From Massilia sp. UMI-21 (lineage in GTDB: Bacteria; Pseudomonadota; Gammaproteobacteria; Burkholderiales; Burkholderiaceae_D), in assembly GCA_015277795.1 (NCBI GenBank), contig CP063848.1:806001-870000 (forward strand): a DNA stretch of 64,000 nucleotides. Reading direction: 5' to 3'. Position 1 is the first letter of the stretch. Each line of letters begins with the position of its first letter. Below, piece by piece: positions 1-64,000 of this stretch. Both the position numbers and the translations under genes were made by a program. A model generated the notes under the pieces. That model was given only the letters and a program-made list of their open reading frames with translations, was not told the DNA's origin and did no database searches.

Positions 1-302
1 TGGGCATCGGGCACGTCTACCAGGGCATCCACGACAAGCGCGTCGGCTTCGCCGAACTGCTCGCGGCTACCGGCGTCGCGCCCGAGGAATGCGGCTACAT
101 CGGCGACGACGTGATCGACCTGCCGCTGTTCACCCGCGTGGGCTTTGCGGTCACCGTGCCCTCGGGCCACCCGGAAGTGCGGCACCGCGCGCACTACGTC
201 ACGAACAACGCGGGCGGCCGCGGCGCCGTGCGCGAGGTCTGCGACCTCGTGATGCGCGCCCAGGGCACCTACGAACAGGCGCTCGCGCCGTATTTCGCCT
301 AG
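1..302 (+). CDS. kdsC: 3-deoxy-D-manno-octulosonate 8-phosphate phosphatase KdsC (3' part)
   Basis: The window opens inside this gene; only the last ~99 codons are present, read from base 3. KdsC is a cytoplasmic HAD-superfamily phosphatase that removes phosphate from KDO-8-P to give KDO for LPS inner-core synthesis. The visible C-terminal half has the HAD acidic motif GDDVIDLPLF and the family-typical end (VGFAVTVPSGHPEV, then NNAGGRGAVREVCDLV). Position fits: lptC follows 18 bases after the stop, the usual kdsC-lptC-lptA-lptB order. The gene is cut by the window edge, not broken. Confidence 0.93.
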   Translation, partial: GIGHVYQGIHDKRVGFAELLAATGVAPEECGYIGDDVIDLPLFTRVGFAVTVPSGHPEVRHRAHYVTNNAGGRGAVREVCDLVMRAQGTYEQALAPYFA

Positions 303-320
303 CGCGGGAACGCCCGGGAC

Positions 321-920
321 ATGGTCAACTACAAGCGCACCGCCCACCGCTGGAAACTGCTGGCGATCATGATGCTCGCGGCCTTCTGCGCCTTCGGCAG
401 CTTCTGGCTGGTGCAGCTGATGGAGCGCGCGGACGGCGACGCCCGCCTTGGCGGACCGATGAGCGAACCGGATTACATCGTCGAGAACTTTTCGGTCGTG
501 CGCATGACCGAGGAGGGCAAGCCGAGCTACGTGGTATCGGGCAAGCGCCTGGCCCATACGCCGCTGGGCGACGTGTCCCAGGTCGAGCAGCCGGTGATGC
601 AGGCCATGACACCGGGCCGCCCGCGCATGACCATCGTCGCCAAGCGCGCCGAGATCTTCCACGAAGAGCACCGCGTCGAACTGCTCGGCCAGGTCGACGT
701 GCAGCGCCCGGCCACGCCCACCAGCGAAGCGCTGCGCGTGCAGACCGAGGCGCTCACCGTGCTGCCCGACGAAGAAATCCTCAAGACCAAGCGCCCGATC
801 CAGATGCAGCTCGGCGCGGCGACCGTGACCGGCACCGGCATGGTGGCCAACAACGCGACCCAGCAGCTGCACCTCGCGAGCCGCGGCCAGATCGTTTATC
901 CGCCACGCGCGCGCCAATAG
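321..920 (+). CDS. lptC: LPS export ABC transporter periplasmic protein LptC
   Basis: 199 aa, the usual LptC length. LptC is the bitopic inner-membrane protein that takes LPS from LptB2FG and passes it to LptA. One N-terminal membrane anchor (about residues 12-32, [19 protein letters not shown]) is followed by a periplasmic beta-jellyroll ([21 protein letters not shown], then the conserved run of alternating strands). It lies between kdsC and lptA in one operon with short gaps. The ATG at 321 is preceded by a weak GGGAACGCCCGGGAC ribosome-binding region. Confidence 0.92.
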
Positions 921-961
921 CGCGCCAATAAGCGCGCAGCGCGTCAACCAGGACAAGCAAC

Positions 962-1516
962 ATGAAAAACATCATCGCAGCCGCACTCCTCAGCCTGGTC
1001 GCCTTCGGCGCCTCGGCGGAGCGTGCCGATTCGCTCAAGCAGGCCGTGATCAACTTCGACTCGCTCGACGTCGACGAGGTCACCCAGACCCGCATCCTGA
1101 CCGGCAACGTCGTGCTCACGCGCGGCACGCTGGTCCTCAAGTCCGACCGCGCCCTGATGAAGGAAACGCCGGAAGGCTACCTCACCGTCACGCTCACGGC
1201 CAACAGCGGCAAGGCCGCCACCTTCCGCCAGAAGCGCGACGGCGGCCCCGACCTGTGGGTCGAGGGCCAGGCCCAGCGCATCGAATACGACGAGCGCGCC
1301 GAACTGGTCAAGCTGTTCACCAATGCCGAAGTGCGCGAACTGGAAAACGGGCGCATGACCAACGAGATCAAGGGGCCCTTCATCTCCTACGACAACCGCC
1401 GCGAAGTCGCGCAGGTGCGCAACGACGCCAGCGGCGCCAGCAAGGTGGGCGGTGGCCGCGGCACGCTGATCATCGCGCCACGCCGCCCGGCACCAAGCGA
1501 GGGCGCCAAGCAATGA
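962..1516 (+). CDS. lptA: lipopolysaccharide transport periplasmic protein LptA
   Basis: 184 aa. LptA forms the periplasmic jellyroll bridge that carries LPS between LptC and LptD. A cleavable signal peptide is visible ([19 protein letters not shown], cut near residue 19-20). It is followed by the OstA/LptA repeat fold: [20 protein letters not shown], then [10 protein letters not shown] and [20 protein letters not shown]. The stop overlaps the start of lptB in an ATGA (1513-1516), implying translational coupling. An AGGACAAGCAAC stretch just before the ATG serves as ribosome-binding site. Confidence 0.94.
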
Positions 1517-2271
1517 CGAGCGCGCGCGAAGGCTGCAGCACCCTGATCGTCAAGGGCCTGCAGAAGAGCTACGGCAAGCGCCTGGTGGTGCGCGACGTGT
1601 CGCTGCAGGTGGAATGCGGCGAGGTGGTCGGCCTGCTGGGCCCGAACGGCGCCGGCAAGACCACCTCGTTCTACATGATCGTCGGGCTGGTGCCCTCGGA
1701 CGCCGGCACCATCGACATCAACGGTACCGACATTTCGAGCCTGCCGATCCACCGCCGCGCGGTGCTGGGCCTGTCCTACCTGCCGCAGGAAGCCTCGGTG
1801 TTCCGCAGGCTGACGGTGGAGGAGAACATCCGCGCCGTGCTGGAACTGCAGCGCGTGGACGGCAAGCCGCTTTCCAAGGACCAGATCAACGAACGCCTCG
1901 ATACCCTGCTGGCCGAACTGCAGATCGAGAAGCTGCGCGAGAACCCGGCGCTGTCGCTGTCGGGCGGCGAGCGGCGGCGCGTGGAGATCGCGCGCGCGCT
2001 GGCGACCAATCCGCGCTTCGTGCTGCTGGACGAACCCTTCGCCGGCGTCGACCCGATCGCGGTGATCGAGATCCAGCGCATCGTGCGCTTCCTGAAAGAG
2101 CGCAACATCGGCGTCCTGATCACCGACCACAACGTGCGCGAGACGCTCGGCATCTGCGACCGCGCCTACATCATCAACCAGGGCGCGGTGCTGGCATCGG
2201 GCCGGCCCGACGACATCATCGCCAACGAGTCGGTGCGGCGTGTGTACCTGGGCGAGCATTTTAGAATGTAA
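1513..2271 (+). CDS. lptB: LPS export ABC transporter ATP-binding protein LptB
   Basis: 252 aa. LptB is the cytoplasmic ATPase dimer powering LPS extraction by LptFG. All ABC motifs are present: Walker [11 protein letters not shown]-loop LPQEAS, signature LSGGERRR, Walker [14 protein letters not shown] and the switch-His region ITDHNVRE. The start at 1513 is chosen over longer in-frame extensions because it gives the ATGA overlap with lptA and the normal family length. It is followed after two bases by rpoN. Confidence 0.96.
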
Positions 2272-2273
2272 CG

Positions 2274-3752
2274 ATGAAACAGTCGCTCCAGCTTCGCACC
2301 TCGCAGCACCTGGCGCTCACGCCGCAGTTGCAGCAGTCGATCCGGCTGCTGCAACTGTCCACGCTCGAACTGCACCAGGAGATCGAGCAGATCCTGTCCG
2401 ATAATCCCTTGCTGGAACGGCTCGACGATCCGCTCGACCGCTCGGTGCGGCTGCTGGCCGACGGCGCCATCAACAGTGCGCCGGTCAGTGGCGAAGCGGC
2501 GCCGGCGCCGGGCGGCGAGCATGCGGCCGAGGAGGGCGCCAAGCCGGACGCCGGCAACGACGACGGTGGCGAGCACACGGAGCGCGGCGAGGCCGACAGC
2601 GACTGGGGCGGGGAGGGTGGCGGCGCGCGCAGCGGCGACGACGAAGACGGCCGTCCACAGCTCGAAGCGGAGAGCATCACGCTGCGCGAGCACCTGGTGG
2701 AACAGGTGCGCCTGACCGGCTGCAGCATGCGCGACCGCGCGCTGGCCGAGCTGGTGATCGATGCGCTCGACGACAACGGCTACCTGGAAGAACCGCTGGA
2801 CGAGATCCACGGGCGCCTGCCGGCCGAACTGGACATCGAGATGGACGAGCTGCGCTGCGCGCTGGCGCTGGTGCAGAGCCTGGACCCGGTCGGCGTCGGC
2901 GCGCGCAGCGCGGCCGAATGCCTGGCGCTGCAGATCCGCCGCATGCCCGGCGTGCCGCTGGTGACGCGGCGCCTGGCGCTCAAGATCGTCGAGGCTTACC
3001 TGACCTGGTTCGCGCAGCGCGAATACACCAAGCTGAAAAAGGCGCTCGACTGCGACGACGAAGACCTGCGCGAGGTGCAGGCCGTGGTCCGCCAGTGCAA
3101 TCCGCACCCCGGATCGGCCTTCGGCGCGGGCGTCTCCGACTACGTGGTGCCGGACGTGATCGTGCGCCACGCCAAGGACGGCTGGCAGGTAGCGCTCAAT
3201 CCGGAAGTGATGCCGAAGCTGCGCGTGAACAGCCTGTACGCCAACCTGCTCAAGCAGGGCAGAAGCGAAAGCCAGATGGGCGCGCAGCTGCAGGAAGCCA
3301 AGTGGCTCATCAAGAACATGCGCCAGCGTTTCGACACGATCCTGCGTGTTGCCGAGGCGATCGTCGAGCGTCAGCGCAACTTTTTCAGCCACGGCGCGGT
3401 TGCGATGCGCCCTCTTGTTTTGCGTGAGATAGCTGATACACTAGGCCTACATGAGAGCACGATTTCTCGTGTCACAACGCAGAAATACATGCTGACCCCG
3501 CACGGCATGTTCGAGCTGAAATACTTCTTCGGAAGCCACGTCGCCACCGAAGCGGGGGGAGAAGCTTCCTCGACGGCGATCCGCGCGCTCATTGCGCAAT
3601 TGACAGGAGCAGAAGACCCTAGGAACCCTTTATCCGACAGCAAGATCGCGGAGATGCTCGGGGAACAAGGTATGGTCATTGCGCGCCGCACGGTTGCCAA
3701 GTACCGCGAAGCGCTCAAGATTCCGCCCGTCAGCCTCCGCAAATCCCTGTAA
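2274..3752 (+). CDS. rpoN: RNA polymerase factor sigma-54 (RpoN)
   Basis: 492 aa. Sigma-54 directs RNA polymerase to -24/-12 promoters that need AAA+ activators. The N-terminal glutamine/leucine-rich region I is clear ([20 protein letters not shown]). An acidic, Gly-rich linker covers about residues 70-125, then the core-binding domain, the HTH region and, near the C terminus, the RpoN box [10 protein letters not shown]. It is probably co-transcribed with lptB (2-base gap). A TAGAAT stretch just before the ATG could be chance. A strong candidate target is the operon at 19147-24320, whose upstream DNA carries a good sigma-54 promoter. Confidence 0.97.
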
Positions 3753-3810
3753 AGCTACTGCCCACTCTTACCTTGTGGCGCGGGCAGGGCACCTTCCCAA
3801 AGGAGTGTGT

Positions 3811-4167
3811 ATGAACCTCACAATCAGCGGCCACCATCTCGACGTCACCCCCGCCATCCGTGAATACGTTCAGAATAAGCTCGAGCGCATCACCCGCCAT
3901 TTCGACCACGTGATCGACACCCACGTGTTCCTCGCCATCGATAACCTTACCGAAAAAGAAAAACGGCAGAAAGCCGAGATCAACCTCCAGGTATCGGGCA
4001 AGATTTTGCACGTCGCCAGTGCGGCACAGGATCTTTACGCGGCCATCGACACGCTGATGGACAGGCTGGACAGACAGGTTCTGAAACACAAATCCATGCT
4101 GCAGGACCATAGCCACGTGGCGCACAAGCGCCTGCCGGACATCGGAGAAGAAGCCGCCGCCGCGTAA
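3811..4167 (+). CDS. hpf: ribosome hibernation-promoting factor, short HPF/RaiA family
   Basis: 118 aa. HPF binds the 30S decoding region in stationary phase and promotes 100S ribosome dimers. The sequence has the family start (MNLTISGHHLDVTPAIREYV), the central EKEKRQKAEINLQVSG and the DLYAAIDTLMDRLDRQVLKHK segment. It is the short type, with no long-form C-terminal domain. The start at 3811 is supported by AAAGGAGTGTGT immediately upstream. An in-frame upstream extension reaches back into rpoN and is not believed. The rpoN-hpf pairing is conserved in proteobacteria, and a terminator follows at 4191. Confidence 0.94.
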   Translation: MNLTISGHHLDVTPAIREYVQNKLERITRHFDHVIDTHVFLAIDNLTEKEKRQKAEINLQVSGKILHVASAAQDLYAAIDTLMDRLDRQVLKHKSMLQDHSHVAHKRLPDIGEEAAAA

Positions 4168-4190
4168 ACACGGGCGACCGCAAACACAGC

Positions 4191-4217
4191 AAGGGCGTCT
4201 GAGGGGACGCCCTTTTT
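4191..4217 (+). terminator. Rho-independent terminator after hpf
   Basis: A 9-bp perfect stem AAGGGCGTC/GACGCCCTT (4191-4199 with 4206-4214) has a 6-base loop and runs into five T (4213-4217). It lies 24 bases past the hpf stop and closes the kdsC-lpt-rpoN-hpf transcription unit. Confidence 0.9.
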
Positions 4218-4347
4218 GCTGATCCAGCCAGTTTCGATCGGTGTTTCCGTCAAACCTCTACTATTACTGCGCTTGTTACTTTTCAAGGCTTCGGTTTGAC
4301 GGTTTCCTTCTGTAGAATGCATGTCTTTTCGACCATAGAGCACCATC

Positions 4348-5433
4348 ATGACCGATTACGTCCTGACCCGCGTTGCCAACCGCACCGGCGTCATCACGCT
4401 CGACCGGCCAAAGGCCCTGAATTCCCTCTCGCTCGACATGGTACGTGTCCTGACCGCCACCCTGCTGCGCTGGAAGGATGATGCGGGCATCGACGCGGTG
4501 CTGATCACCAGCAGCAGCGAGAAGGCATTGTGCGCGGGCGGCGATATCCGCTTCTTCCACGAGATGGGTCAGGTCGGACCGACCGGCGGCAGCGCGCTGC
4601 TGGAAGACTTCTTCACCGAAGAATACGCGCTCAACCACCTGATCCACTTCTATCCGAAACCCTACATCGCGGTGATGGACGGCGTGGTGATGGGTGGCGG
4701 CATGGGCATCGCCCAGGGCGGTCCGGACTGCGGCCTGCGCATCGTCACCGAGCGGACCAGGATGGCTATGCCCGAGGTGAACATCGGCCTGTTCCCGGAC
4801 GTGGGCGGCAGCCACTTCCTGTCGCACGCGCCGGGCCAGCTGGGCCAGTACCTGGGCCTGACCGGGCTGACGATCGGCGCGGCCGATGCGCTCTATGTGG
4901 GGCTGGCGGACGTGTTCGTGCCGGGCGCGCAACTGGGCGGCCTGATGGCGCTGGTCGAGTCGACGCCGGGTGCGGAACTGCCGGCGGCGATCCGCAGCCT
5001 GGCGGCGCAGTATGCGGCGCAGGCCGGACCGAGCGAACTGCAGGCGCAGCGCGGCGTGATCGATGCACACTTCGGCGCGGCGTCGGTGGGGGCGATCATG
5101 GCTTCGCTGGCGCGCGACGAGAACCCGTTCGCGCAGAAGGCGCTCAAGGCCATGCGCCAGCGCTCGCCCTTGTTGATGTGCGTGACGCGCGAGCTGCTGC
5201 TGCGCGGCGCCTCGCTCGGCGTGGCCGATTGCCTGCGCATGGAGCGCAACCTGGTGCGCCGTAACTTCGAGCACGGCGAAGTGCTGGAAGGCGTGCGCGC
5301 GCTGGTGATCGACAAGGACAATGCGCCGCAATGGAAGCCGGCGACGCTGGAGGAGGTGACGCCTTCGATGGTGGACAGGTTCTTCGAGCCGGTGTGGCCG
5401 GCGTATGCGCATCCGCTGCGGCATCTGGCGTAG
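4348..5433 (+). CDS. enoyl-CoA hydratase/isomerase family protein, 3-hydroxyisobutyryl-CoA hydrolase type
   Basis: 361 aa, longer than ordinary enoyl-CoA hydratases and matching the ECH_2 / HIBYL-CoA hydrolase type. That enzyme hydrolyses 3-hydroxyisobutyryl-CoA in valine breakdown. Crotonase features: DRPKALNSLSLDM near the N terminus, the oxyanion motif CAGGDIRFFHEMG, MDGVVMGGGMGI, and PEVNIGLFPDVGGSHFL with the acidic residue expected of hydrolases. A long C-terminal helical domain follows. The stop codon TAG lies inside the first arm of a composite repeat (5429-5540). It sits alone between hpf and the inverted ptsN-hprK-rapZ group. Substrate is inferred from family length only. Confidence 0.82.
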   Translation: MTDYVLTRVANRTGVITLDRPKALNSLSLDMVRVLTATLLRWKDDAGIDAVLITSSSEKALCAGGDIRFFHEMGQVGPTGGSALLEDFFTEEYALNHLIHFYPKPYIAVMDGVVMGGGMGIAQGGPDCGLRIVTERTRMAMPEVNIGLFPDVGGSHFLSHAPGQLGQYLGLTGLTIGAADALYVGLADVFVPGAQLGGLMALVESTPGAELPAAIRSLAAQYAAQAGPSELQAQRGVIDAHFGAASVGAIMASLARDENPFAQKALKAMRQRSPLLMCVTRELLLRGASLGVADCLRMERNLVRRNFEHGEVLEGVRALVIDKDNAPQWKPATLEEVTPSMVDRFFEPVWPAYAHPLRHLA

Positions 5434-5540
5434 GGTGGACGGCTTCGCCGTCCGCGCGTCCAATCAAAGGGCGAATTGATGCGCCCCCTAAGTTCGTATT
5501 CTGTTTGAACGCGCGGTCGGCATAGCCGACCACCCTACGA
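5429..5540. repeat. inverted pair of dispersed hairpin repeats (family 1, copies A and B)
   Basis: Two copies of the GTAGGGTG-hairpin-CGCGTTCAA element face each other. Copy A is at 5429-5463 (arms GGACGG/CCGTCC, last bases CGCGTCCAA). Copy B is at 5505-5540 on the minus strand (arms GGTCGG/CCGACC). They are separated by about 41 bases that hold a GGGCG/CGCCC hairpin. Because the outer parts are inverted, the whole 112 bases can fold into one large structure. It lies between the convergent genes at 4348 and 5571, so it may act as a bidirectional terminator. Confidence 0.85.
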
Positions 5541-5570
5541 TGTCGCGGCAAACACATGCCGCGTGAAGTA

Positions 5571-6449
5571 TCAAGCCGCCACGTGCTTCGGCTGCTCGCG
5601 GTGCCGCACGATGACCCGCTCGCTCGTGCCGAAGTAGGCTCCCAGCCGTTCCGCCATGTACACCGAGCGGTGCTGTCCGCCGGTGCAGCCCACCGCCACC
5701 GTGAGGTAGGAGCGGTTGTCGGTCTTGAACGAGGGCAGCCATTTTTCCACGAAGGCGCGGATGTCTTCCAGCATCTCGGTGGCGCTCGGCTGGGCGTCGA
5801 GGAAGGCGATCACCGGCGCGTCCTTGCCCGTCAACGGGCGCAGCGACAGGTCGTAATAGGGATTCGGGATGGCGCGCACGTCGAATACGAAGTCGGCGTC
5901 GAGCGGCACGCCCACCTTGAAGGCGAAGGATTCGAAGAACAGCGTCAGCGGCGCCTGCTCGATGTCGGCCAGTTCCTTGACCCAGGCGCGCAGCTTGTTG
6001 GCCGACAGCTCGGAGGTGTCGATCACGTGTCCCAGGTTCTCGATCGCCGACAGGCGCTCGCGCTCCTCGGCGATGCATTCGATCAGGGTGCGGCGCGAGG
6101 CCGGGTTCTCGCCCGGGCGCAGCTCGTGCGACAGCGGGTGGCTGCGGCGGGTCTCCGAGAAACGCGCCACCAGCGAATGCGTGCTCGAGGTCAGGAACAT
6201 CACCTTGACGTTGTGGCCTTCTTCCTTCAGGTGGCGCACGCTCACCGGCAGTTCGACCAGCGATTCGGCGCTGCGCGCATCGACCGCGACGGCGATTTTT
6301 TCCGTGCCTTTTTCACTGACCGCGTAGACCAGGGCCGGCAGCAGGGCCGGCGGCAGGTTGTCGACGCAGTAGTAGCCTGCGTCTTCCAGAACATTCAGGG
6401 CAACCGACTTGCCCGAGCCGGAAATACCGGTAATGAGGACGATGTGCAT
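5571..6449 (-). CDS. rapZ: RNase adapter protein RapZ
   Basis: 292 aa, normal length. RapZ is a nucleotide- and sRNA-binding protein; in enterobacteria it delivers GlmZ to RNase E and so controls GlmS, linking cell-envelope precursor supply to RNA decay. Visible: Walker A GISGSGKS at residues 8-15, Walker-B-like region, the [14 protein letters not shown] segment, and the conserved C-terminal domain with [19 protein letters not shown]. It is last in ptsN-hprK-rapZ. Its start is 130 bases from the hprK stop, an unusually wide gap that contains the palindromic insertion described at 6474-6606. Confidence 0.95.
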
Positions 6450-6473
6450 GGGCGGGATGATACCCCAAATGGG

Positions 6474-6606
6474 TCAATCTCCGCTCATCGCTTGACGTTG
6501 GTGGAGCAGGGAATTCGCGGAGCATGCTCCGCGCCTGCGGAACGGTCTGCCCTTGCAAGGGCAGACTCCCTGGCAACACTCAATCTCCGCTCATCGCCTG
6601 ACGTTG
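6474..6606. repeat. 27-bp direct repeat of the hprK 3' end flanking a doubly palindromic insert
   Basis: The last eight codons plus stop of hprK (6580-6606) are repeated downstream of the gene at 6474-6500 with one mismatch (T at 6492, C at 6598). The 79 bases between them contain an 18-bp perfect palindrome (6516-6533, centre AGCATGCT) and a 22-bp perfect palindrome (6545-6566, centre CTTGCAAG). The ends of the insert are partly complementary. This looks like a short REP/MITE-like insertion with a target duplication, or a tandem duplication that trapped hairpins. Confidence 0.8.
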
Positions 6607-7521
6607 CCGTTCCATGAATTCCTGCAGCGTATCGATGCCGCGCAGCTGCAGGATGGTGTTGCGCACCGCAGCCTCGAGCAGCACCGCGATGTTGCGGCCG
6701 GCTGCCACCGGAATCACCACCTTGCGGATCGGCAGGCCCAGCACGTCCTCGGTCGGGAAATGGAAGGGCAGGCGCTCGACTTCCTCGTCCAGCGTGCCGC
6801 GCTTGACCAGGTGGACGATCAGCTTCAGGCGCATCTTGCGGCGCACCGCGGTTTCGCCGAAGATCGCCTTGATGTCCAGCAGGCCCAGGCCGCGCACTTC
6901 CAGCAGGTTCTGCAGCAGCGGCGGGCAACGGCCCTCGATCATGTTCGGCGCGATGCGCGAGAACTCCACCGCATCGTCGGCCACCAGGCCGTGCGAACGC
7001 GAGATCAGTTCCAGGCCGAGTTCGCTCTTGCCCAGGCCCGAGTCGCCGGTGATCAAGACGCCCACGCCCAGCACGTCCATGAACACGCCATGCATGATCA
7101 CGCGCTGCGCCAGCTTCTTGGACAGGTAGACGCGCAGGAAGTCGATCACCTGCGCCGCCGGCAGCGGGGTCGAGAACAGGGGGATGTTCTGCTCGTCGCA
7201 GATGGCCAGGATGTCGGGTGGCGTTTCCAGCCCCTGCGCAATGATCAGGGCCGGCGGACCGCCGCCGATCAGCTCGCCGATCACGTGGGAACGCGAGCTG
7301 GACTTCAGGCGGTGGTAGTAGTTGAGTTCCTGGTGTCCGAAGACCTGGATGCGGCCCGGGTGGATCAGGTTCAGGTGGCCGACCTGGTCGGCGGCCGAGG
7401 CCGCGTCGCCCGCGATCTGGCGTTCGCCGCCGGGGAAACCCGCGAACCAGCCGAGCTGGAGGCTGTCGCGGTTGTCGTCATACAGGCGCTGGATGGTCAG
7501 CGGAGTCTGCAGCATGGGCAT
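6580..7521 (-). CDS. hprK: HPr kinase/phosphorylase
   Basis: 313 aa. HprK phosphorylates and dephosphorylates HPr on serine; in betaproteobacteria it belongs to a regulatory rather than a complete sugar PTS. The N-terminal domain is followed by the catalytic domain with Walker A GDSGLGKS, the conserved acidic stretch GLVADDAVE, and the family signature [19 protein letters not shown]. It lies 36 bases after ptsN and is co-oriented with rapZ. GGAACGAC lies just before the ATG at 7521 as ribosome-binding site. The extreme 3' end is duplicated downstream (see 6474-6606). Confidence 0.96.
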
Positions 7522-7557
7522 GTCGTTCCGTACGCGGCGAATTGCCGCGTAGACAGT

Positions 7558-8040
7558 TTAGCCCAAAGCCTGCAGGCTGGGTTGCCAGTTGATGATGCGC
7601 TCGTACACCGATTTCGGATCCGGATCGGTGGCCAACGCGGTGCGCACGGCTTCGTCCGAGAACAGCTCGGCGATTTCCGACAGGATCTCGAGGTGCTGCT
7701 GGGTGACGTGGTCCGGAATCAACAGGAAGAACAGCAGGCTGACCGGCTGGCCATCCGGCGACTCGAAGGGAATCGGTTCTTTCAGGCGCACGAAGGCCGC
7801 CAGGGGCGACTTCAGGCTCTTGGCGCCCTTGATCCGGCCGTGCGGGACGGCGACACCATGACCGAGGCCGGTGGAGCCGAGACGCTCGCGTGCGAACAGG
7901 TTGTCCGACACGGTCGAACGTGCGATGCCGCAATTGTTTTCGAAGATCAGGCCGGCCTGCTCGAACGCGCGTTTCTTGCTGGAGACTTCCAGGTCCAGCT
8001 GCACATTTTCGAGCGAGAGGATTTTGCTTAGGTTCGTCAT
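7558..8040 (-). CDS. ptsN: nitrogen-PTS regulatory protein EIIA-Ntr (PtsN)
   Basis: 160 aa. PtsN is the terminal phospho-acceptor of the PTS-Ntr chain and in other bacteria regulates potassium transport and RpoN-linked functions. The PTS EIIA type-2 domain is complete. The phospho-histidine is in GLGHGVAVPHGRIKG, followed by LFFLLIPDHVTQQHLEILSEIA. The ATG at 8040 is preferred over an in-frame GTG at 8058 because the protein then begins MTNLSKILSLENV like its relatives; neither start has a clear ribosome-binding site. First gene of ptsN-hprK-rapZ. A promoter candidate lies at 8082-8110. Confidence 0.93.
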   Translation of the reverse strand: MTNLSKILSLENVQLDLEVSSKKRAFEQAGLIFENNCGIARSTVSDNLFARERLGSTGLGHGVAVPHGRIKGAKSLKSPLAAFVRLKEPIPFESPDGQPVSLLFFLLIPDHVTQQHLEILSEIAELFSDEAVRTALATDPDPKSVYERIINWQPSLQALG

Positions 8041-8081
8041 GACTAGTGTGCGATGCACAGGGTAGCTGCTTGCGAGGCGGA

Positions 8082-8110
8082 ATTATAGGCCTGTTTCATG
8101 GCAGTGACAT
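8082..8110 (-). promoter_or_regulatory. sigma-70-type promoter for ptsN-hprK-rapZ
   Basis: On the minus strand a perfect -10 TATAAT (8082-8087) lies 17 bases from a -35 ATGTCA (8105-8110, 4 of 6 to TTGACA). Transcription would start about 35-40 bases upstream of the ptsN ATG. The rest of 8111-8355 is comparatively AT-rich; I see no gene in it. Confidence 0.55.
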
Positions 8111-8350
8111 TCGATTTCGCATCTGTACGGGCATACAGTCGACTACATGGAGACGATGTGGCAAAAACCCAGTGTTTTGCCATGAAATCGGAGCTGCAAT
8201 AAAACGCAATTTCCGAAACGAAATCACCTGAAATCCACCGCAATCGGCGGCTATGCAGGCGTCATACCGTTTTTTGCCTGCATGCTGCTCATATTTTAAG
8301 CAGCCTCTTCCCGTGTAGTTTTGATATGGAAAATTCGAGTGGGTGTGGCC

Positions 8351-8383
8351 GAAAACGCACAGCCGCCTGGCATCCAGGCGGCT
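8351..8383 (-). terminator. Rho-independent terminator after queF
   Basis: A 10-bp perfect stem AGCCGCCTGG/CCAGGCGGCT with a 3-base loop (8361-8383) lies directly after the queF stop. On the minus strand it is followed by GTGCGTTTTCG, a short T-run. Confidence 0.7.
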
Positions 8384-8390
8384 ATTCGCC

Positions 8391-9227
8391 TCATTGGCGC
8401 GCGGTACGCAGGTTGCCCGGCTTGCCGGTACTGAAATTGGCGCGCCAGGGATTGATGTCGAGGCCGCCTCGGCGGGTGTAGCGGGCATACACCGCGAGCT
8501 TGGTCGGTTTGCACTGGCGCAGCACGTCCATGAAGATGCGCTCAACACATTGCTCGTGGAATTCGTTGTGCTCGCGGAAGCCAATCAGGTACTTGAGCAA
8601 ACCCTCCTGGTCGATCTGCGGGCCGACGTAGCGGATCTGCACGGTGCCCCAGTCCGGCTGGCCGGTGACCAGGCAGTTCGACTTCAGCAGGTGCGACACC
8701 AGGGTTTCCTCGACCGGCGCTTCGTCGACATTCGCTCCCAGCAACTGGGGCGAGGGAAGATACTGGTCGATTTCCACGTCGAGGCGGTCGAGCAGGGTGC
8801 CGTCGAGCTCGCCCATCTTCAGGCTGCCGAAGGCATCCGGCGTGGTGATCGCGACGTGGACCGGCGCGCCGAAGGCGGCGGACAGGTCCTGGCGCAACAG
8901 CTCGACCAGCGCATCGGTACCCGCCAGGCGGGTCTGGTTGAAGGAATTCAGGTACAGCTTGAACGACTTCGACTCGACGATGTTGGGCGAATCGGCGGGT
9001 GCGGTCATGGTGGCGATCGCCACCTGCGGCTTGCCGCGCATGTTCAGCCACGACAGTTCGTAGGCGTTCCAGATGTCGACGCCGAAGAAGGGAAGGGGGC
9101 CCGCGCCCGCGCCCAGACCGATCTCTTCGCGCTTTTGCAGGCGCGGGATCGGGAACAGGAGCTCGGGAGCGTACTGGCTCTGGTAAGCGGAGGATTTGCC
9201 GAGAGGCGATTGATCAGGAGTATTCAT
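8391..9227 (-). CDS. queF: NADPH-dependent 7-cyano-7-deazaguanine reductase QueF (long, type II)
   Basis: 278 aa. QueF reduces preQ0 to preQ1 in queuosine biosynthesis. The protein is the fused two-module type found in proteobacteria. The catalytic cysteine is in [15 protein letters not shown], the substrate-binding acidic segment is [15 protein letters not shown], and the N-terminal module has [15 protein letters not shown]. The end ([16 protein letters not shown]) is family-typical. Upstream of the start is a family-1 hairpin repeat (9253-9289); I see no preQ1 riboswitch. It is monocistronic, with a terminator right after the stop. Confidence 0.96.
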
Positions 9228-9252
9228 AGGAAAACAGAACGCTTTTGACGTT

Positions 9253-9289
9253 CGTAGGGTGGGCAGGTTTTCCTGCCCACGCGTTCAAC
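9253..9289 (+). repeat. dispersed hairpin repeat family 1, copy C
   Basis: CGTAGGGTG, then arms GGGCAGG/CCTGCCC around a TTTT loop, then ACGCGTTCAA. Same outer sequences as the copies at 5429, 17185, 36574 and 48245 but a different, still fully paired, stem. It lies between ilvA (minus) and queF (minus). Confidence 0.85.
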
Positions 9290-9334
9290 GAAAAGTTGCG
9301 TACCGCGGTGGGGATAACACTGCGGGACAGTCAT

Positions 9335-9361
9335 TGGACACCGGCCTTCGCCGGTGCGACG
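9335..9361 (-). repeat. dispersed repeat family 2 (CCGGCGAAGGCCGG type), single copy
   Basis: On the minus strand: CGTCGCACCGGCGAAGGCCG followed by GTGTCCA. It matches the outer and hairpin parts of the paired copies at 44451-44540 (CGTCATCCCGGCGAAGGCCG then GGATCCA). It lies just after the ilvA stop. Similar short palindromic intergenic repeats are common in proteobacteria. Confidence 0.7.
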
Positions 9362-9392
9362 TGCTCACGATAGGGGCGAGATCGACCGATTG

Positions 9393-10931
9393 TCAGGTCC
9401 CCAGGAACAGCTTGTACACCGGGTTGGCACTCTCGTCCCAGTACCGGTACCCGAGGGTCGCCAGGAACTGCCGGAACTCGTCCATCTCGGCCGCCGGCAC
9501 CTGCAGGCCGACCAGGATGCGTCCCACGTCGCCGCCCTGGTTGCGGTAGTGGAACAGCGAGATGTTCCAGTTCGGCGCCATGCTGTCGAGGAAGCGCATC
9601 AGCGCGCCCGGGCGTTCGGGGAACTCGAAACGATACAGCAATTCGTTCTCGGCCAGTGCGCTTTTTCCGCCCACCAGGTGGCGGATGTGCAGCTTGGCCA
9701 TCTCGTCGTGGGTCAGGTCGAGGGTGCGGAAATCGTGTTCCTCGAAGGTGCGCGCCAGCAGGCCCGACTCGCTGCGGCTGCCCACCTGCACGCCCACGAA
9801 AATGTGCGCTTCGCGCGCGTCGCTGATGCGGTAGTTGAATTCGGTGACGTTGCGCGGGCCGACCAGCGCGCAGAAGCGCCGGAAGCTGCCGCGCTGTTCG
9901 GGGATGGTCACCGCGAACACGGCTTCGCGCGATTCGCCCAGTTCCGCACGCTCGGCCACGAAGCGCAGGCGGTCGAAGTTCATGTTGGCGCCGCAGGCCA
10001 CCGCCACCAGGGTTTCGCCCTTGACCGGCATGCGTCCCATCTGCGAGCGTTCGACATACGCCTTGGCGCCGGCCACCGCCAGCGCGCCGGCCGGCTCCAG
10101 GATGCTGCGCGTGTCCTGGAACACGTCCTGGATCGCCGCGCAGATCGCATCGGTGTCGACGATGATGATCTCGTCCACCACCCGTTGCGCCACGCGGAAG
10201 GTCTCTTCGCCCACCAGGCGCACCGCGGTGCCGTCCGAGAACAGGCCGACATCGGTGAGCGTGACGCGCTGGCCGGCCTTCAGGCTCCTGGCCATCGCAT
10301 CCGAATCGATGGTCTGCACGCCGATCACCTTGATGTCGGGGCGCACCGCCTTGACGTAGGCGCCCACGCCCGCGACCAGGCCGCCGCCGCCGATGGCGAC
10401 GAAGATCGCGTGGATCGGGCCCGAGTGCTGGCGCAGGATCTCCATGCCGATGGTGCCCTGGCCGGCAATCACGTCGGGGTCGTCGAAGGGATGCACAAAA
10501 GTAAGGCGCTGCTCTTTTTCCAGCAGCAGCGCGTGGTTGTAGGCGTCGGTATAGGAGTCGCCGTGCAGCACCACCTCGACGCTGGCGCCGCCGCGCGACT
10601 TCACCGCGTCGATCTTCACCTGCGGGGTGGTGGTCGGCATCACGATCAGGGCGCGGCAGCCCAGGCGCGCGGCCGACAGGGCGACGCCCTGCGCGTGGTT
10701 GCCGGCCGAGGCGCAGATCACGCCGCGCTTGAGCTGTTCCGGCGTCAGGTTGGCCATCTTGTTGTAGGCGCCGCGCAGCTTGAAGCTGAACACGCTCTGC
10801 ATGTCCTCGCGCTTGAAGTAGATGCGGTTGCCCATGCGCTGCGACAGGGTCGGCGCGTACTCGAGCGGGGTTTCTTCGGCCACGTCGTAGACGCGGGCGG
10901 TCAGGATTCTCTTGAGGTAGTCGGTAGTCAT
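9393..10931 (-). CDS. ilvA: threonine ammonia-lyase, biosynthetic (IlvA)
   Basis: 512 aa. PLP enzyme deaminating threonine to 2-oxobutanoate, first step of isoleucine synthesis. The N-terminal fold-type II catalytic domain has the PLP lysine in SFKLRGAYNKMA, ASAGNHAQGVALSAA, and the phosphate-binding GGGGL loop. The C-terminal part holds two ACT-like regulatory domains (from about residue 330), as in the isoleucine-inhibited biosynthetic form rather than the short catabolic enzyme. The ATG at 10931 (MTTDYLKRIL) is chosen; a 21-residue upstream extension has no family support. A divergent, overlapping pair of TATAAT boxes lies upstream at 11088-11095. Confidence 0.95.
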   Translation of the reverse strand: MTTDYLKRILTARVYDVAEETPLEYAPTLSQRMGNRIYFKREDMQSVFSFKLRGAYNKMANLTPEQLKRGVICASAGNHAQGVALSAARLGCRALIVMPTTTPQVKIDAVKSRGGASVEVVLHGDSYTDAYNHALLLEKEQRLTFVHPFDDPDVIAGQGTIGMEILRQHSGPIHAIFVAIGGGGLVAGVGAYVKAVRPDIKVIGVQTIDSDAMARSLKAGQRVTLTDVGLFSDGTAVRLVGEETFRVAQRVVDEIIIVDTDAICAAIQDVFQDTRSILEPAGALAVAGAKAYVERSQMGRMPVKGETLVAVACGANMNFDRLRFVAERAELGESREAVFAVTIPEQRGSFRRFCALVGPRNVTEFNYRISDAREAHIFVGVQVGSRSESGLLARTFEEHDFRTLDLTHDEMAKLHIRHLVGGKSALAENELLYRFEFPERPGALMRFLDSMAPNWNISLFHYRNQGGDVGRILVGLQVPAAEMDEFRQFLATLGYRYWDESANPVYKLFLGT

Positions 10932-11087
10932 GGTCGGCGATCGGTAGGCTGCAATGCCGGCAGGGGATGGGCCGACGGTCCGGACGACGCACACTGTTCT
11001 GCTCGGAGGGTGACCGGGGACGAAGTGGCGATACGGCGCGCTGGATATCAGGCTCGGCGTATTGTGTCGTTACGTTAAGTGATCCTC

Positions 11088-11095
11088 ATTATAAT
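11088..11095. promoter_or_regulatory. overlapping divergent -10 boxes between ilvA and the YqaA-type gene
   Basis: The palindrome CATTATAATG gives a perfect TATAAT on both strands (plus 11090-11095, minus 11088-11093). The -35 regions are poor on both sides (about 3 of 6). It could serve ilvA leftward and the gene at 11156 rightward, in a mutually exclusive way. Confidence 0.4.
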
Positions 11096-11155
11096 GGACC
11101 ATCCTCTCAACCGCTCAAGCCTGTTGCCGAAGCTAGAATTCAAGCTCACCCATCG

Positions 11156-11659
11156 ATGATCGAAAACGCCGTCCTCTGGCTCCTGAATGTCCTTGCCGCG
11201 CCGACCATCGGCCTGACTTCCATCTTCGTCATCAGCTTCATCTCGGCTACGCTGTTGCCGCTGGGCTCGGAACCGGCCGTGTTTGCGGTGGTCAAAGCCA
11301 ACCCGGCCATGTTCTGGCCGGCCATCTTCGTAGGCACCCTGGGCAACACCCTGGGCGGAGCGGTGGATTACTTCGTCGGTTACCGCGCCAAGATCGCCTT
11401 CGCCAAGGAGCGCCAGAGCCGCTGGTTCGGCTGGCTCAAGAAGTACGGCGCCAAGACCATGCTGCTGTCCTGGGTGCCGGGTGTGGGCGACCCGCTGTGT
11501 ACGCTGGCCGGCTGGCTGCACCTGCCGTTCTGGCCGAGTGTGATGTACATGGCGATAGGGAAATTTCTGCGCTACGTCACCATGACGGCGGTGCTGCTGT
11601 ACATCCCGGACGGGTTCTGGAAGACGGTCGGGGATTTCTTCGAGCGCCTGATCGGTTGA
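11156..11659 (+). CDS. VTT/SNARE-associated (YqaA-type DedA-like) membrane protein
   Basis: 167 aa with about four hydrophobic segments. It matches the small YqaA branch of the VTT (DedA/TMEM41) superfamily, whose larger members move lipids across membranes. Key parts: LISFISATLLPLGSEPAVFA-like N terminus, GNTLGGAVDYFVGY and the family hallmark WVPGVGDPLCTLAGWLHLP, then KFLRYV. The start at 11156 (MIENAVLWLL) is chosen because the frame upstream runs through the intergenic region. Specific function is unknown. Confidence 0.8.
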   Translation: MIENAVLWLLNVLAAPTIGLTSIFVISFISATLLPLGSEPAVFAVVKANPAMFWPAIFVGTLGNTLGGAVDYFVGYRAKIAFAKERQSRWFGWLKKYGAKTMLLSWVPGVGDPLCTLAGWLHLPFWPSVMYMAIGKFLRYVTMTAVLLYIPDGFWKTVGDFFERLIG

Positions 11660-11737
11660 GCGGGCCCGCCGGCGCCACGACGCCGGCATGCCGGCTTGCC
11701 CGACACCCAAGTGCTGGCGGCCCTGTATCATGGCGCC

Positions 11738-12046
11738 ATGAACAAAACTCCAAGCATTCTTTCGCTGGTCCTCGTACTCGTCGCCCTGGCCGTCTTCGGC
11801 TACTTCGGCGCCCGCTACATGCTGAACTCGCACTCCGAATCGACCATGGAGCAATTGCGCATCGTCTGGCCCGGCGTCGCCAGCCTGCCGGAACAGGACG
11901 GCGGCTTTCTCACCGAACTGGCCCTGACCTGCAACGTGGTCGAGCGCCCGCCGGTGCGCGCGGAAGTGATCAACTGCCTGCGTTCGGTCGAGATGGATGC
12001 GAGCGCGACTGCGCGGCTGGACCGCTTGCTCAAGCAAGCGCCGTAA
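11738..12046 (+). CDS. small hypothetical membrane-anchored protein
   Basis: 102 aa, not recognised. It has one N-terminal hydrophobic segment (LSLVLVLVALAVFGYFGARYML, about residues 7-28) that could be an uncleaved anchor. A short periplasmic domain follows with two cysteines (LTCNVV and VINCLRS) that might form a disulfide. The ATG at 11738 is chosen; a longer frame from 11696 has no support. It lies alone between the YqaA-type gene and the DUF3683 oxidoreductase. Codon use looks native. Confidence 0.6.
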   Translation: MNKTPSILSLVLVLVALAVFGYFGARYMLNSHSESTMEQLRIVWPGVASLPEQDGGFLTELALTCNVVERPPVRAEVINCLRSVEMDASATARLDRLLKQAP

Positions 12047-12298
12047 GGATAGCGACGCGACGCGCCCGGCGCGGTATCGCCTGCAAGCGAGCCATACGCA
12101 ATGAGGCATTATTTGTCTGCATGCAAATAAGTGATGCAATGCGGCCATTTTGTGCAAAGGAAATTTGCATTGGATGAGCCTTGTTGGCATTTCCTTGCTC
12201 CGCGTATTTGTCGTTTTCTTACTGCCTGCCTGCGTGGTGCACCGCAATAAGCTAGAATGAACCTCCTTCGGACCCGTCCGACCGACGCCAAGCAATCC

Positions 12299-15200
12299 AT
12301 GAACGCGCCCGCACACATCCATACCCTGCTCGCCGACAATGCTCCTGCTCGCCTGCGCGAGATCCCCTACAACTACACCTCGTTTTCCGATCGCGAGATC
12401 GTGATCCGGCTGCTGGGGGAGTCCTCGTGGCGCCTGCTCGACGAGCTGCGCGGGGCGCGCCAGACCGGCCGCTCGGCACGCATGCTGTACGAGGTGCTGG
12501 GCGACATCTGGGTGGTGCGCCGCAATCCCTACCTGCAGGACGACCTGCTGGATAACCCCAAGCGCCGCCAGAAGCTGATCGACGCGCTGCACCACCGCCT
12601 GGGCGAAGTCGACAAGCGCCGCCTGAGCGTGGACGCCGGCGACGGTGCCGATGGTGAAGCGGCCGCCGCGCGCAGCGCCGCGGTCGAGCAGCTCCTGGCC
12701 GCCGCGCGCAAGGCCGTCGACGATTTCGCGCACGAGTTCCGCGCGACCTACGACCTGCGCAAGCGCGCGAAGCAGGTGCTGGGCGCCTACACCGACAAGC
12801 GCAACATCCGCTTCGACGGCATGCACCGCATTTCGCACGTCACCGACGCCACCGACTGGCGCGTCGAGTATCCCTTCCTGGTACTGCTGCCCGACAGCGA
12901 GGACGAGATGGCCGGCCTGGTCAAGGGCTGCATCGAACTGGGCCTGACCATCATCCCGCGCGGCGGCGGCACCGGCTACACCGGCGGCGCGATTCCGCTC
13001 ACGCCGGTGTCGGCCGTGATCAACACCGAAAAGCTGATCCAGCTGGGCGAGGTCGAAATGACCCGCCTGCCGGGCGTGGACCGCGAATACGCCACCATCC
13101 ATACCTTTGCCGGCGTCGTCACCCAGCGCGTTTCGCAGGCGGCCGAGAAGGCCGGTTTCGTGTTCGCGGTCGACCCGACCTCGGCCCACGCCTCCTGCAT
13201 CGGCGGCAACATCGCCATGAATGCGGGCGGCAAGAAGGCCGTCTTGTGGGGCACCGCGCTCGATAACCTGGCTTCCTGGCGCATGGTCGATCCCAACGGC
13301 GACTGGCTCGACGTCACGCGCATGGACCACAACCTGTCCAAGATCCACGACGCGCCGGTGGCCACCTTCAAGCTGGAGTGGACCCATCCGTCGCCACGCG
13401 GCGCGGCCAAAGGCGAGCCGTTCCGCACCGAGACGCTCACCATCGAGGGCCGCCGCTTCCGCAAGGAAGGTCTGGGCAAGGACGTCACCGACAAGTTCCT
13501 GGCCGGCCTGCCGGGCATCCAGAAAGAGGGCACCGACGGCCTGATCACGTCGAGCCGCTGGATCCTGCACAAGATGCCGAAGTTCACCCGCACCGTGGCG
13601 CTGGAATTCTTCGGCCAGGCGCGCGATGCGATTCCGTCGATCGTCGAGATCAAGGATTACCTCGACGGCCTGCCGAAGAACGGCGACCCCGCCTTTTCCA
13701 CCATCCGCCTGGCCGGCCTGGAACACCTGGACGAGCGCTACCTGCGCGCGGTCGGCTACGCCACCAAATCCAAGCGCGGCGTGCTGCCCAAGATGGCGCT
13801 GTTCGGCGACATCGTCGGCGACGACGAGAACGCGGTCGCCATCGCCGCCTCGGAAGTGGTGCGCCTGGCGAATACCCGCGTCGGCGAAGGTTTTGTCGCC
13901 GTCAGCCCGGAAGCACGCAAGAAATTCTGGCTGGACCGGGCCCGCACCGCGGCCATCGCGCGCCACACCAACGCCTTCAAGATCAACGAAGACGTGGTGA
14001 TTCCCCTGAACCGCATGGGCGAGTACACCGACGGCATCGAGCGCATCAACGTCGAGCTGTCGATCAAGAACAAGCTGCAGTTGGCAGGGGAGCTGCACGC
14101 CTGGCTGTCGAACGAGCACCTGCCGATCGAGAAGAGCGACGACGCCACGGGCGACAGCGTGGACCGCGCCGAGATCCTGGGCGACCGCCCGCAGCAGGCG
14201 GTGGCGCTGGTGGAGCAGGTCGCGGCGCGCTGGGGCTTCATCCTGGCCAAGCTCGACCAGCCGCTGGCCGAGGTGCGCGGCAGGCTCGGTGAACTGGGCC
14301 TGGATGCACTGTCGCAGGCCATCGACCTGCGCATCGGCAAGCAGCCGGATGCGCTGCTGTTCGACGTGGTGCAAGACCACACCATCCGCATCTCGTGGAA
14401 GCAGGAACTGCGCGCGCCGCTGCGCCAGATCTTCAATGGCGCGGCCTATAAATGCATCCTCGAGGAGTGTAGCGCGATCCACAAGCGCGTGCTGCGCTCG
14501 CGCGTGTTCGTGGCCCTGCACATGCACGCCGGCGACGGCAACGTGCACACCAACCTCCCGGTGAACTCGGACGACTACGCGATGCTGCAGGACGCCCACC
14601 AGGCGGTCGAGCGCATCATGCGGCTGGCGCGTTCGCTGGACGGCGTGATCTCGGGCGAGCATGGCATCGGCATCACCAAGCTCGAATTCCTCACCGACGA
14701 CGAGATCCGCGAATTCCGCGAGTACAAAACCCGCGTCGATCCGGAAGGCCGCTTCAACAAGGGCAAGCTGCTCAACACCACGGCGGTATCGGCCGACCTC
14801 ACCAACGCCTACACGCCGTCCTTCGGCCTGATGGGCCACGAATCGCTGATCATGCAGCAGAGCGACATCGGCGAGATCGCGGGCAGCATCAAGGATTGCC
14901 TGCGCTGCGGCAAGTGCAAGCCGGTCTGCACCACCCACGTGCCGGAGGCAAACCTGCTGTACTCGCCGCGCGACAAGATCCTGGCGACGTCGGCCCTGAT
15001 CGAAGCCTTCCTGTACGAAGAGCAGACCCGCCGCGGCGTGTCGATCCGCCACTGGGAAGAATTCGAAGACGTGTCCGACCACTGCACCGTGTGCCACAAG
15101 TGCGTGACACCATGCCCGGTCGACATCGACTTCGGCGACGTCTCGATGAACATGCGTAACCTGCTGCGCAAGATGGACAAGCGCAGCTTCAAGCCGGCCA

Positions 15201-16309
15201 ACCGCGCCGCCATGTTCTTCCTGAACGCGACCGACCCGACCACCATCAACGCCACCCGCAAGGTGATGGTCGACTGGGGCTACAAGGCCCAGCGCCTGGG
15301 CAACCAGATGCTGCGCGGCCTGGCCAAGCCGCAGGTGGAAGCGCCGCCCCCGACCACCGGCAAGGCCCCGGTGCGCGAGCAGGTGATCCACTTCATCAAC
15401 AAGAAAATGCCGGGCAACCTGCCGAAGAAGACCGCGCGCGCGCTGCTCGACATCGAGGACGACAAGGTCATCCCGATCATCCGCAACCCGAAGGCGACCA
15501 ACGCCGACACCGAAGCCGTGTTCTACTTCCCCGGCTGCGGTTCGGAGCGCCTGTTCTCGCAGGTGGGCCTGGCCACCCAGGCGATGCTGTGGGAAGTGGG
15601 CGTGCAGACCGTGCTGCCGCCGGGCTACCTGTGCTGCGGCTATCCGCAGCGCGGCGCCGGCCAGTACGACAAGGCCGACAAGATGGTGACGGATAACCGC
15701 GTGCTGTTCCACCGCATGGCCAACACGCTGAACTACCTCGACATCAAGACGGTCGTGGTGTCCTGCGGCACCTGCTACGACTCGCTGGCGAACTACGAGT
15801 TCGACAAGATCTTCCCGGGCTGCCGCCTCATCGACATCCACGAATACCTGATGGAGAAGGGCGTGAAGCTCGAAGGCGTCACCGGCACCCGCTACATGTA
15901 CCACGACCCCTGCCACACGCCGATGAAGATGCAGGACTCGCTCAAGACCGTCAACGCGCTGGTCTCGACCGTCGACAACGTGAAGATCGAGAAGAACGAC
16001 CGCTGCTGCGGCGAGTCGGGCACCTTCGCCGTGAGCCGTCCGGACATCGCCACCCAGGTCCGCTCGCGCAAGCAGGGCGAGATGGAGAAGGGCGCCGACA
16101 AGCTGCGCGACGACGGCTTCAAGGGCGAGGTCAAGATCCTGACCAGTTGCCCGTCCTGCCTGCAGGGCCTGTCGCGCTACAACCACGATGCCGGCACCAC
16201 CGCCGACTACATCGTGGTGGAGATGGCCAGGCACCTGCTGGGCGAGAACTGGATGCCCGACTACGTCGCCCGCGCCAACAACGGCGGCATCGAAAGGGTG
16301 CTGGTATGA
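12299..16309 (+). CDS. FAD-linked oxidase / 4Fe-4S / CCG-domain oxidoreductase with N-terminal DUF3683
   Basis: 1336 aa. It combines in one chain the parts of a GlcD/Dld-type 2-hydroxyacid dehydrogenase and its Fe-S partner. An N-terminal DUF3683 region ([19 protein letters not shown]) is followed by an FAD-binding PCMH domain ([16 protein letters not shown]) and an FAD-oxidase C domain ([25 protein letters not shown]). Two 4Fe-4S motifs follow ([11 protein letters not shown] near residue 867; [12 protein letters not shown] near 929), then two CCG cysteine-rich domains (CCGYPQRG near 1112; CCGESGTF near 1236). Likely oxidises D-lactate or a similar 2-hydroxyacid into the quinone pool; substrate unproven. 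The start at 12299 is preferred over 12257 because a TAGAAT box overlaps the latter. It is translationally coupled to the HIT gene. Confidence 0.9.
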
Positions 16310-16755
16310 GGGAAGGGATGAAGGAAGTGCGGCGCGAGCCCGGCTGCGAACTGTGCGACCTGCCGCTGCCCGCCGTCTGGCAGGACGAGAAGTTCTCGGT
16401 GATCCAGGTCGACGACGCGGCCTATCCCGGCTTTTGCCGCGTGATCTGGCGCGAGCACGTGCGCGAGATGAGCGACCTGTCATTTGATGACCGCCTGCTG
16501 CTGAACGATGCGGTATTCCGCGTCGAAGACGCGGTGCGCGAGGTGATGGCGCCGCTCAAGATCAACGTGGCCAGCCTCGGCAACGTGGTGCCGCACCTGC
16601 ACTGGCATATCATTCCGCGCTATGCGGACGATGCGCACTTCCCGGCGCCGGTATGGGCCCAGGCCGCGCGCCAGACCGATGAAGCGGTGCTGGCCGAACG
16701 CCGCGCGCTGCTGCCGGCGCTGGCGGCCGCCATCGCCCAACGTTTCAACGAATAA
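16306..16755 (+). CDS. HIT family protein
   Basis: 149 aa. Histidine-triad proteins hydrolyse or transfer nucleotides linked through phosphate. The triad motif HLHWHIIPR is clear near residues 104-112, preceded by [11 protein letters not shown]. An N-terminal CELCDLP pair of cysteines is typical of this bacterial subgroup. The start overlaps the stop of the preceding oxidoreductase (ATGA at 16306-16309). DUF971 follows after 11 bases. Substrate unknown. Confidence 0.9.
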
Positions 16756-16766
16756 GAGGAGCCGCC

Positions 16767-17183
16767 ATGCCCACCCCAACTGACATCGCCGTGCGCCAGA
16801 AGTCGCGCCTGCTGGACATCGCCTTCGACGATGGCAGCGCGTTCTCGATCCCGTTCGAACTGATGCGCGTGTATTCGCCCTCGGCCGAAGTGAAAGGCCA
16901 CGGACCGGGCCAGGAAGTGCTGCAAGTCGGCAAGCGCGAAGTCGGCATCACCGGCGTGGAGCCGGTCGGCAACTACGCGATCAAGCCGCTGTTCGACGAC
17001 GGCCACGCCACCGGCATCTTCACCTGGGATTACCTGTATAAACTGGGCAGCGAGGGGGAGTCCTTGTGGCAGCAGTACCTGGGCCGCCTGCACGCGGCCG
17101 GCTTCGCGGGCGACAGCGGACGCGAACCGGGTACCGAACTGCCGGGCGCGGCGCCGACATCAGGCTGCGGCCATCACCACTGA
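16767..17183 (+). CDS. DUF971 domain protein (gamma-butyrobetaine hydroxylase-like N-terminal domain)
   Basis: 138 aa. The sequence carries the DUF971 fold (LDIAFDDGSAFSIPFELMRVYSPSAE, then VEPVGNYAIKPLFDDGHATGIFTWDYLY). The C terminus ends in SGCGHHH, a possible metal ligand set. In many betaproteobacteria a DUF971 gene stands directly upstream of ubiE. Here ubiE is 11.4 kb away, with the accessory segment in between. AGAGGAGCCGCC precedes the ATG. Function unknown; an association with Fe-S or ubiquinone metabolism is inference from context. Confidence 0.88.
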   Translation: MPTPTDIAVRQKSRLLDIAFDDGSAFSIPFELMRVYSPSAEVKGHGPGQEVLQVGKREVGITGVEPVGNYAIKPLFDDGHATGIFTWDYLYKLGSEGESLWQQYLGRLHAAGFAGDSGREPGTELPGAAPTSGCGHHH

Positions 17184-17184
17184 T

Positions 17185-17220
17185 CGTAGGGTGTGCGGCT
17201 TTGCCGCACACGCGTTCAAC
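17185..17220 (+). repeat. dispersed hairpin repeat family 1, copy D
   Basis: CGTAGGGTG overlapping arms TGTGCGG/CCGCACA around a CTTTG-type loop, then CGCGTTCAAC. It begins two bases after the DUF971 stop codon, marking the exact edge of the accessory segment. Confidence 0.85.
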
Positions 17221-17352
17221 TTCCTGTAGATCAGGAGCAGCGCCTCGCGCAAAGCGCCTGCAGGCGCATCGCTCGCAAGAGACGCTCGCACCCAATTATT
17301 CATGCCAGTGGTCGATTGAGCCAGGTCGTCAGCGGTGCTGGCGTACAAAAGC

Positions 17353-17382
17353 AAAAGAGCACGTCGATCGACGTGCTCTTTT
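17353..17382. terminator. 30-bp perfect palindrome, probable bidirectional terminator
   Basis: A perfect inverted repeat with arms AAAAGAGCACGTCGA and TCGACGTGCTCTTTT. It gives a long GC-containing stem with A-tract/T-tract ends on both strands, as in bidirectional Rho-independent terminators. It sits 10 bases before the left end of the IS3 element. The 17221-17352 stretch before it has no recognisable gene. Confidence 0.7.
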
Positions 17383-17444
17383 ATTTTCGCCTTGTCCCGT
17401 CCTGAAATCGGTTGTCTAAACTTGCCTTATTCAAGGAGAGCGAG

Positions 17445-17840
17445 ATGGCGATTGAGGGAAAGCGTACCCAGGCTGACTACACCTTGGCTTTTAAACAGGG
17501 GGTAGTTGCCGCGGTCGAAAAAGGCGAGATGACTTACAAAGAGGCGCAGAGGAAGTTCGGCATCCAGGGTCGAAGTACGGTGCTAGTATGGTTAAGACGA
17601 TACGGGCAGCAGGACTGGAGTTCGCTAGCTTTGCAACTTGTACGAGCCCAACCGGATATGACGCGACCTCTCACCCCCGAGCAACGGATCAAGCAGCTGG
17701 AAGCCGAGCTGGAAACCTCCCGGCAGCAGTCGCTCGTCTATAAGACGATGCTCGACGTCCTGGCCAAGGAGCATGGAGTGGCTGTCGTAAAAAAGCCTTT
17801 GCCCGAACAACGCAAATCCTTACGGAAAAAGAAGACCTGA
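17445..17840 (+). CDS. IS3-family transposase OrfA
   Basis: 131 aa. N-terminal helix-turn-helix that binds the IS ends (FKQGVVAAVEKGEMTYKEAQRKFGIQGRSTVLVWLRRYG), followed by a leucine-zipper-like coiled coil (QRIKQLEAELETSRQQSLVYKTM...). The ATG at 17445 has a strong AAGGAGAG ribosome-binding site. The end contains CGG-AAA-AAG; slipping back one base there (around 17826-17831) joins OrfB to give the OrfAB transposase, as in other IS3 elements. Confidence 0.93.
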   Translation: MAIEGKRTQADYTLAFKQGVVAAVEKGEMTYKEAQRKFGIQGRSTVLVWLRRYGQQDWSSLALQLVRAQPDMTRPLTPEQRIKQLEAELETSRQQSLVYKTMLDVLAKEHGVAVVKKPLPEQRKSLRKKKT

Positions 17841-17860
17841 GCGTTAGCCGGGTCTGCCAG

Positions 17861-18709
17861 TTGTTCGGGATCAGCCGTCAAGCACACTACAAGCGATTGC
17901 ATGCAGAAATTGGACGAACGGCACGCAACCGTGTGGCCGAGAAGTTAGTGCAGCAAGTACGGCTACGCCAACCCAGGATCGGCACGCGCAAGCTCTACTT
18001 TTTGCTCAAACGCCAATTTGTGCAGGCAGGATTAAAGCTGGGACGGGATGGACTGTTCGATGCACTGCGGCGCGCCAGGATGCTGGTGCATCCAAAACGC
18101 TGCTACCGCAAGACCACTAACTCCAAACACTGGATGCGCAAGCATCCAAATCTGGTGAAAGCGCAGGCTAAGCCAACGATGGCCGAGCAGCTGTGGGTGG
18201 CCGACATCACCTACATCGAAACGCGGGAAGCGACCGGCTACCTTAGCCTGGTGACCGACGCTTACTCGCGCAGGATCATGGGGCACCACTTGCACCATGA
18301 CCTGCACACCGACGGAGTGCTGAAAGCATGGAGCATGGCACTACGCTGCCGGGGCACCGAACGCCAGCTGATCCATCACTCCGACCGCGGCCTGCAATAC
18401 TGTGCAGAAGCCTATCAGCAGATTCATCGCCGGCACGGCGTTTTGTGCTCGATGACCGACGGCTACGACTGCTACCAGAACGCCTTGGCAGAACGAATCA
18501 ACGGTATTTTGAAGGCCGAGCTCTTGACTGCAGTGCCTCAAAACTTGGAGCAAGCCGCTACCATGGTGCAGCAGGCGATCCACATCTATAACCATGAGCG
18601 CCCGCATACGGCGCTGCAATACAGAACGCCCGATGCGGTGCACTGGGCGTCAGTAACATCAGATCTACAGGGTAACGAAAAAGGCCGTGACCCTGTCAAC
18701 CTACCTTAG
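17861..18709 (+). CDS. IS3-family transposase OrfB (DDE integrase domain)
   Basis: 282 aa counted from a TTG at 17861. The frame is open from the slippery run at about 17828 (..EDLSVSRVCQLFGISRQ), so the active protein is normally the OrfAB fusion. An HTH_21 region is followed by the rve integrase core with the catalytic triad: D in VADITYIE, D in IHHSDRGLQY, E in NALAERINGILKAEL. The YNHERPHTAL end motif is intact. No internal stop or frameshift is seen, so the element may be active. Confidence 0.92.
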   Translation: MFGISRQAHYKRLHAEIGRTARNRVAEKLVQQVRLRQPRIGTRKLYFLLKRQFVQAGLKLGRDGLFDALRRARMLVHPKRCYRKTTNSKHWMRKHPNLVKAQAKPTMAEQLWVADITYIETREATGYLSLVTDAYSRRIMGHHLHHDLHTDGVLKAWSMALRCRGTERQLIHHSDRGLQYCAEAYQQIHRRHGVLCSMTDGYDCYQNALAERINGILKAELLTAVPQNLEQAATMVQQAIHIYNHERPHTALQYRTPDAVHWASVTSDLQGNEKGRDPVNLP

Positions 18710-18720
18710 GACGTGACACC

Positions 18721-18737
18721 TGCCTGTTTTACAGGCA
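18721..18737 (-). terminator. hairpin terminator of the cold-shock gene, abutted by the IS
   Basis: TGCCTGT/ACAGGCA stem with a TTT loop, nine bases past the csp stop codon on the minus strand. The IS3 element begins (on the minus strand) two bases later, so any native sequence downstream of the hairpin has been replaced by IS DNA. Confidence 0.55.
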
Positions 18738-18745
18738 GCGGCGCA

Positions 18746-18952
18746 TTACGCCTGCGGCTGGATGTTCGCGGCCTGCTTGCCCTTCGGGCCGGCAGTGATG
18801 TCGAAGCTCACGCGCTGGTTTTCGGCCAGCGATTTGAAGCCTTGCGAATTGATGGCCGAAAAATGCGCAAAGACGTCTTCGCCGCCGCCGTCCGGGGTGA
18901 TGAAGCCGAAACCTTTTGCATCGTTAAACCACTTTACAGTGCCAGTCGCCAT
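18746..18952 (-). CDS. cold-shock protein (CspA family)
   Basis: 68 aa single cold-shock domain, an RNA chaperone. RNP1 is KGFGFITP and RNP2 is VFAHFSAI. The start [17 protein letters not shown] is family-typical. AGAGGGAATTACC precedes the ATG. Upstream a TATAAT on the minus strand (19045-19050) gives a leader of roughly 85 nt; csp genes often have regulatory leaders. The IS3 element lies immediately downstream. Confidence 0.95.
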
Positions 18953-19146
18953 GGTAATTCCCTCTTGAAGTTTATCTGTATTATCGCGTTGTCGGCCGTC
19001 CAGGAGGTATTCGATCCAGCTGCGTGCTCAACATTGCAAAAATGATTATAGAGACAAATTTTTAAAAGGGAAGCAACTTTTTCAATTGTGTGTCGCGCTT
19101 TTTTAACATTGCGCCCGCCCGTCTCCGGCAACGGCCGCCACGGCCA

Positions 19147-20556
19147 TCAGAAACTGAACGGCATGCGTACCGTCAGCGACACATCCGGGGTGTCGCGGGT
19201 CACGCCCGCACCCACTGCGACCGAGAGCGAACGCTTGTCATTGAAACGGTAGGAATAGCCGAGCAGCAGGGTGCCGAGCTGGGTGCGGACCGATCCCGGC
19301 ACGGTGCGGCCATTCTGCTTCATGCGTCCCACCGTGCTGTGGTCGTAGCCGAGGCTGAGCGAGGCCTTGTCGTTCAGCGCCAGGCCCATGCCGAAATTGA
19401 AGCCGATGATCGGGCCCGGTTCCAGCTCTCCCAGCGGCTCGCGGATGTCGTTGCGCACCAGGCGCTCGACGTTGCTGCGCTTGAAGTTGTGCAGGTAGCT
19501 GAGGTTGCCGAAAAACACCGCCGGGTCGGACGGGAACAGCCAGGTCAGGCTGCCCTGCAGCGAATGGAAGCCCGAGCCGGTCGGGAGGCTCAAGGGCAGG
19601 CCGGTGCCGGTCACGTTCTCGCCGATGCAGCGGGTCTGGCAATCGGTGACGACTTCGAACGGGTCCTTGCCGGTCACCGATTTATAACGCAGGCCGGCGA
19701 TGTAATAGGGTTTGTCCGGGCCACCATTGTTCAGCTGGTAACGGCCGGCCAGCTCGATGTCGCCCAGGGCCTTGCCGCTGGTGTTGAACACGCGCTCGAC
19801 CGCGGTGCCGGTGAAGATCTCGCGGCTGACGGTGGCGTCCGAGCGGTACACGTAGGGAAGCTTGAGCTCGACTTCCATCCGGTTGCTCAGGCCGGTGCGG
19901 GCGGTGAGCGAGCCGGTGAAGGTGTTGCGCTTGACCTCGCGCACGTCCACCAGGCCGATCAGCAGGGCCGGGATCACGGTATAGCCGACCAGGGCCACGC
20001 GGTTGCTCGACGAGTAGCCGAACTGCAGGGCCGGTTCCAGGATGTACTTGCCGCGCGGGGTCAGCACGCCGGGGGCTTCGAACAGCGGCGCCACCTCGGG
20101 CGGGCGCTGGTTGTTCGGCTTGTCCTGTTTGCGGGCGGCGGTGTTCTGCTGGGCCTGCGCGGGCGCACGCGCCGCCGGCTGGGCCGGGGCCGGACCGGCC
20201 GGGACCGGCGCCGCTGGACGATTGTTGTTCGGCGCGCCGCTGTTCTGCCCGCCCGTGCCGCGCTGCTCGGACAGCAGCTGGTCGTCGGCGCGCGGCGGCA
20301 GGGCCGGCCCGTCGGCCAGGAGCGGGGCGGCGTCGTCGCGGCGTTCTTCGATGCGGTCGATCTTGGCGCGTTGCGCCTGCAGTTCGCGCATCAGCTTGTC
20401 GACCAGTTCGCGCTGGGCGGCCAGTTCGGCCTTCAACTGGGCCAGTTCGGTCGCCTTGTCGTGCTCGGCGTCCGGCATGGCCTGGGCATAGGCGACCGGG
20501 GCCAGCAGCATTGCCGCCAGGCCGGCGGCGCCGAGACGCGCGACATGAGTGGGCAT
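19147..20556 (-). CDS. FapF-like outer-membrane protein: periplasmic coiled coil plus beta-barrel
   Basis: 469 aa. Signal peptide (VARLGAAGLAAMLLAPVAYA), then a heptad coiled coil (about residues 28-75, ELAQLKAELAAQRELVDKLM...), a Pro/Ala/Gln-rich linker (about 95-160), then about 300 residues of alternating amphipathic strands ending in VSLTVRMPFSF with a C-terminal aromatic, as in outer-membrane barrels. This architecture is that of FapF, the pore that secretes amyloid subunits in Pseudomonas. The ATG at 20556 is chosen for its GGAG-AAACGA ribosome-binding site; an upstream TTG and ATG lack one. Last gene of the five-gene operon. Homology is judged from architecture and operon context only. 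Confidence 0.75.
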   Translation of the reverse strand: MPTHVARLGAAGLAAMLLAPVAYAQAMPDAEHDKATELAQLKAELAAQRELVDKLMRELQAQRAKIDRIEERRDDAAPLLADGPALPPRADDQLLSEQRGTGGQNSGAPNNNRPAAPVPAGPAPAQPAARAPAQAQQNTAARKQDKPNNQRPPEVAPLFEAPGVLTPRGKYILEPALQFGYSSSNRVALVGYTVIPALLIGLVDVREVKRNTFTGSLTARTGLSNRMEVELKLPYVYRSDATVSREIFTGTAVERVFNTSGKALGDIELAGRYQLNNGGPDKPYYIAGLRYKSVTGKDPFEVVTDCQTRCIGENVTGTGLPLSLPTGSGFHSLQGSLTWLFPSDPAVFFGNLSYLHNFKRSNVERLVRNDIREPLGELEPGPIIGFNFGMGLALNDKASLSLGYDHSTVGRMKQNGRTVPGSVRTQLGTLLLGYSYRFNDKRSLSVAVGAGVTRDTPDVSLTVRMPFSF

Positions 20557-20593
20557 TCGTTTCTCCATCGACAAAATTTATAATATTGCAATG

Positions 20594-21112
20594 TTACAGG
20601 CTTCCTGCCGAGCGCACGATTGCGTCGCGAATGGTTGACTGAAAATTGATGTCCTTGATGAGCGCCATGCTGTTGACGGTGGAGGTGATGGTGGTCTGCG
20701 CCAGGATCGCCTGGTGGTCCAGGCTGTTCTGCACGAAGGTGGCGCCGCTGCCCAGGCCGAGGTCGCCCGGGGCGAAGTTGCTGCCGCCGATCTGGATCAG
20801 GCGGGCGCTGCCCAGCGCTTCGCGCGCCTGCAGCAGCTGGTCGGCATTCATCGACGCCACGTCGGGAATCGCGACGTTGGTGCGCGACAGCACCTCGCCG
20901 TTGACCGAGACCACGCGCTCGATCCCGAGCGAGATATTCAGGCCGCCGGGCACCTCGAAGCCGCCGCGGGCGCCGTCGAGCGTGGCGGTATCCACCGCCG
21001 CCCATTCGGCGGCGTCGATGACCACGGCCTGTTGCTGGGCCAGGGCCGCGGCGCAGGCTCCGGCCAGCAGCGTGGCCACCAGGGCGCGGCATGCATGTGT
21101 GAGCCAGTGCAT
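20594..21112 (-). CDS. secreted protein of the amyloid operon (FapE-position)
   Basis: 172 aa. Signal peptide (LTHACRALVATLLAGACAAALA, cut near residue 25). The mature part has GGFEVPGGLNISLGIERVVSVNGEVLSR, then GATFVQNSLDHQAILAQTTI with STVNSMALIKDINFQSTIRDAI: short Asn/Gln-containing beta-forming stretches like those of amyloid minor subunits. No CxxC motif, unlike the Pseudomonas Fap subunits. GAAAGGATTCACC before the ATG supports the start. It lies 11 bases after the C39 gene and 37 bases before the FapF-like gene. The FapE comparison rests on gene order, not on visible identity. Confidence 0.65.
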   Translation of the reverse strand: MHWLTHACRALVATLLAGACAAALAQQQAVVIDAAEWAAVDTATLDGARGGFEVPGGLNISLGIERVVSVNGEVLSRTNVAIPDVASMNADQLLQAREALGSARLIQIGGSNFAPGDLGLGSGATFVQNSLDHQAILAQTTITSTVNSMALIKDINFQSTIRDAIVRSAGSL

Positions 21113-21123
21113 GGTGAATCCTT

Positions 21124-21804
21124 TCAAAAGTCGCCCGGGCCGAATTTCGGCAAGCTCTGGCTGTACTGTTCCTGGTTGATGCCGGCGCCGAGCGGCGCGC
21201 GCGGGGCGCTGCGCCAGTCCTCGACCGCATTGAAGGCCACCGTGCCCGGGTACTTGTGCACCACGAATAGCAGCTTGTTGGCCCAGAGTTCCATGAAGCG
21301 TTCGCGCGTGACCGAGCGCGCGCCGCTGGACGGGTCGCCCAGCAGGATGCGGCCGTCCTCGGCGCCCTTGATGACGACGAAGTGGTTGTAGCCGCGGTCG
21401 GTGATCAGAACGATGGCCGGCAGTTTCGCTTCGAGCAGCTTGTCGAGCGGCTGCTGGAAGCCGTCGCCGACGAAGCCGCGGGTGGCCAGGTAGCGCTTCA
21501 TGTCGAGCATCGAAAAGCCCTGCTGGCGGATCTTGGCCTGGTCGCCGCTCAGGTACATCTTCTCGAAGACTTCCTTCTCGCTCACCGGGGTGCCGTAGTG
21601 GTAGGTGAGCAGGGTGGCCAGGGCGGCCGAGCCGCAGCTGAAGTCGAACTGCTGGCGGGTGGTATTGCGGAACTTGATGTCCTTGAGGGAGGTGACCGGC
21701 ACCGTGGCGCGCTGGCCGACGGCCAGTTCGATGCCGGATGCCGGGCACCGGGGTGCCAGCAGCATGCCGCACAAGGCGGCAGAGATGGCGAAGAACTTGT
21801 TCAT
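21124..21804 (-). CDS. C39-family peptidase-like protein (FapD-like)
   Basis: 226 aa. Signal peptide (KFFAISAALCGMLLAPRCPAS) followed by a papain-like C39 domain. The catalytic Cys is in QFDFSCGSAALATLLTYHY, the His in GYNHFVVIKG and the Asp in LLGDPSSG. C39 enzymes cut double-glycine leaders. The Fap systems carry a periplasmic member, FapD, needed for correct amyloid export. It lies 13 bases after the small subunit gene and 11 before the next, so it is co-transcribed. Typical ABC-transporter parts are absent, which fits FapD rather than a bacteriocin exporter. Confidence 0.8.
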   Translation of the reverse strand: MNKFFAISAALCGMLLAPRCPASGIELAVGQRATVPVTSLKDIKFRNTTRQQFDFSCGSAALATLLTYHYGTPVSEKEVFEKMYLSGDQAKIRQQGFSMLDMKRYLATRGFVGDGFQQPLDKLLEAKLPAIVLITDRGYNHFVVIKGAEDGRILLGDPSSGARSVTRERFMELWANKLLFVVHKYPGTVAFNAVEDWRSAPRAPLGAGINQEQYSQSLPKFGPGDF

Positions 21805-21817
21805 AAAGCCTTCATGC

Positions 21818-22207
21818 CTATTGCAGTCGCAGGTTGATGACGGTGGCGTTCTGGATCAGCACGTTCGAACCGCTGTTCTGGATGACCATCGGCAGGCCTT
21901 GCGCATTCGCGAAGGAGCCGCTGTCGATGACGTTGTTGCCGCTGACCGTGTTGACGGCCGTGTTGTTGCCCACCGTGCCGCCCAATACCGCCTCGGTGTG
22001 GACGGTATCGTCCTTGCCGGTGGTGCGCCCCAGGCGCTCGCTGCTTGCGGCTTCGCCCCAGGCGCTGCCGGCGCTAGCCTCGGCCGGTGCCACGTTCACT
22101 TCAGTCAGGAAGCTGATCTTGACCGGAAGCGTCGCAGGATCGGCGGCCTGGACCGCCAGCGGGAGCGCGACCAGCGCCGCCAGCACGAATCGGTTCACAG
22201 GTTTCAT
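21818..22207 (-). CDS. small secreted amyloid-like subunit
   Basis: 129 aa. Signal peptide (NRFVLAALVALPLAVQA). The mature protein ends with GNNTAVNTVSGNNVIDSG, then MVIQNSGSNVLIQNATVINL, an Asn/Gln/Val alternation like curli or Fap repeats. Its last 25 residues resemble the C terminus of the 682-aa neighbour (ISQNNGFSSLIQQSVNVQS). No cysteine in the mature part. The ATG at 22207 has GGGGAAATGT before it; a longer frame from 22249 is not preferred. It follows the large Gly-rich gene by 64 bases and precedes the C39 gene. It may be nucleator or chaperone, by analogy with FapB/FapA. Confidence 0.7.
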   Translation of the reverse strand: MKPVNRFVLAALVALPLAVQAADPATLPVKISFLTEVNVAPAEASAGSAWGEAASSERLGRTTGKDDTVHTEAVLGGTVGNNTAVNTVSGNNVIDSGSFANAQGLPMVIQNSGSNVLIQNATVINLRLQ

Positions 22208-22271
22208 ACATTTCCCCTTCGAGTCGGAAAACCGCCGCGCGGCTTGCACCGCGCGGCGGTCCTTGCAGGCC

Positions 22272-24320
22272 TTACTGGCCGCTGCCCACGTTCATGTTCG
22301 ACTGAACGTTGACGCTCTGCTGGATCAGCGACGAGAAGCCGTTGTTCTGGCTGATCACCGAGACGCCTGCAGCCGACTGGGCGATGTTCGACATGCGGTT
22401 CGACATGTCGAAGGCGCCGGTGGTCACCGACTGGGTGCCGCCGTTGCCGCCCTGGCCGTTGCCGCCGTTGCCGCCGGTCGCCATGCCGGCGGTGTTGGAG
22501 CCGCCCATGCCGCCTTCGCCGCCGGTCGAGCTGCCGCCCATGCCGCCTTCGCCGCCGTTGCCGCCGGTGCCCGAGCCCGAGGTGCCGGTGCCGCCGCTTG
22601 CATCGCCGTTGGTGGCGTCGCCGCCTGCCGCACCGGTGCCGCCCATGTTCGAGGCTGCGCCGCTGGCTGCGCCGTTGCCGCCGTTACCGCCGGCTGCGCC
22701 CGCGCCGCCCGCAGCACCCGCGCCGCCGTCGCCGCCCGAGCCGCCCGCGCCGCCCATGCCGCCTTCACCAGCGGCCGCACCCGCGCCGCCGGTCGAGGTG
22801 CCGGCTGCGCCTGCGCCGCCCATGCCGCCTTCGCCACCGGTGCCGGAAGCACCCGCACCCGCGGTGCCCGCGGCGCCTGCGCCGCCGGTGCCGCTCAGGG
22901 CTGCGCCGGCGCCGCCGGTGCCGCCCATTGCCTCGCCACCCGATGCGCCGGCGCCGCCGGTCGAGGTGCCCGAAGCGCCTGCGCCACCTGCGCCGCCTTC
23001 TGCGCCGGCTGCGCCGTTACCGCCCATGCCGGCGGTCGAGTCGCCGCCGGTGTTGGTGGTGCCGTCGGCATTGCTTGCGCCTGCGCTGATCGCGCCGCTG
23101 GTGGTGCCGGCAGCGCCGCCTGCGCCGCCGGTGCCGGCCGCGTCACCCGAGCCTGGCATGCCGCCGGCGCCCGAGGTGGCGGTGTTGTCGCCGTTCATTG
23201 CCGAACCGCCGGTGGCGCCGGCCGATGCGGTCTGGTCCGAGCCGGTCGAGGAGCCGCCTGCGCCGCCCATGCCGCCATTGCCGCCCATGCCGCCGGCAGC
23301 GCCTGCGCCGCCGGTGGCGCCCGAACCGCCGCCCATGCCGCCGGCGCCGGCGGTGGTCGAACCGTTGCTGCCGCCGTTGCCGCCGTCGAGCGCGCCGCTT
23401 GCGCCGCCTGCGCCGCCGGTGGCGTCGCCGCCCAGGCCGCCGGTGCCGGCCGCGCCTGCTGCGCCGTTGCCGCCCATGCCGCCGTTTGCGCTCGACGCGC
23501 CGCCCATGCCGCCGTCGCCGCCTGCCGCGCCGGCACCGCCGGTGTTACCGCCTGCGCCTGCGCCGCCCATGCCGCCTGCGGCGCCCGCGCCGCCCATGCC
23601 GCCGGCCGCGCCCGCGCCGCCCGCACCGGTGCTGGCGTTGCCGGTGTTGCCGCCCATGCCGCCGGTGCCGCCGGCCGCGTTGCCGACCGAGGCTGCGCCG
23701 CTCGAGGCAGCGCCGCTCATGCCGTCGCCGGCGTCACCGCCGGATGCGCCGTTGGCCGACCCGCCGGCGCCGCCTGCCGCGCCTGCAGCACCGCGTGCTG
23801 CGCCGCCGGTCGCGTCGCCGCCGGCCGCGCCGGAACCGGCTGCGCCGTTGGCGTTGCCGCTGTTCATGGCGGAGTTGCCGATGTTGTTGATCTGGTTGTC
23901 GCTGACGTTGCCGGTCAGGGTGCTGGTCGAGCTGGCGGTCGAGTTGTTGAACGAATTCGCGACACTCGAGGTCGAGGTGCCGCCGTTATTGGCCGAGGCC
24001 GCGCCGGCTGCGGTGGCGCGGGCATCGCCCGAGCTGTTGTTCTGGCCGGAGGAGTCGCGCATGCTGTTATCCGAGCGATCGCTGCTGTCGGTATTGGTGT
24101 TGGTACGGGAGCGATCGCTGCTGTCGGTATTCGTGGTGGTACGGGAGCTGTTGTCCGAACGGTCGCTGCTGTCGGTGTTCGTCGTGGTGCTGTTGTTCGA
24201 ACGGTCCACGTTGGTGGTCTGGGTGTTGTCGCCACGGACACGTTCCACCGTGTTGGAGTTTTGTGCGTGGGCCATGCCGAAAGACAGGGCGATCGCGGTC
24301 GCCAGAATAGTGCGCTTCAT
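22272..24320 (-). CDS. 682-aa secreted Gly/Ala-rich repeat protein, candidate major amyloid/biofilm fibre subunit
   Basis: Signal peptide (residues 1-19, cut AHA-Q). Residues about 20-95 are Asn/Thr/Ser/Asp-rich with three repeats of NTDSSDRS. Residues about 115-157 have STLTGNVSDNQINNIGNSAM. Residues about 158-628 are almost pure Gly/Ala-rich repeats of GGMGGAGAAGG type, resembling mycobacterial PE_PGRS or spider-silk composition. The last 54 residues (TQSVTTGAFDMSNRMSNIAQ.. to VISQNNGFSSLIQQSVNVQS) are non-repetitive and shared in part with the next gene. No cysteine. First gene after the sigma-54 promoter; GGGGAGTAACAG precedes the ATG. Functional assignment is inferred from the operon. 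Confidence 0.75.
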   Translation of the reverse strand: MKRTILATAIALSFGMAHAQNSNTVERVRGDNTQTTNVDRSNNSTTTNTDSSDRSDNSSRTTTNTDSSDRSRTNTNTDSSDRSDNSMRDSSGQNNSSGDARATAAGAASANNGGTSTSSVANSFNNSTASSTSTLTGNVSDNQINNIGNSAMNSGNANGAAGSGAAGGDATGGAARGAAGAAGGAGGSANGASGGDAGDGMSGAASSGAASVGNAAGGTGGMGGNTGNASTGAGGAGAAGGMGGAGAAGGMGGAGAGGNTGGAGAAGGDGGMGGASSANGGMGGNGAAGAAGTGGLGGDATGGAGGASGALDGGNGGSNGSTTAGAGGMGGGSGATGGAGAAGGMGGNGGMGGAGGSSTGSDQTASAGATGGSAMNGDNTATSGAGGMPGSGDAAGTGGAGGAAGTTSGAISAGASNADGTTNTGGDSTAGMGGNGAAGAEGGAGGAGASGTSTGGAGASGGEAMGGTGGAGAALSGTGGAGAAGTAGAGASGTGGEGGMGGAGAAGTSTGGAGAAAGEGGMGGAGGSGGDGGAGAAGGAGAAGGNGGNGAASGAASNMGGTGAAGGDATNGDASGGTGTSGSGTGGNGGEGGMGGSSTGGEGGMGGSNTAGMATGGNGGNGQGGNGGTQSVTTGAFDMSNRMSNIAQSAAGVSVISQNNGFSSLIQQSVNVQSNMNVGSGQ

Positions 24321-24394
24321 CTGTTACTCCCCTTTGTGTATCACTGAAAGTTGATATGCCCGGCGTTCCATGAATACCGGTCCATCCTCCTATT

Positions 24395-24410
24395 AGCAGT
24401 TTGCGTGCCA
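24395..24410 (-). promoter_or_regulatory. sigma-54 (RpoN) -24/-12 promoter of the amyloid operon
   Basis: Minus-strand TGGCACGCAAACTGCT, matching TGGCAC-N5-TTGCA with the invariant GG (24408-24409) and GC (24396-24397) exactly 10 bases apart. Predicted start near 24384, leaving a leader of about 65 nt before the ATG at 24320. The gene directly upstream encodes a sigma-54 activator, which strengthens the call. Confidence 0.85.
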
Positions 24411-24427
24411 GCCTCCGGTTGGCGTCG

Positions 24428-24440
24428 CAAGTCCTTGATA
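24428..24440 (-). promoter_or_regulatory. IHF-binding site candidate
   Basis: Minus-strand TATCAAGGACTTG fits the IHF consensus WATCAANNNNTTR at every defined position and is flanked by an AT-rich tract (24441-24463). At about -44 to -56 it lies between the sigma-54 promoter and the putative enhancer sites, where IHF bends DNA in many sigma-54 promoters. Confidence 0.65.
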
Positions 24441-24524
24441 AATGTGGTTATTTTTATAATTGGAAAGTTTGTAGGACTCGGTTGATGAGCCCGTTCAACA
24501 ACTCCGAGGAAAGATGTCGCAAAG

Positions 24525-24573
24525 TTGTGACAGTTGACACGGGATTGTCACGGAACTGTATCAAGCGGTCACA
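24525..24573. promoter_or_regulatory. enhancer (activator-binding) site candidates
   Basis: GTGACA (24527-24532) and TGTCAC (24546-24551) form an inverted repeat with 19-base spacing, and a third element GTCACA follows at 24568-24573. They lie about 140-190 bases upstream of the predicted start, the usual distance for sigma-54 enhancers, and just downstream of the activator gene. No binding data; inferred from position and symmetry. Confidence 0.5.
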
Positions 24574-24665
24574 GCAAGCACGGGCGAGCGCAGGCAGGCG
24601 CGGCAAGGCGCCCGCACACAGGCTGTAGGAAGAGAAGAAAGTGGAAAGGCGGGGAGAAGCGCGCC

Positions 24666-26006
24666 TCAGGGCGCGATGGAATGCTTGGCCATCAGGCGAT
24701 ACAAGGTCATGCGCGAAACACCGAGCTCGCGCGCGGCCTGGCTGATGTTGTTGCCGCACTTGGCCAGGCTGTTCCAGATGGCGATGCGTTCGGCGCTGCC
24801 GCGCGACTTGTCGAGTCCTTCGCGCAGGATGATGGCGTCGTCCTGCGGCGCCAGTTCGAGGTCTTCCGGCATGATCAGGCGATGCTCGGCCAGGACCATG
24901 GCGCGCCGCATCCGGTTGATTAGCTCGCGGATATTGCCGGGCCAGTCGTGCTGGGCCATGGCGCGCAAGGCCTGCTTGCTGACACCCTTGAGTTGCGGGC
25001 TCTTCTCATCGGCAAATTTGTTAAAGATGATGTCGGTCAGCAGGGGCAGGTCGTCCTTGCGCTCGCGCAGCGGCGGCACGCGGATCGGGAACACGCTCAG
25101 CCGGTAGTACAGGTCTTCGCGGAAGCGTCCCTCGGCCACCGCCTTGGGCAGGTCGACGTGGGTGGCGGTGATCACGCGCGCATCGACCGCCATCGTCCGC
25201 GTGCCGCCGACGCGGTAGATGGTGCGCTCCTGCAGGAAGCGCAGCAGGCTGGCCTGCAGGTCGAGCGGCAGGTCGCCGATTTCGTCCAGGAAGATGCTGC
25301 CGCCCGAAGCCGCCTCGATCAGGCCGGGCTTGTCCCTGGTCGCCCCGGTAAAGGCGCCGCGCTCGTAGCCGAACAGTTCGGAATGGATCAGCGCAGGCGG
25401 AATGGCGGCGCAATTAATGGCAATGAAAGGCCCGCCGGCACGCGGCGACTGCGTGTGGATTTCCATTGCCGCCAGTTCCTTGCCGCTGCCGCTTTCGCCG
25501 GAGATCAGCACCGGCGCATCGACCGCGGCGATCTTGTCGATGTGGGCGCGCAGGCGGCGGATTGCCACCGACTCGCCGTCGATATGGCGGGTGCCGCAGG
25601 CGCGCTGGTGGGGCGGCGTGGATGTGGCCAGCATCGCCATGCCGTGCGCATGACCAAGCGCATGGTGCAGGCGCATCGTATCGACCGGACGGGTATGGAA
25701 GTCGCACAGGTGGGTGGCGATGGCCTGGCGCAGTTGCGGGCGGTGCAGCAGGTCGGGACCGAACACGCCGATCCAGCGGATGTGGTGGTGCTGCTGGAGG
25801 AAGCGTTCGGTGTCGTCGCCTTCGAGGCTGCCGTCGCCGTCGAGCAGCAGCCCGACCGGGTAATGCTGCTGCGTCAGGACCTTGCGCGCGGCGCCGATGC
25901 TGTCCACCGTGCACACGTCCCAACCCCGCAACTCGCCGCAGGCCGCGCGCACGCCGGCGTTGCCCTCGTTCGTGATGCATAAGAGTCGTTTGACCGACAC
26001 ATTCAC
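24666..26006 (-). CDS. sigma-54-dependent transcriptional activator, VpsR type
   Basis: 446 aa. The N-terminal VpsR-like pseudo-receiver (about residues 6-125, with THLCDFHTRPVDTMRLHHAL) is followed by an AAA+ domain with Walker A GESGSGKE (170-177), the sigma-54 contact loop GAFTGA (217-222) and Walker B GGSIFLDE (235-242), then a C-terminal Fis-type HTH (NISQAARELGVSRMTLYRLM). GAFTGA shows it can remodel sigma-54 holoenzyme. Relatives control exopolysaccharide and biofilm genes and some bind cyclic-di-GMP. GTG at 26006 is taken as start; GTG at 26000 with a better GAGGTGA is equally possible. The gene ends 346 bases upstream of the operon it probably activates. Confidence 0.9.
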   Translation of the reverse strand: MNVSVKRLLCITNEGNAGVRAACGELRGWDVCTVDSIGAARKVLTQQHYPVGLLLDGDGSLEGDDTERFLQQHHHIRWIGVFGPDLLHRPQLRQAIATHLCDFHTRPVDTMRLHHALGHAHGMAMLATSTPPHQRACGTRHIDGESVAIRRLRAHIDKIAAVDAPVLISGESGSGKELAAMEIHTQSPRAGGPFIAINCAAIPPALIHSELFGYERGAFTGATRDKPGLIEAASGGSIFLDEIGDLPLDLQASLLRFLQERTIYRVGGTRTMAVDARVITATHVDLPKAVAEGRFREDLYYRLSVFPIRVPPLRERKDDLPLLTDIIFNKFADEKSPQLKGVSKQALRAMAQHDWPGNIRELINRMRRAMVLAEHRLIMPEDLELAPQDDAIILREGLDKSRGSAERIAIWNSLAKCGNNISQAARELGVSRMTLYRLMAKHSIAP

Positions 26007-26096
26007 CTCGTTCTTATTCGTTTTACCGGTCGTGCAGTCGACGCTGTGGGCCCGCTCCCGAAAGTTCTATAGGGAAAAATTTCGGGCGGAAAATGC

Positions 26097-26108
26097 CGGA
26101 CTAGTCCG
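26097..26108. repeat. 12-bp palindrome upstream of the activator gene
   Basis: CGGACTAGTCCG (26097-26108) lies in the 205-base gap between the hybrid kinase and the activator. It could be an operator or chance. A TATAGA box lies nearer the activator start on the minus strand (around 26067-26072). Confidence 0.3.
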
Positions 26109-26211
26109 ACATCGCTTGATGTATATTTAACCAGAAAAGAACAGGTTTTGGCGCACAGGAATTGCAGAGTTGCTAATTCACATCGTAAAAATTCTTACAG
26201 GAATCAATGCC

Positions 26212-28410
26212 TTAGCGTATTGACGAAGGCGCCGTGCTGCTGGCGGCGGCGCGCGCCAGCAGCGTCACCAGGCGCTCGATCGCATAGGGCTTGGCCAGCA
26301 CCCGCACACCCGGGATCGCAGGCTGGCGTTCGGTATAGCCGGTGGCCAGCAGTACCGGCAAGCTGGGGTGGCGCTGGCGCACGATGGTGGCCAGGTCGAT
26401 GCCGTTTACCGTGCCGGGCATGACGATGTTCGAGAACACCACGGCGGGTCGGAGGCCGCCGTCGAGCAGGGCCACGGCCTGCTCGCCGTCGTGGGCAACC
26501 ATGACCTCGAAGCCGGCTTCTTCGAGTGCGTGCGCGACCGCTTCGCGCACCAGCGGGTCGTCTTCGACGAACAGCACGCTGCCGCGCGCGCGCGGCAATG
26601 GCGCGCCAGGCGCCGCCGGCAATGCGTCCGGCGCCGCCTGCTGCGCGCGCGGCAGGTAGATGTCTACCCGCGTACCCCGGCCGGGCTCGCTGTCGAGCAG
26701 CAGCAGGCCTTGCGACTGCAGGGCGAACGCGTAGGCCTGCGGCAGGCCGAGGCCGGTGCCCTGGCCCTGGGCCTTGGTGGTGTAGAAGGGGTCGAGTGCG
26801 CGCGCCAACACCTCGGGTGTCATCCCGCTGCCGGTGTCGCTCACGCTGACGCGCACGTAGTCGCCGGGTGGCAGCGCAGCCAGGGCCGCGCTCGCGGCAG
26901 GATGGCCCAGGCCGAGATGGCGCGCCTCGATGCGCAGCACGCCGCCGTGCGGCATCGCGTCGCGCGCATTCACCGCCAGGTTCAGCAGCGCCAGGTCGAA
27001 TTGCAGGGGCTCGACGGTCACCGGCCAGGACGGCTCGTCGCAGTCGATCTGCAAGACGATGTCGTCACGCAGCGCTCCGCTCATCAGCTGGCGCGCACTG
27101 CGCAGTTGCCGGCAGGCATCAACCGTCTCCTGGCGCGCTTCCTGGATGCGGCCGAAGGAGCCGAGCTGGCCGGTCAGGGCGGTGGCGCGCTGCACGGTCT
27201 TCTTGCAGGTCTGGACCAGGCCACTTACCTTCTCGTCCTTGTTCCTGAGTTCGACCAGTTGCAGCGCCGTACTGAGGGTCTGGAGCAGGTTGTTGAATTC
27301 GTGGGCGATGCCGCCGGTCAGGCGGCCCAGCGCTTCCAGCTTCTGCGCCTTGAGCAGGGCGTTCTGGACACGCTCGGTGGTCGCCACCGCTTCGGCGACC
27401 CGCTGCTCCAGCACCTGCTGCGATTGCCGGATCTGGCGTCCGGCCTCGGCCATGCGCAGCGCGACGTTGTCGATCTCGACCAAGCCCTGTGGCCGGTAGC
27501 TGATCTCCTTGCCCTGGCCCAGTTCGTCCGCGCCTTGCCCGAGATACTCGATCGGGACGATCGCGCGCCGCGCCAGCCGGTGCGCCGCCAGCATCCCGGC
27601 CGCCAGCAGTGCCGCCATCAGTGTGCCCAGCAGGGCAGCGGCGCGCAGCGGCACGCGGCGGATGTCGCTGTTCGGGATGCTGATCAACACCTTCCAGTCC
27701 GAGGCCGGCACGGTATCGAAAAAGGCGCGCACGTCGATGTCGTCGAGGGTGCGGCTTTGCCACAGTCCGCGCTGGGCGGCCTGGAGCCTGTGCAGGGCGG
27801 CCGCGCCGGCCCGCTCGCCCACGTAGCGTTCGGGATTGCGCGAACGGGCCAGCACGACGCCCTGGCGGTCGACCAGTGTCACGATCCACTCGGGCCGGAA
27901 ATGCTGGCGTTCCAGCAGCGGCTGCAGGGTCGCGAGATTGATGCCCATTGCCAGGTGATAGCGTACCCGACCGTCGATTCTGACCGGTACCTGGATGGCG
28001 TAGTCGGGACGCTTGTCCAGCGGCGCGATGAACACGTCGGACACCAGCATGCTCCCGGCGCCGTGGCGCTCCATGAGTGCCTCGATCGTCGCCACCCGCC
28101 GTAGCGGCAGGGCGGCGCCGAAGGACTGGCGTGTATTGAGCAGCTGGCGTCCGTCGAGGTCGCTCAGTACGATGACGGTGTCGCGCGCGGGCGCGATGCG
28201 GCGCGCATAATCGTAGAACTGCCGCAGCTCGCCTGTTTGCACGCTGGCCGACTCGGCCAGCGTGCTCAGGATGTCGGCGCGCGCCTGCAGCTCGTTGTCC
28301 ACCAACAGCGCGAAGGCGCGCGTGGCATCGGCCACGTTGCGGGTCTGCGCCGTCTGTTCCTCGTGATACACGTAGCTGACCGCCAGCGCGGCCGCGATGA
28401 ACGACGGCAC
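26212..28410 (-). CDS. hybrid sensor histidine kinase with a degenerate receiver
   Basis: 732 aa as drawn. N-terminal membrane segment, a dCache-like periplasmic sensor (about residues 20-250), a second membrane segment (about 257-277), HAMP-like linker, coiled coil, HisKA with His370 in GGIAHEFNNLL, HATPase_c (NLAVNARDAM, DTGSGMT, GTGLGL) and a C-terminal receiver. The receiver keeps VEDD, ATGYTE and AKPY, but the acceptor Asp is Asn661 (VVFSNIVMPG, codon at 26428-26430). The GTG at 28410 cuts the first membrane helix; the open frame continues upstream (RIRSRLLILVLAIL) without a standard start codon until a stop near 28496. It lies 205 bases before the VpsR-type activator. Confidence 0.82.
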   Translation of the reverse strand: MPSFIAAALAVSYVYHEEQTAQTRNVADATRAFALLVDNELQARADILSTLAESASVQTGELRQFYDYARRIAPARDTVIVLSDLDGRQLLNTRQSFGAALPLRRVATIEALMERHGAGSMLVSDVFIAPLDKRPDYAIQVPVRIDGRVRYHLAMGINLATLQPLLERQHFRPEWIVTLVDRQGVVLARSRNPERYVGERAGAAALHRLQAAQRGLWQSRTLDDIDVRAFFDTVPASDWKVLISIPNSDIRRVPLRAAALLGTLMAALLAAGMLAAHRLARRAIVPIEYLGQGADELGQGKEISYRPQGLVEIDNVALRMAEAGRQIRQSQQVLEQRVAEAVATTERVQNALLKAQKLEALGRLTGGIAHEFNNLLQTLSTALQLVELRNKDEKVSGLVQTCKKTVQRATALTGQLGSFGRIQEARQETVDACRQLRSARQLMSGALRDDIVLQIDCDEPSWPVTVEPLQFDLALLNLAVNARDAMPHGGVLRIEARHLGLGHPAASAALAALPPGDYVRVSVSDTGSGMTPEVLARALDPFYTTKAQGQGTGLGLPQAYAFALQSQGLLLLDSEPGRGTRVDIYLPRAQQAAPDALPAAPGAPLPRARGSVLFVEDDPLVREAVAHALEEAGFEVMVAHDGEQAVALLDGGLRPAVVFSNIVMPGTVNGIDLATIVRQRHPSLPVLLATGYTERQPAIPGVRVLAKPYAIERLVTLLARAAASSTAPSSIR

Positions 28411-28493
28411 CAGGATGGCCAGGACGAGGATCAGGAGGCGGCTACGGATACGTATGGGAGACCGCTGCGGGCCGGGAATTGGGCAATTTGACG

Positions 28494-28499
28494 ATTATA
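28494..28499 (-). promoter_or_regulatory. -10 box candidate for the sensor kinase gene
   Basis: Perfect minus-strand TATAAT; no convincing -35 at 16-18 bases. If used, transcription would start near 28486 and the only conventional in-frame start is GTG at 28410. Confidence 0.35.
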
Positions 28500-28589
28500 C
28501 AGAGGCAATATTAATTTCAGCATGTCGCCGCCATGCGCGTGCGCCGGACACGGCCGGCATGCCGGGCCGTGCATGGGCCGGGCAGCTTG

Positions 28590-28595
28590 TATAAT
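28590..28595 (+). promoter_or_regulatory. -10 box candidate for the ubiE operon
   Basis: TATAAT 26 bases before the ubiE start codon; the -35 region is poor. Its presence fits ubiE having its own promoter now that the DUF971 gene is far upstream. Confidence 0.35.
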
Positions 28596-28621
28596 GTGGC
28601 AACCCTCAACCGCATGCACAT

Positions 28622-29356
28622 ATGACGAATACCACCCATTTCGGCTACAAGACCGTCGCCGAGGACCAGAAGGTCCAGGAAGTCGCCAAGGTCTTCCATT
28701 CGGTCGCTTCGAAATACGACGTCATGAACGACCTGATGTCGGCCGGCCTGCACCGCGCCTGGAAAATGTTCACCATCGCGCAGGCGGGCGTGCGTCCCGG
28801 CTTCAAGGTGCTCGACATCGCCGGCGGCACCGGCGACCTGGCCAAGGCATTCGCCAGGCAGGCGGGCCGCAGCGGCGAGGTCTGGCTCACCGACATCAAC
28901 GAATCGATGCTGCGCGTCGGCCGCGACAGACTGTTGAATAAAGGCATGGTCACCCCGACCCTGTTGTGCGACGCCGAGAAACTGCCATTTCCGGACAATT
29001 ACTTCGACCGCGTCAGCGTGGCTTTTGGCCTGCGCAACATGACGCACAAGGACCAGGCACTGGCTGAAATGCGCCGCGTGCTCAAGCCCGGCGGCAAGCT
29101 GCTGGTGCTGGAGTTCTCGAAAGTGATTGCGCCGCTGCAAAAACCGTACGACCTGTATTCGTTCTCGGTGCTGCCGTGGCTGGGCCAGAAGATCGCCGGC
29201 GATGCCGAGAGCTACCGCTACCTGGCAGAATCGATCCGCATGCATCCCGACCAGGAAACCCTGAAGGCCATGATGCTCGATGCCGGACTGGAGCGGGTCC
29301 AGTACCACAACCTGACGGCGGGCGTGGCCGCATTGCACACTGGCATCAAGCTGTAA
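28622..29356 (+). CDS. ubiE: bifunctional demethylmenaquinone/2-methoxy-6-polyprenyl-1,4-benzoquinol C-methyltransferase UbiE
   Basis: 244 aa. SAM-dependent C-methylation in ubiquinone synthesis. Class I methyltransferase motif I is [15 protein letters not shown], then the family segments [19 protein letters not shown] and [17 protein letters not shown]. The N-terminal [19 protein letters not shown] and [15 protein letters not shown] are UbiE signatures. First of the ubiE-Tim44-ubiJ-ubiB group. Confidence 0.96.
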
Positions 29357-29381
29357 GCGCATTTTTGAAGGAAGAACGACG

Positions 29382-30386
29382 ATGAAGAAATTCGTGGCAA
29401 CGATGGTCCTGGCGGTCACCGCGGTCTCGATGATCGCGGAAGCCACGGCACGCCCGATGGGCGGCAAGCGCTCCTTCGGCCGCCAGTCGCAGGCCGTGCG
29501 CCAGATGCCGGCCCCGGCCCCGGCGCCGGCCCCGGGCTTCCAGCAGCGCCAGCCGTCGGCCGTGCCGGCCACCGCCGGCGCCGCAGGCGCCGCGGCCGCC
29601 GCACGCAGCACCCAGCGATCGGGCATGTGGAAGGGTATCCTCGGCGGCGCCCTGCTGGGCCTCGGCCTGGGCGCGCTGCTGTCGCACTTCGGCATCGGCG
29701 GCGCGTTTGCCAGCGTGATCTCGGCGATCCTGATGATCGGCCTGCTGCTGCTGGCCGTGCTGTTCGTGGTACGCATGTTCCGCCGCAAGGACACCCCGGC
29801 CAACCCCGCCTTCGGCGGCTACACCAATCCGGTGCCGGTCGGCGCCGCCAGCCCGGCGGCGGGCAGCGCAGCGGGCGCCGTGTCGACCCCGGAGATCGGC
29901 TCCGGCCTGCGCCAGCCCGCGGCCTTCCAGGGGCAGCAGTCGGGCCAGTTCGGCAGCGTCGACCTCGGCAAGCCGGGCGCGGGCGCGCCGGCCATGCATC
30001 GGCAATGGGGCGTGCCGGGCGACTTCGACCAGGACGCCTTCCTGCGCCATGCGAAAGCCTCGTTCATCCGCATGCAGGCCGCCTGGGACCGCGGCGACAG
30101 CAACGACCTGCGCGAATTCACCACCCCCGAAGTCTTCGCCGAGCTCAAGATGCAGATCCAGGAGCGGGGCGGGAATGCGGACTTCACCGACGTGGTGACG
30201 ATCGACGGCCAGTTGCTGGGCATCGAGACCAGCGCCACCGACTACCTGGCCAGCGTCCAGTTCAACGGCATGATCCGTACCGCCCCGAACGCGCCGGCCG
30301 AGCCTTTCGTGGAAGTCTGGAACATGTCCAAGCCCTTGTCGGGGCAGGGCGGCTGGGTGCTGGCCGGGATCCAGCAGCTCAGTTAG
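29382..30386 (+). CDS. Tim44-like domain membrane protein
   Basis: 334 aa. N-terminal signal/anchor (KKFVATMVLAVTAVSMIAEATA), a Pro/Ala-rich low-complexity stretch, two close hydrophobic segments (about residues 85-130), a long Ala/Gly linker, and a C-terminal Tim44-like domain (DFDQDAFLRHAKASFIRMQA, then RGDSNDLREFTTPEVFAELK). The domain is named after the mitochondrial import protein; in betaproteobacteria this gene is found between ubiE and ubiJ, with function unproven. AAGGAAGAACGACG precedes the ATG. Confidence 0.88.
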   Translation: MKKFVATMVLAVTAVSMIAEATARPMGGKRSFGRQSQAVRQMPAPAPAPAPGFQQRQPSAVPATAGAAGAAAAARSTQRSGMWKGILGGALLGLGLGALLSHFGIGGAFASVISAILMIGLLLLAVLFVVRMFRRKDTPANPAFGGYTNPVPVGAASPAAGSAAGAVSTPEIGSGLRQPAAFQGQQSGQFGSVDLGKPGAGAPAMHRQWGVPGDFDQDAFLRHAKASFIRMQAAWDRGDSNDLREFTTPEVFAELKMQIQERGGNADFTDVVTIDGQLLGIETSATDYLASVQFNGMIRTAPNAPAEPFVEVWNMSKPLSGQGGWVLAGIQQLS

Positions 30387-30456
30387 TTCTTTATAATTAT
30401 TTTCCGGTAAAGCTTCGTGCTGCCGGGTTTGTGCCCGGCAAACTGGTAAGATCGAA

Positions 30457-30485
30457 ACCGCCCTGATACCGGGCGGTTTTTTTTT
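30457..30485 (+). terminator. Rho-independent terminator between Tim44 and ubiJ
   Basis: 7-bp stem ACCGCCC/GGGCGGT (30457-30463 with 30471-30477), 7-base loop, then nine T (30477-30485). A second hairpin (TGCCGGG/CCCGGCA) lies just upstream. ubiJ must be reached by read-through or by its own promoter. Confidence 0.88.
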
Positions 30486-30504
30486 GATTAACCTGTGTGC
30501 TGCC

Positions 30505-31161
30505 ATGTTCCCGAGTTCTGCCATGCTGACGACACCTGCCGTCGCCACGATCAACCATCTGCTGGCCCAGGAAGCCTGGGCGCGTGAAGCGCTGCTCCGC
30601 CATGCCGGCAAACAAGCCTGCATCGACACCGGCCACCTGGCGCTGCGCCTGCGCGTGGCGCGTGACGGCATGCTCGAGCCCGGCACGTCCGACGAGCCGG
30701 CGCACGTGACCATCCACGTCAAGCTGGCCGACCTGCCGCTGATCGCACAGAACCGCGACCGCGCCTTTTCCTACGTAAGAATCGCGGGCGACGCCGAGTT
30801 TGCCAACACCATCTCGTCGCTGTCGAAAGGCCTGCGCTGGGATGCCGAGTACGACCTCGAACGCATCGTCGGCCCGCTGGGCGCGCGCGGCCTGGTGCAG
30901 GGCGCGCAGGGCGCCGCGACCGGCGTGCTGGGCGCAGGGCGCCGGCTGGCCGAGAACGTGGCCGAATTCCTGCTGGAAGAGCGGCCGGTGCTGGTGCGCC
31001 CGAGCGCGGTGGACGAACTGGCCGCCGAAGTGGTGCGCCTGCGCGACGACGTCGAGCGCACCGCCAAGCGCATCGCCAGGCTGGAACAGCGCCTGGCGTC
31101 CACCGCCGCGCCCAGCCTCGCGCCGGGCCGGCCGAGCGTGATACTGAGTCCGGATAACTGA
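30505..31161 (+). CDS. ubiJ: ubiquinone biosynthesis accessory factor UbiJ (SCP2 domain)
   Basis: 218 aa. UbiJ scaffolds the soluble ubiquinone-biosynthesis complex and binds lipid intermediates through an SCP2 domain. Here the SCP2-like part covers about residues 10-110 ([20 protein letters not shown], then [20 protein letters not shown]), followed by helices and a C-terminal coiled coil ([20 protein letters not shown]). The start is uncertain: ATG at 30505 or 30523; a TTG at 30484 lies in the terminator T-run and is rejected. It overlaps ubiB by one base. Confidence 0.88.
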
Positions 31162-32744
31162 TGATATTGAAATTCCTGCGCCTGCTGAAAATCCTTACCG
31201 TCGCGACCAAGTACGGTCTCGACGAAATCGCGGTCACGAGCCTGCATGCGCCGCGTACCGCCCGCTTCATGAATACCGTATTCTTCTGGCGCCGCATCAC
31301 CTCGCCGCGCGCCATTCGCCTGCGCCAGGCGCTCGAAGAGCTGGGGCCGATCTTCATCAAGTTCGGCCAGGTGCTGTCGACCCGGCGCGACCTGATGCCG
31401 CCCGATATCGCCGACGAACTGTCGCTGCTGCAAGACCGGGTGCCGCCCTTCGATTCCGACCTGGCGGTGGCCCAGATCACCGAGGCGCTCGGCGCCCACC
31501 CCGACCAGTTGTTCGCGAGCTTCGAGCGGGTGCCGGTGGCCTCGGCGTCGATCGCCCAGGTGCACTTCGCGACCCTGAAGAACGGTACCGAGGTGGCGGT
31601 CAAGGTGCTGCGTCCCGGCATGCGCAAGACCATCGACGAAGACCTGGCGCTGATGGACATGGCGGCGCGCCTGATCGAAAAGGTATGGGCCGAGAGCCGC
31701 CGCCTGAAGCCGCGCGAGGTGGTCGCCGAGTTCGACAAATACCTGCACGACGAGCTCGACCTGATGCGCGAGGCCGCCAACGCCAGCCAGTTGCGCCGCA
31801 ATTTCGCCGACTCGACGCTGCTGATGGTGCCGGAGATGTACTGGGACTATTGCTCGAGCAGCGTGATCGTCATGGAACGCATGCGCGGCATTCCGGTGTC
31901 GCAGATCGACCGGCTGGCGGCCGAGGGTGTGGACCTCAAGAAACTGTCGAGCGATGGTGTGGAGATCTTCTTCACCCAGGTGTTCCGCGATGGCTTCTTC
32001 CACGCCGACATGCACCCGGGGAACATCCTGGTGTCGGTCGAGAAGGAAAGCTTCGGCCGCTACATCGCGCTCGACTTCGGCATCGTCGGCACGCTCAACG
32101 ATTTCGACAAGGATTACCTGTCGCAGAACTTCCTGGCCTTCTTCCGCCGCGACTACAAGCGCGTGGCCGAGGCCCACATCGAATCGGGCTGGGCGCCGCG
32201 CGACACCCGGGTGGACGAGCTCGAATCGGCGGTACGCGCCTGCTGCGAGCCGATCTTCGACCGTCCGCTAAAAGACATTTCCTTCGGCCAGATCCTGCTG
32301 CGCCTGTTCCAGACCTCGCGCCGCTTCAATGTCGAGGTCCAGCCGCAGTTGGTGCTGCTGCAAAAGACCTTGCTGAACATCGAAGGCCTGGGCCGCCAGC
32401 TCGACCCCGACCTCGACCTGTGGAAGACCGCCAAGCCCTACCTCGAGCGCTGGATGGGCGAGCAGATGGGCTGGCAGGGCATGGTCGAGCGCCTGCGCGC
32501 CGAGGCGCCGCGCTATGCGCATATCTTCCCGCAGCTGCCGCGCCTGCTGCACCAGACGCTGGAGCGCCAGGCGCATTCCAACATCACGCCAACCCACCGC
32601 GGCCAGCAGATGCCGCAGGCCGACCTGCTGCTGATGGTGCTGATCGAGCAGCGCCGCACCAACCGCCTGCTGGCTTTCCTGGCGGCGGTGGTGGTCGTGG
32701 TGGGCGGCATTGCCGCCGGTTACGGCCTGATGCATGCCGGCTGA
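31161..32744 (+). CDS. ubiB: ubiquinone biosynthesis protein UbiB (atypical kinase/ATPase)
   Basis: 527 aa. UbiB-family ATPase with the ABC1/ADCK fold. KxGQ motif in [17 protein letters not shown], Ala-rich [11 protein letters not shown] replacing a glycine loop, catalytic [13 protein letters not shown] and metal-binding LDFGIVG. Two C-terminal membrane helices ([20 protein letters not shown]) anchor it. Start ATGATATTG overlaps the ubiJ stop, so translation is coupled. Its 3' end overlaps the next gene by 11 bases. Confidence 0.96.
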
Positions 32745-33342
32745 TCCGCCGAGCTTTGCCAGCCGCGATCCGCTCAGTCCGCAATTCTGGGACGAGCGCT
32801 TCGCCAGCGCGTTTACGCCGTGGGACCGCGGCGGCGTGCCGCAGGCGCTGCGCGATTTCGTCGCCGCCCGTCCGCGCCCGCTGGCGAGCCTGATTCCCGG
32901 TTGCGGCAGTGCCTACGAATTGGCCTGGCTGTGCCAGGCCGGCTGGGACGCCATCGCGATCGACTTCGCGCCGCAAGCGGTGGCGCGCGGCAAGGCGCTG
33001 GCGGGGCAGTGGGCCGATCGCGTGGTGCAGGCGGATTTCTTTACCTGGCAGCCGCAGCATTCGCTCGACTTCATCTATGAATGCGCCTTCCTGTGCGCGC
33101 TGCCGCCCGCCATGCGGCCGCGGGTGGTGGCAAGCTGGGCCGGGCTGCTGGCGCCGGGCGGCCTGCTGGGCGGCTTCTTCTTTGTTGACCAAACGGTAAA
33201 AGGTCCGCCTTTCGGCATCGAGCGGGCAGCGCTGGAACACCTGATGGCGCCGTATTTCGACCTGGTGGAGGACGCCCAGGTGGCCGATTCGATTCCCGTC
33301 TTCGCCGGCAAGGAGCGCTGGATGCTCTGGCAGCGCCGCTAG
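32734..33342 (+). CDS. TPMT-family SAM-dependent methyltransferase
   Basis: 202 aa. Thiopurine-S-methyltransferase-like fold: start region [22 protein letters not shown], motif [21 protein letters not shown], then [15 protein letters not shown] and [20 protein letters not shown]. Bacterial relatives methylate thiols, tellurite or selenite; the substrate here is not shown. It overlaps the 3' end of ubiB by 11 bases, so it is in the same operon. Confidence 0.85.
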
Positions 33343-33412
33343 GGCCTGTCTGACTCATGCCGGGCAGGGGATAGCGCATTTGCCTAGGGTGGCCGGCGAA
33401 GCCCCCATAAAA

Positions 33413-33438
33413 GAAAAGCCCGCATGCGCGGGCTTCAT
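33413..33438 (+). terminator. hairpin, probable terminator of the ubi operon
   Basis: AAGCCCGC/GCGGGCTT stem around a short loop in 33343-33741, with only a weak T-run. Just upstream (33382-33407) TAGGGTGGCCGGCGAAGCCC looks like a decayed family-1 repeat. The rest of this 399-base gap holds the fmdB promoter region and nothing else I recognise. Confidence 0.55.
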
Positions 33439-33703
33439 AAGTACAGCGTTCTTTTACGGACCAGCGGCGGTGCAGGGCACCGCGCAAAATCTTCTGTTTC
33501 TTCTTAACTGTGAGCAGCAGAGCTTGCCTGCTGCCATCATGCTCTCAAGAAAGATGCTATTTAATCACCCCGGCTGTTGTTGAGCAAACGAAACAGTGCG
33601 CGACGATGAAGAAAAACAACACCTGGCACAGGCCCGTGTGCTTCCGGGAAGCGGTCCAGCTTGGCTGCCGAGCCGAAACGGGCAAGCCTGCCCACAAAAG
33701 CTT

Positions 33704-33709
33704 TATAAT
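33704..33709 (+). promoter_or_regulatory. -10 box candidate for fmdB-DUF502-aspS
   Basis: Perfect TATAAT 32 bases before the fmdB start; no clear -35. Confidence 0.4.
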
Positions 33710-33741
33710 TCAGGGTTTTGAAGATTTTTGCGGAGTATCAA

Positions 33742-34059
33742 ATGCCGATTTACGCCTACCGCTGCGATGAATGCGGTTTTACCAAGGATGTGCTGCAAAA
33801 AATTTCTGACCCGGTGCTGACGGTCTGTCCGTCGTGCAGCAAGGAAGCCTTCAAAAAGCAGGTGACCGCTGCCGGCTTCCAGCTGAAGGGCACGGGTTGG
33901 TATGTGACCGATTTCCGCGGCGGCACGCCGCCGGCGACGGGTACGGCAGGCGCCAACGGCGGCGGCGCTGCGCCGGCCGCTGCGTCCGACAGCAGCGCCA
34001 GTGCGGCCAGCACCCCGGCTCCCGCTCCGGCCGCCGCGGCTGACAAGAGCAGTACCTGA
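33742..34059 (+). CDS. FmdB family zinc-ribbon protein
   Basis: 105 aa. N-terminal zinc ribbon with two cysteine pairs, YRCDECGFTKDV and TVCPSCSKEAFKK, then VTAAGFQLKGTGWYVTDF, the FmdB signature. The C-terminal third is low-complexity Ala/Pro/Ser. The ATG at 33742 is chosen over an upstream ATG at 33718 because the family begins MPIYAYRC. It is typically found just before a DUF502 gene and aspS, as here. Proposed regulatory role; not demonstrated. Confidence 0.92.
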   Translation: MPIYAYRCDECGFTKDVLQKISDPVLTVCPSCSKEAFKKQVTAAGFQLKGTGWYVTDFRGGTPPATGTAGANGGGAAPAAASDSSASAASTPAPAPAAAADKSST

Positions 34060-34121
34060 AGCACCATTAGCCCGAATGCTGCGGCCGACGGCCGCAGCCC
34101 GAACAAGAACAAGAGAACGCG

Positions 34122-34709
34122 ATGCGCAAATATTTCCTGACTGGCCTGCTGGTACTGGTGCCCCTGGTGATCACGGCCTGGGTGCTGAGCATGATCATCA
34201 GCACGCTCGACCAGTCGCTGCTGTTCATGCCGCAAGCCTGGCAGCCGCGCCAGCTGTTCGGCATGGACGTGCCGGGCTTCGGCGCGGTCCTGACCCTGGC
34301 CATCGTGTTCGTTACCGGCCTGCTGACCAATAACCTGATCGGCGGCTACGTGGTGCGCCTGGGCGACCGCGTGATGAAGCGCATCCCGGTGGTCAGTTCG
34401 CTGTACGGCAGCGTCAAGCAGGTCTCGGACACGCTGTTCTCGTCCTCGGGCAATGCGTTCCGCACGCCGGTCCTGATTCCGTATCCGCACGCGGATTCCT
34501 ATACCATCGCTTTCCTGACCGGGGTGCCGGGCGGCGACGTCAAGAACCACCTGGTGGGCGACTACGTGAGCGTGTATGTGCCGACCACCCCGAACCCGAC
34601 CTCGGGCTTCTTCCTGATGATGGAACGCAGCAAGGTCGTGGAACTGAACATGTCCGTGGACGCGGCCCTGAAGCACATCGTCTCGATGGGCGTGGTCGCT
34701 CCGGAATAA
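34122..34709 (+). CDS. DUF502 family membrane protein
   Basis: 195 aa. Two N-terminal membrane helices (YFLTGLLVLVPLVITAWVLS and GFGAVLTLAIVFVTGLLTNN) followed by a conserved domain with RIPVVSSLYGSVKQVSDTL and FLTGVPGG. Function unknown. It lies between fmdB and aspS, an order conserved in betaproteobacteria; 60 bases separate it from aspS. Confidence 0.9.
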   Translation: MRKYFLTGLLVLVPLVITAWVLSMIISTLDQSLLFMPQAWQPRQLFGMDVPGFGAVLTLAIVFVTGLLTNNLIGGYVVRLGDRVMKRIPVVSSLYGSVKQVSDTLFSSSGNAFRTPVLIPYPHADSYTIAFLTGVPGGDVKNHLVGDYVSVYVPTTPNPTSGFFLMMERSKVVELNMSVDAALKHIVSMGVVAPE

Positions 34710-34769
34710 AGAACAGAGCAAAATACAGGGCTTCGGCCTCTACGAATCAACCAACCTGGAACGAAAACT

Positions 34770-36572
34770 ATGTCCTCCATGCGTACTCACTACTGCGGCC
34801 TCGTCACCGAGGAACTGCTGGGCCAAACCGTCAGCCTGTGCGGCTGGGTGCACCGTCGCCGCGACCACGGCGGCGTGATCTTCATCGACCTGCGCGACCG
34901 CGAAGGCCTGGTGCAGGTGGTCTGCCACCCGGATAACGCCGAGGTGTTCAAGGCTGCGGAACACGTGCGCAACGAGTACTGCCTGCGCATCACCGGCACC
35001 GTGGTGAACCGCCTGGAAGGCACCGCCAACGCCAACCTGAAGTCGGGCAAGATCGAGATCAACACCACCCAGCTCGAAGTGCTGAACGCCTCGGTGCCGG
35101 TGCCGTTCCAGCTGGACGACGACAACCTGTCGGAGACCACCCGCCTGACCCACCGCGTGCTCGACCTGCGCCGCCAGCAGATGCAGCACAACCTGCGCCT
35201 GCGCTACAAGGTGTCGATGGAAGTGCGCAAGTACCTCGACAACCTGGGCTTCATCGACATCGAGACCCCGATGCTGACCAAGTCGACCCCGGAAGGCGCG
35301 CGCGACTACCTGGTGCCGTCGCGCGTCAACCCGGGCAACTTCTTCGCGTTGCCGCAGTCGCCGCAGCTGTTCAAGCAGCTGCTCATGGTCGCCAACTTCG
35401 ACCGCTACTACCAGATCACCAAGTGCTTCCGCGACGAAGACCTGCGCGCCGACCGCCAGCCGGAATTCACCCAGATCGACTGCGAAACCTCGTTCCTGAC
35501 CGAACAGGAAATCCGTGACCTGTTCGAAGACATGATGCGCGTCGTCTTCAAGAACGCGGCCGGCATCGACCTGCCGAACCCGTTCCCGGTGATGGACTTC
35601 GCCACCGCGATGGGCATGTACGGTTCGGACAAGCCGGACATGCGCGTCAAGCTCGAATTCACCGAACTGACCGAGCTGATGAAGTCGGTCGAGTTCAAGG
35701 TGTTCAACAGCGCCGCCAACATGGCCGGTGGCCGCGTGGTCGGCATGCGCGTGCCGCAGGGCGCGTCGATGCCGCGTTCGGAAATCGACGCGTACACCCA
35801 GTTCGTCGCCATCTACGGCGCCAAGGGCCTGGCCTACATCAAGGTCAACGAGAAGGCCAAGGGCCGTGACGGCCTGCAGTCGCCGATCGTCAAGAACATC
35901 TCGGACGAAGTCCTGGCCCAGATCCTGGAACTCACCAAGGCCGAAGACGGCGACCTGATCTTCTTCGGCGCCGACAAGGCCAAGGTCGTCAACGACGCCA
36001 TCGGCGCGCTGCGCGTGAAGATCGGCCACTCGGAATTCGGCAAGAAGGCCGCTTTGTTCGACGATGTCTGGGCGCCGCTGTGGGTGATCGACTTCCCGAT
36101 GTTCGAGTACGACGAAGACGGCGACCGCTGGAACGCCACCCACCATCCGTTCACCGCACCGAAGGACGGCCACGAAGACATGCTCGAGACCAATCCGGGC
36201 GCCTGCGTCGCCAAGGCCTACGACATGGTCCTGAACGGCTGGGAACTGGGCGGCGGCTCGATCCGTATCCACCGCGAAGAAGTGCAGAGCAAGGTGTTCC
36301 GCGCCCTGAAGATCGACGCCGAAGAAGCGCAGCTGAAGTTCGGCTTCCTGCTCGACGCGCTGCAGTACGGCGCGCCGCCGCACGGTGGCCTGGCCTTCGG
36401 CCTGGACCGCCTGATCACCCTGATGACCGGCTCCGAGTCGATCCGCGACGTGATCGCCTTCCCGAAGACCCAGCGCGCCCAGTGCCTGCTGACCAACGCG
36501 CCGTCGGAAGTCGACGAGAAGCAGTTGAAAGAACTGCACATCCGCCTGCGGACCGAAGCGAAAGTAGCTTAA
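34770..36572 (+). CDS. aspS: aspartate-tRNA ligase
   Basis: 600 aa, bacterial-type AspRS. N-terminal OB-fold anticodon domain ([20 protein letters not shown]), class II catalytic core with motif 2 ([18 protein letters not shown]), an inserted GAD domain (about residues 300-420) and motif 3 [25 protein letters not shown] precedes the ATG. A family-1 repeat follows two bases after the stop. Confidence 0.98.
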
Positions 36573-36573
36573 T

Positions 36574-36608
36574 GCAGGGTGGTCGGCTTCGCCGACCGCG
36601 CGTTCAAC
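36574..36608 (+). repeat. dispersed hairpin repeat family 1, copy E
   Basis: GCAGGGTG, arms GGTCGG/CCGACC around CTTCG, then GCGCGTTCAAC. It starts right after the aspS stop codon and ends 55 bases before nudB. Confidence 0.85.
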
Positions 36609-36663
36609 TCACGCGGGCTTGGCCAACTCATCGGCCTTGCCCGCGTTTGTCCATCTGAGCCCC

Positions 36664-37116
36664 ATGCCCCACAAAATCCCCGAATCGGTCCTGGTCGTCA
36701 TCCACACCTCCGCCCTGGAGGTATTGTTGATCGAACGCGCCGACCGCCCGGGCTTCTGGCAATCCGTCACCGGCTCGCTCGATGCCCCCGACGAAGCGCT
36801 GGCGCTGACCGCCGCCCGCGAACTGTTCGAGGAAACCGGCATCGTGGCCGACGGCGACAACATCCGCCTACACGACTGGCAGCTCTCCAACATCTACGAG
36901 ATCTATCCGGTCTGGCGCCACCGCTACGCGCCCGGCGTCACCCACAATACCGAGCACGTGTTCTCGGTCTGCGTGCCGCGCGACATCCCGATTACCCTGA
37001 GCCCGCGCGAACACACGCGCTACGCCTGGCTGCCTTGCCTGGAAGCCGCCGACCGCTGCTTCTCGGCCTCGAACGCCGAAGCGATCCTGCAGTTGCCAAG
37101 GCATATTTCCCCGTAA
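36664..37116 (+). CDS. nudB: dihydroneopterin triphosphate diphosphatase
   Basis: 150 aa. Nudix hydrolase with the complete box GSLDAPDEALALTAARELFEETGI (Gx5Ex7REUxEEx2U, given here as its key residues G, E, REL, EE). NudB removes pyrophosphate from dihydroneopterin triphosphate in folate synthesis. PHKIPESVLVVIHTSALEVLLIER and GVTHNTEHVFSV-type segments fit NudB. The ATG at 36664 is chosen; a TTG extension to 36619 is unlikely. It lies next to aspS, as in other proteobacteria. Confidence 0.88.
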   Translation: MPHKIPESVLVVIHTSALEVLLIERADRPGFWQSVTGSLDAPDEALALTAARELFEETGIVADGDNIRLHDWQLSNIYEIYPVWRHRYAPGVTHNTEHVFSVCVPRDIPITLSPREHTRYAWLPCLEAADRCFSASNAEAILQLPRHISP

Positions 37117-37173
37117 GCGCACGATTGGGGCTGGTTCCGAGGGCCGATGGCAGCTTGTTGTTAGAATGTTCCC

Positions 37174-38001
37174 ATGAAGATTCGTGTGGCCACCTATAAC
37201 ATCCACAAGGGCGTCTCCTCGCTGCGCAGCCAGCCGCGCGTGATCGCGTTGAAGAAAGCCATCGCCGAGTTCCACGCGGACGTCGTGTTCCTGCAGGAAG
37301 TGCAGGGCAGGCACGACCGTTTCCAGGCGCGCTACGGCAAGGAAGAGCACGCGCACCGGCACTGGCCCGAGACCGCCCAGTACGACTATTTCAAGAACGA
37401 GAAGCACCACAGCGCCTACGGCATGAATGCCGTGTACGACCACGGCCACCACGGCAATGCCTTGCTGAGCGCCTTCCCGATCGAGAATTCGCACAACCAC
37501 GACATCTCGGACCATGCCTACGAGCAGCGCGGCATCCTGCACTGCGTGCTGAACACGCAGGCCGGCAAGGTGCATTGCTACGTGGTGCACCTGGGTCTGT
37601 TCGAAGGCAGCCGCGGGCGCCAGGCCGAAGCCCTGATCGAGCACGTCAACGCCTCCTCGCACGGCGAACCGGTGATCATCGCCGGCGATTTCAACGACTG
37701 GCGCAATACGCTGAGCGACCGCCTGCGCAATGCGCTCGGCGTGGCCGAGGTGTTCGACGAGCTGGGTCCGAAGACGCCGCTGGGCGACATGGTGCGTGGC
37801 TGGGCCGGGCGCCAGCCGCCCCCGCGCCGCCAGCCACGGCTGGCGCCGGCGCGTACCTTTCCGGCCATGCTGCCCTGGTTCCGGCTCGACCGCATCTACG
37901 TGCGCGGCTTCAAGGTCGACAATGCCCAGGTGATGCACGGCGCGCTGTGGGCGAAGCTGTCCGACCACGCACCGATCGTCGCCGAACTTCAGCTGGCATA
38001 G
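37174..38001 (+). CDS. endonuclease/exonuclease/phosphatase family protein (YbhP-like)
   Basis: 275 aa. EEP-fold metallohydrolase. Active-site segments: VATYNIHKGVSS, VVFLQEVQG, GNALLSAFPI, VHLGLFEGSRGRQAEAL, IIAGDFNDWRNT and SDHAPIVAEL. In Escherichia coli the EEP gene ybhP stands directly before clsB, and the same pairing is seen here (5-base gap). Substrate unknown, perhaps a phospholipid or nucleic acid phosphodiester. Confidence 0.88.
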   Translation: MKIRVATYNIHKGVSSLRSQPRVIALKKAIAEFHADVVFLQEVQGRHDRFQARYGKEEHAHRHWPETAQYDYFKNEKHHSAYGMNAVYDHGHHGNALLSAFPIENSHNHDISDHAYEQRGILHCVLNTQAGKVHCYVVHLGLFEGSRGRQAEALIEHVNASSHGEPVIIAGDFNDWRNTLSDRLRNALGVAEVFDELGPKTPLGDMVRGWAGRQPPPRRQPRLAPARTFPAMLPWFRLDRIYVRGFKVDNAQVMHGALWAKLSDHAPIVAELQLA

Positions 38002-38006
38002 CGCCC

Positions 38007-39167
38007 ATGCGACAGGTCAGCTTTGTCGACAACAACGATGTCACTCTGCTGGAAAGCGGCACTGCCTATTTCCCCGCGTTGATCGCCGCGCTTGACGCGG
38101 CCCGCTACGACGTCCTGTTCGAGACCTATATCTTCGGCGAGGACGAGACCGCGCAGTCCGTGCGCGACGCGCTGATCCGCGCCGCGGCACGCGGCGTCAA
38201 GGTGCGCGTGCTGGTGGACTGGATCGGCACCGAACACCTTCCCGCCCAGCGCCTCGGCGCCATCTTCGCGCAAGCGAACGTGCAGTACCGCATCTTCAAC
38301 CCCTGGTGCCGGCGCGGCATCGCGCGCTCGCACCGCAAGATTGTGGTGGTCGACCGCGACATCGCCTTTGTCGGCGGCATTAACATCAACGACGACTGGC
38401 TGTGCGACCACGCCGACAAGCACCGCCTGCCGGCGCCACGCTGGGATTTCACCGTACGGGTAACCGGTCCGCTGGTGGCGCAGATCCACGACGAAACCCA
38501 GGGCCAGTGGCTGCGCGCCGGCCGCCTCAAGCTGAAGCAGCGCATCGAACTGTTCCGCGAGATGCGCAGGGAGCCGCCGCCGTCCTGCGACCATCCGGCG
38601 CGCGCCGCCTTCGTGGTGCGCGACAACCTGCGCAACCGCGGCACCATCCAGCGCGCCTACCTGCAGGCCCTGGGGCGCGCCAAGCACAGCGTGTTGCTGG
38701 CCACGCCGTATTTCGCACCGGGCCGCAAGTTCCGCAAGGCGCTGGCCCATGCGGCGCAACGCGGCGTGCAGGTCACGCTCCTGATCGGCGTGGGGGAGTT
38801 CACGATCCAGGACATGGTCGCCCATTCCTTCTACCCCAAGCTGCTGGCCGACGGCATCCGGGTGGTCGAGTATCGCAGGACCCAGCTGCATGCGAAGGTC
38901 GCGGTGGTCGACGACGATTGGGCCACCGTCGGCTCGAGCAACTGCGACGGCCTGTCCCTGTTCCTGAACCAGGAAGCGAACGTGGTCGTGCAAGATGAGC
39001 ACTTCGCCGCCACCATGCGCGCCCATATCGAGCACGGCATCGCGGACGGCGTGCCGATCCGCGCCGAGGAATTCGCCAACATCGGCTGGATTCGCCGCGC
39101 GAGCTACGGCCTGGCCTACATGATGTATAAACTGGTGATGCGGATCTTCGCGATCGGCTATGCGTAA
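38007..39167 (+). CDS. clsB: cardiolipin synthase B
   Basis: 386 aa. Phospholipase-D superfamily enzyme forming cardiolipin. Two HKD motifs are present: HRKIVVVDRDIAFVGGIN (near residue 110) and HAKVAVVDDDWATVGSSN (near 297). It lacks the two N-terminal membrane helices of ClsA, as expected for ClsB. The ATG at 38007 starts MRQVSFVDNNDVTLLESG; an upstream in-frame extension overlaps the EEP gene and is rejected. Confidence 0.9.
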   Translation: MRQVSFVDNNDVTLLESGTAYFPALIAALDAARYDVLFETYIFGEDETAQSVRDALIRAAARGVKVRVLVDWIGTEHLPAQRLGAIFAQANVQYRIFNPWCRRGIARSHRKIVVVDRDIAFVGGININDDWLCDHADKHRLPAPRWDFTVRVTGPLVAQIHDETQGQWLRAGRLKLKQRIELFREMRREPPPSCDHPARAAFVVRDNLRNRGTIQRAYLQALGRAKHSVLLATPYFAPGRKFRKALAHAAQRGVQVTLLIGVGEFTIQDMVAHSFYPKLLADGIRVVEYRRTQLHAKVAVVDDDWATVGSSNCDGLSLFLNQEANVVVQDEHFAATMRAHIEHGIADGVPIRAEEFANIGWIRRASYGLAYMMYKLVMRIFAIGYA

Positions 39168-39185
39168 CTGACAAGCAGGCAAGAC

Positions 39186-39569
39186 ATGGAAGACAACAAC
39201 GTACGGATCGACAAATGGCTGTGGGCGGCGCGCTTCTTCAAGACGCGTTCGCTGGCGACCGACGCGGTCGACCGCGGCCGGGTGCGCATCGATGGCGAGC
39301 CGATCAAGCCCTCGCGCAATGTCAAGGTCAACGACAAGCTGGTCATCGACAACGGCTCCGACCGCTGGGAAGTGATCGTGGCCGCGATCTCGGACAAGCG
39401 CGGCCCGGCGCCGGTGGCGCGCACCCTGTATTTCGAGACCGACGACAGCATCGCCAAGCGCGAGAACGACAAGACGGCGCGCCGCCTGTTCCCGGAGCCG
39501 AGCATGGACATCAAGGGCCGGCCGACCAAGCGCGACCGGCGAGCCATCACCCGCATCGGCGAAGAATAG
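39186..39569 (+). CDS. hslR: ribosome-associated heat shock protein Hsp15 (S4 domain)
   Basis: 127 aa. S4 RNA-binding domain at the N terminus (VRIDKWLWAARFFKTRSLAT, then RVRIDGEPIKPSRNVKVNDK), followed by a basic tail (RPTKRDRRAITRIG). Hsp15 rescues stalled 50S subunits that still carry nascent chains. It lies 18 bases after clsB and a terminator follows. Confidence 0.9.
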   Translation: MEDNNVRIDKWLWAARFFKTRSLATDAVDRGRVRIDGEPIKPSRNVKVNDKLVIDNGSDRWEVIVAAISDKRGPAPVARTLYFETDDSIAKRENDKTARRLFPEPSMDIKGRPTKRDRRAITRIGEE

Positions 39570-39583
39570 GAGCGCCTGACAAT

Positions 39584-39613
39584 CCCCCGATGGCGGAGTT
39601 GCCCTCGGGTTTT
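39584..39613 (+). terminator. terminator after hslR
   Basis: CCCGA/TCGGG stem (39585-39589 with 39604-39608) followed by TTTTT, inside an outer TGACAA/TTGTCA pairing. Ends the ubi-asp-cls-hslR region before the DUF819 gene. Confidence 0.5.
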
Positions 39614-39708
39614 TGTCAGCCGCTCTTCGCGCGTCCGTCCATATGTAGTTTGCATTTGCTGGCAGGAATGTAAAATGTCCGGTTCCGGCCGCTCTTGATG
39701 ATCATTCC

Positions 39709-40953
39709 ATGCAAACTGCTGTTCCCCTCGTTACCAACGATGCCGTCGTGCTCGGCATACTCGCCGCGATCCTGGGCGGCGTCTTCTGGACCGCCTCGCG
39801 GCCCGACGGCTTCTGGAAGAAGTTTTATACCTATGTGCCGGCCCTGCTGCTGTGCTACCTGGTTCCGGCCATCCTGAACACCCTCGGCGTCATCGACGGC
39901 AACCTGTCGAAGCTGTATCCGGTGGCGCGCGACTACCTGCTGCCCAGCGCGCTGGTGCTGCTGTGCATCGCCATCGACTTCGGCGCCATCGTGCGGCTCG
40001 GCCCCAAGGCGATCATCATGTTCCTGACCGGGACCGCCGGTATCATGCTGGGCGCGCTGGCCGCCTTCGAGATCATGCGCCTGATCCACCCGGAGACGGT
40101 CGCCGGCGAGACCTGGCGCGGCATGACCACCATTACCGGCGCCTGGATCGGCGGCGGGGCCAACCAGGCCGCCATGAAGGAAGTGTTCGAGGTGAACGCC
40201 AACGTCTTCGGCCAGTTCGTCGCCGTCGACGTGCTGGTGGCGAACCTGTGGACGGCGGTGCTGCTGTTCATGACCGGCCGCGCCGGGGCCTTCGATCGCT
40301 GGACCGGCGCCGACCTGAGCGCCATCAATGCCCTGAAGGCGCGCATCGAAAGCTACCAGGCCGCGCATGCGCGCATGCCGAGCCTGGCCGACGTGATGGC
40401 GATCCTGGCCGTGGGCATCGGCGTCACCGGCCTGTCGCATGCCCTGAGCGGCCCGACCGTGGGCTGGATCGCCAGCCTGCCCCAGGAGTGGCGCCTGCAG
40501 GACTACAGCCTGACCTCGTCCTTCTTCTGGATCGTGGTGTTCGCCACCACCTTCGGCCTGCTGCTCAGTTTTACCAAGGCGCGCAGCCTGGAAGGGGCGG
40601 GCGCCTCGACCCTGGGGTCGGCCATGCTGTACTTCCTGGTGGCGACCATCGGCATGCAGATGGACCTGAACGCGCTGCTCGACCGGCCCTGGCTGTTCCT
40701 GCTGGGCCTGATCTGGATGGCCGTGCATGGCGGCCTGCTGATCCTGGTGGCCAAGCTGATCCGCGCACCGCTGTTCTTCCTGGCGGTCGGTTCGCAGGCC
40801 AACGTGGGCGGTGCGGCATCGGCCCCGGTGGTCGCCAGCGCCTTCCATCCGGCGCTGGCGCCGGTGGGCGTGCTGCTGGCGGTGCTCGGCTATGCGCTCG
40901 GCACCTACGGCGCCTACGTGACCGGCTTGCTGCTGCGGGCGCTGGCTACCTGA
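39709..40953 (+). CDS. DUF819 family integral membrane protein (YjcL-like)
   Basis: 414 aa with about ten membrane helices. Conserved stretches ITGAWIGGGANQAAMKEVF and AVGSQANVGGAASAPVVASA near the two halves suggest an inverted-repeat transporter fold. DUF819 proteins are uncharacterised putative permeases. It is monocistronic; the minus-strand cupin gene converges on its 3' end with only a 2-base gap. Confidence 0.88.
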   Translation: MQTAVPLVTNDAVVLGILAAILGGVFWTASRPDGFWKKFYTYVPALLLCYLVPAILNTLGVIDGNLSKLYPVARDYLLPSALVLLCIAIDFGAIVRLGPKAIIMFLTGTAGIMLGALAAFEIMRLIHPETVAGETWRGMTTITGAWIGGGANQAAMKEVFEVNANVFGQFVAVDVLVANLWTAVLLFMTGRAGAFDRWTGADLSAINALKARIESYQAAHARMPSLADVMAILAVGIGVTGLSHALSGPTVGWIASLPQEWRLQDYSLTSSFFWIVVFATTFGLLLSFTKARSLEGAGASTLGSAMLYFLVATIGMQMDLNALLDRPWLFLLGLIWMAVHGGLLILVAKLIRAPLFFLAVGSQANVGGAASAPVVASAFHPALAPVGVLLAVLGYALGTYGAYVTGLLLRALAT

Positions 40954-40955
40954 GC

Positions 40956-41609
40956 TTACCTGAGCAGGTGGCCGGTCTTGAGGTAGAAGCTCACGCCCGC
41001 CTGCCCCGCGACGAAGCCGGGCTGCGCACCGGCGGGCAGCCGTATCCAGCTGCCGCGCCCGTAGCGCTGCGCGCCGTCGGCGATCTCGCCCGCGAGCACC
41101 AGCAGCTCGGCGCCGCCTTCGCCCAGGCCGGCAAGCGCCTGTCCGGGACCGAGCCGCCGCAGGCTGACCTGTTCGTGCGCGTTCGAGAACAGCCGGCAGA
41201 GGGCGGCTTGCCCTTGCTGCTCCCAGTTGGCCGGATCGCGGGTATCGATGCGCACGCGGCAGTCGTCATCCGGGGCCATCTGCCGCAGCTTGACGAAGAT
41301 CAGGGCACCCGCACGGCTGAACGGCTGGTGGGATGAGCCGGAGGGACTGCGCAGGTACCAGCCTTCCGGGAAATCGCCGCTTTCGTCCGAAAACACCCCG
41401 GAGAGCACCAGGATCTCTTCGCCGTCCGGATGCGTATGGGCGGGAAACAAGGAATCCGGGGCGTAGCGCACGATACTGGTCGCACGGGCCTGTTCGGCCC
41501 CGATCCGGTCCAGCATGACGCGCTCGACGCCGTTTTGCGGCGATGCGATCCATTGGTAGTGGTCGGGGGTGACGACGACGGGGCGCGAAAAATCTGCGTT
41601 GACGAGCAT
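40956..41609 (-). CDS. cupin domain protein, ChrR-like
   Basis: 217 aa with two cupin halves. The first has the metal-binding motif PAHTHPDGEEILVLSGVFSDE and the following WYLRSPSGSSHQP; the second (from about residue 130) is degenerate. ChrR-type cupins act as zinc-dependent anti-sigma or stress sensors, but no ECF sigma gene is adjacent, so it may be a free-standing cupin. It converges with the DUF819 gene. Confidence 0.75.
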   Translation of the reverse strand: MLVNADFSRPVVVTPDHYQWIASPQNGVERVMLDRIGAEQARATSIVRYAPDSLFPAHTHPDGEEILVLSGVFSDESGDFPEGWYLRSPSGSSHQPFSRAGALIFVKLRQMAPDDDCRVRIDTRDPANWEQQGQAALCRLFSNAHEQVSLRRLGPGQALAGLGEGGAELLVLAGEIADGAQRYGRGSWIRLPAGAQPGFVAGQAGVSFYLKTGHLLR

Positions 41610-41879
41610 GGCGGTTCCGGCAAGAGGTGGACGACGCCATTGTAGCCGCGGCCGCGATGCGCCGATGCTGTCCGAACGGCGCCCCGGACGCCATGTGGCG
41701 TGCCGCTAAGCAAACAAGTGTTCTGGACACCTGCCCGCGTACACCACGATCGCCGAAAATGCGGTACCTTTACATCTGCGACAACGTTGTCCTCGCCAGA
41801 CCCGGGCGGGATGCCCAGCAGGCGCGCCACCCGCCTGCCGTTGTTTTGCATCAATAGAATCTCGCCTCTAAGTTCCCGT

Positions 41880-41908
41880 TTGACATTTCAACTCTGGTAG
41901 ATAATAGT
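41880..41908 (+). promoter_or_regulatory. promoter for the TetR gene
   Basis: Perfect -35 TTGACA (41880-41885), 17-base spacer and -10 AATAGT (41903-41908, 4 of 6). The partly palindromic CGAGCGTTCG just downstream (41911-41920) could be the regulator's own operator. The remainder of the 356-base gap (41610-41879) shows no gene. Confidence 0.5.
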
Positions 41909-41965
41909 ACGAGCGTTCGGATTTTTTTCGATTCAGGGGCAGTCATTACTACTTCAGCAAAATTC

Positions 41966-42592
41966 ATGCGCAAGGGCGAACTCACGCGGGCAGCGATTCT
42001 CGACGTGGCGCTCGAGCTGTCCAGCCGCGATGGCCTGGAAGGCCTGACCATCGGCGTGCTGGCCGACCGGATGAACATGAGCAAGTCGGGCGTGTTCGCG
42101 CACTTCGGTTCGCGCGAAGACCTGCAGCTGGAGGTCGTCAAGCTGTACCACCACCGCTTCGAGCAGGAAGTGTTCTTCCCGAGCGTGCGCGAACCGCGCG
42201 GCCTGCCGCGCCTGCAGTCGATGTTCGACCGCTGGCTGGCGCGCGTGTCGGTCGAGATCGCGTCCGGCTGCATCTACATCAGCGGCGCCGTCGAGTACGA
42301 CGACCGTCCGGGCCCGATCCGCGAGGAGCTGGTCAAGATGGTGCAGGCCTGGCAGGGCGCCCTGCAGCGCAGTGCGCGCCAGGCGATCGAGGTCGGGGAC
42401 CTGCGCCCCGATACCGACGCCGAGCAGCTGGTCTACGAGATGTACGGGCTGATCCTGGCCCTGCACCACGACGCACGCTTCCTGCGCATGCCAGGCGCGG
42501 TCGAGCGGGCACGCCGCGGTTTCGAGCGGCTGATCGAGAATTATCGCAATACAAATACGCCGAAAGGCGTGCCTCAAGGCATTTCGGCCTAA
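41966..42592 (+). CDS. TetR/AcrR family regulator of the fatty-acid degradation operon
   Basis: 208 aa. N-terminal TetR helix-turn-helix (TRAAILDVALELSSRDGLEG, then NMSKSGVFAHFGSREDLQLE) and a C-terminal ligand domain (VEYDDRPGPIREELVKMVQA, YEMYGLILALHHDARF). It is 44 bases from the acyl-CoA dehydrogenase gene in the same direction, so it likely represses this operon and responds to an acyl-CoA. Ligand is inferred from context. Confidence 0.88.
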   Translation: MRKGELTRAAILDVALELSSRDGLEGLTIGVLADRMNMSKSGVFAHFGSREDLQLEVVKLYHHRFEQEVFFPSVREPRGLPRLQSMFDRWLARVSVEIASGCIYISGAVEYDDRPGPIREELVKMVQAWQGALQRSARQAIEVGDLRPDTDAEQLVYEMYGLILALHHDARFLRMPGAVERARRGFERLIENYRNTNTPKGVPQGISA

Positions 42593-42636
42593 GCGCCGGC
42601 AGTCAAACACACATTTACCTTCGTCAGGAGAAAACC

Positions 42637-44427
42637 ATGGGTCAGTACGTCGCGCCAATCCGGGATATGCAGTTCGTTCTGCACGAATTCCTCAATGTCA
42701 GCGAAGAGTTCAAGAACCTGCCTGCCTACCAGGAAATCGATGCCGACATCATCAACCAGGTGCTTGAAGAAGGTGCGAAGTTCACCCAGGAAGTGCTGTT
42801 CCCGCTGAACCACTCGGGCGACCGCGAAGGCTGCAGCTTCGATGCGGCCAGCAAGAACGTCACCACCCCGAAGGGTTTCAAGGAAGCCTACAAGCAGTAC
42901 GTGGAAGGCGGCTGGGCCGCGCTGGCCTGCGATCCGGAATACGGCGGCCAGGGCCTGCCGGTCTCGCTGAACAACTCGTTCTACGAGATGCTGAACTCCT
43001 CGAACCAGGCATGGACCATGTACCCGGGCCTGTCGCACGGCGCCTACGAGTGCCTGAAGGAGCACGGCACCGACGACCAGAAGAAATTCTACCTGCCGAA
43101 GCTGGTGTCGGGCGAGTGGACCGGCACCATGTGCCTGACCGAAGCGCACTGCGGCACCGACCTGGGCCTGCTGCGCACCAAGGCCGAGCCGCAGGCTGAC
43201 GGCACCTACAAGATCACCGGCTCCAAGATCTTCATCTCGGCCGGCGAACACGACATGGCCGAGAACATCGTCCACCTGGTGCTGGCACGCCTGCCGGATG
43301 CGCCGGAAGGCTCGAAGGGCATCTCGCTGTTCCTGGTGCCGAAGTTCCTGCCGAACGCGGACGGTTCGATCGGCGAGCGCAACGGCATCGCCTGCGGCGC
43401 CATCGAAGAGAAGATGGGCATCCACGGCAACGCCACCTGCCAGATGAACCTGGACAACGCCGTCGGCACCCTGATCGGCCAGCCGCACAAGGGCCTGCAG
43501 GCGATGTTCGTGTTCATGAACGCCGCCCGCCTGGGCGTCGGCATGCAGTCGCTGGGCCTGACCGAAGTCGCCTACCAGAACGCGCTGGTGTATGCGAAAG
43601 ACCGCATCCAGATGCGTTCGCTGTCGGGCCCGAAAGCGCCGGACAAGCCGGCCGACCCGATCATCGTGCACCCGGACGTGCGTCGCATGCTGCTGACCGC
43701 CAAGGCCTTCGCCGAAGGCGGCCGTGCGCTGACCTCGTACATCGCGCTGCAGATCGACCGTGAACTGAACCACCCGGACGAAGCGGTACGCAAGGAAGCC
43801 GCCGGCGAAGTCGCGCTCCTGACCCCGATCGTCAAGGCCTTCATCACCGACAACGGCTGGATCGCCACCTCGGAAGCGATGCAGGTCTACGGCGGCCACG
43901 GCTACATCAGCGAGTGGGGCATGGAGCAGTACGTGCGCGACGCCCGCATCAACATGATCTACGAAGGCACCAACACCGTGCAGTCGCTCGACCTGCTGGG
44001 CCGTAAGATCCTGATGGACAACGGCACCAAGCTGCGCGCCTTCGGCGAAAAGATCAAGGCCTTCGTCGAAGAGAACGGCCTGGACGAGTCGATGTCGGAA
44101 TTCGTGACCCCGCTGGGCGAACTCGGCGAAAAGGTCACCAAGCTGACCATGGAAATCGGCATGAAGGCCTTCCAGAACCAGGACGAAGTCGGCGCCGCCG
44201 CCGTGCCTTACCTGCGCGTCGTGGGCCACCTGGTGTTCAGCTACTTCTTCGCGCAGATGGCGAAGATCGCGCTGGCCAAGCAGGATTCCGGCGACAAGTT
44301 CTACGAGGCGAAGCTGCACACCGCACGCTTCTACTTCGCCCGCCTGTATCCGGAAACCGCGATGCTGATCCGCCAGGCACGCTCGGGTTCCGCGAACCTG
44401 CTGGCCATGGACGCCGACCTGTTCTAA
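42637..44427 (+). CDS. acyl-CoA dehydrogenase (FadE-type, ~600 aa)
   Basis: 596 aa. FAD-dependent first step of beta-oxidation. Flavin/substrate motif MCLTEAHCGTDLGLLRT, central SKIFISAGEHDMAENIVHLV, and the catalytic Glu in MIYEGTNTVQSLDLLGRK. The extra C-terminal domain beyond residue 470 is typical of the ~600-aa group used on medium or long chains, as in Bacillus FadE. GGAGAAAACC precedes the ATG. Confidence 0.93.
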   Translation: MGQYVAPIRDMQFVLHEFLNVSEEFKNLPAYQEIDADIINQVLEEGAKFTQEVLFPLNHSGDREGCSFDAASKNVTTPKGFKEAYKQYVEGGWAALACDPEYGGQGLPVSLNNSFYEMLNSSNQAWTMYPGLSHGAYECLKEHGTDDQKKFYLPKLVSGEWTGTMCLTEAHCGTDLGLLRTKAEPQADGTYKITGSKIFISAGEHDMAENIVHLVLARLPDAPEGSKGISLFLVPKFLPNADGSIGERNGIACGAIEEKMGIHGNATCQMNLDNAVGTLIGQPHKGLQAMFVFMNAARLGVGMQSLGLTEVAYQNALVYAKDRIQMRSLSGPKAPDKPADPIIVHPDVRRMLLTAKAFAEGGRALTSYIALQIDRELNHPDEAVRKEAAGEVALLTPIVKAFITDNGWIATSEAMQVYGGHGYISEWGMEQYVRDARINMIYEGTNTVQSLDLLGRKILMDNGTKLRAFGEKIKAFVEENGLDESMSEFVTPLGELGEKVTKLTMEIGMKAFQNQDEVGAAAVPYLRVVGHLVFSYFFAQMAKIALAKQDSGDKFYEAKLHTARFYFARLYPETAMLIRQARSGSANLLAMDADLF

Positions 44428-44450
44428 CCCGTCACGTTAAACGACACCAC

Positions 44451-44540
44451 CGTCATCCCGGCGAAGGCCGGGATCCAAGTTTGCAAGCGATGCGATAACG
44501 CACGCAGCAATTGGGTTCCGGCCTGCGCCGGAACGACGGG
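44451..44540. repeat. inverted pair of dispersed repeats family 2 between acyl-CoA dehydrogenase and HAD-ECH genes
   Basis: Left arm 44451-44478 (CGTCATCCCGGCGAAGGCCG then GGATCCAA) and right arm 44511-44540, its approximate inverse (TTGGGTTCCGGCCTGCGCCG then GAACGACGGG). Each arm is itself a hairpin and the two can pair over the 32 bases between. It interrupts an otherwise tight operon and might tune expression of the two genes. Confidence 0.8.
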
Positions 44541-44561
44541 CTAACTCTTAGGAATACTTAC

Positions 44562-46958
44562 ATGTCCAATTTCATCGTGAAGAAAGTCGCCGTGCTGGGC
44601 GCCGGCGTGATGGGCGCGCAGATCGCTGCGCACTGCGTGAACGCCAAGGTCCCGGTCGTGCTGTTCGACCTGCCGGCAAAGGAAGGCAATAAAAACGGCA
44701 TCGTCCTGAAGGCCATCGAAGGCCTCAAGAAGCTGTCGCCGGCCCCGCTGGGCAACAAGGACGACGCGGCCCTGATCGAAGTGGCCAACTACGAGGACAA
44801 CCTCGATGTGCTGGCTGGCTGCGACCTGATCATCGAAGCCATCGCCGAGCGCATGGACTGGAAACACGACCTGTACAAGAAGGTCGCTCCGCACATCGCC
44901 CCGAACGCGATCTTCGCCTCGAACACCTCGGGCCTGTCGATCAACAAGCTGGCAGAAGGCTTCGATGACGAACTGAAGGCGCGCTTCTGCGGCGTGCACT
45001 TCTTCAACCCGCCGCGCTACATGCACCTGGTCGAACTGATCCCGACCACCAGCACCCGTCCCGACATCCTCGACCAGCTGGAAACCTTCCTGACCTCGAC
45101 CCTGGGCAAGGGCGTGGTGCGCGCGAAAGACACCCCGAACTTCATCGCCAACCGCGTCGGCATCTTCGGCATGCTGGCCACCATCCACGAAGCCGAGAAA
45201 TTCGGCCTGTCGGTGGACGTGGTCGACGACCTGACCGGCGCCAAGCTGGGCCGCGCCAAATCCGGCACCTTCCGCACCGCCGACGTCGTGGGCCTGGACA
45301 CCATGGGCCACGTGATCAAGACCATGCAGGACACCCTGCAGGACGATCCGTTCTTCAGCCTGTACAAGACCCCGGACGTGCTGGCCAAGCTGATCGAGAA
45401 GGGCGCCCTGGGCCAGAAGGCCGGCGGCGGCTTCTACAAGAAGGTCGGCAAGGAGATCCAGCGTCTCGACTTCACCACCGGCGAGTACGTGGCAGGCGGC
45501 GCCAAGGCGGCCGACATCGTCGCCCGCATCCTGAAAGAAAAAGACCCGGTCAAGAAGTTCAAGGCCATGCGCGAATCGACCAACCCGCAGGCGCAGTTCC
45601 TGTGGGCGATCTTCCGCGACGCCTTCCACTACATCGCGATCCACCTCGACACCATCGCCGACAACGCACGCGACATCGACTTCGCGATGCGCTGGGGCTT
45701 CGGCTGGAGCGTCGGTCCGTTCGAGACCTGGCAGGCCGCGGGCTGGACCCAGATCGCCCAGTGGGTGAAGGAAGACATCGACAGCGGCAAGGCCCTGACC
45801 TCCGCACCGCTGCCAAGCTGGGTCTTCGAAGGCCAGGTCGCCGAGAAGGGCGTGCACACCGCCGAGGGTTCGTACTCGGCCTCGAAGAACGCCTACGTGC
45901 CTGCGTCCGACCTGCCGGTGTACCAGCGCCAGCAGTTCCGCGCACCCGTGCTGGGTTCGACCACGGTCGACCCGAAGACCTTCGGCACCACCGTGTTCGA
46001 GGACGAATCGGTGCGCCTGTGGCACGCCGACGACGAGGTACTGGTCATCTCGCTCAAGACCAAGATGCACGTCATCGGTGAAGGCGTGGTGAAGGGCCTG
46101 CAGCGCGGCATGCTTGAGGCCGAAAAGAACTTCAAGGGCCTGGTGATCTGGAACACCGACGCGGCCGAAGGCGGCGCCTTCTCGGCCGGCGCCGACCTGC
46201 AGTCGGCCATGCCGGCCTTCATGATGGGCGGCGCCAAGGCGATGGACCCGATGGTGCGCGACCTGCAGAACGTCTTCATGCAGATGAAGTACTCGAACAT
46301 CCCGGTGGTGGCCGCTGTCGCGGGCCTGGCGCTGGGCGGCGGCTGCGAGATGGCGCTGCACGCATCGAAGCGCGTGGCCTCGATCGAATCCTACATCGGC
46401 CTGGTCGAAGTGGGCGTCGGCCTGGTGCCGGCCGGCGGCGGCCTGAAGGAAGCGGCAGTGCGTGCCTTCAATGACGCCAAGGGCAACGACATCCTGCAAT
46501 TCCTGAAGACCGGCTTCACCAACGCGGCCACCGCGCAGGTATCGAAGTCGGCCCTGGAAGCGAAGGCCATGGGCTACCTGAAGGAAGACGACGTCATCGT
46601 CTTCAACCCCTACGAACTGCTGCACGTGGCCAAGACCACCGCGCGCGCCATGTTCGACGCCGGCTACCGCGCCCCGGCACGCCGCCCGGTCACCGTCACC
46701 GGCCGCTACGGCTGGGCGACGATCCGCGGCCAGCTGGTCAACATGCGCGATGGCGGCTTCATCTCGGCCTACGACTACAAGCTGGGCGACATGATCGCCG
46801 AGATCGTCACGGGCGGCGACGTCGACCAGGGCAGCGTGGTGTCGGAGCAGTGGCTGCTCGACATGGAGCGCAAGGCCTTCATCGAGCTGCTGGGCAATCC
46901 GAAAACGCAGGAACGCATCATGGGAATGATGCAGACCGGTAAGCCAGTACGTAATTAA
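44562..46958 (+). CDS. 3-hydroxyacyl-CoA dehydrogenase / enoyl-CoA hydratase fusion (FadN-like order)
   Basis: 798 aa. N-terminal NAD-dependent 3-hydroxyacyl-CoA dehydrogenase (VAVLGAGVMGAQIAAHCVN, then FASNTSGLSINKLA and GVHFFNPPRYMHLVEL). The C-terminal third, from about residue 490, is an enoyl-CoA hydratase/isomerase domain (FSAGADLQSAMPAFM, AAVAGLALGGGCEMAL). This HAD-then-ECH order is the reverse of E. coli FadB and matches Bacillus FadN. The ATG at 44562 is chosen because the upstream extension is repeat sequence. A thiolase gene follows. Confidence 0.92.
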   Translation: MSNFIVKKVAVLGAGVMGAQIAAHCVNAKVPVVLFDLPAKEGNKNGIVLKAIEGLKKLSPAPLGNKDDAALIEVANYEDNLDVLAGCDLIIEAIAERMDWKHDLYKKVAPHIAPNAIFASNTSGLSINKLAEGFDDELKARFCGVHFFNPPRYMHLVELIPTTSTRPDILDQLETFLTSTLGKGVVRAKDTPNFIANRVGIFGMLATIHEAEKFGLSVDVVDDLTGAKLGRAKSGTFRTADVVGLDTMGHVIKTMQDTLQDDPFFSLYKTPDVLAKLIEKGALGQKAGGGFYKKVGKEIQRLDFTTGEYVAGGAKAADIVARILKEKDPVKKFKAMRESTNPQAQFLWAIFRDAFHYIAIHLDTIADNARDIDFAMRWGFGWSVGPFETWQAAGWTQIAQWVKEDIDSGKALTSAPLPSWVFEGQVAEKGVHTAEGSYSASKNAYVPASDLPVYQRQQFRAPVLGSTTVDPKTFGTTVFEDESVRLWHADDEVLVISLKTKMHVIGEGVVKGLQRGMLEAEKNFKGLVIWNTDAAEGGAFSAGADLQSAMPAFMMGGAKAMDPMVRDLQNVFMQMKYSNIPVVAAVAGLALGGGCEMALHASKRVASIESYIGLVEVGVGLVPAGGGLKEAAVRAFNDAKGNDILQFLKTGFTNAATAQVSKSALEAKAMGYLKEDDVIVFNPYELLHVAKTTARAMFDAGYRAPARRPVTVTGRYGWATIRGQLVNMRDGGFISAYDYKLGDMIAEIVTGGDVDQGSVVSEQWLLDMERKAFIELLGNPKTQERIMGMMQTGKPVRN

Positions 46959-46994
46959 CGTAGCTAATAGCCGCGACAGAACAGGACAACTGAC

Positions 46995-48191
46995 ATGAGC
47001 AAACAACTTCAAGACGCATACATCGTCGCAGCGACCCGCACCCCGATCGGCAAGGCGCCGCGCGGCATGTTCAAAACGACCCGCCCGGACGACCTGCTGG
47101 TGCACGCGATCCGCGGCGCCATGGCCGCCGTGCCGAACCTGGACCCGGCCCTGATCGTCGACGCCATCGTCGGCTGCTCGTTCCCGGAAGCGGAGCAGGG
47201 CTTCAACGTGGCGCGTAACTCGGTGGTGCTGGCTGGCCTGCCGAACACCGTGGGCGGCGTCACCGTCAACCGCTACTGCGCCTCGGGCATCACCGCCCTG
47301 GCCATGGCCGCCGACCGCATCCGCGTGGGCGAAGCCGACGTGATGATCGCCGGCGGCGTCGAATCGATGTCGATGGTCCCGATGATGGGTCACCATCCCT
47401 CCATCAACATGGAGACCTTCAAGGACGAGAACGTGGGCCTGGCCTACGGCATGGGCCTGACCGCCGAGAAGGTGGCCGAGCAGTGGAAGATCTCGCGCGA
47501 AGACCAGGACGCCTTCGGCCTGGAATCGCACCGCCGCGCCATCGCTGCCCAGCAGGCCGGTCAGTTCAAGGACGAGATCACCCCGGTGGAAATCATCACC
47601 CGCACGCCGAACCTGGCGACCGGTGAAATCAGCGTCAAGCGCCGCACCGTCGACCTCGACGAAGGCCCGCGCGCCGACGCCTCGATGGAAGGCATGGCCA
47701 AGCTGCGCCCGGTGTTCGCCGCCAAGGGCAGCGTGACCGCCGCGACCTCGTCGCAGATGTCGGACGGCGCCGGTGCGCTGATCGTCGTCAGCGAAAAGAT
47801 CCTGAAGGAGCACAACCTGACCCCGCTGGCCAAGTTCTCCTCCTTCGCCGTGCGCGGCGTGCCGCCGGAGATCATGGGCATCGGCCCGAAGGTCGCGATT
47901 CCCGCGGCGCTGGCCGCCGCCGGCATCACCCAGGACCAGCTGGACTGGATCGAGCTGAACGAAGCCTTCGCCGCACAGGCGCTGGCCGTGATTCGCGACC
48001 TGGGCCTCGACACCTCCAAAGTGAACCCGATGGGCGGCGCGATCGCCCTGGGTCACCCGCTGGGCGCCACCGGTGCGATCCGCGCCGCGACCGTCGTGCA
48101 CGCACTGCGCCGCAACAACCTGAAGTACGGCATGGTGACGATGTGCGTCGGCGCCGGCATGGGCGCGGCTGGTATCATCGAGCGCGTGTAA
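46995..48191 (+). CDS. acetyl-CoA C-acyltransferase (thiolase)
   Basis: 398 aa. Last step of beta-oxidation, thiolytic cleavage of 3-ketoacyl-CoA. Active-site Cys in VNRYCASGITALAMA, the His in ALGHPLGATGA, the second Cys in MCVGAGMGAAGI, and NEAFAAQALAV. ACAGGACAACTGAC precedes the ATG. It pairs with the upstream fusion gene as the trifunctional set. Confidence 0.94.
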   Translation: MSKQLQDAYIVAATRTPIGKAPRGMFKTTRPDDLLVHAIRGAMAAVPNLDPALIVDAIVGCSFPEAEQGFNVARNSVVLAGLPNTVGGVTVNRYCASGITALAMAADRIRVGEADVMIAGGVESMSMVPMMGHHPSINMETFKDENVGLAYGMGLTAEKVAEQWKISREDQDAFGLESHRRAIAAQQAGQFKDEITPVEIITRTPNLATGEISVKRRTVDLDEGPRADASMEGMAKLRPVFAAKGSVTAATSSQMSDGAGALIVVSEKILKEHNLTPLAKFSSFAVRGVPPEIMGIGPKVAIPAALAAAGITQDQLDWIELNEAFAAQALAVIRDLGLDTSKVNPMGGAIALGHPLGATGAIRAATVVHALRRNNLKYGMVTMCVGAGMGAAGIIERV

Positions 48192-48244
48192 GCATCAAGT
48201 AGTAAGTAAGCAGTGACCGCGCGGGCGGGACATCCGTTTGCCCT

Positions 48245-48279
48245 TGTAGGGTGGGCGGGTCTCCCGCCCGCGCGTTCAA
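48245..48279 (+). repeat. dispersed hairpin repeat family 1, copy F
   Basis: TGTAGGGTG, arms GGGCGGG/CCCGCCC around a TCT loop, then GCGCGTTCAAG. It lies between the thiolase and enoyl-CoA hydratase genes, within the apparent operon. Confidence 0.85.
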
Positions 48280-48308
48280 GCAGCCCAAGAACAATCGGAG
48301 ACCTGAAT

Positions 48309-49088
48309 ATGGACATGCTGATCACCAAGGCCAACGGCCTCTTGACCATCGAATTCAACCGCCTCGAGCGCAAGAACGCGATCACCGCCGCGATGTACCA
48401 ATCGATGGCCGACGCCCTGGTCGAGGCCGAGCAGGACAGCGCCGTGCGCGCCATCCTCATCGCCGGCAAGCCGGAAATCTTCACCGCCGGTAACGACCTC
48501 GACGACTTCATGAAGAACTCGGCGCCGGTGCCGGGCGTTCCAAGCGAGAACCGCCCGGTATTCCAGTTCATGCGCGCCCTGAACGGTTTGAGCAAGCCAG
48601 TGATCGCTGCGGTGGCCGGCGCCGCCATCGGCATCGGCACCACCATGCTGATGCACTGCGACCTGGTCTACGCCGCCGACAACGCCAAGTTCTCGGTGCC
48701 CTTCACCCAGCTCGGCCTGTGCCCGGAATTCGGCTCGTCCCTGCTGCTGCCGCAGCTGGCCGGCTACCCGCGCGCCGCCGAGAAGCTGCTGCTGGGCGAA
48801 GCCTTCGGCGCCCAGGAAGCCTTCGAGATGGGCCTGTTGACGAAAGTGCTGCCGGCCGCCGAGTTGCGCGCTTTCGCGGAACGGCAGGCCGCCAAGCTGG
48901 TGGCGCTGCCGGCCGCCTCGATCCGCACCACCAAGGCGCTGATGAAGCGTCCGCGCGCCGACGCGATCGGGGCTGCGATCGCCGCCGAGAACGAACGCTT
49001 CGCCGCCATGCTGCTGGCGCCGGAAGCCAAGGAAGCCTTCACCGCCTTCTTTGAAAAGCGCAAGCCGGACTTTTCGAAGTTCGATTGA
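48309..49088 (+). CDS. enoyl-CoA hydratase
   Basis: 259 aa. Crotonase with EFNRLERKNAITAAMYQSM, the oxyanion-hole segments IFTAGNDLDDFM and AAVAGAAIGIGTTMLMHCDL, and PFTQLGLCPEFGSSLLLPQL. Several members with this pattern act as enoyl-CoA hydratase or isomerase on unusual chains. The ATG at 48309 is chosen; the upstream frame runs through the repeat. Last gene of the fatty-acid operon; a porin gene converges on it. Confidence 0.9.
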   Translation: MDMLITKANGLLTIEFNRLERKNAITAAMYQSMADALVEAEQDSAVRAILIAGKPEIFTAGNDLDDFMKNSAPVPGVPSENRPVFQFMRALNGLSKPVIAAVAGAAIGIGTTMLMHCDLVYAADNAKFSVPFTQLGLCPEFGSSLLLPQLAGYPRAAEKLLLGEAFGAQEAFEMGLLTKVLPAAELRAFAERQAAKLVALPAASIRTTKALMKRPRADAIGAAIAAENERFAAMLLAPEAKEAFTAFFEKRKPDFSKFD

Positions 49089-49089
49089 T

Positions 49090-50154
49090 TCAAAAATCGT
49101 AGCGCAGGCCGACCGCGATGGCCTGGCCGCCGCTGATGCCGGCATCGAAATCGTCCAGGCCCCCGCGACGCGGGGTCAGGACGGCGGTCGAGCCCTCCCG
49201 GTAATACTCTGCGAAGAGCTTGAAGTCATCCCTGAGCTGATGGTCGACACCGAGATGGACGATGTTGTCGCCATAATTTTCCACGCGCGCCAGCATCAGC
49301 TTGAAGGTCGTCTTGCCCATGGCATAGCTGCCGAACAGGTTGATGGCCTGGTTGCCGTCGCTCGAAAAGCCGCCGGGCGCACGATTTCCCGAGTCGAAGC
49401 GCTCGTACTTGGCCGCCAGATAGAGATTGCCGGCCTGGTGGCTGGCGGACAGCCCGAACAGGCGGTTGCGCCCGTAGCCCGCGTCGCCCCGGTCATCGAT
49501 GCCGGCGGCAAGGCGGGTGTTGCCGAAGCTGTAGGTGGCGGCGATTTGCCGGCGCCGCGCATCGATGCGCGAGGTCGAGCGCGCGTTTCCGCTGCTGCCG
49601 GTGTACCCCGCGCTGAGCGAGAACCCGGCGACTTCCGGCGTCGAATACGCCAGGGTCTGCGCCACGCGAAACACGGTGTAGGTCGCAAAACCGCTGTAAT
49701 AAGTGCTGAACATGTCCACCGGCGCCGCAACCGCATTGTAGTAGGGCATCCACTGCTGACCGTAGGTGAACGTGCCGAACCTGCTTCGCAAGCCCAGCTG
49801 GGCAAGCCTGATCCGCTCTCCGTGAGGACGATTGGCATCGCCCTGGTCATAGGGGTCGCGCATCCGGAAGTTGGCCGAATCAACCGGAAGTTCCAGCTGG
49901 CCCGTCAGCGCCAGTTCGGCGCCCAGCGGATAGTCGATCTTGACGCCTACCCGCGAGTAGGCGTCCCGGAATCCCGTGTAACTGTCCAGGCGATCGTCGC
50001 GGTCCGGCTCGACTGCCTCGACCTGGGTGCGCAGCGAAGCGTAGAAGTCGACATTGGGGGTGCTCTGGGTGTTCTGGGCAGCGGCGTCGGTCCAGGCCAG
50101 GCAGCCCGAGATCCCGAGCGCGCAGCTCGTCAAGGTAAGGTGTAGCTTAAGCAT
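49090..50154 (-). CDS. outer-membrane porin (Gram-negative porin type)
   Basis: 354 aa. Signal peptide (LTSCALGISGCLAWTDAAA), then a 16-strand type porin: VDFYASLRTQVEAVEPDRDD, RVGVKIDYPLGAELALTGQL and terminal GGQAIAVGLRYDF with C-terminal Phe. The start overlaps the stop of the MarC-family gene by eight bases and has GGGAG as ribosome-binding site, so the two are coupled. Substrate unknown; a glycan-degradation cluster lies further upstream. Confidence 0.88.
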   Translation of the reverse strand: MLKLHLTLTSCALGISGCLAWTDAAAQNTQSTPNVDFYASLRTQVEAVEPDRDDRLDSYTGFRDAYSRVGVKIDYPLGAELALTGQLELPVDSANFRMRDPYDQGDANRPHGERIRLAQLGLRSRFGTFTYGQQWMPYYNAVAAPVDMFSTYYSGFATYTVFRVAQTLAYSTPEVAGFSLSAGYTGSSGNARSTSRIDARRRQIAATYSFGNTRLAAGIDDRGDAGYGRNRLFGLSASHQAGNLYLAAKYERFDSGNRAPGGFSSDGNQAINLFGSYAMGKTTFKLMLARVENYGDNIVHLGVDHQLRDDFKLFAEYYREGSTAVLTPRRGGLDDFDAGISGGQAIAVGLRYDF

Positions 50155-50890
50155 GAATCATCTCCCTATGCTGGGTTGGGACGAACGCCTGGACGGTAGT
50201 CACTTGGGGAGAGGCGGGAAGGATCCCGAGCAACAATTCACTGACCCCATCCCATACGATTTGCACGCCGAGGCACAGCAGGATGAAGGCGGTCAGGCGC
50301 AGGAAGACGGCTGTGCCGGCATCGCCGATCAGGCGCAGAAAGTGCTCGCCATAGCGAAAGGCGAGGTAGAGCAGCACGCCGATGATCGCCAGCGCCGATA
50401 ATGCACCCCCCATGCGCGCCAGCGATACCACCAGCCGGACATCGTGCAGGGCGACGCCCACGGTGATGGCGACCGAGATCGAGGCGGGGCCGCAGCTGAT
50501 CGGAAAGGTCAGCGGATAGAAGGCCTGGCGGTGCGCATGATCGGGGGTGAACGCTTCGGCCAGGGCAGCCCGGCTGTCGGGTGTGCTGGGCGTCGCGCCG
50601 AGCAGGCGCCATGCCACGGATGCGAGGAGAAGGCCGCCGCCGATACGGACGATGGACAGCGAAATGCCGAAGAAATCGAGCACGTAGGAACCGATCAGCA
50701 TCGAACCCGTCATCAGCCAGAGCATGTTGCGCGCGATACGGCGCGCCAGCAGGGTGCGGGTTGCGGGCGATGCACCTTCGGTCATGCTCAGGAAAATCGG
50801 TGCAGTTGCAGCCGGATTCAGAATAGGTAGCATGGTTGCCAGCACAAACAGCAAGCTTTTGGTTGCTTCCAGCAATAACTCGATCGTCAT
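50147..50890 (-). CDS. MarC family integral membrane protein
   Basis: 247 aa, six membrane helices in two halves. Family segments: ATMLPILNPAATAPIFLSMT, RIARNMLWLMTGSMLIG, FYPLTFPISCGPASISVAIT and LCLGVQIVWDGVSELL. MarC proteins have no proven transport function. The 5' region carries a 13-codon upstream ORF (50906-50947) and an 81-base structured element (50987-51067). The porin gene follows in the same operon. Confidence 0.9.
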   Translation of the reverse strand: MTIELLLEATKSLLFVLATMLPILNPAATAPIFLSMTEGASPATRTLLARRIARNMLWLMTGSMLIGSYVLDFFGISLSIVRIGGGLLLASVAWRLLGATPSTPDSRAALAEAFTPDHAHRQAFYPLTFPISCGPASISVAITVGVALHDVRLVVSLARMGGALSALAIIGVLLYLAFRYGEHFLRLIGDAGTAVFLRLTAFILLCLGVQIVWDGVSELLLGILPASPQVTTVQAFVPTQHREMIHA

Positions 50891-50905
50891 GACAATATAA
50901 GTGGG

Positions 50906-50947
50906 TTACGGCGACAGGCAACACGCCGAAGAGACGATGAGCTGCAT
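50906..50947 (-). CDS. 13-codon upstream ORF (leader peptide) of the MarC-family gene
   Basis: ATG at 50947, encoding MQLIVSSACCLSP, stop at 50906-50908, only 15 bases before the MarC start. AAGGAATCACC precedes it, a better ribosome-binding site than that of MarC itself. An ATTCCT/AGGAAT hairpin covers that site. It may be a regulatory leader peptide; two adjacent cysteine codons are notable. Confidence 0.5.
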   Translation of the reverse strand: MQLIVSSACCLSP

Positions 50948-50986
50948 TGGTGATTCCTTGAGGAATCCTGGATCGTCGGACGCGTT

Positions 50987-51067
50987 CATACACTCCCGAA
51001 ACCTGGCCTCCTCCGGGGAGGCGAACACCAATGACCTGCGTACGCAGGCCGCGGTAGGGAGTATATG
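50987..51067 (-). ncRNA. candidate structured leader RNA (three-way junction) upstream of the MarC gene
   Basis: On the minus strand an 11-bp closing stem CATATACTCCC/GGGAGTGTATG (51057-51067 with 50987-50997, one G-U pair) encloses two perfect hairpins: CCTGCG-TA-CGCAGG (51035-51048) and GCCTCC-loop-GGAGGC (51006-51022). Unpaired joints are TACCGCGG, TCATTGGTGTTC and CAGGTTTC. The layout resembles a riboswitch-type junction but I do not recognise a known class. Confidence 0.5.
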
Positions 51068-51129
51068 ACGGAGGCGAAAAACGTGACGCCCGCTGCGCAC
51101 CTGTGCAGTGACGGGCGGATTCGTATGGC

Positions 51130-53481
51130 CTACAGCTGCACCAGCCTGTCACCCACATACACCCGATAGCGCCGGATCCGCCCCGTCACGGTATCCGGCC
51201 CCTGGCGCGGCGTGTAGCGCAGGCCGGCAATGTCGACGGGGGCGCCGAGGTCGATGACCAGGCGCGCCGGCCCCGGCGGAACCCCCTTGCCCCAGGCCGT
51301 ATGCCAGTAATCGCTTGCCTGGCCATTGATGGCGTTCAGGGCGCTGCCGTCTTCCTTGTGCGCTTCCTCGCTGCTGGCGTAGGCGATCGTCCAGGCACTC
51401 TGGTTCATGGGCTTGCCGTCCAGGCCGAGCAGCGCCAGTTCGGCGATGGCGGCATGCGGCGTGCCGTCGAAGGTGTCGAGCACCTCAAGACACAGCTGGC
51501 GCCCGCGTGCCGGCTGCGCGAACCCCACGTCCTGGGTGGCAGCCCCGCCGGCGAACTGTCCACTATGCACCGGCGTCATGCCGGCCAGCTTCGGGCGCGC
51601 CTTGCTGGCCGGACGCGCGAGGTCGCGCTCGGGATGCAGTTCGTCGAGGATGGGCGTGCTGCGCCCTGCGATGCGGCTGGCGCGCGGGCCGGTGAGGTCG
51701 AGTACGATCACCTCGTTGCGGCCGGCCTTCATCCACGGCGCCGGCAGGTACATGGTCTGGGTCGGGCCGATGCTCCAGTAGCGGCCCAGGCAGCGGCCGT
51801 TGATCCAGACGATGCCCTGGCCCCAGCTGGACAGGTCGAGGAAGGTGTCGGCCCGTTCGTTCACGTCGAAACTGCCGCGCCAGAAGGCCGGGCCTTCCGC
51901 ACGCTTGGCCTGCCAGCGCAGCGGTGGCAGGTCGCCATCGGCGCCGAAGTCGATGGCGCGGATCTCCCAGTCTTTCAGTTCCCCGGCCGCACCGTCCGCT
52001 GTGCGCAGCACCACCGGGCCCTGCAATCCCTTGCGGTCGTGGATCTCGACGCCGAAATTCACGCGTGCGATCGTGTACAGCAGCACTTCCAGCTTCATCG
52101 GCGCCGGGCGCGCCGGCAGCTCGACGCTGAAGCGGCGCCGGCGCGTATCCATCGTGCCCGCCAGGCGCCCGCCGAGGTAGACCCAGGCCAGGTCGCGCGC
52201 GTTCGCGGCTTCCAGCCTGCCGGCCGGGCCGGGCGGCAGCGTGATGCTGTAGGCAACCAGGCCGCGGCTGATGTCGTACTGTTCGATATTGCGCGGCGAG
52301 CTGTCCCTGATCGCCGCTCCAGGTAAATTCGCGAACACGGGCGCGGTCTCGCGCAAGGCAAAAGCGGGAAGCGCCATCACCGGCAGCTGCGCCGGCGCGG
52401 CGGGCAAGGTCTCGCCGGGCGCCAGGTGCCGGCCCAGGCATTCGCGGTAGGTGCGGAATTTCTCGCCCAGCCAGCCCGCCTCGCTGATCGGGGCGTCGTA
52501 GTCGTAGCTCGTCGTATCGGGGCGGAAGGGTCGGTCGCAGCCGCCCCACAGGCCGAAGGTGGTGCCGCCGTGCGCCATGTACAGGCTGAACGAGCCGTTC
52601 GCGTCCAGCATGGCGTCGATGTCCTGGATCGCGCGCGCATTGTCGCCGCGCTTGTGCGGCGTGCCCCAGGTATCGAACCAGCCCGAGTAATACTCGCCGC
52701 ACATCAAGGGTCCCTGCTGCACGGCGGCCAGCGCCTTGAAGCCGCGCGCCGGGTCGCTGCCGAAATTCGCGACCGACAGCAGCTCGGGGATGTGGGTCTT
52801 GGCCACCGCATTGGTCGGGTTGCACTGGAACAGGGGCACGTCGAAGCGTGCATCGAGCAGGGCCTGGCGCATCAGCCGCATGTAGTCGCGGTCGTCGCCG
52901 AAGAAGCCGTATTCGTTCTCGACCTGCACCATCAGGATCGGGCCGCCCTGCGTTACCTGCATCGGCGCCAGCACCCGGCCGACCTCCCGCAGCCAGCGCC
53001 GCGCCGGCGCGACAAATGCCGGGGCGCGGGTGCGCAAGAAGCTGTCGCCCGGATGTTTCAGCAGCCACCACGGCAGGCCGCCCATTTCCCATTCGGCGCA
53101 GGCGTAGGGGCCCGGGCGCAGGATGACCCACAGGCCCTCCGCTTGCGCCAGCCTGCAGAATTCGGCGGCGTCGCGCTGCCCGTCCCAGCGGTACTGGCCT
53201 TCGCGCCACTCGTGGTAGTTCCAGAACAGGTAGGCGCAGACCGTATTCAGGCCCATGGCCCTGATCGCCTTCAGGCGGTGCCCCCAGTATTCGCGCGGCA
53301 CCCGGGCAAAGTGCATCTCGCCGCAGCGGATCTGCAGGGGCTTCCCGTCGAGCAGGAAATCCTTGTCGCCGATGGCGAAGCGGGGCGCCGCAGCCGCGGC
53401 TGCGGCATGCGGGACGTTCAGCGCGAGGGCGGTGCCGGCGGCGGCGCCGAGGAAGCTGCGGCGCGATGGGTGGAGGGTCAT
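51130..53481 (-). CDS. secreted beta-galactosidase-type glycoside hydrolase family 35
   Basis: 783 aa. Twin-arginine-type signal (SRRSFLGAAAGTALALNVPHA). The GH35 TIM barrel (FLLDGKPLQIRCGEMHFARV, WEMGGLPWWLLKHPG) has the acid/base Glu in MVQVENEYGFFG and the nucleophile Glu in MCGEYYSGWFDTWG. Beta-sandwich domains follow (FLDLSSWGQGIVWINGRCLG), and a C-terminal discoidin/F5-8C-like domain from about residue 640. It removes terminal beta-galactose from oligo- or polysaccharides, probably in the periplasm. The ATG at 53481 has GGAGGGTC-type context. Divergent from the BNR_4 gene. Confidence 0.92.
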   Translation of the reverse strand: MTLHPSRRSFLGAAAGTALALNVPHAAAAAAAPRFAIGDKDFLLDGKPLQIRCGEMHFARVPREYWGHRLKAIRAMGLNTVCAYLFWNYHEWREGQYRWDGQRDAAEFCRLAQAEGLWVILRPGPYACAEWEMGGLPWWLLKHPGDSFLRTRAPAFVAPARRWLREVGRVLAPMQVTQGGPILMVQVENEYGFFGDDRDYMRLMRQALLDARFDVPLFQCNPTNAVAKTHIPELLSVANFGSDPARGFKALAAVQQGPLMCGEYYSGWFDTWGTPHKRGDNARAIQDIDAMLDANGSFSLYMAHGGTTFGLWGGCDRPFRPDTTSYDYDAPISEAGWLGEKFRTYRECLGRHLAPGETLPAAPAQLPVMALPAFALRETAPVFANLPGAAIRDSSPRNIEQYDISRGLVAYSITLPPGPAGRLEAANARDLAWVYLGGRLAGTMDTRRRRFSVELPARPAPMKLEVLLYTIARVNFGVEIHDRKGLQGPVVLRTADGAAGELKDWEIRAIDFGADGDLPPLRWQAKRAEGPAFWRGSFDVNERADTFLDLSSWGQGIVWINGRCLGRYWSIGPTQTMYLPAPWMKAGRNEVIVLDLTGPRASRIAGRSTPILDELHPERDLARPASKARPKLAGMTPVHSGQFAGGAATQDVGFAQPARGRQLCLEVLDTFDGTPHAAIAELALLGLDGKPMNQSAWTIAYASSEEAHKEDGSALNAINGQASDYWHTAWGKGVPPGPARLVIDLGAPVDIAGLRYTPRQGPDTVTGRIRRYRVYVGDRLVQL

Positions 53482-53623
53482 GGCAGTCCGGGCGAGGATG
53501 GTGTGCCCTGCATGGTAGAGGAACTGCGCCTGCCGCAGCAGGCCCTCCTGCGAAACGCTCAACAGCTTGATTCCGGGGCCCTTGCATTGCGGTGTAAGGT
53601 AGCCGGATTCGCGTGGAGAGAAC

Positions 53624-54979
53624 ATGAGAGGGAATCGCCCGGCCAGGCAACTGCCGATCGCCGTATCGCTTGCCGCTGCGGTGCTGCTGTGCGCGTGCGC
53701 CGGGCCGGCACGACAGCAGGCCGGGGCGCGCGTCGTCGAGGTGGCCGACGGCTGGGCCGCGAACTCGGTCAATGCCGTGGTGTTCCGCAAGAACTCGCTC
53801 GTCACCCACGACGGCCACCAATTCATCGCCTTCTACGACGGCGCGGGCAGGGTAGTGCTGGGAAAGCGCCGCCAAGGCGACGCGCAGTGGAAGCTGGCGC
53901 CCACCCAGTACCTGGGCAATGCCCGCGACGCGCACAACAGCATCAGCATCATGGTCGACGGCACGGGTGTCCTGCACGTCGCCTGGGACCACCACAATGG
54001 CCCCTTGCGCTACGCCCGCGGCACGGCGCCCGGCGCGCTCACCCTGGGTCCGCAGGAAGCGATGACCGGACGCGACGAGGCCTCGGTGTCCTATCCGGAG
54101 TTCTACCGTACGCCGCAGGGCGAGCTCTTGTTCCTGTACCGCGACGGCGGTTCCGGGCGCGGCAACCTGGTGCTCAACCGCTACGACCCGGCGCGCCGCA
54201 GCTGGAGCCGGCTGCAGGACAATCTCCTGAGCGGCGAAGGGCGGCGCAGCGCCTACTGGCAGGCCTTTGTCGACCACAGGGGAACGCTGCACCTGTCCTG
54301 GGTGTGGCGCGCGTCGCCCGACGTCGCCAGCAACCACGACCTGGCCTATGCCCGGTCGCTGGACGGCGGACGCAGCTGGGAGCGCAGCAATGGAGCGCGC
54401 TACGCGTTGCCGATCACGGCCGGCAGTGCGGAAGTCGCGGCGCGCATCCCCGCCAGGAGCGAATTGATCAACCAGACCGCCATGGCGGCCGACCGTGACG
54501 GCAACCCGGTCATCGCGAGCTATTGGCGCGACCCGGGCGGCGCCGTCCCGCAATACCGCGTGGTGGTCCACGACGGCCAGGCCTGGCGCGCGCAGGACCT
54601 TGCCTTCCGGCGCACGCCATTCTCGCTGTCCGGCCTGGGGACCAAGGCGATCCCGATCTCCCGTCCGCAAATCCTGGTCGATCGTGCCGGCGCGGCGCCT
54701 GCGGCCTGGCTGGTGTTTCGCGACGAAGAGCGGGGCAGCAAGGTCTCTGTCGCCTGCACGCGCGACCTGCGCCAGGGCGGCTGGCAAGTAGCCGACCTGC
54801 TCGAGCGTTCCATGGGAGCGTGGGAGCCGAGCTTCGACACCGAATTGTGGCGCCAGTCGGGCCAGCTGAATCTCTACCTCCAGACCGTCCACCAGGCCGA
54901 TGCCGAAGGCGTCCTGGCATCGAAGCCGACGCCGGTCGGCGTCCTGGAATGGACACCCACCTGCCCACCTGCACCATGA
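53624..54979 (+). CDS. lipoprotein with BNR_4 repeats, candidate polysaccharide lyase
   Basis: 451 aa. Lipoprotein signal (VSLAAAVLLCACAGPA, lipid-modified Cys near 24-26), then a beta-propeller of BNR_4 type: AFYDGAGRVVLGKR, NARDAHNSISIMVDGTGVLH, VAWDHHNGPLRYARG, YPEFYRTPQGELLFLYRDGG. BNR_4 proteins include ulvan lyases (PL24/PL25) and other glucuronan or rhamnoglycan lyases. Paired His (WDHHNG) and Tyr residues could be catalytic. Its stop overlaps the GH105 start (ATGA), so the product of a lyase would be passed to an unsaturated-uronyl hydrolase. Exact family not proven. Confidence 0.78.
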   Translation: MRGNRPARQLPIAVSLAAAVLLCACAGPARQQAGARVVEVADGWAANSVNAVVFRKNSLVTHDGHQFIAFYDGAGRVVLGKRRQGDAQWKLAPTQYLGNARDAHNSISIMVDGTGVLHVAWDHHNGPLRYARGTAPGALTLGPQEAMTGRDEASVSYPEFYRTPQGELLFLYRDGGSGRGNLVLNRYDPARRSWSRLQDNLLSGEGRRSAYWQAFVDHRGTLHLSWVWRASPDVASNHDLAYARSLDGGRSWERSNGARYALPITAGSAEVAARIPARSELINQTAMAADRDGNPVIASYWRDPGGAVPQYRVVVHDGQAWRAQDLAFRRTPFSLSGLGTKAIPISRPQILVDRAGAAPAAWLVFRDEERGSKVSVACTRDLRQGGWQVADLLERSMGAWEPSFDTELWRQSGQLNLYLQTVHQADAEGVLASKPTPVGVLEWTPTCPPAP

Positions 54980-56133
54980 ACACCATGCCTCTCCGACACT
55001 ACCTCAGCGGCTTGCTGGCCGCGCTGGGCTTCATGCTGGGCGGCTGCGCCACGCCTGCGCCATCCGATACCGTCCAGCGTAGCGAAGCGATCGCCGTGAT
55101 CGACAAGGTCAACACCTACTGGCAATCGCGCACGCCGGCGAAACAGTGGGCTTTCTGGGATGTGGCGGCCTACCACACCGGCAATATCGAAGCCTACCGC
55201 GTGACCGGCAACGAAGGCTACCGGCGCTATTCCGAGGAGTGGGCCGAACACAATGCCTGGCAGGGCGCGACCTCGAACGACAAGGCGCGCTGGAAGTACA
55301 GCTACGGCGAGACCCCCGAACACGTGCTGTTCGGCGACTGGCAGATCTGCTTCCAGACCTATGCCGACCTGTATCAGCTGGACCGGGAGCCGCGCGACCC
55401 GCGCAAGATCGCGCGCGCCCGCGAGGTCATGGAATACCAGATGAGCACTCCCGACAAGGATTACTGGTGGTGGGCCGATGGCCTCTACATGGTCATGCCG
55501 GTCATGACCAAGATGTACGGGATCACCGGCGATCGCCAGTACCTCGAGAAGCTGCACGACTACTTCGCGTACGCGAACAGCATCATGTACGACCCGGATG
55601 AGCAGCTGTACTACCGCGACGCCAAGTACGTCTACCCGAAGCACAAGAGCGCCAGCGGCAAGAAGGATTTCTGGGCGCGCGGCGACGGCTGGGTGTTCGC
55701 GGGACTGGCCAAGGTGCTGGCCGACCTGCCGCAGGATGATCCGTATCGCGCACAGTACGTCGCGCGCTTCCAGGCGATGGCGGCGGCCCTGGTGCGCAGC
55801 CAGCAGCCGGAAGGCTACTGGACCCGCAGCATGCTCGACCCCGCGCATGCGCCGGGACCGGAAACCAGCGGCACCGCGTTTTTCACCTACGGGCTGCTGT
55901 GGGGGATCAACAATGGCCTGCTGCCGCGCAGCGTGTACCTGCCGGCGGCGCAGCGCGGCTGGCGCTACCTGAGCACGGTGGCCGTGCAGGCGGACGGCCG
56001 GGTCGGCTACGTGCAGCCGATCGGCGAGCGCGCGATCCCGGGGCAGGTCGTCGACCAGGAGTCGACCGCGCCCTTCGGCGTCGGCGCGGTCCTGCTGGCC
56101 GCGGCCGAGATGGCGCGCCTGGCCGGCCGATAA
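54976..56133 (+). CDS. unsaturated glucuronyl/rhamnogalacturonyl hydrolase, GH105 (GH88-like) lipoprotein
   Basis: 385 aa. Lipobox GFMLGGCATPA. Six-hairpin (alpha/alpha)6 fold: WAFWDVAAYHTGNIEAYRVT, KWKYSYGETP-type, DYWWWADGLYMVMPVMTKMY with the catalytic-type Asp, FWARGDGWVFAGLAKVLADL, and GTAFFTYGLLWGINNGLL. GH105 removes the unsaturated uronic acid left by polysaccharide lyases. The start overlaps the BNR_4 stop. DUF2264 follows after 14 bases with GGAGGAGC as ribosome-binding site. Confidence 0.9.
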   Translation: MNTMPLRHYLSGLLAALGFMLGGCATPAPSDTVQRSEAIAVIDKVNTYWQSRTPAKQWAFWDVAAYHTGNIEAYRVTGNEGYRRYSEEWAEHNAWQGATSNDKARWKYSYGETPEHVLFGDWQICFQTYADLYQLDREPRDPRKIARAREVMEYQMSTPDKDYWWWADGLYMVMPVMTKMYGITGDRQYLEKLHDYFAYANSIMYDPDEQLYYRDAKYVYPKHKSASGKKDFWARGDGWVFAGLAKVLADLPQDDPYRAQYVARFQAMAAALVRSQQPEGYWTRSMLDPAHAPGPETSGTAFFTYGLLWGINNGLLPRSVYLPAAQRGWRYLSTVAVQADGRVGYVQPIGERAIPGQVVDQESTAPFGVGAVLLAAAEMARLAGR

Positions 56134-56147
56134 GGAGGAGCGAGCAC

Positions 56148-57401
56148 ATGGAACGACGACACTTCATGCGCACGCTGGCCGCCGCGCCGGCCGTCCCCGG
56201 CCTGCTGGCCGCCGATGCGGTGGCGGCAGCACCATCGGCAGGCGATGAGCGCACGTATCTGCTGCACCTGCTGCAACGGATGGCCGAGCCGGTACTGACG
56301 CTGATGGCGCAGGGCGAGCTGAAAAAGAAGTTCCCGCTCGAACTAAGCCCGACCTGGGACGGGCGCAGTCCGTCGGTCGCCTACCTGGAGTGTGTTGGCC
56401 GCCTGATGGCGGGCATCGCACCCTGGCTTGCGCTGCCGGTGGACGACACGCAGGAGGGCCGCTTGCGCCGGCGCCTGCAGCAGCTGGCGCTGCAAAGCTA
56501 TGCCAACGCGGTCGACCCGCGCAGTCCGGACTACCTGACATGGATGGGAGAAGGGCAGGCGCTGGTCGATTCCGCCTATTTCACCAATGCCCTCCTGCGC
56601 GCCCCCAAGGCCTTGTGGGAACCGCTCGACGCCACCACCAGGACGCGCATCATTGCCGAGATCAAGGGCTTGCGCCGCATCGAGCCGCCGGACACCAATT
56701 GGCTGCTGTTCGCCGCGATGAACGAAGCCTGGCTGCTGTCGATCGGGGAAGCGTACGACCCGATGCGCATGAACGGCGCGATCCGCAAGATCAACGAGTG
56801 GTACGCCGGCGACGGCTGGATCAAGGACGGCAAGGATTTCCACTTCGATTACTACAATTCCTACGTCATCTATCCGATGCTGCTGGAGGTGCTCGACGTC
56901 CTGGTGGCGAAGAAGGGGACATTCTGGCAGGCCAGGCCGCAAGACCTGCTGGCGCAGGCAGGCAGGCGCGCGCAGCGCTATTGCGAACACCTGGAACGCT
57001 TCGTCGGCCCCGATGGCAGCTATCCGCCGATCGGGCGTTCGCTCACCTACCGCACCGCCGCCTTCCAGCCGCTGGCGCTACTGGCCTGGCGCAAGCAGCT
57101 CCCGGCCTCGCTGCCGGAAGGGCAGGTGCGCTCGGCCCTGCATGCGGTACACCAGGCCATCTGGGATGCGCCGGGCAACTTCACCGAGGACGGTTTTCTC
57201 ACGATCGGCTTCCGCGGCCATCAGCCCGGGCTGGGAGACGCGTACTCGAACAACGGCAGCATGTATATCGCGTCCTCGAGCCTGTTGGCCCTGGGGCTGC
57301 CCGCCAGCGATGCGTTCTGGACCGTACCAGGGCAGGACTGGACACAGAAGAAGGCGTTCGGCGGACGCAGCTTCCCGAAGGACTATCCGGTGAATTACTG
57401 A
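56148..57401 (+). CDS. secreted DUF2264 domain protein
   Basis: 417 aa. Signal peptide of Tat-like type (MERRHFMRTLAAAPAVPGLL). An all-alpha barrel-like DUF2264 domain: WDGRSPSVAYLECVGRLMAG, NWLLFAAMNEAWLLSIGEAY, YAGDGWIKDGKDFHFDYYNS, and FVGPDGSYPPIGRSLTYR. DUF2264 is found in glycan-utilisation loci and is presumed to act on uronic-acid-containing glycans; no activity is established. Third gene of the BNR_4-GH105-DUF2264 operon. Confidence 0.85.
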   Translation: MERRHFMRTLAAAPAVPGLLAADAVAAAPSAGDERTYLLHLLQRMAEPVLTLMAQGELKKKFPLELSPTWDGRSPSVAYLECVGRLMAGIAPWLALPVDDTQEGRLRRRLQQLALQSYANAVDPRSPDYLTWMGEGQALVDSAYFTNALLRAPKALWEPLDATTRTRIIAEIKGLRRIEPPDTNWLLFAAMNEAWLLSIGEAYDPMRMNGAIRKINEWYAGDGWIKDGKDFHFDYYNSYVIYPMLLEVLDVLVAKKGTFWQARPQDLLAQAGRRAQRYCEHLERFVGPDGSYPPIGRSLTYRTAAFQPLALLAWRKQLPASLPEGQVRSALHAVHQAIWDAPGNFTEDGFLTIGFRGHQPGLGDAYSNNGSMYIASSSLLALGLPASDAFWTVPGQDWTQKKAFGGRSFPKDYPVNY

Positions 57402-57480
57402 ACCGCGGCGGCGGCGCCCGGCGACGCTTCGCGGTCGCGCCGTGTACACTGGCGAGGCTTGCCACCCCCAACGCCGTCCC

Positions 57481-58695
57481 ATGTCCACACATCCTTCGCA
57501 GCCGTCCGCAGCGCCCTCCGCGCAATCCGGGACGGTGATGCAGATCCTGTTTTCGGTCGCTTTTGTTCACCTGCTGAACGATTGCGTGCAGGCCGTGCTG
57601 CCGGCCATCTACCCGCTGCTCAAGCAGGAGTTTTCGCTCAGCTTCACCCAGATTGGCCTGATCACGCTGACCTTCCAGTGCACCGCTTCGCTGCTGCAGC
57701 CCTGGATCGGCCTGGTCACCGACAAGCGGCCGATTCCGTTCCTGCTGCCGGCCGGGATGTGCGTCACGCTGGGCGGCGTGGCGCTGCTGTCGGTGGCCGG
57801 CAGCTATGCCATGCTGCTGCTGGCGGCCGGCATGATCGGTGTCGGCTCCTCGACCTTCCACCCGGAGGCCTCGCGCGTGGCGCGCCTGGCTTCGGGCGGG
57901 CGCTTCGGCTTTGCGCAATCGCTGTTCCAGGTCGGCGGCAACCTGGGCTCGGCCTTCGGGCCGCTGCTGGCCGCCGCCATCATCGTCGGGCGCGGCCAGG
58001 GCCGGATCGCCTGGCTGATGCTGCTGGTCGTGCTGGCGGTCGCGGTGCTGTTCAAGGTCAGCGGCTGGTACGCGGGCCACCTGCGCAAGGTGACGCGCAA
58101 GCTCGCCGTGCATGCGGGGCCGGAGCTGTCGCGCGGGCGCGTGCTGTGGGCGCTGACGGTGCTGGCGCTGCTGGTGTTCTCGAAGTACATCTATATGGCC
58201 AGCCTGTCGAGCTACTACACCTTCTTCCTGATCGAGAAGTTCCACGTCACGGTGGGGGCGGCGCAGATGTACCTGTTCCTGTTCCTGGCGGCGGTGGCGG
58301 CGGGCACCTTCGCGGGCGGCCCGATCGGCGACCGCATCGGCCGCAAGCGCGTGATCTGGTTCTCGATCCTGGGCGCGGCGCCCTTCGCGCTGGCGCTGCC
58401 CTACGCCAACCTGTTCTGGACCGCCGTGCTGTCGGTGGTGATCGGGCTGGTGATGTCTTCCGCCTTCTCGGCCATCGTGGTGTTTGCGCAGGAGCTGGTG
58501 CCGAACAAGATCGGCATGATCGCCGGCCTGTTCTTCGGGCTGATGTTCGGCATCAGCGGCATCGGCGCCGCGGCGATGGGGGCGATCGCGGACAGCACCG
58601 GGATCGAGTACGTGTACCGGATCGCCTCCTTCCTGCCCTTGCTGGGTATCCTGGCCGTGCTGCTGCCCCGGATCGGGACGCCGGGGCGCCGCTGA
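57481..58695 (+). CDS. fsr: MFS exporter, fosmidomycin resistance (Fsr) type
   Basis: 404 aa, twelve membrane helices. Fsr-type stretches: LFSVAFVHLLNDCVQAVLPA, LLKQEFSLSFTQIGLITLTF, GIGSSTFHPEASRVARLAS-like (GVGSSTFHPEAS) and GPIGDRIGRKRVIWFS. Fsr pumps fosmidomycin and related compounds. ATG at 57481 chosen because the upstream frame lacks family support. It lies just after the glycan cluster but is probably independent. Confidence 0.85.
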   Translation: MSTHPSQPSAAPSAQSGTVMQILFSVAFVHLLNDCVQAVLPAIYPLLKQEFSLSFTQIGLITLTFQCTASLLQPWIGLVTDKRPIPFLLPAGMCVTLGGVALLSVAGSYAMLLLAAGMIGVGSSTFHPEASRVARLASGGRFGFAQSLFQVGGNLGSAFGPLLAAAIIVGRGQGRIAWLMLLVVLAVAVLFKVSGWYAGHLRKVTRKLAVHAGPELSRGRVLWALTVLALLVFSKYIYMASLSSYYTFFLIEKFHVTVGAAQMYLFLFLAAVAAGTFAGGPIGDRIGRKRVIWFSILGAAPFALALPYANLFWTAVLSVVIGLVMSSAFSAIVVFAQELVPNKIGMIAGLFFGLMFGISGIGAAAMGAIADSTGIEYVYRIASFLPLLGILAVLLPRIGTPGRR

Positions 58696-58713
58696 ACCGG
58701 ACGGCCAGGCGTC

Positions 58714-59025
58714 CTACAGCGCGCCGATCAGCGCCTTCAGCTGGGCCAGCCGCTCCGGGCGGACGCAGTAGCACACCCGCTGCAGGTCGGACGAGCCTTC
58801 GATCAGGCCCGCTTCCTTCAGGATCGAGACATGCTTGGAAATCGTCGACGGCGCCAGCGGCAGCACCTCGGCCAGGCTGCCGAAGTAGCAGTCGCCGTGG
58901 CTGATCAGGTGCCGCAGCAGCTGCAGCCGCGCGGGATGGCCGATCGCCTTGCACAGCGCGGCAAGCTCGTCGATGTCGATGGGGGCGGGCGGCGCCGCCG
59001 CCGGGCCGCAGCAGGAACTGGTCAT
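58714..59025 (-). CDS. arsR: ArsR/SmtB family repressor (first arm of the arsenic island)
   Basis: 103 aa. Winged helix: DELAALCKAIGHPARLQLLR, then VLPLAPSTISKHVSILKEAG and a short wing. The N terminus has vicinal cysteines (TSSCCGP), plausible As(III) ligands together with DCYFGSLAE and CYCVRPE. The ATG at 59025 is chosen. Lies downstream of the minus-strand MFS and flavoprotein genes (52-base gap), so it is last in that operon. Confidence 0.88.
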   Translation of the reverse strand: MTSSCCGPAAAPPAPIDIDELAALCKAIGHPARLQLLRHLISHGDCYFGSLAEVLPLAPSTISKHVSILKEAGLIEGSSDLQRVCYCVRPERLAQLKALIGAL

Positions 59026-59077
59026 GGGTGCTTTCGTTCGGGTTGAGCTGCGAGGATAGGAAGCCGGCGGCGTGCCG

Positions 59078-60280
59078 TCAAGTTCCGGCAGGCTCCGGCG
59101 CGTCCGCCGTCGTGGCGGGCTTGACCGCCGACAGGTACAGCAGCAGCGAGGCCAGGGCGCAGCCGAACAGCACCAGCGGCAGCACCATCTTCCCCGATGC
59201 GCCGGACAGGATGGCCGCGGCAAGCAGCGGTCCGCCCGCTTTCGACAGCAGCGAGGGCACCGCCATCGCGCCCATGATGGCGCCGTAGTGGCGTGCGCCG
59301 AACAGCGCGCGCGGCAGGGTGCCGCGGATGATGGTCAGCACGCCGTTGCTCATCCCGTACAGCATGCAGAACAGCGCCACCGCCCAGGCCCGCGTTCCCA
59401 GCAGGGCCAGCGCCAGCAGGCCGGCGGGCAGGGTCGCGAACACGAAGCGCCCGACCGCCTGGGGTGGCGTGTCGCGCGCCAGGGTGCGCTCGCCGATTCG
59501 TCCCGCCACCTGCATCGGGCCGACCAGCGCCGCCAGGAACACGGCGGCGCCGGCCGAATGGCCGAGCGACTGAAGCAGTGGAATCAGGTGCACCGCCAGC
59601 GCCGAAAAGATGAAGACGTTCGCCGAGAAGGCCAGCGCCAGCTTCCAGAAGACCGGATGGCGCACCGCCTGCGCCAGCGTGTGGCTGTCGCGCGGCGCTT
59701 GCGGGCAGGCCGGCGGGTGGGGTGCGTCGCGTCCGAGCCAGAGATGCAGCGGCAGGCACAGGGCGACTTGCAGCAGCGCGTAGACCAGGTAGGTGTCGCG
59801 CCACCCAAGGCGCGCGTCGATGGCCAGCGTCAGGGGCCAGAACAGGGTGCTGGCGAAGCCGGCGAACAAGGTCAGCGTCGAGATCGCGCGCGGCGCACCG
59901 GCGTCGAGCTTGCGGTTGATGGTGGCGAAGGCCGCTTCGTACAGGGCCAGCGCCATCGCCAGGCCGATCAGCGTCCAGGCGCCGAAATAGCCCGCCGTGC
60001 TGGTGCAGCGCGACAGCCAGGCCAGGCCGAGGGCGCTGGCCAGCGAGCCGACCGCCATCACGTAGCGGCCGCCGTGGCGGTCCACCAGCGCCCCGACCGG
60101 CGTGGCGATCACGCCGGCCACCAGCAGGCTCCAGGAAAAGGCGGCGAAGGCGGTTTCGAAGCTCAGCCCCAGGTCGCGCCGGATCGCCGGCGACAGCACC
60201 GAGAAGGCGTAATACATCGTGCCCCACGACACGATCTGGGTGGCGGCAAGGATGCCGATGGTCTTGCGGGCCTGGTGCAC
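59078..60280 (-). CDS. MFS transporter of the arsenic island
   Basis: 400 aa, twelve predicted helices. Motifs: SWGTMYYAFSVLSPAIRRDL, GVIATPVGALVDRHGGRYVM, CMLYGMSNGVLTIIRGTLPR. Sequence style resembles monocarboxylate-type MFS porters. Some MFS proteins (ArsJ, ArsK) export arsenicals; it is between arsR and a flavoprotein gene here, so it may export an arsenical made or altered by that enzyme. Substrate not shown. Confidence 0.8.
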   Translation of the reverse strand: MHQARKTIGILAATQIVSWGTMYYAFSVLSPAIRRDLGLSFETAFAAFSWSLLVAGVIATPVGALVDRHGGRYVMAVGSLASALGLAWLSRCTSTAGYFGAWTLIGLAMALALYEAAFATINRKLDAGAPRAISTLTLFAGFASTLFWPLTLAIDARLGWRDTYLVYALLQVALCLPLHLWLGRDAPHPPACPQAPRDSHTLAQAVRHPVFWKLALAFSANVFIFSALAVHLIPLLQSLGHSAGAAVFLAALVGPMQVAGRIGERTLARDTPPQAVGRFVFATLPAGLLALALLGTRAWAVALFCMLYGMSNGVLTIIRGTLPRALFGARHYGAIMGAMAVPSLLSKAGGPLLAAAILSGASGKMVLPLVLFGCALASLLLYLSAVKPATTADAPEPAGT

Positions 60281-60310
60281 GCGCTTCTCCTGTCAGTGAT
60301 GGTGTGCCGC

Positions 60311-61627
60311 TCAGCAGCAGGCGGCGGCCTCGGCAGCCGGTACTGTACAGCAGCCGCTGGCCGGCTGCTGGTAGGCCCGCCGGGTGTTGCAGACCCCCGT
60401 CTCCGGCAGGTCGAGCTGGACGTCGTCCGCGGCAGCGACGTCGCCCGCGAGGGCCGCCACCACCGAGCGCACCTGCTCGTAGCCGGTGGCCAGCAGGAAG
60501 TTCGGCGCCCGGCCGTAGCTCTTGGCCCCCACCGCGTAGTAGCCGGCTTCCGGATGCGCCAGCTCGCGGTGGCCGTGCGGGCGCACGCTGCCGCAGCTGT
60601 GCTCATTCGGGTCGATCAGCGGCGCCAGCGCGTCGGTGCTCTCCAGCCACGGGTCGTGGCGCGTGCGCAGTTCGCGCGTGATCGACAGGTCGGGACGGGC
60701 CCCGGTGGCGCAGACGATTTCGTCGATGCCCTCGATGCTGTGGCCGACGGCGTCGATGGCGGCGATGCGGCCGTCCGTCTGCATCACGCGCACGATCGGG
60801 AAGTCCTGGCGCATCTCCAGTTGTCCGGTGTCGCGCAGCGCCTGCAGGCGCAGTCCGAGCTGGCCGCGCGCGGGCAGGCCGTCGGCGTCGCCGCCGCCGA
60901 ATACGCGCGCCAGCTGGCTGCCGCGCGTCGCCCACACCAGCTGCGTGCCCGCATGTTCGGCGGCCAGCTGCGCCAGCGCCAGCAGCGTGCCCGCCGCGGA
61001 GTGGCCGGCGCCGACCACCAGCACCCGCTTGCCCGCATAGCGCGCGCGCTGGCTGCCCAGCACGTCGGGCATGCCGTAGGCGATATGGGCCGCCAGCGCC
61101 GCTTCGCCGAGCGCCGGGATGCCGCTCGCGCCGAGGGGATTCGGCTGCGACCAGGTGCCGGTGGCGTCGATCACGGCGCGCGCCAGGAATTCGCGCGGAC
61201 CGCTGGGGGTGTCGGCGCGGATCAGGAACGGCGCTTCGCCGCGGCCGCGGGTCTTCACCTTGTCGGTCGCGGTGCGCGTGATGGCGGTGACCCGGTGCCG
61301 CAGGCGCAGCGCATCGGCAATGCCGGGCAGGGCGGCCAGCGGCGCCAGGTAGTCGTCGAGCATCTCGCCGGCGCTCGGCAACGCGTCCGGCGCCGGCATC
61401 CGCCAGCCGGCGTTTTCGAGCAGGCTGCGCGCCGCCTTGTCGACGTTGTACTGCCAGGGCGAGAACAGCCGCACGTGGCGGAAGCTGTCGAGGTTGGCGC
61501 CGACGGCAGGGCCGGCTTCCAGCAGCAGGGGCGTCATGCCCCGCGCGCGCAGGTGCGCGGCGGCGGCGAGTCCGACGGGGCCGGCACCGAGCACGGCGAC
61601 GGGAAGGGTGGCATCGATCTGGGGCAT
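60311..61627 (-). CDS. flavin-dependent monooxygenase-like protein with Cys-rich tail (ArsO-like context)
   Basis: 438 aa. Two dinucleotide-binding motifs: FAD GAGPVGLAAAAHLRARG near residue 14 and NADPH VVGAGHSAAGTLLALAQL near 210, with VRLFSPWQYNVDKAA and CATGARPDLSITREL, as in flavin-containing monooxygenases. The C terminus carries two vicinal cysteine pairs, ASGCCTVPAAEAAACC, a plausible arsenic-binding tail. First gene of the minus-strand ars arm; divergent from arsR at 61783. Function (oxidation of an organoarsenical or of arsenite) is inference. Confidence 0.78.
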   Translation of the reverse strand: MPQIDATLPVAVLGAGPVGLAAAAHLRARGMTPLLLEAGPAVGANLDSFRHVRLFSPWQYNVDKAARSLLENAGWRMPAPDALPSAGEMLDDYLAPLAALPGIADALRLRHRVTAITRTATDKVKTRGRGEAPFLIRADTPSGPREFLARAVIDATGTWSQPNPLGASGIPALGEAALAAHIAYGMPDVLGSQRARYAGKRVLVVGAGHSAAGTLLALAQLAAEHAGTQLVWATRGSQLARVFGGGDADGLPARGQLGLRLQALRDTGQLEMRQDFPIVRVMQTDGRIAAIDAVGHSIEGIDEIVCATGARPDLSITRELRTRHDPWLESTDALAPLIDPNEHSCGSVRPHGHRELAHPEAGYYAVGAKSYGRAPNFLLATGYEQVRSVVAALAGDVAAADDVQLDLPETGVCNTRRAYQQPASGCCTVPAAEAAACC

Positions 61628-61708
61628 GGCATCTCTCCTGACTTGGTTGTTCGTTATTCGTAGTTCGACGAAATAAGAATAAATGCCTTGTCATCAATCT
61701 GTCAAATT

Positions 61709-61756
61709 ATTTCGATAAGATTCGAAGGGTCATGCACACAAGGTATAATTCGATAA
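61709..61756. promoter_or_regulatory. divergent ars operator/promoter region
   Basis: Two near-identical elements ATTTCGATAA (61709-61718) and AATTCGATAA (61747-61756) flank the gap between the two arms. The second overlaps a perfect -10 TATAAT (61744-61749). They are plausible ArsR-binding sites controlling both the flavoprotein (left) and arsR-arsC-arsB (right) promoters. Confidence 0.5.
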
Positions 61757-61782
61757 CGATGGAAACGACAAAGCACGCCCCC

Positions 61783-62109
61783 ATGAACACCACGACCGCC
61801 ATCGCCGCGCTGGCCGCGCTGGCCCAGGAGTCGCGCCTGGCGACCTTCCGGCTGCTGGTGCAGGCCGGCCCGGCCGGCATGGCCGCCAGCAGGATCGCCG
61901 AGGCGCTCGCCATCCCCGCATCCTCGCTCTCCTTCCACCTGAAGGAACTGAGCCACGCCGGCCTGATCGCGCCGCGCCAGGAAGGGCGCTTCATCATCTA
62001 CGCGGCGCAGTTCGAGACCATGAACGGCCTGCTGGCCTTCCTCACCGAGAACTGCTGCGGCGGCAACCCCTGCACGCCGGTCTGCGGCCTTCCCACCCCA
62101 TCCACCTGA
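61783..62109 (+). CDS. arsR: ArsR family repressor (second arm)
   Basis: 108 aa. Winged helix with TAIAALAALAQESRLATFRLL and IPASSLSFHLKELSHAGLI, plus a Cys-rich C terminus (TENCCGGNPCTPVCGL) with several candidate As(III) ligands. Start uncertain: ATGs at 61732, 61759 and 61783 are in frame; 61783 gives the usual family start. The -10 box at 61744 argues against 61732. arsC follows after 5 bases. Confidence 0.9.
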   Translation: MNTTTAIAALAALAQESRLATFRLLVQAGPAGMAASRIAEALAIPASSLSFHLKELSHAGLIAPRQEGRFIIYAAQFETMNGLLAFLTENCCGGNPCTPVCGLPTPST

Positions 62110-62114
62110 TTCAC

Positions 62115-62612
62115 ATGCACATCCTGTTCCTTTGCACCGGCAATTCCTGCCGTTCGCTCATCAGTGAAGCCGTTTTCAATCACCTCGCACCGCGGGGCTG
62201 GCATGCCCTGAGCGCCGGCAGCCAGCCCACTGGCCGCCTCAACGCGCGCGCCCTGCAACTGCTGGCCGAAAAAGGCATCCCGACCGAGGGTTATTACAGC
62301 AAGTCGTGGGACGCGTTGCCGGTCACGCCCGACATCGTCGTCACCGTCTGCGCCAGCGCGGCCGGCGAAACCTGCCCGGCCTACCTGGGGGCCGCATCTC
62401 CTACCCCGATATTGCGCACCCACTGGGGCGTGGACGACCCCAGCCACGTCGAAGGCAGCGAAGAACGGATCACGGCCGCCTTCGAGCGCGCCTATGCCAT
62501 CCTGCGCGCCCGCATCGAGGCTTTCTTGGCGCTGCCCCTGGATGAACTGGCGCAGGACCGGGCTCGCTTCAAGGCGGCGCTGGACCACATCGGCAGCCTG
62601 CTGCCGGCATGA
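62115..62612 (+). CDS. arsC: arsenate reductase ArsC (low-molecular-weight phosphatase type)
   Basis: 165 aa. Reduces arsenate to arsenite. P-loop CTGNSCRS (CX5R) at residues 7-14 and the family segments [29 protein letters not shown] and [16 protein letters not shown]. The resolving cysteine pattern fits the glutaredoxin/thioredoxin-coupled ArsC types. The stop overlaps arsB start in ATGA (62609-62612). Confidence 0.93.
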
Positions 62613-63907
62613 CGGGAGAACCGAGCTTGCTGCCTGCATTCCTGATCTTCCTTGCCACCCTGGTCCTCGTCATCTGGCAGCCGCGCGGCCTCGGCATCGG
62701 CTGGAGCGCCGCCGCCGGCGCGATCGTCGCGCTGCTGGCCGGCGTCATCCAGGTCAGCGACATCCCGGTCGTCTGGGACATCGTGTGGAACGCCACCGGC
62801 GCCTTCGTCGCGGTGATCGTCATCAGCCTGCTGCTGGACAAGGCCGGTTTCTTCGAATGGACGGCACTGCATGTCGCGCGCTGGGGCCGCGGCAACGGAC
62901 GGCGCCTGTTCGTGCTGCTGGTGCTGCTGGGCGCGGCGGTGGCGGCGCTGTTCGCCAACGACGGCGCGGCGCTGATCCTCACGCCGATCGTCATCGCCAT
63001 GCTGGCCGCGCTGCGCTTTTCTCCCCGGGCCACGCTGGCCTTCGTGATGGCGGCCGGCTTCATCGCCGACACCGCCAGCCTGCCGCTGGTGGTGTCGAAC
63101 CTGGTGAACATCGTCTCGGCGAACTACTTCGATATCGGCTTCGCGCGCTACGCCGCCGTGATGGTGCCGGTCAACCTGGTGTCGGTCGCCGCCACCCTGG
63201 GCGCACTGCTCTGGTTCTTCGGCAAGGATATTCCGCAGGACTACGACATGGCCCAGCTGCGCCGTCCGATGGATGCCATCCACGACCGCGCCACCTTCGT
63301 CGCCGGCTGGTGGGTGCTGGCCTTGCTGCTGGTCGGCTTCTTCTGGCTCGACGAGGCGGGCGTTCCGATCAGCGCGGTGGCGGCGCTGGGCGCGCTGGTG
63401 CTGTTCGTCGTCGCCGCGCGCGGTCACCGCATCTCCACGCGCGAGGTGCTGCGCGGCGCGCCCTGGCAGGTCGTGGTGTTCTCGCTCGGCATGTACCTGG
63501 TGGTCTATGGGCTGCGCAATGCCGGCCTGACGGATTACCTGACGGCGCTGCTGGAGCGCTGCGCCCAGTACGGCGTGTGGGGCGCGGCCCTGGGCACCGG
63601 CGTGATCACGGCGCTGCTGTCGTCGATCATGAACAACCTGCCGACGGTGCTGGTCGGCGCGCTGTCGATTGATGCCACCGCCACTACCGGCGCGGTGCGC
63701 GAAGCGATGATCTATGCGAACGTGATCGGCAGCGACCTCGGTCCGAAGATCACGCCGATCGGCAGCCTGGCCACGCTGCTGTGGCTGCACGTCCTGGCGA
63801 GCAAGGGGATCGCGATCTCCTGGGGCTATTATTTCCGGGTGGGCGTGGTGCTGACCTTGCCGATCCTGCTTGTCACCCTGGCCGCCCTGGCCTTGCGCCT
63901 GAGTTGA
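62609..63907 (+). CDS. arsB: arsenite efflux membrane protein ArsB
   Basis: 432 aa, about twelve helices, ArsB/NhaD superfamily. Hallmarks: [56 protein letters not shown] and [20 protein letters not shown]. Exports arsenite using the proton gradient. Overlaps arsC by four bases. Confidence 0.95.
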
Positions 63908-63918
63908 AAGGACATGAC

Positions 63919-64000
63919 ATGGACAAGATTCCCGGACTCCCCAACATCAACCCCGAACAGCTCGACATGCCCAACGTGGAGAAGCTGGCGCCGGTCGGCG
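63919..64000 (+). CDS. arsH: probable arsH, 5' end only
   Basis: Only the first 27 codons are in the window (MDKIPGLPNINPEQLDMPN, then VEKLAPVG). The GAAAGGAC ribosome-binding site and the position 11 bases after arsB fit. The start resembles ArsH N termini (LPNI..LD.P....LAP). ArsH is an NADPH:FMN oxidoreductase that oxidises trivalent organoarsenicals. The call depends on this short match and on context. Confidence 0.65.
   Translation, partial: MDKIPGLPNINPEQLDMPNVEKLAPVG

Follow-up and report, generated by a model that had tools for sequence, protein, structure and literature searches.

What does an operon put outside the cell when it joins a FapF-like outer-membrane barrel and a C39 peptidase to a secreted protein that is one-third glycine? 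Five genes in the window (the whole stretch of 64,000 nucleotides analysed here) raise this question. All five ORFs are co-directional on the minus strand, separated by 64, 13, 11 and 25 bp along the operon (Table 1); the initial annotation had noticed the shared direction and the short gaps, leaving the strand unnamed. On the plus strand, a long ORF (22309-24354) faces the Gly-rich gene; we take it for a mirror effect that GC-rich codons produce. We consider it probable that the operon encodes a Sec-dependent outer-membrane exporter of the FapD/FapF type, sister to Fap, whose cargo, a fibre or matrix protein rich in Gly and Ala, would end up at the cell surface. The ground for this, as far as sequence goes, is the identity of the barrel and the peptidase together with the conservation of the operon, of a repeat module and of leader-like sites.

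Table 1. Features of the operon and its upstream region, in window coordinates
Feature	Position	Strand	Basis
VpsR-domain sigma-54 activator	24666..26006	-	Pfam VpsR 7.1e-11, Sigma54_activat 1.1e-67
Sigma-54-type -24/-12 promoter-like site, TGGCACG-N4-CTGC	24395..24410	-	90 bp upstream of 682-aa ATG
Secreted Gly/Ala-rich protein, putative fibre/matrix subunit, 682 aa	22272..24320	-	ORF; signal peptide by eye
Conserved N-module of 682-aa protein, about residues 86-160	23841..24065	-	conserved among relatives
Gly/Ala-rich variable block of 682-aa protein, residues 156-630	22431..23855	-	composition, period 3
Conserved C-module of 682-aa protein, one Fap-like repeat, residues 631-682	22275..22430	-	hhalign to sister repeats
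Small secreted protein, 129 aa (143 aa if upstream GTG start)	21818..22207	-	alignment of relatives; terminal repeat
Putative C39 leader site, small protein, LGRTTGK, residues 59-65	22013..22033	-	RGG in most relatives
Periplasmic C39 peptidase, FapD/FilB-like, 226 aa	21124..21804	-	Pfam C39, NF058616, alignment to solved C39 domains
FapE-like secreted protein, 172 aa	20594..21112	-	operon position and shared leader site
Putative C39 leader site, FapE-like protein, LDGARGG-F, residues 45-52	20957..20980	-	conserved in relatives
FapF-family outer-membrane barrel, 473 aa (475 aa from TTG)	19147..20568	-	NF058560, solved FapF, Foldseek
Putative C39 leader-like site, barrel linker, LSEQRGTGG, residues 99-107	20248..20274	-	conserved in relatives

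By its matches, the 226-aa protein is a FapD-type C39 peptidase with catalytic residues. It is recognised by Pfam C39 (E 2.4e-22) and by the FapD model NF058616 (E 4.7e-40; 137 bits, below the 330-bit cut-off), and alignment to solved C39 domains fills the catalytic places with Gln51/52, Cys57, His141 and Asp157. According to a passage of PMC5557850, E. coli carrying the Pseudomonas operon secretes FapC only if FapD has its active Cys. The 473-aa protein is, on similar grounds, a FapF-type barrel with an N-terminal coiled coil (helix 34-78), a linker and the barrel proper (175-473). It matches the FapF model NF058560 (E 1.2e-41; its 143 bits lie below the 700-bit equivalog cut-off, which none of the genomes scanned reaches) and solved FapF (E 2.5e-27), and its first 18 Foldseek matches are all FapF chains, followed by the COG4313 protein 4rl8. 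The FapF architecture supposed initially is thus borne out, and the best matches of barrel and peptidase are FapF and FapD rather than an unrelated secretion family. Sequence supports the supposed D-E-F order for D and F; for E it is supported by the place in the operon and the leader site. We call the 172-aa protein FapE-like because of its place in the operon and its shared leader site; it has no NCBIfam match at E<=1, the FapE model included, and it resembles the canonical FapE profile around the leader site only (12%, E 0.0024).

Is this, then, merely a diverged canonical Fap operon that needs no class of its own? The peptidase and barrel families, the gene order and the FapE leader logic are all shared with Fap, and of the 18 canonical loci examined, 16 likewise have a VpsR-like activator close by. 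Nevertheless, we regard this as unlikely. The window system stands outside the canonical Fap clade in both the FapF and the C39 tree (support 100/98 and 94/97 for the Fap clade, 100/99 and 97/97 for the group that includes the window system), and its fibre architecture is unlike that of Fap. Moreover, none of its five proteins matches the FapB, FapC or FapE model; within the same family, the canonical fap operon L031 does so at 1e-22 to 1e-25, itself below the cut-offs. Judged by trees and profiles, the system is related to the Pseudomonas amyloid exporter yet distinct from canonical Fap, in agreement with the earlier suggestion of a distinct class. A search for curli gave no matches in the organism's own genome and did find the E. 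coli control.

The gene set is kept in Massilia, Telluria, Janthinobacterium, Pseudoduganella and kin. Our conservation counts rest on the 79 named loci kept, of which 73 have the C39 peptidase, 72 the small protein, 72 the FapE-like protein and 58 a called homologue of the Gly-rich protein. In the 14 of the remaining 21 loci that have the small gene, the contig ends 17-667 bases upstream (13 loci) or runs into an N gap (one); the fibre gene is absent solely where contigs end or have a gap. A hybrid histidine kinase was rejected as a member of the system, as phmmer labelled it in the window alone among 41 loci. Were the C39-barrel pair an exporter of small peptides or signals, its cargo would be the small protein, and the Gly-rich protein would be incidental. 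Double-glycine leaders are, in the part of PMC6363468 that bears on this, typical of exported peptides. We find such a role very improbable, given that the Gly-rich gene is called wherever the contig extends past the small gene, bar that single N gap, and that the C-terminal modules of the two proteins match each other (hhalign 84.5%, E 6.9e-06).

In the putative fibre or matrix subunit itself, Gly makes up 33% and Ala 19% of the residues; Cys is absent, and with it any CxxC, as had been remarked. A signal peptide (by eye) is followed by an Asn/Thr/Asp/Ser-rich stretch, a conserved N-module, the Gly/Ala block and a conserved C-module. The description "mostly GGxGGA repeats" fits the block approximately (211 Gly and 110 Ala among its 475 residues), not the rest of the protein. 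Gly-Gly spacing of 3 is in excess there (lag-3 pair fraction 0.278; mean 0.197 and maximum 0.233 in 1000 shuffles), with a phase that drifts along the block. The protein has no Pfam or NCBIfam match at E<=1, and its supposed kinship with PE_PGRS proteins comes down to composition. Nor is the Gly/Ala block supported as the defining core that it had been taken for: it is the least conserved part, differing in length and composition from relative to relative, and in sister operons the middle of the fibre protein is Asn/Ser/Asp/Thr-rich instead. What is conserved, beside the signal peptide and the N-module, is mainly one C-terminal repeat of 39 residues; in sister operons this repeat occurs four times over or follows Asn/Ser-rich spacers. 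The amyloid-like repeat evolves separately from its spacer.

An iterated profile of this repeat drifted across families, and we therefore used shuffle-controlled hhalign. The C-module matches the repeats of sister operons, which were selected with a pattern based on that very motif (97.7%, E 1.7e-12, score 55.0; maximum of 60 column shuffles 15.4). Those repeats in turn match canonical Fap repeats weakly (42%, score 18.9; maximum of 60 column shuffles 16.3). A direct match of the C-module to canonical Fap repeats was rejected (score 12.9, within shuffles; maximum of 40 shuffles 15.0), and so was the idea that the N-module is a second repeat (0.2% against both the canonical and the sister set). 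A protein search with the C-module alone gave 22 candidates, none at E<=0.001, which does not signify absence, as the genome scans hold many relatives. The three imperfect repeats of FapC do not occur in the 682-aa protein, which has a single terminal repeat and no FapC-model match at E<=1; that it looks "nothing like FapC" is correct for the model match and too strong for the repeat, which is weakly Fap-like and in tandem in sister operons. The C-terminus of the 129-aa protein has the same kind of repeat: its family matches the sister repeats (97.3%, E 2.3e-11), and directly it scores 16.1 against canonical Fap repeats, barely above the maximum of 40 shuffles (15.4). The FapB model missed this protein and the repeat link runs mainly via sister operons; we propose a FapB-like role for it.

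Amyloid or silk-like assembly of the 682-aa protein is a candidate property. It is possible, with a probability well below that of our main reading, that the exporter works as described while its 682-aa cargo acts as an adhesin or as a matrix protein resembling silk or polyglycine II, the small and FapE-like proteins serving only as an anchor. The glycine period beyond all 1000 shuffles, the single repeat, and the exchange of the middle in sister operons for Asn/Ser/Asp/Thr-rich sequence, as expected of a coat or adhesin, would suit this. The shifting phase of the period speaks against it, and so does the repeat, which is the best conserved part beside signal peptide and N-module and stands in tandem in two sister loci (L090 and L098). 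AF2 shows no polyglycine-II bundle, a candidate that we rejected; its model gives no fold and is of low confidence throughout (mean pLDDT 38.6).

How might the fibre protein and its partners be processed? The small and FapE-like proteins have sites of the type Leu(-7)...Arg-Gly-Gly, similar to the double-glycine leader of C39 peptidases, whose consensus is given in a section of PMC6363468 as L-12, E-8, L-7, a hydrophobic -4 and a double Gly. Among the named loci the site is present in the FapE-like protein in 72/72 and in the small protein in 62/72 (strict) or 70/72 (relaxed), the window's own small protein having TGK in place of RGG; a leader-like site occurs in the barrel linker in 68/70 full-length cases. 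The corresponding site of canonical FapE (Leu..Met-Arg-Gly-Arg/Lys-Tyr) is found in 17/17. A fuller pattern that includes position -12 is present in 72/72 FapE-like and 51/71 small proteins, and elsewhere in 1/73 C39 peptidases, 2/55 VpsR proteins and 14/304 other genes. For the 682-aa protein we rejected a leader site: it reads VERVRGD here, and ARGG or VRGG in part of the Massilia relatives, and is not conserved, with the full pattern in 1/58. Positions that the basic pattern leaves free agree with the C39 consensus as well: -12 is hydrophobic in all FapE-like proteins and canonical FapE, and -4 in 94% of canonical FapE. Only 49% of small proteins have a hydrophobic -4, a point against our reading. 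The FapE-like protein follows the consensus; the small protein and the barrel linker have a variant form of it. The linker site, preceded by a short helix (96-102, predicted with low confidence), is not common to the entire barrel family: it occurs in 29/30 full-length barrels at family level, 0/10 class-level sisters and 1/14 canonical FapF.

Leader-like sites of this kind likely predict where FapD-type proteases cut. The target of FapD was described as unclear in 2017, a figure legend in a 2023 paper (PMC10638192) has FapD modify FapC, not FapE, which counts against our reading, and a December 2025 review says that action on FapE and FapF is still only "thought" to occur. We lean, somewhat beyond even chances, towards FapD/FilB-type C39 peptidases forming a Sec-then-periplasmic double-glycine-leader pathway, in which partners in Fap, Fil and Gly-rich systems would carry a post-Sec leader, L(-12)xxxE(-8)L(-7)xx(hydrophobic -4)(R)G(-2)[G/R/K/Q](-1), removed by the peptidase, with such a site also in the barrel linker of the Gly-rich group. 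In Fil systems, some secreted FilA-like proteins apparently bear a leader of this type behind their signal peptide. If correct, one protease in the Gly-rich group would both mature cargo and gate the pore. The undisguised Arg-Gly-Gly form in sister operons exposes the matching Arg-Gly-Arg/Lys-Tyr/Phe site of canonical FapE.

Upstream, the sigma-54-type site is the sole exact match in the 64 kb; with one mismatch allowed there are 5, where 6.8 are expected. Its position is conserved in part of the relatives (9/54 strict, 23/54 relaxed), so it is not universal. The VpsR-like activator and the Gly-rich gene are on the same strand in all 54 named loci with both, and the activator likely regulates the operon. 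The interval between the two holds only a mechanical ORF of 101 aa that overlaps the regulator and has no NCBIfam match; FapA is often lost in Fap (PMC3792158).

The following sequence of events can be suggested. The activator, with sigma-54, would switch the operon on, and all five proteins would leave the cytoplasm via Sec. The periplasmic C39 peptidase would then remove the double-glycine-type leader from the small and FapE-like proteins and, in the Gly-rich group, may also clip the barrel linker, between coiled coil and plug, at L...RG(T)G. Next, the 682-aa protein would pass through a trimeric barrel together with its small partners. At the cell exterior, the small protein might nucleate an amyloid-like core of stacked C-terminal repeats, of which it and the 682-aa protein contribute one each, with the Gly/Ala block as a flexible coat. 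Natural fibre proteins on related exporters, with spacers from Asn/Ser-rich to one-third glycine, would help in understanding biofilm materials.

Several known systems share parts of this one. Mycobacterial PE_PGRS proteins have a Gly/Ala-rich composition; the window protein, unlike them, has no PE domain match and adjoins a FapF-type exporter. COG4313 outer-membrane channels (4rl8) share the barrel family and the PTG motif (SLPTGSG in the window barrel) but rank below FapF in Foldseek, and no C39 partner is reported for the channel in the relevant part of PMC6173800. Peptidase-containing ABC transporters share the C39 domain, its catalytic residues and the leader consensus (PMC6363468, in part), whereas the window peptidase would be a free Sec-exported protein in an operon with no ABC transporter, and its leaders come after a Sec signal peptide. 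The Fil putative pilus system (FilA-FilD models; DUF6160) likewise combines a C39 peptidase (FilB) with a FapF-like barrel (FilC); it has an OmpP1/FadL-type FilD and FilA-like proteins instead of repeat proteins, and falls outside the window system's clade in both trees. With Fap (Pseudomonas FapABCDEF) the window system has in common the barrel with coiled coil and linker, the FapD-like peptidase, the position and leader site of FapE, and a VpsR-like activator nearby. It differs in its clade, in lacking matches to the FapB, FapC and FapE models and any FapA seen between regulator and 682-aa gene, in a barrel-linker site mostly missing from canonical FapF, and in having a Cys-free, Gly/Ala-rich protein with a single repeat where Fap has the three-repeat FapC.

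Intergenic gaps of 64, 13, 11 and 25 bp separate the five genes, whose products are the 682-aa Gly-rich protein, a small secreted protein, a C39 peptidase, a FapE-like protein and a barrel. The peptidase matches Peptidase_C39 in Pfam (E 2.4e-22). In NCBIfam it matches FapD (4.7e-40) and FilB of Fil, a putative pilus system (4.4e-37), and the barrel matches FapF (1.2e-41) and FilC (2.5e-10), with scores below the equivalog cut-offs for FapD (137 vs 330 bits) and FapF (143 vs 700 bits). The Gly-rich, small and FapE-like proteins gave nothing over a curated cut-off in Pfam or NCBIfam. The initial annotation had read the last three genes as FapD, FapE and FapF; the profiles support the first and last of these, below cut-offs, but the FapB, FapC and FapE models gave no match.

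Coordinates of the operon, its surroundings and a canonical operon in a relative
Sequence	Position	Strand	Feature	Remark
Window	24320 to 19147	minus	Five-gene operon	
Window	26212-28410	minus	Hybrid histidine kinase	Has a receiver; dCache match below its cut-off; upstream of VpsR-like gene, co-directional
Window	17412-18709	plus	IS3-family element	Downstream of operon; NF033516 E 5.3e-68 (282-aa ORF), 1.3e-10 (142-aa ORF)
Window	18746-18952	minus	Cold-shock gene	CspE model 3.1e-33; between IS3-family element and barrel gene
Window	22309-24354	plus	Pro-rich 681-aa open frame	Antisense to Gly-rich gene, whose GC-rich Gly/Ala codons it most likely mirrors
L031, same bacterial family	4373-12794		Canonical fap operon	SiaD-like diguanylate cyclase upstream; VpsR-like activator downstream, opposite strand

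A FapF-like architecture had also been proposed for the barrel, and here NCBIfam, the alignment with crystallised FapF and the AlphaFold2 model with its Foldseek ranking agree. Crystallised FapF aligns with residues 154-473, through the C-terminus (E 2.5e-27). The model, built from 26 sequences (mean pLDDT 65.1), begins with a helix at 34-78 that forms the coiled coil. The linker after it is disordered, with a short helix (96-102) predicted at low confidence (pLDDT about 40), and residues 175-473 make up the barrel. The top 18 Foldseek matches are FapF chains (E 2.0e-15 to 8.8e-13), followed by the COG4313 channel 4rl8.

Maximum-likelihood trees were built from 78 barrel and 72 peptidase sequences. 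Both place canonical Fap in a single clade (100/98 and 94/97), and the Gly-rich operons with their class-level sisters, related non-Fap operons outside the family, in another (100/99 and 97/97). Two further Gly-rich loci, L092 and L095, are nearest neighbours of, or fall among, the Gly-rich operons, with weak support for L092 in the peptidase tree. Long branches on several Fil, sister and Fap rows make the branching order between groups unsure. Given the separate clade in both trees and the lack of a FapB, FapC or FapE model match, we do not file the operon as Fap, and the earlier suggestion of a distinct class stands.

FapF matches at E<=1e-10 occur in 35/145 genomes of the family and 39/369 of a class sample, counts that take in canonical Fap and Fil-type loci; the small-protein profile matches 9/299 genomes of a phylum-wide sample. 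A scan of named genomes gave 409 matching stretches, the best 80 of which represent 79 distinct loci, mostly titled Massilia, Telluria, Janthinobacterium, Pseudoduganella, Rugamonas or Duganella. The barrel is present in all 79 and the C39 peptidase in 73; the small and FapE-like proteins occur in 72 each, a called Gly-rich homologue in 58 and a VpsR-like activator in 55. Of the 21 loci in which no Gly-rich homologue was called, six have the barrel alone, starting 13-105 bases off the contig end, and one also lacks the small gene (short contig). In 13 of the other 14 the contig stops upstream of the small gene, after 17-667 bases, and the last has an N gap. Since draft contigs often end inside or right beside the Gly-rich gene (13 loci, L108-L186), it is perhaps undercounted in public genomes. 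Complete five-gene sets are wholly one-stranded in 54 of 57 cases, with the barrel inverted in three. Four relatives' loci have a barrel gene and no Gly-rich homologue on the available piece; three (L047, L049, L062) lie on short contigs or contig ends, and L061 is an extra barrel copy, alone on a long contig.

What might the peptidase cut? The candidate is a double-glycine-type leader site, searched as [LM]...[RTSK]G[GKR], a pattern that fixes -7, -2, -1 and partly -3, counted back from the putative cut, and leaves the remaining positions free. All 72 FapE-like proteins of the named loci carry it, with V(-12, 89%), L(-7, 97%), R(-3, 97%), G(-2), G(-1, 99%) and F after the cut (93%). So do all 14 class-level sisters, with V/L(-12, 86%), E(-8, 64%), L(-7, 93%), L/M/I(-4, 92%), RGG and F (86%), and all 17 canonical FapE proteins, with L/V(-12, 83%), S/T(-11), D(-10, 65%), E(-8, 59%), L/M(-7), M/I/L(-4), R(-3, 94%), G(-2), R/K(-1) and Y/F after. 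A hydrophobic residue stands at -12 in every FapE-like and every canonical FapE protein and in 83% of small proteins; at -4 the shares for these three groups are 64%, 94% and 49%, respectively. The small protein has a strict site (R, G/R/K) in 62/72 named loci (relaxed 70/72), and L...RG.G is present in the linker of 68 of 70 full-length barrels. Family-level genomes give 29/29 for the FapE-like protein, 26/29 strict and 29/29 relaxed for the small protein, and 29/30 for full-length barrel linkers. Class-level small proteins are weaker (3/11 strict, 5/11 relaxed). With 0/10 class-level and 1/14 canonical proteins, the putative barrel-linker site is particular to the Gly-rich group.

A fuller pattern including -12 is found in 118 of the 120 matches listed (of 502) for a FapE query, the best named being Stenotrophomonas, and in 120 of 120 listed (of 150) for the window FapE-like query; these relatives are mutually close kin and hence not independent cases. 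Only 51/71 small proteins have it. Across whole comparison proteins it occurs in 1/58 Gly-rich, 1/73 C39, 2/55 VpsR and 14/304 others.

Targets of FapD have already been proposed, so our addition is the site. In a 2017 paper (PMC5557850), E. coli carrying the Pseudomonas operon needed the active Cys of FapD, a C39 peptidase, to secrete FapC, and the FapD target 'remains unclear'; the first ~70 residues of FapE escaped mass spectrometry, the FapF linker was possibly cut, FapB and FapC were intact, and canonical C39 sequences were stated to be absent. A 2016 review pointed out a double-glycine motif in FapF (PMC5135000). In contrast to the 2017 paper, a 2023 figure legend has FapC modified by FapD (PMC10638192). 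A review of December 2025 describes FapD as an enzyme that 'is thought to' process FapE as well as the periplasmic region of FapF (PMC12822426). Among the matches listed, titles and abstract openings name no FapD cleavage site; supplements and most subscription papers lay outside the search.

A leader behind the signal peptide may extend to Fil. Near the C39-barrel pair, 5/7 family-level Fil-type loci encode small secreted proteins with it, for example LSEQELAAVCGQ and LSDAALSSVRGG, some matching FilA or DUF6160; the pattern occurs in the first 75 residues of 7/240 other genes. Because it was set after viewing one locus, a few unrelated membrane stretches match too, and matches were sorted by eye, we treat this as a lead only. 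Fil-type loci of the same family (L064-L070) carry C39, a FapF-like barrel and DUF6160/FilA-like secreted proteins, and L064 also a FilD-like FadL protein.

The activator upstream of the operon combines a VpsR domain with a sigma-54 activator core (Pfam), and VpsR-like activators are co-stranded with the Gly-rich gene in all 54 named loci containing both. One exact -24/-12-type match occurs in the window, 90 bp ahead of the 682-aa ATG; since 5 sites were found at one mismatch vs 6.8 expected, only its position speaks for it. In relatives a site lies 80-91 bp upstream of the Gly-rich gene in 9/54 loci (strict) or 23/54 (relaxed), compared with 0/343 and 4/343 upstreams of other genes and 9/3000 and 64/3000 random windows. 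A c-di-GMP link may exist for this operon. A phmmer search for the hybrid histidine kinase across 41 loci labelled the window only.

Three parts are common to the Gly-rich relatives: the signal peptide, an N-module and, at the C-terminus, a further module (C-module). The Gly/Ala block between the modules differs in length and composition. Glycine ranges from 0.09 (a Rhodoferax MAG) to 0.37 among the 58 homologues; Massilia timonae, second lowest at 0.12, has a long Asn/Thr-rich N-terminus. In sister operons of other families (L094, L096, L099, L100, L101) the C-module follows sequence of 3-9% Gly, richest in Asn/Ser/Asp/Thr; L088 is similar, less extreme. It follows a Gly-rich block in L092 and L095 and forms four tandem copies in L090 and L098. 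In profile comparison, the C-module matches 16 sister repeats (97.7%, E 1.7e-12, score 55.0; maximum of 60 column shuffles 15.4), partly by choice, since these repeats, from 10/16 class-level loci, were selected with a pattern modelled on the same motif. Some of the proteins had been flagged by an earlier pattern-free profile search, whose profile drifted. The small-protein C-terminus also matches them (97.3%, E 2.3e-11). When the sister repeats were compared with 70 canonical Fap repeats, the result was 42% and a score of 18.9 (maximum of 60 shuffles 16.3), and the C-module directly against canonical repeats scored no higher than shuffles. We conclude that the C-terminal repeat is conserved and that its tie to canonical Fap repeats is no more than suggestive.

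Among the matches listed, titles and abstract openings on Massilia or related-genus amyloid, or glycine-rich Fap, describe no such operon. FapD and FapF were already known as members of larger families (PMC3792158), and the two are co-located in five further phyla (PMC6173800). The Gly-rich operon probably works like Fap. AlphaFold2 gave no fold for the Gly/Ala block. Long and variable linkers are known in FapC, and in Pseudomonas fibrils they have been interpreted as a 'fuzzy coat' or a periphery that is softer and flexible (PMC12392863); the block may be an extreme case of such a linker.
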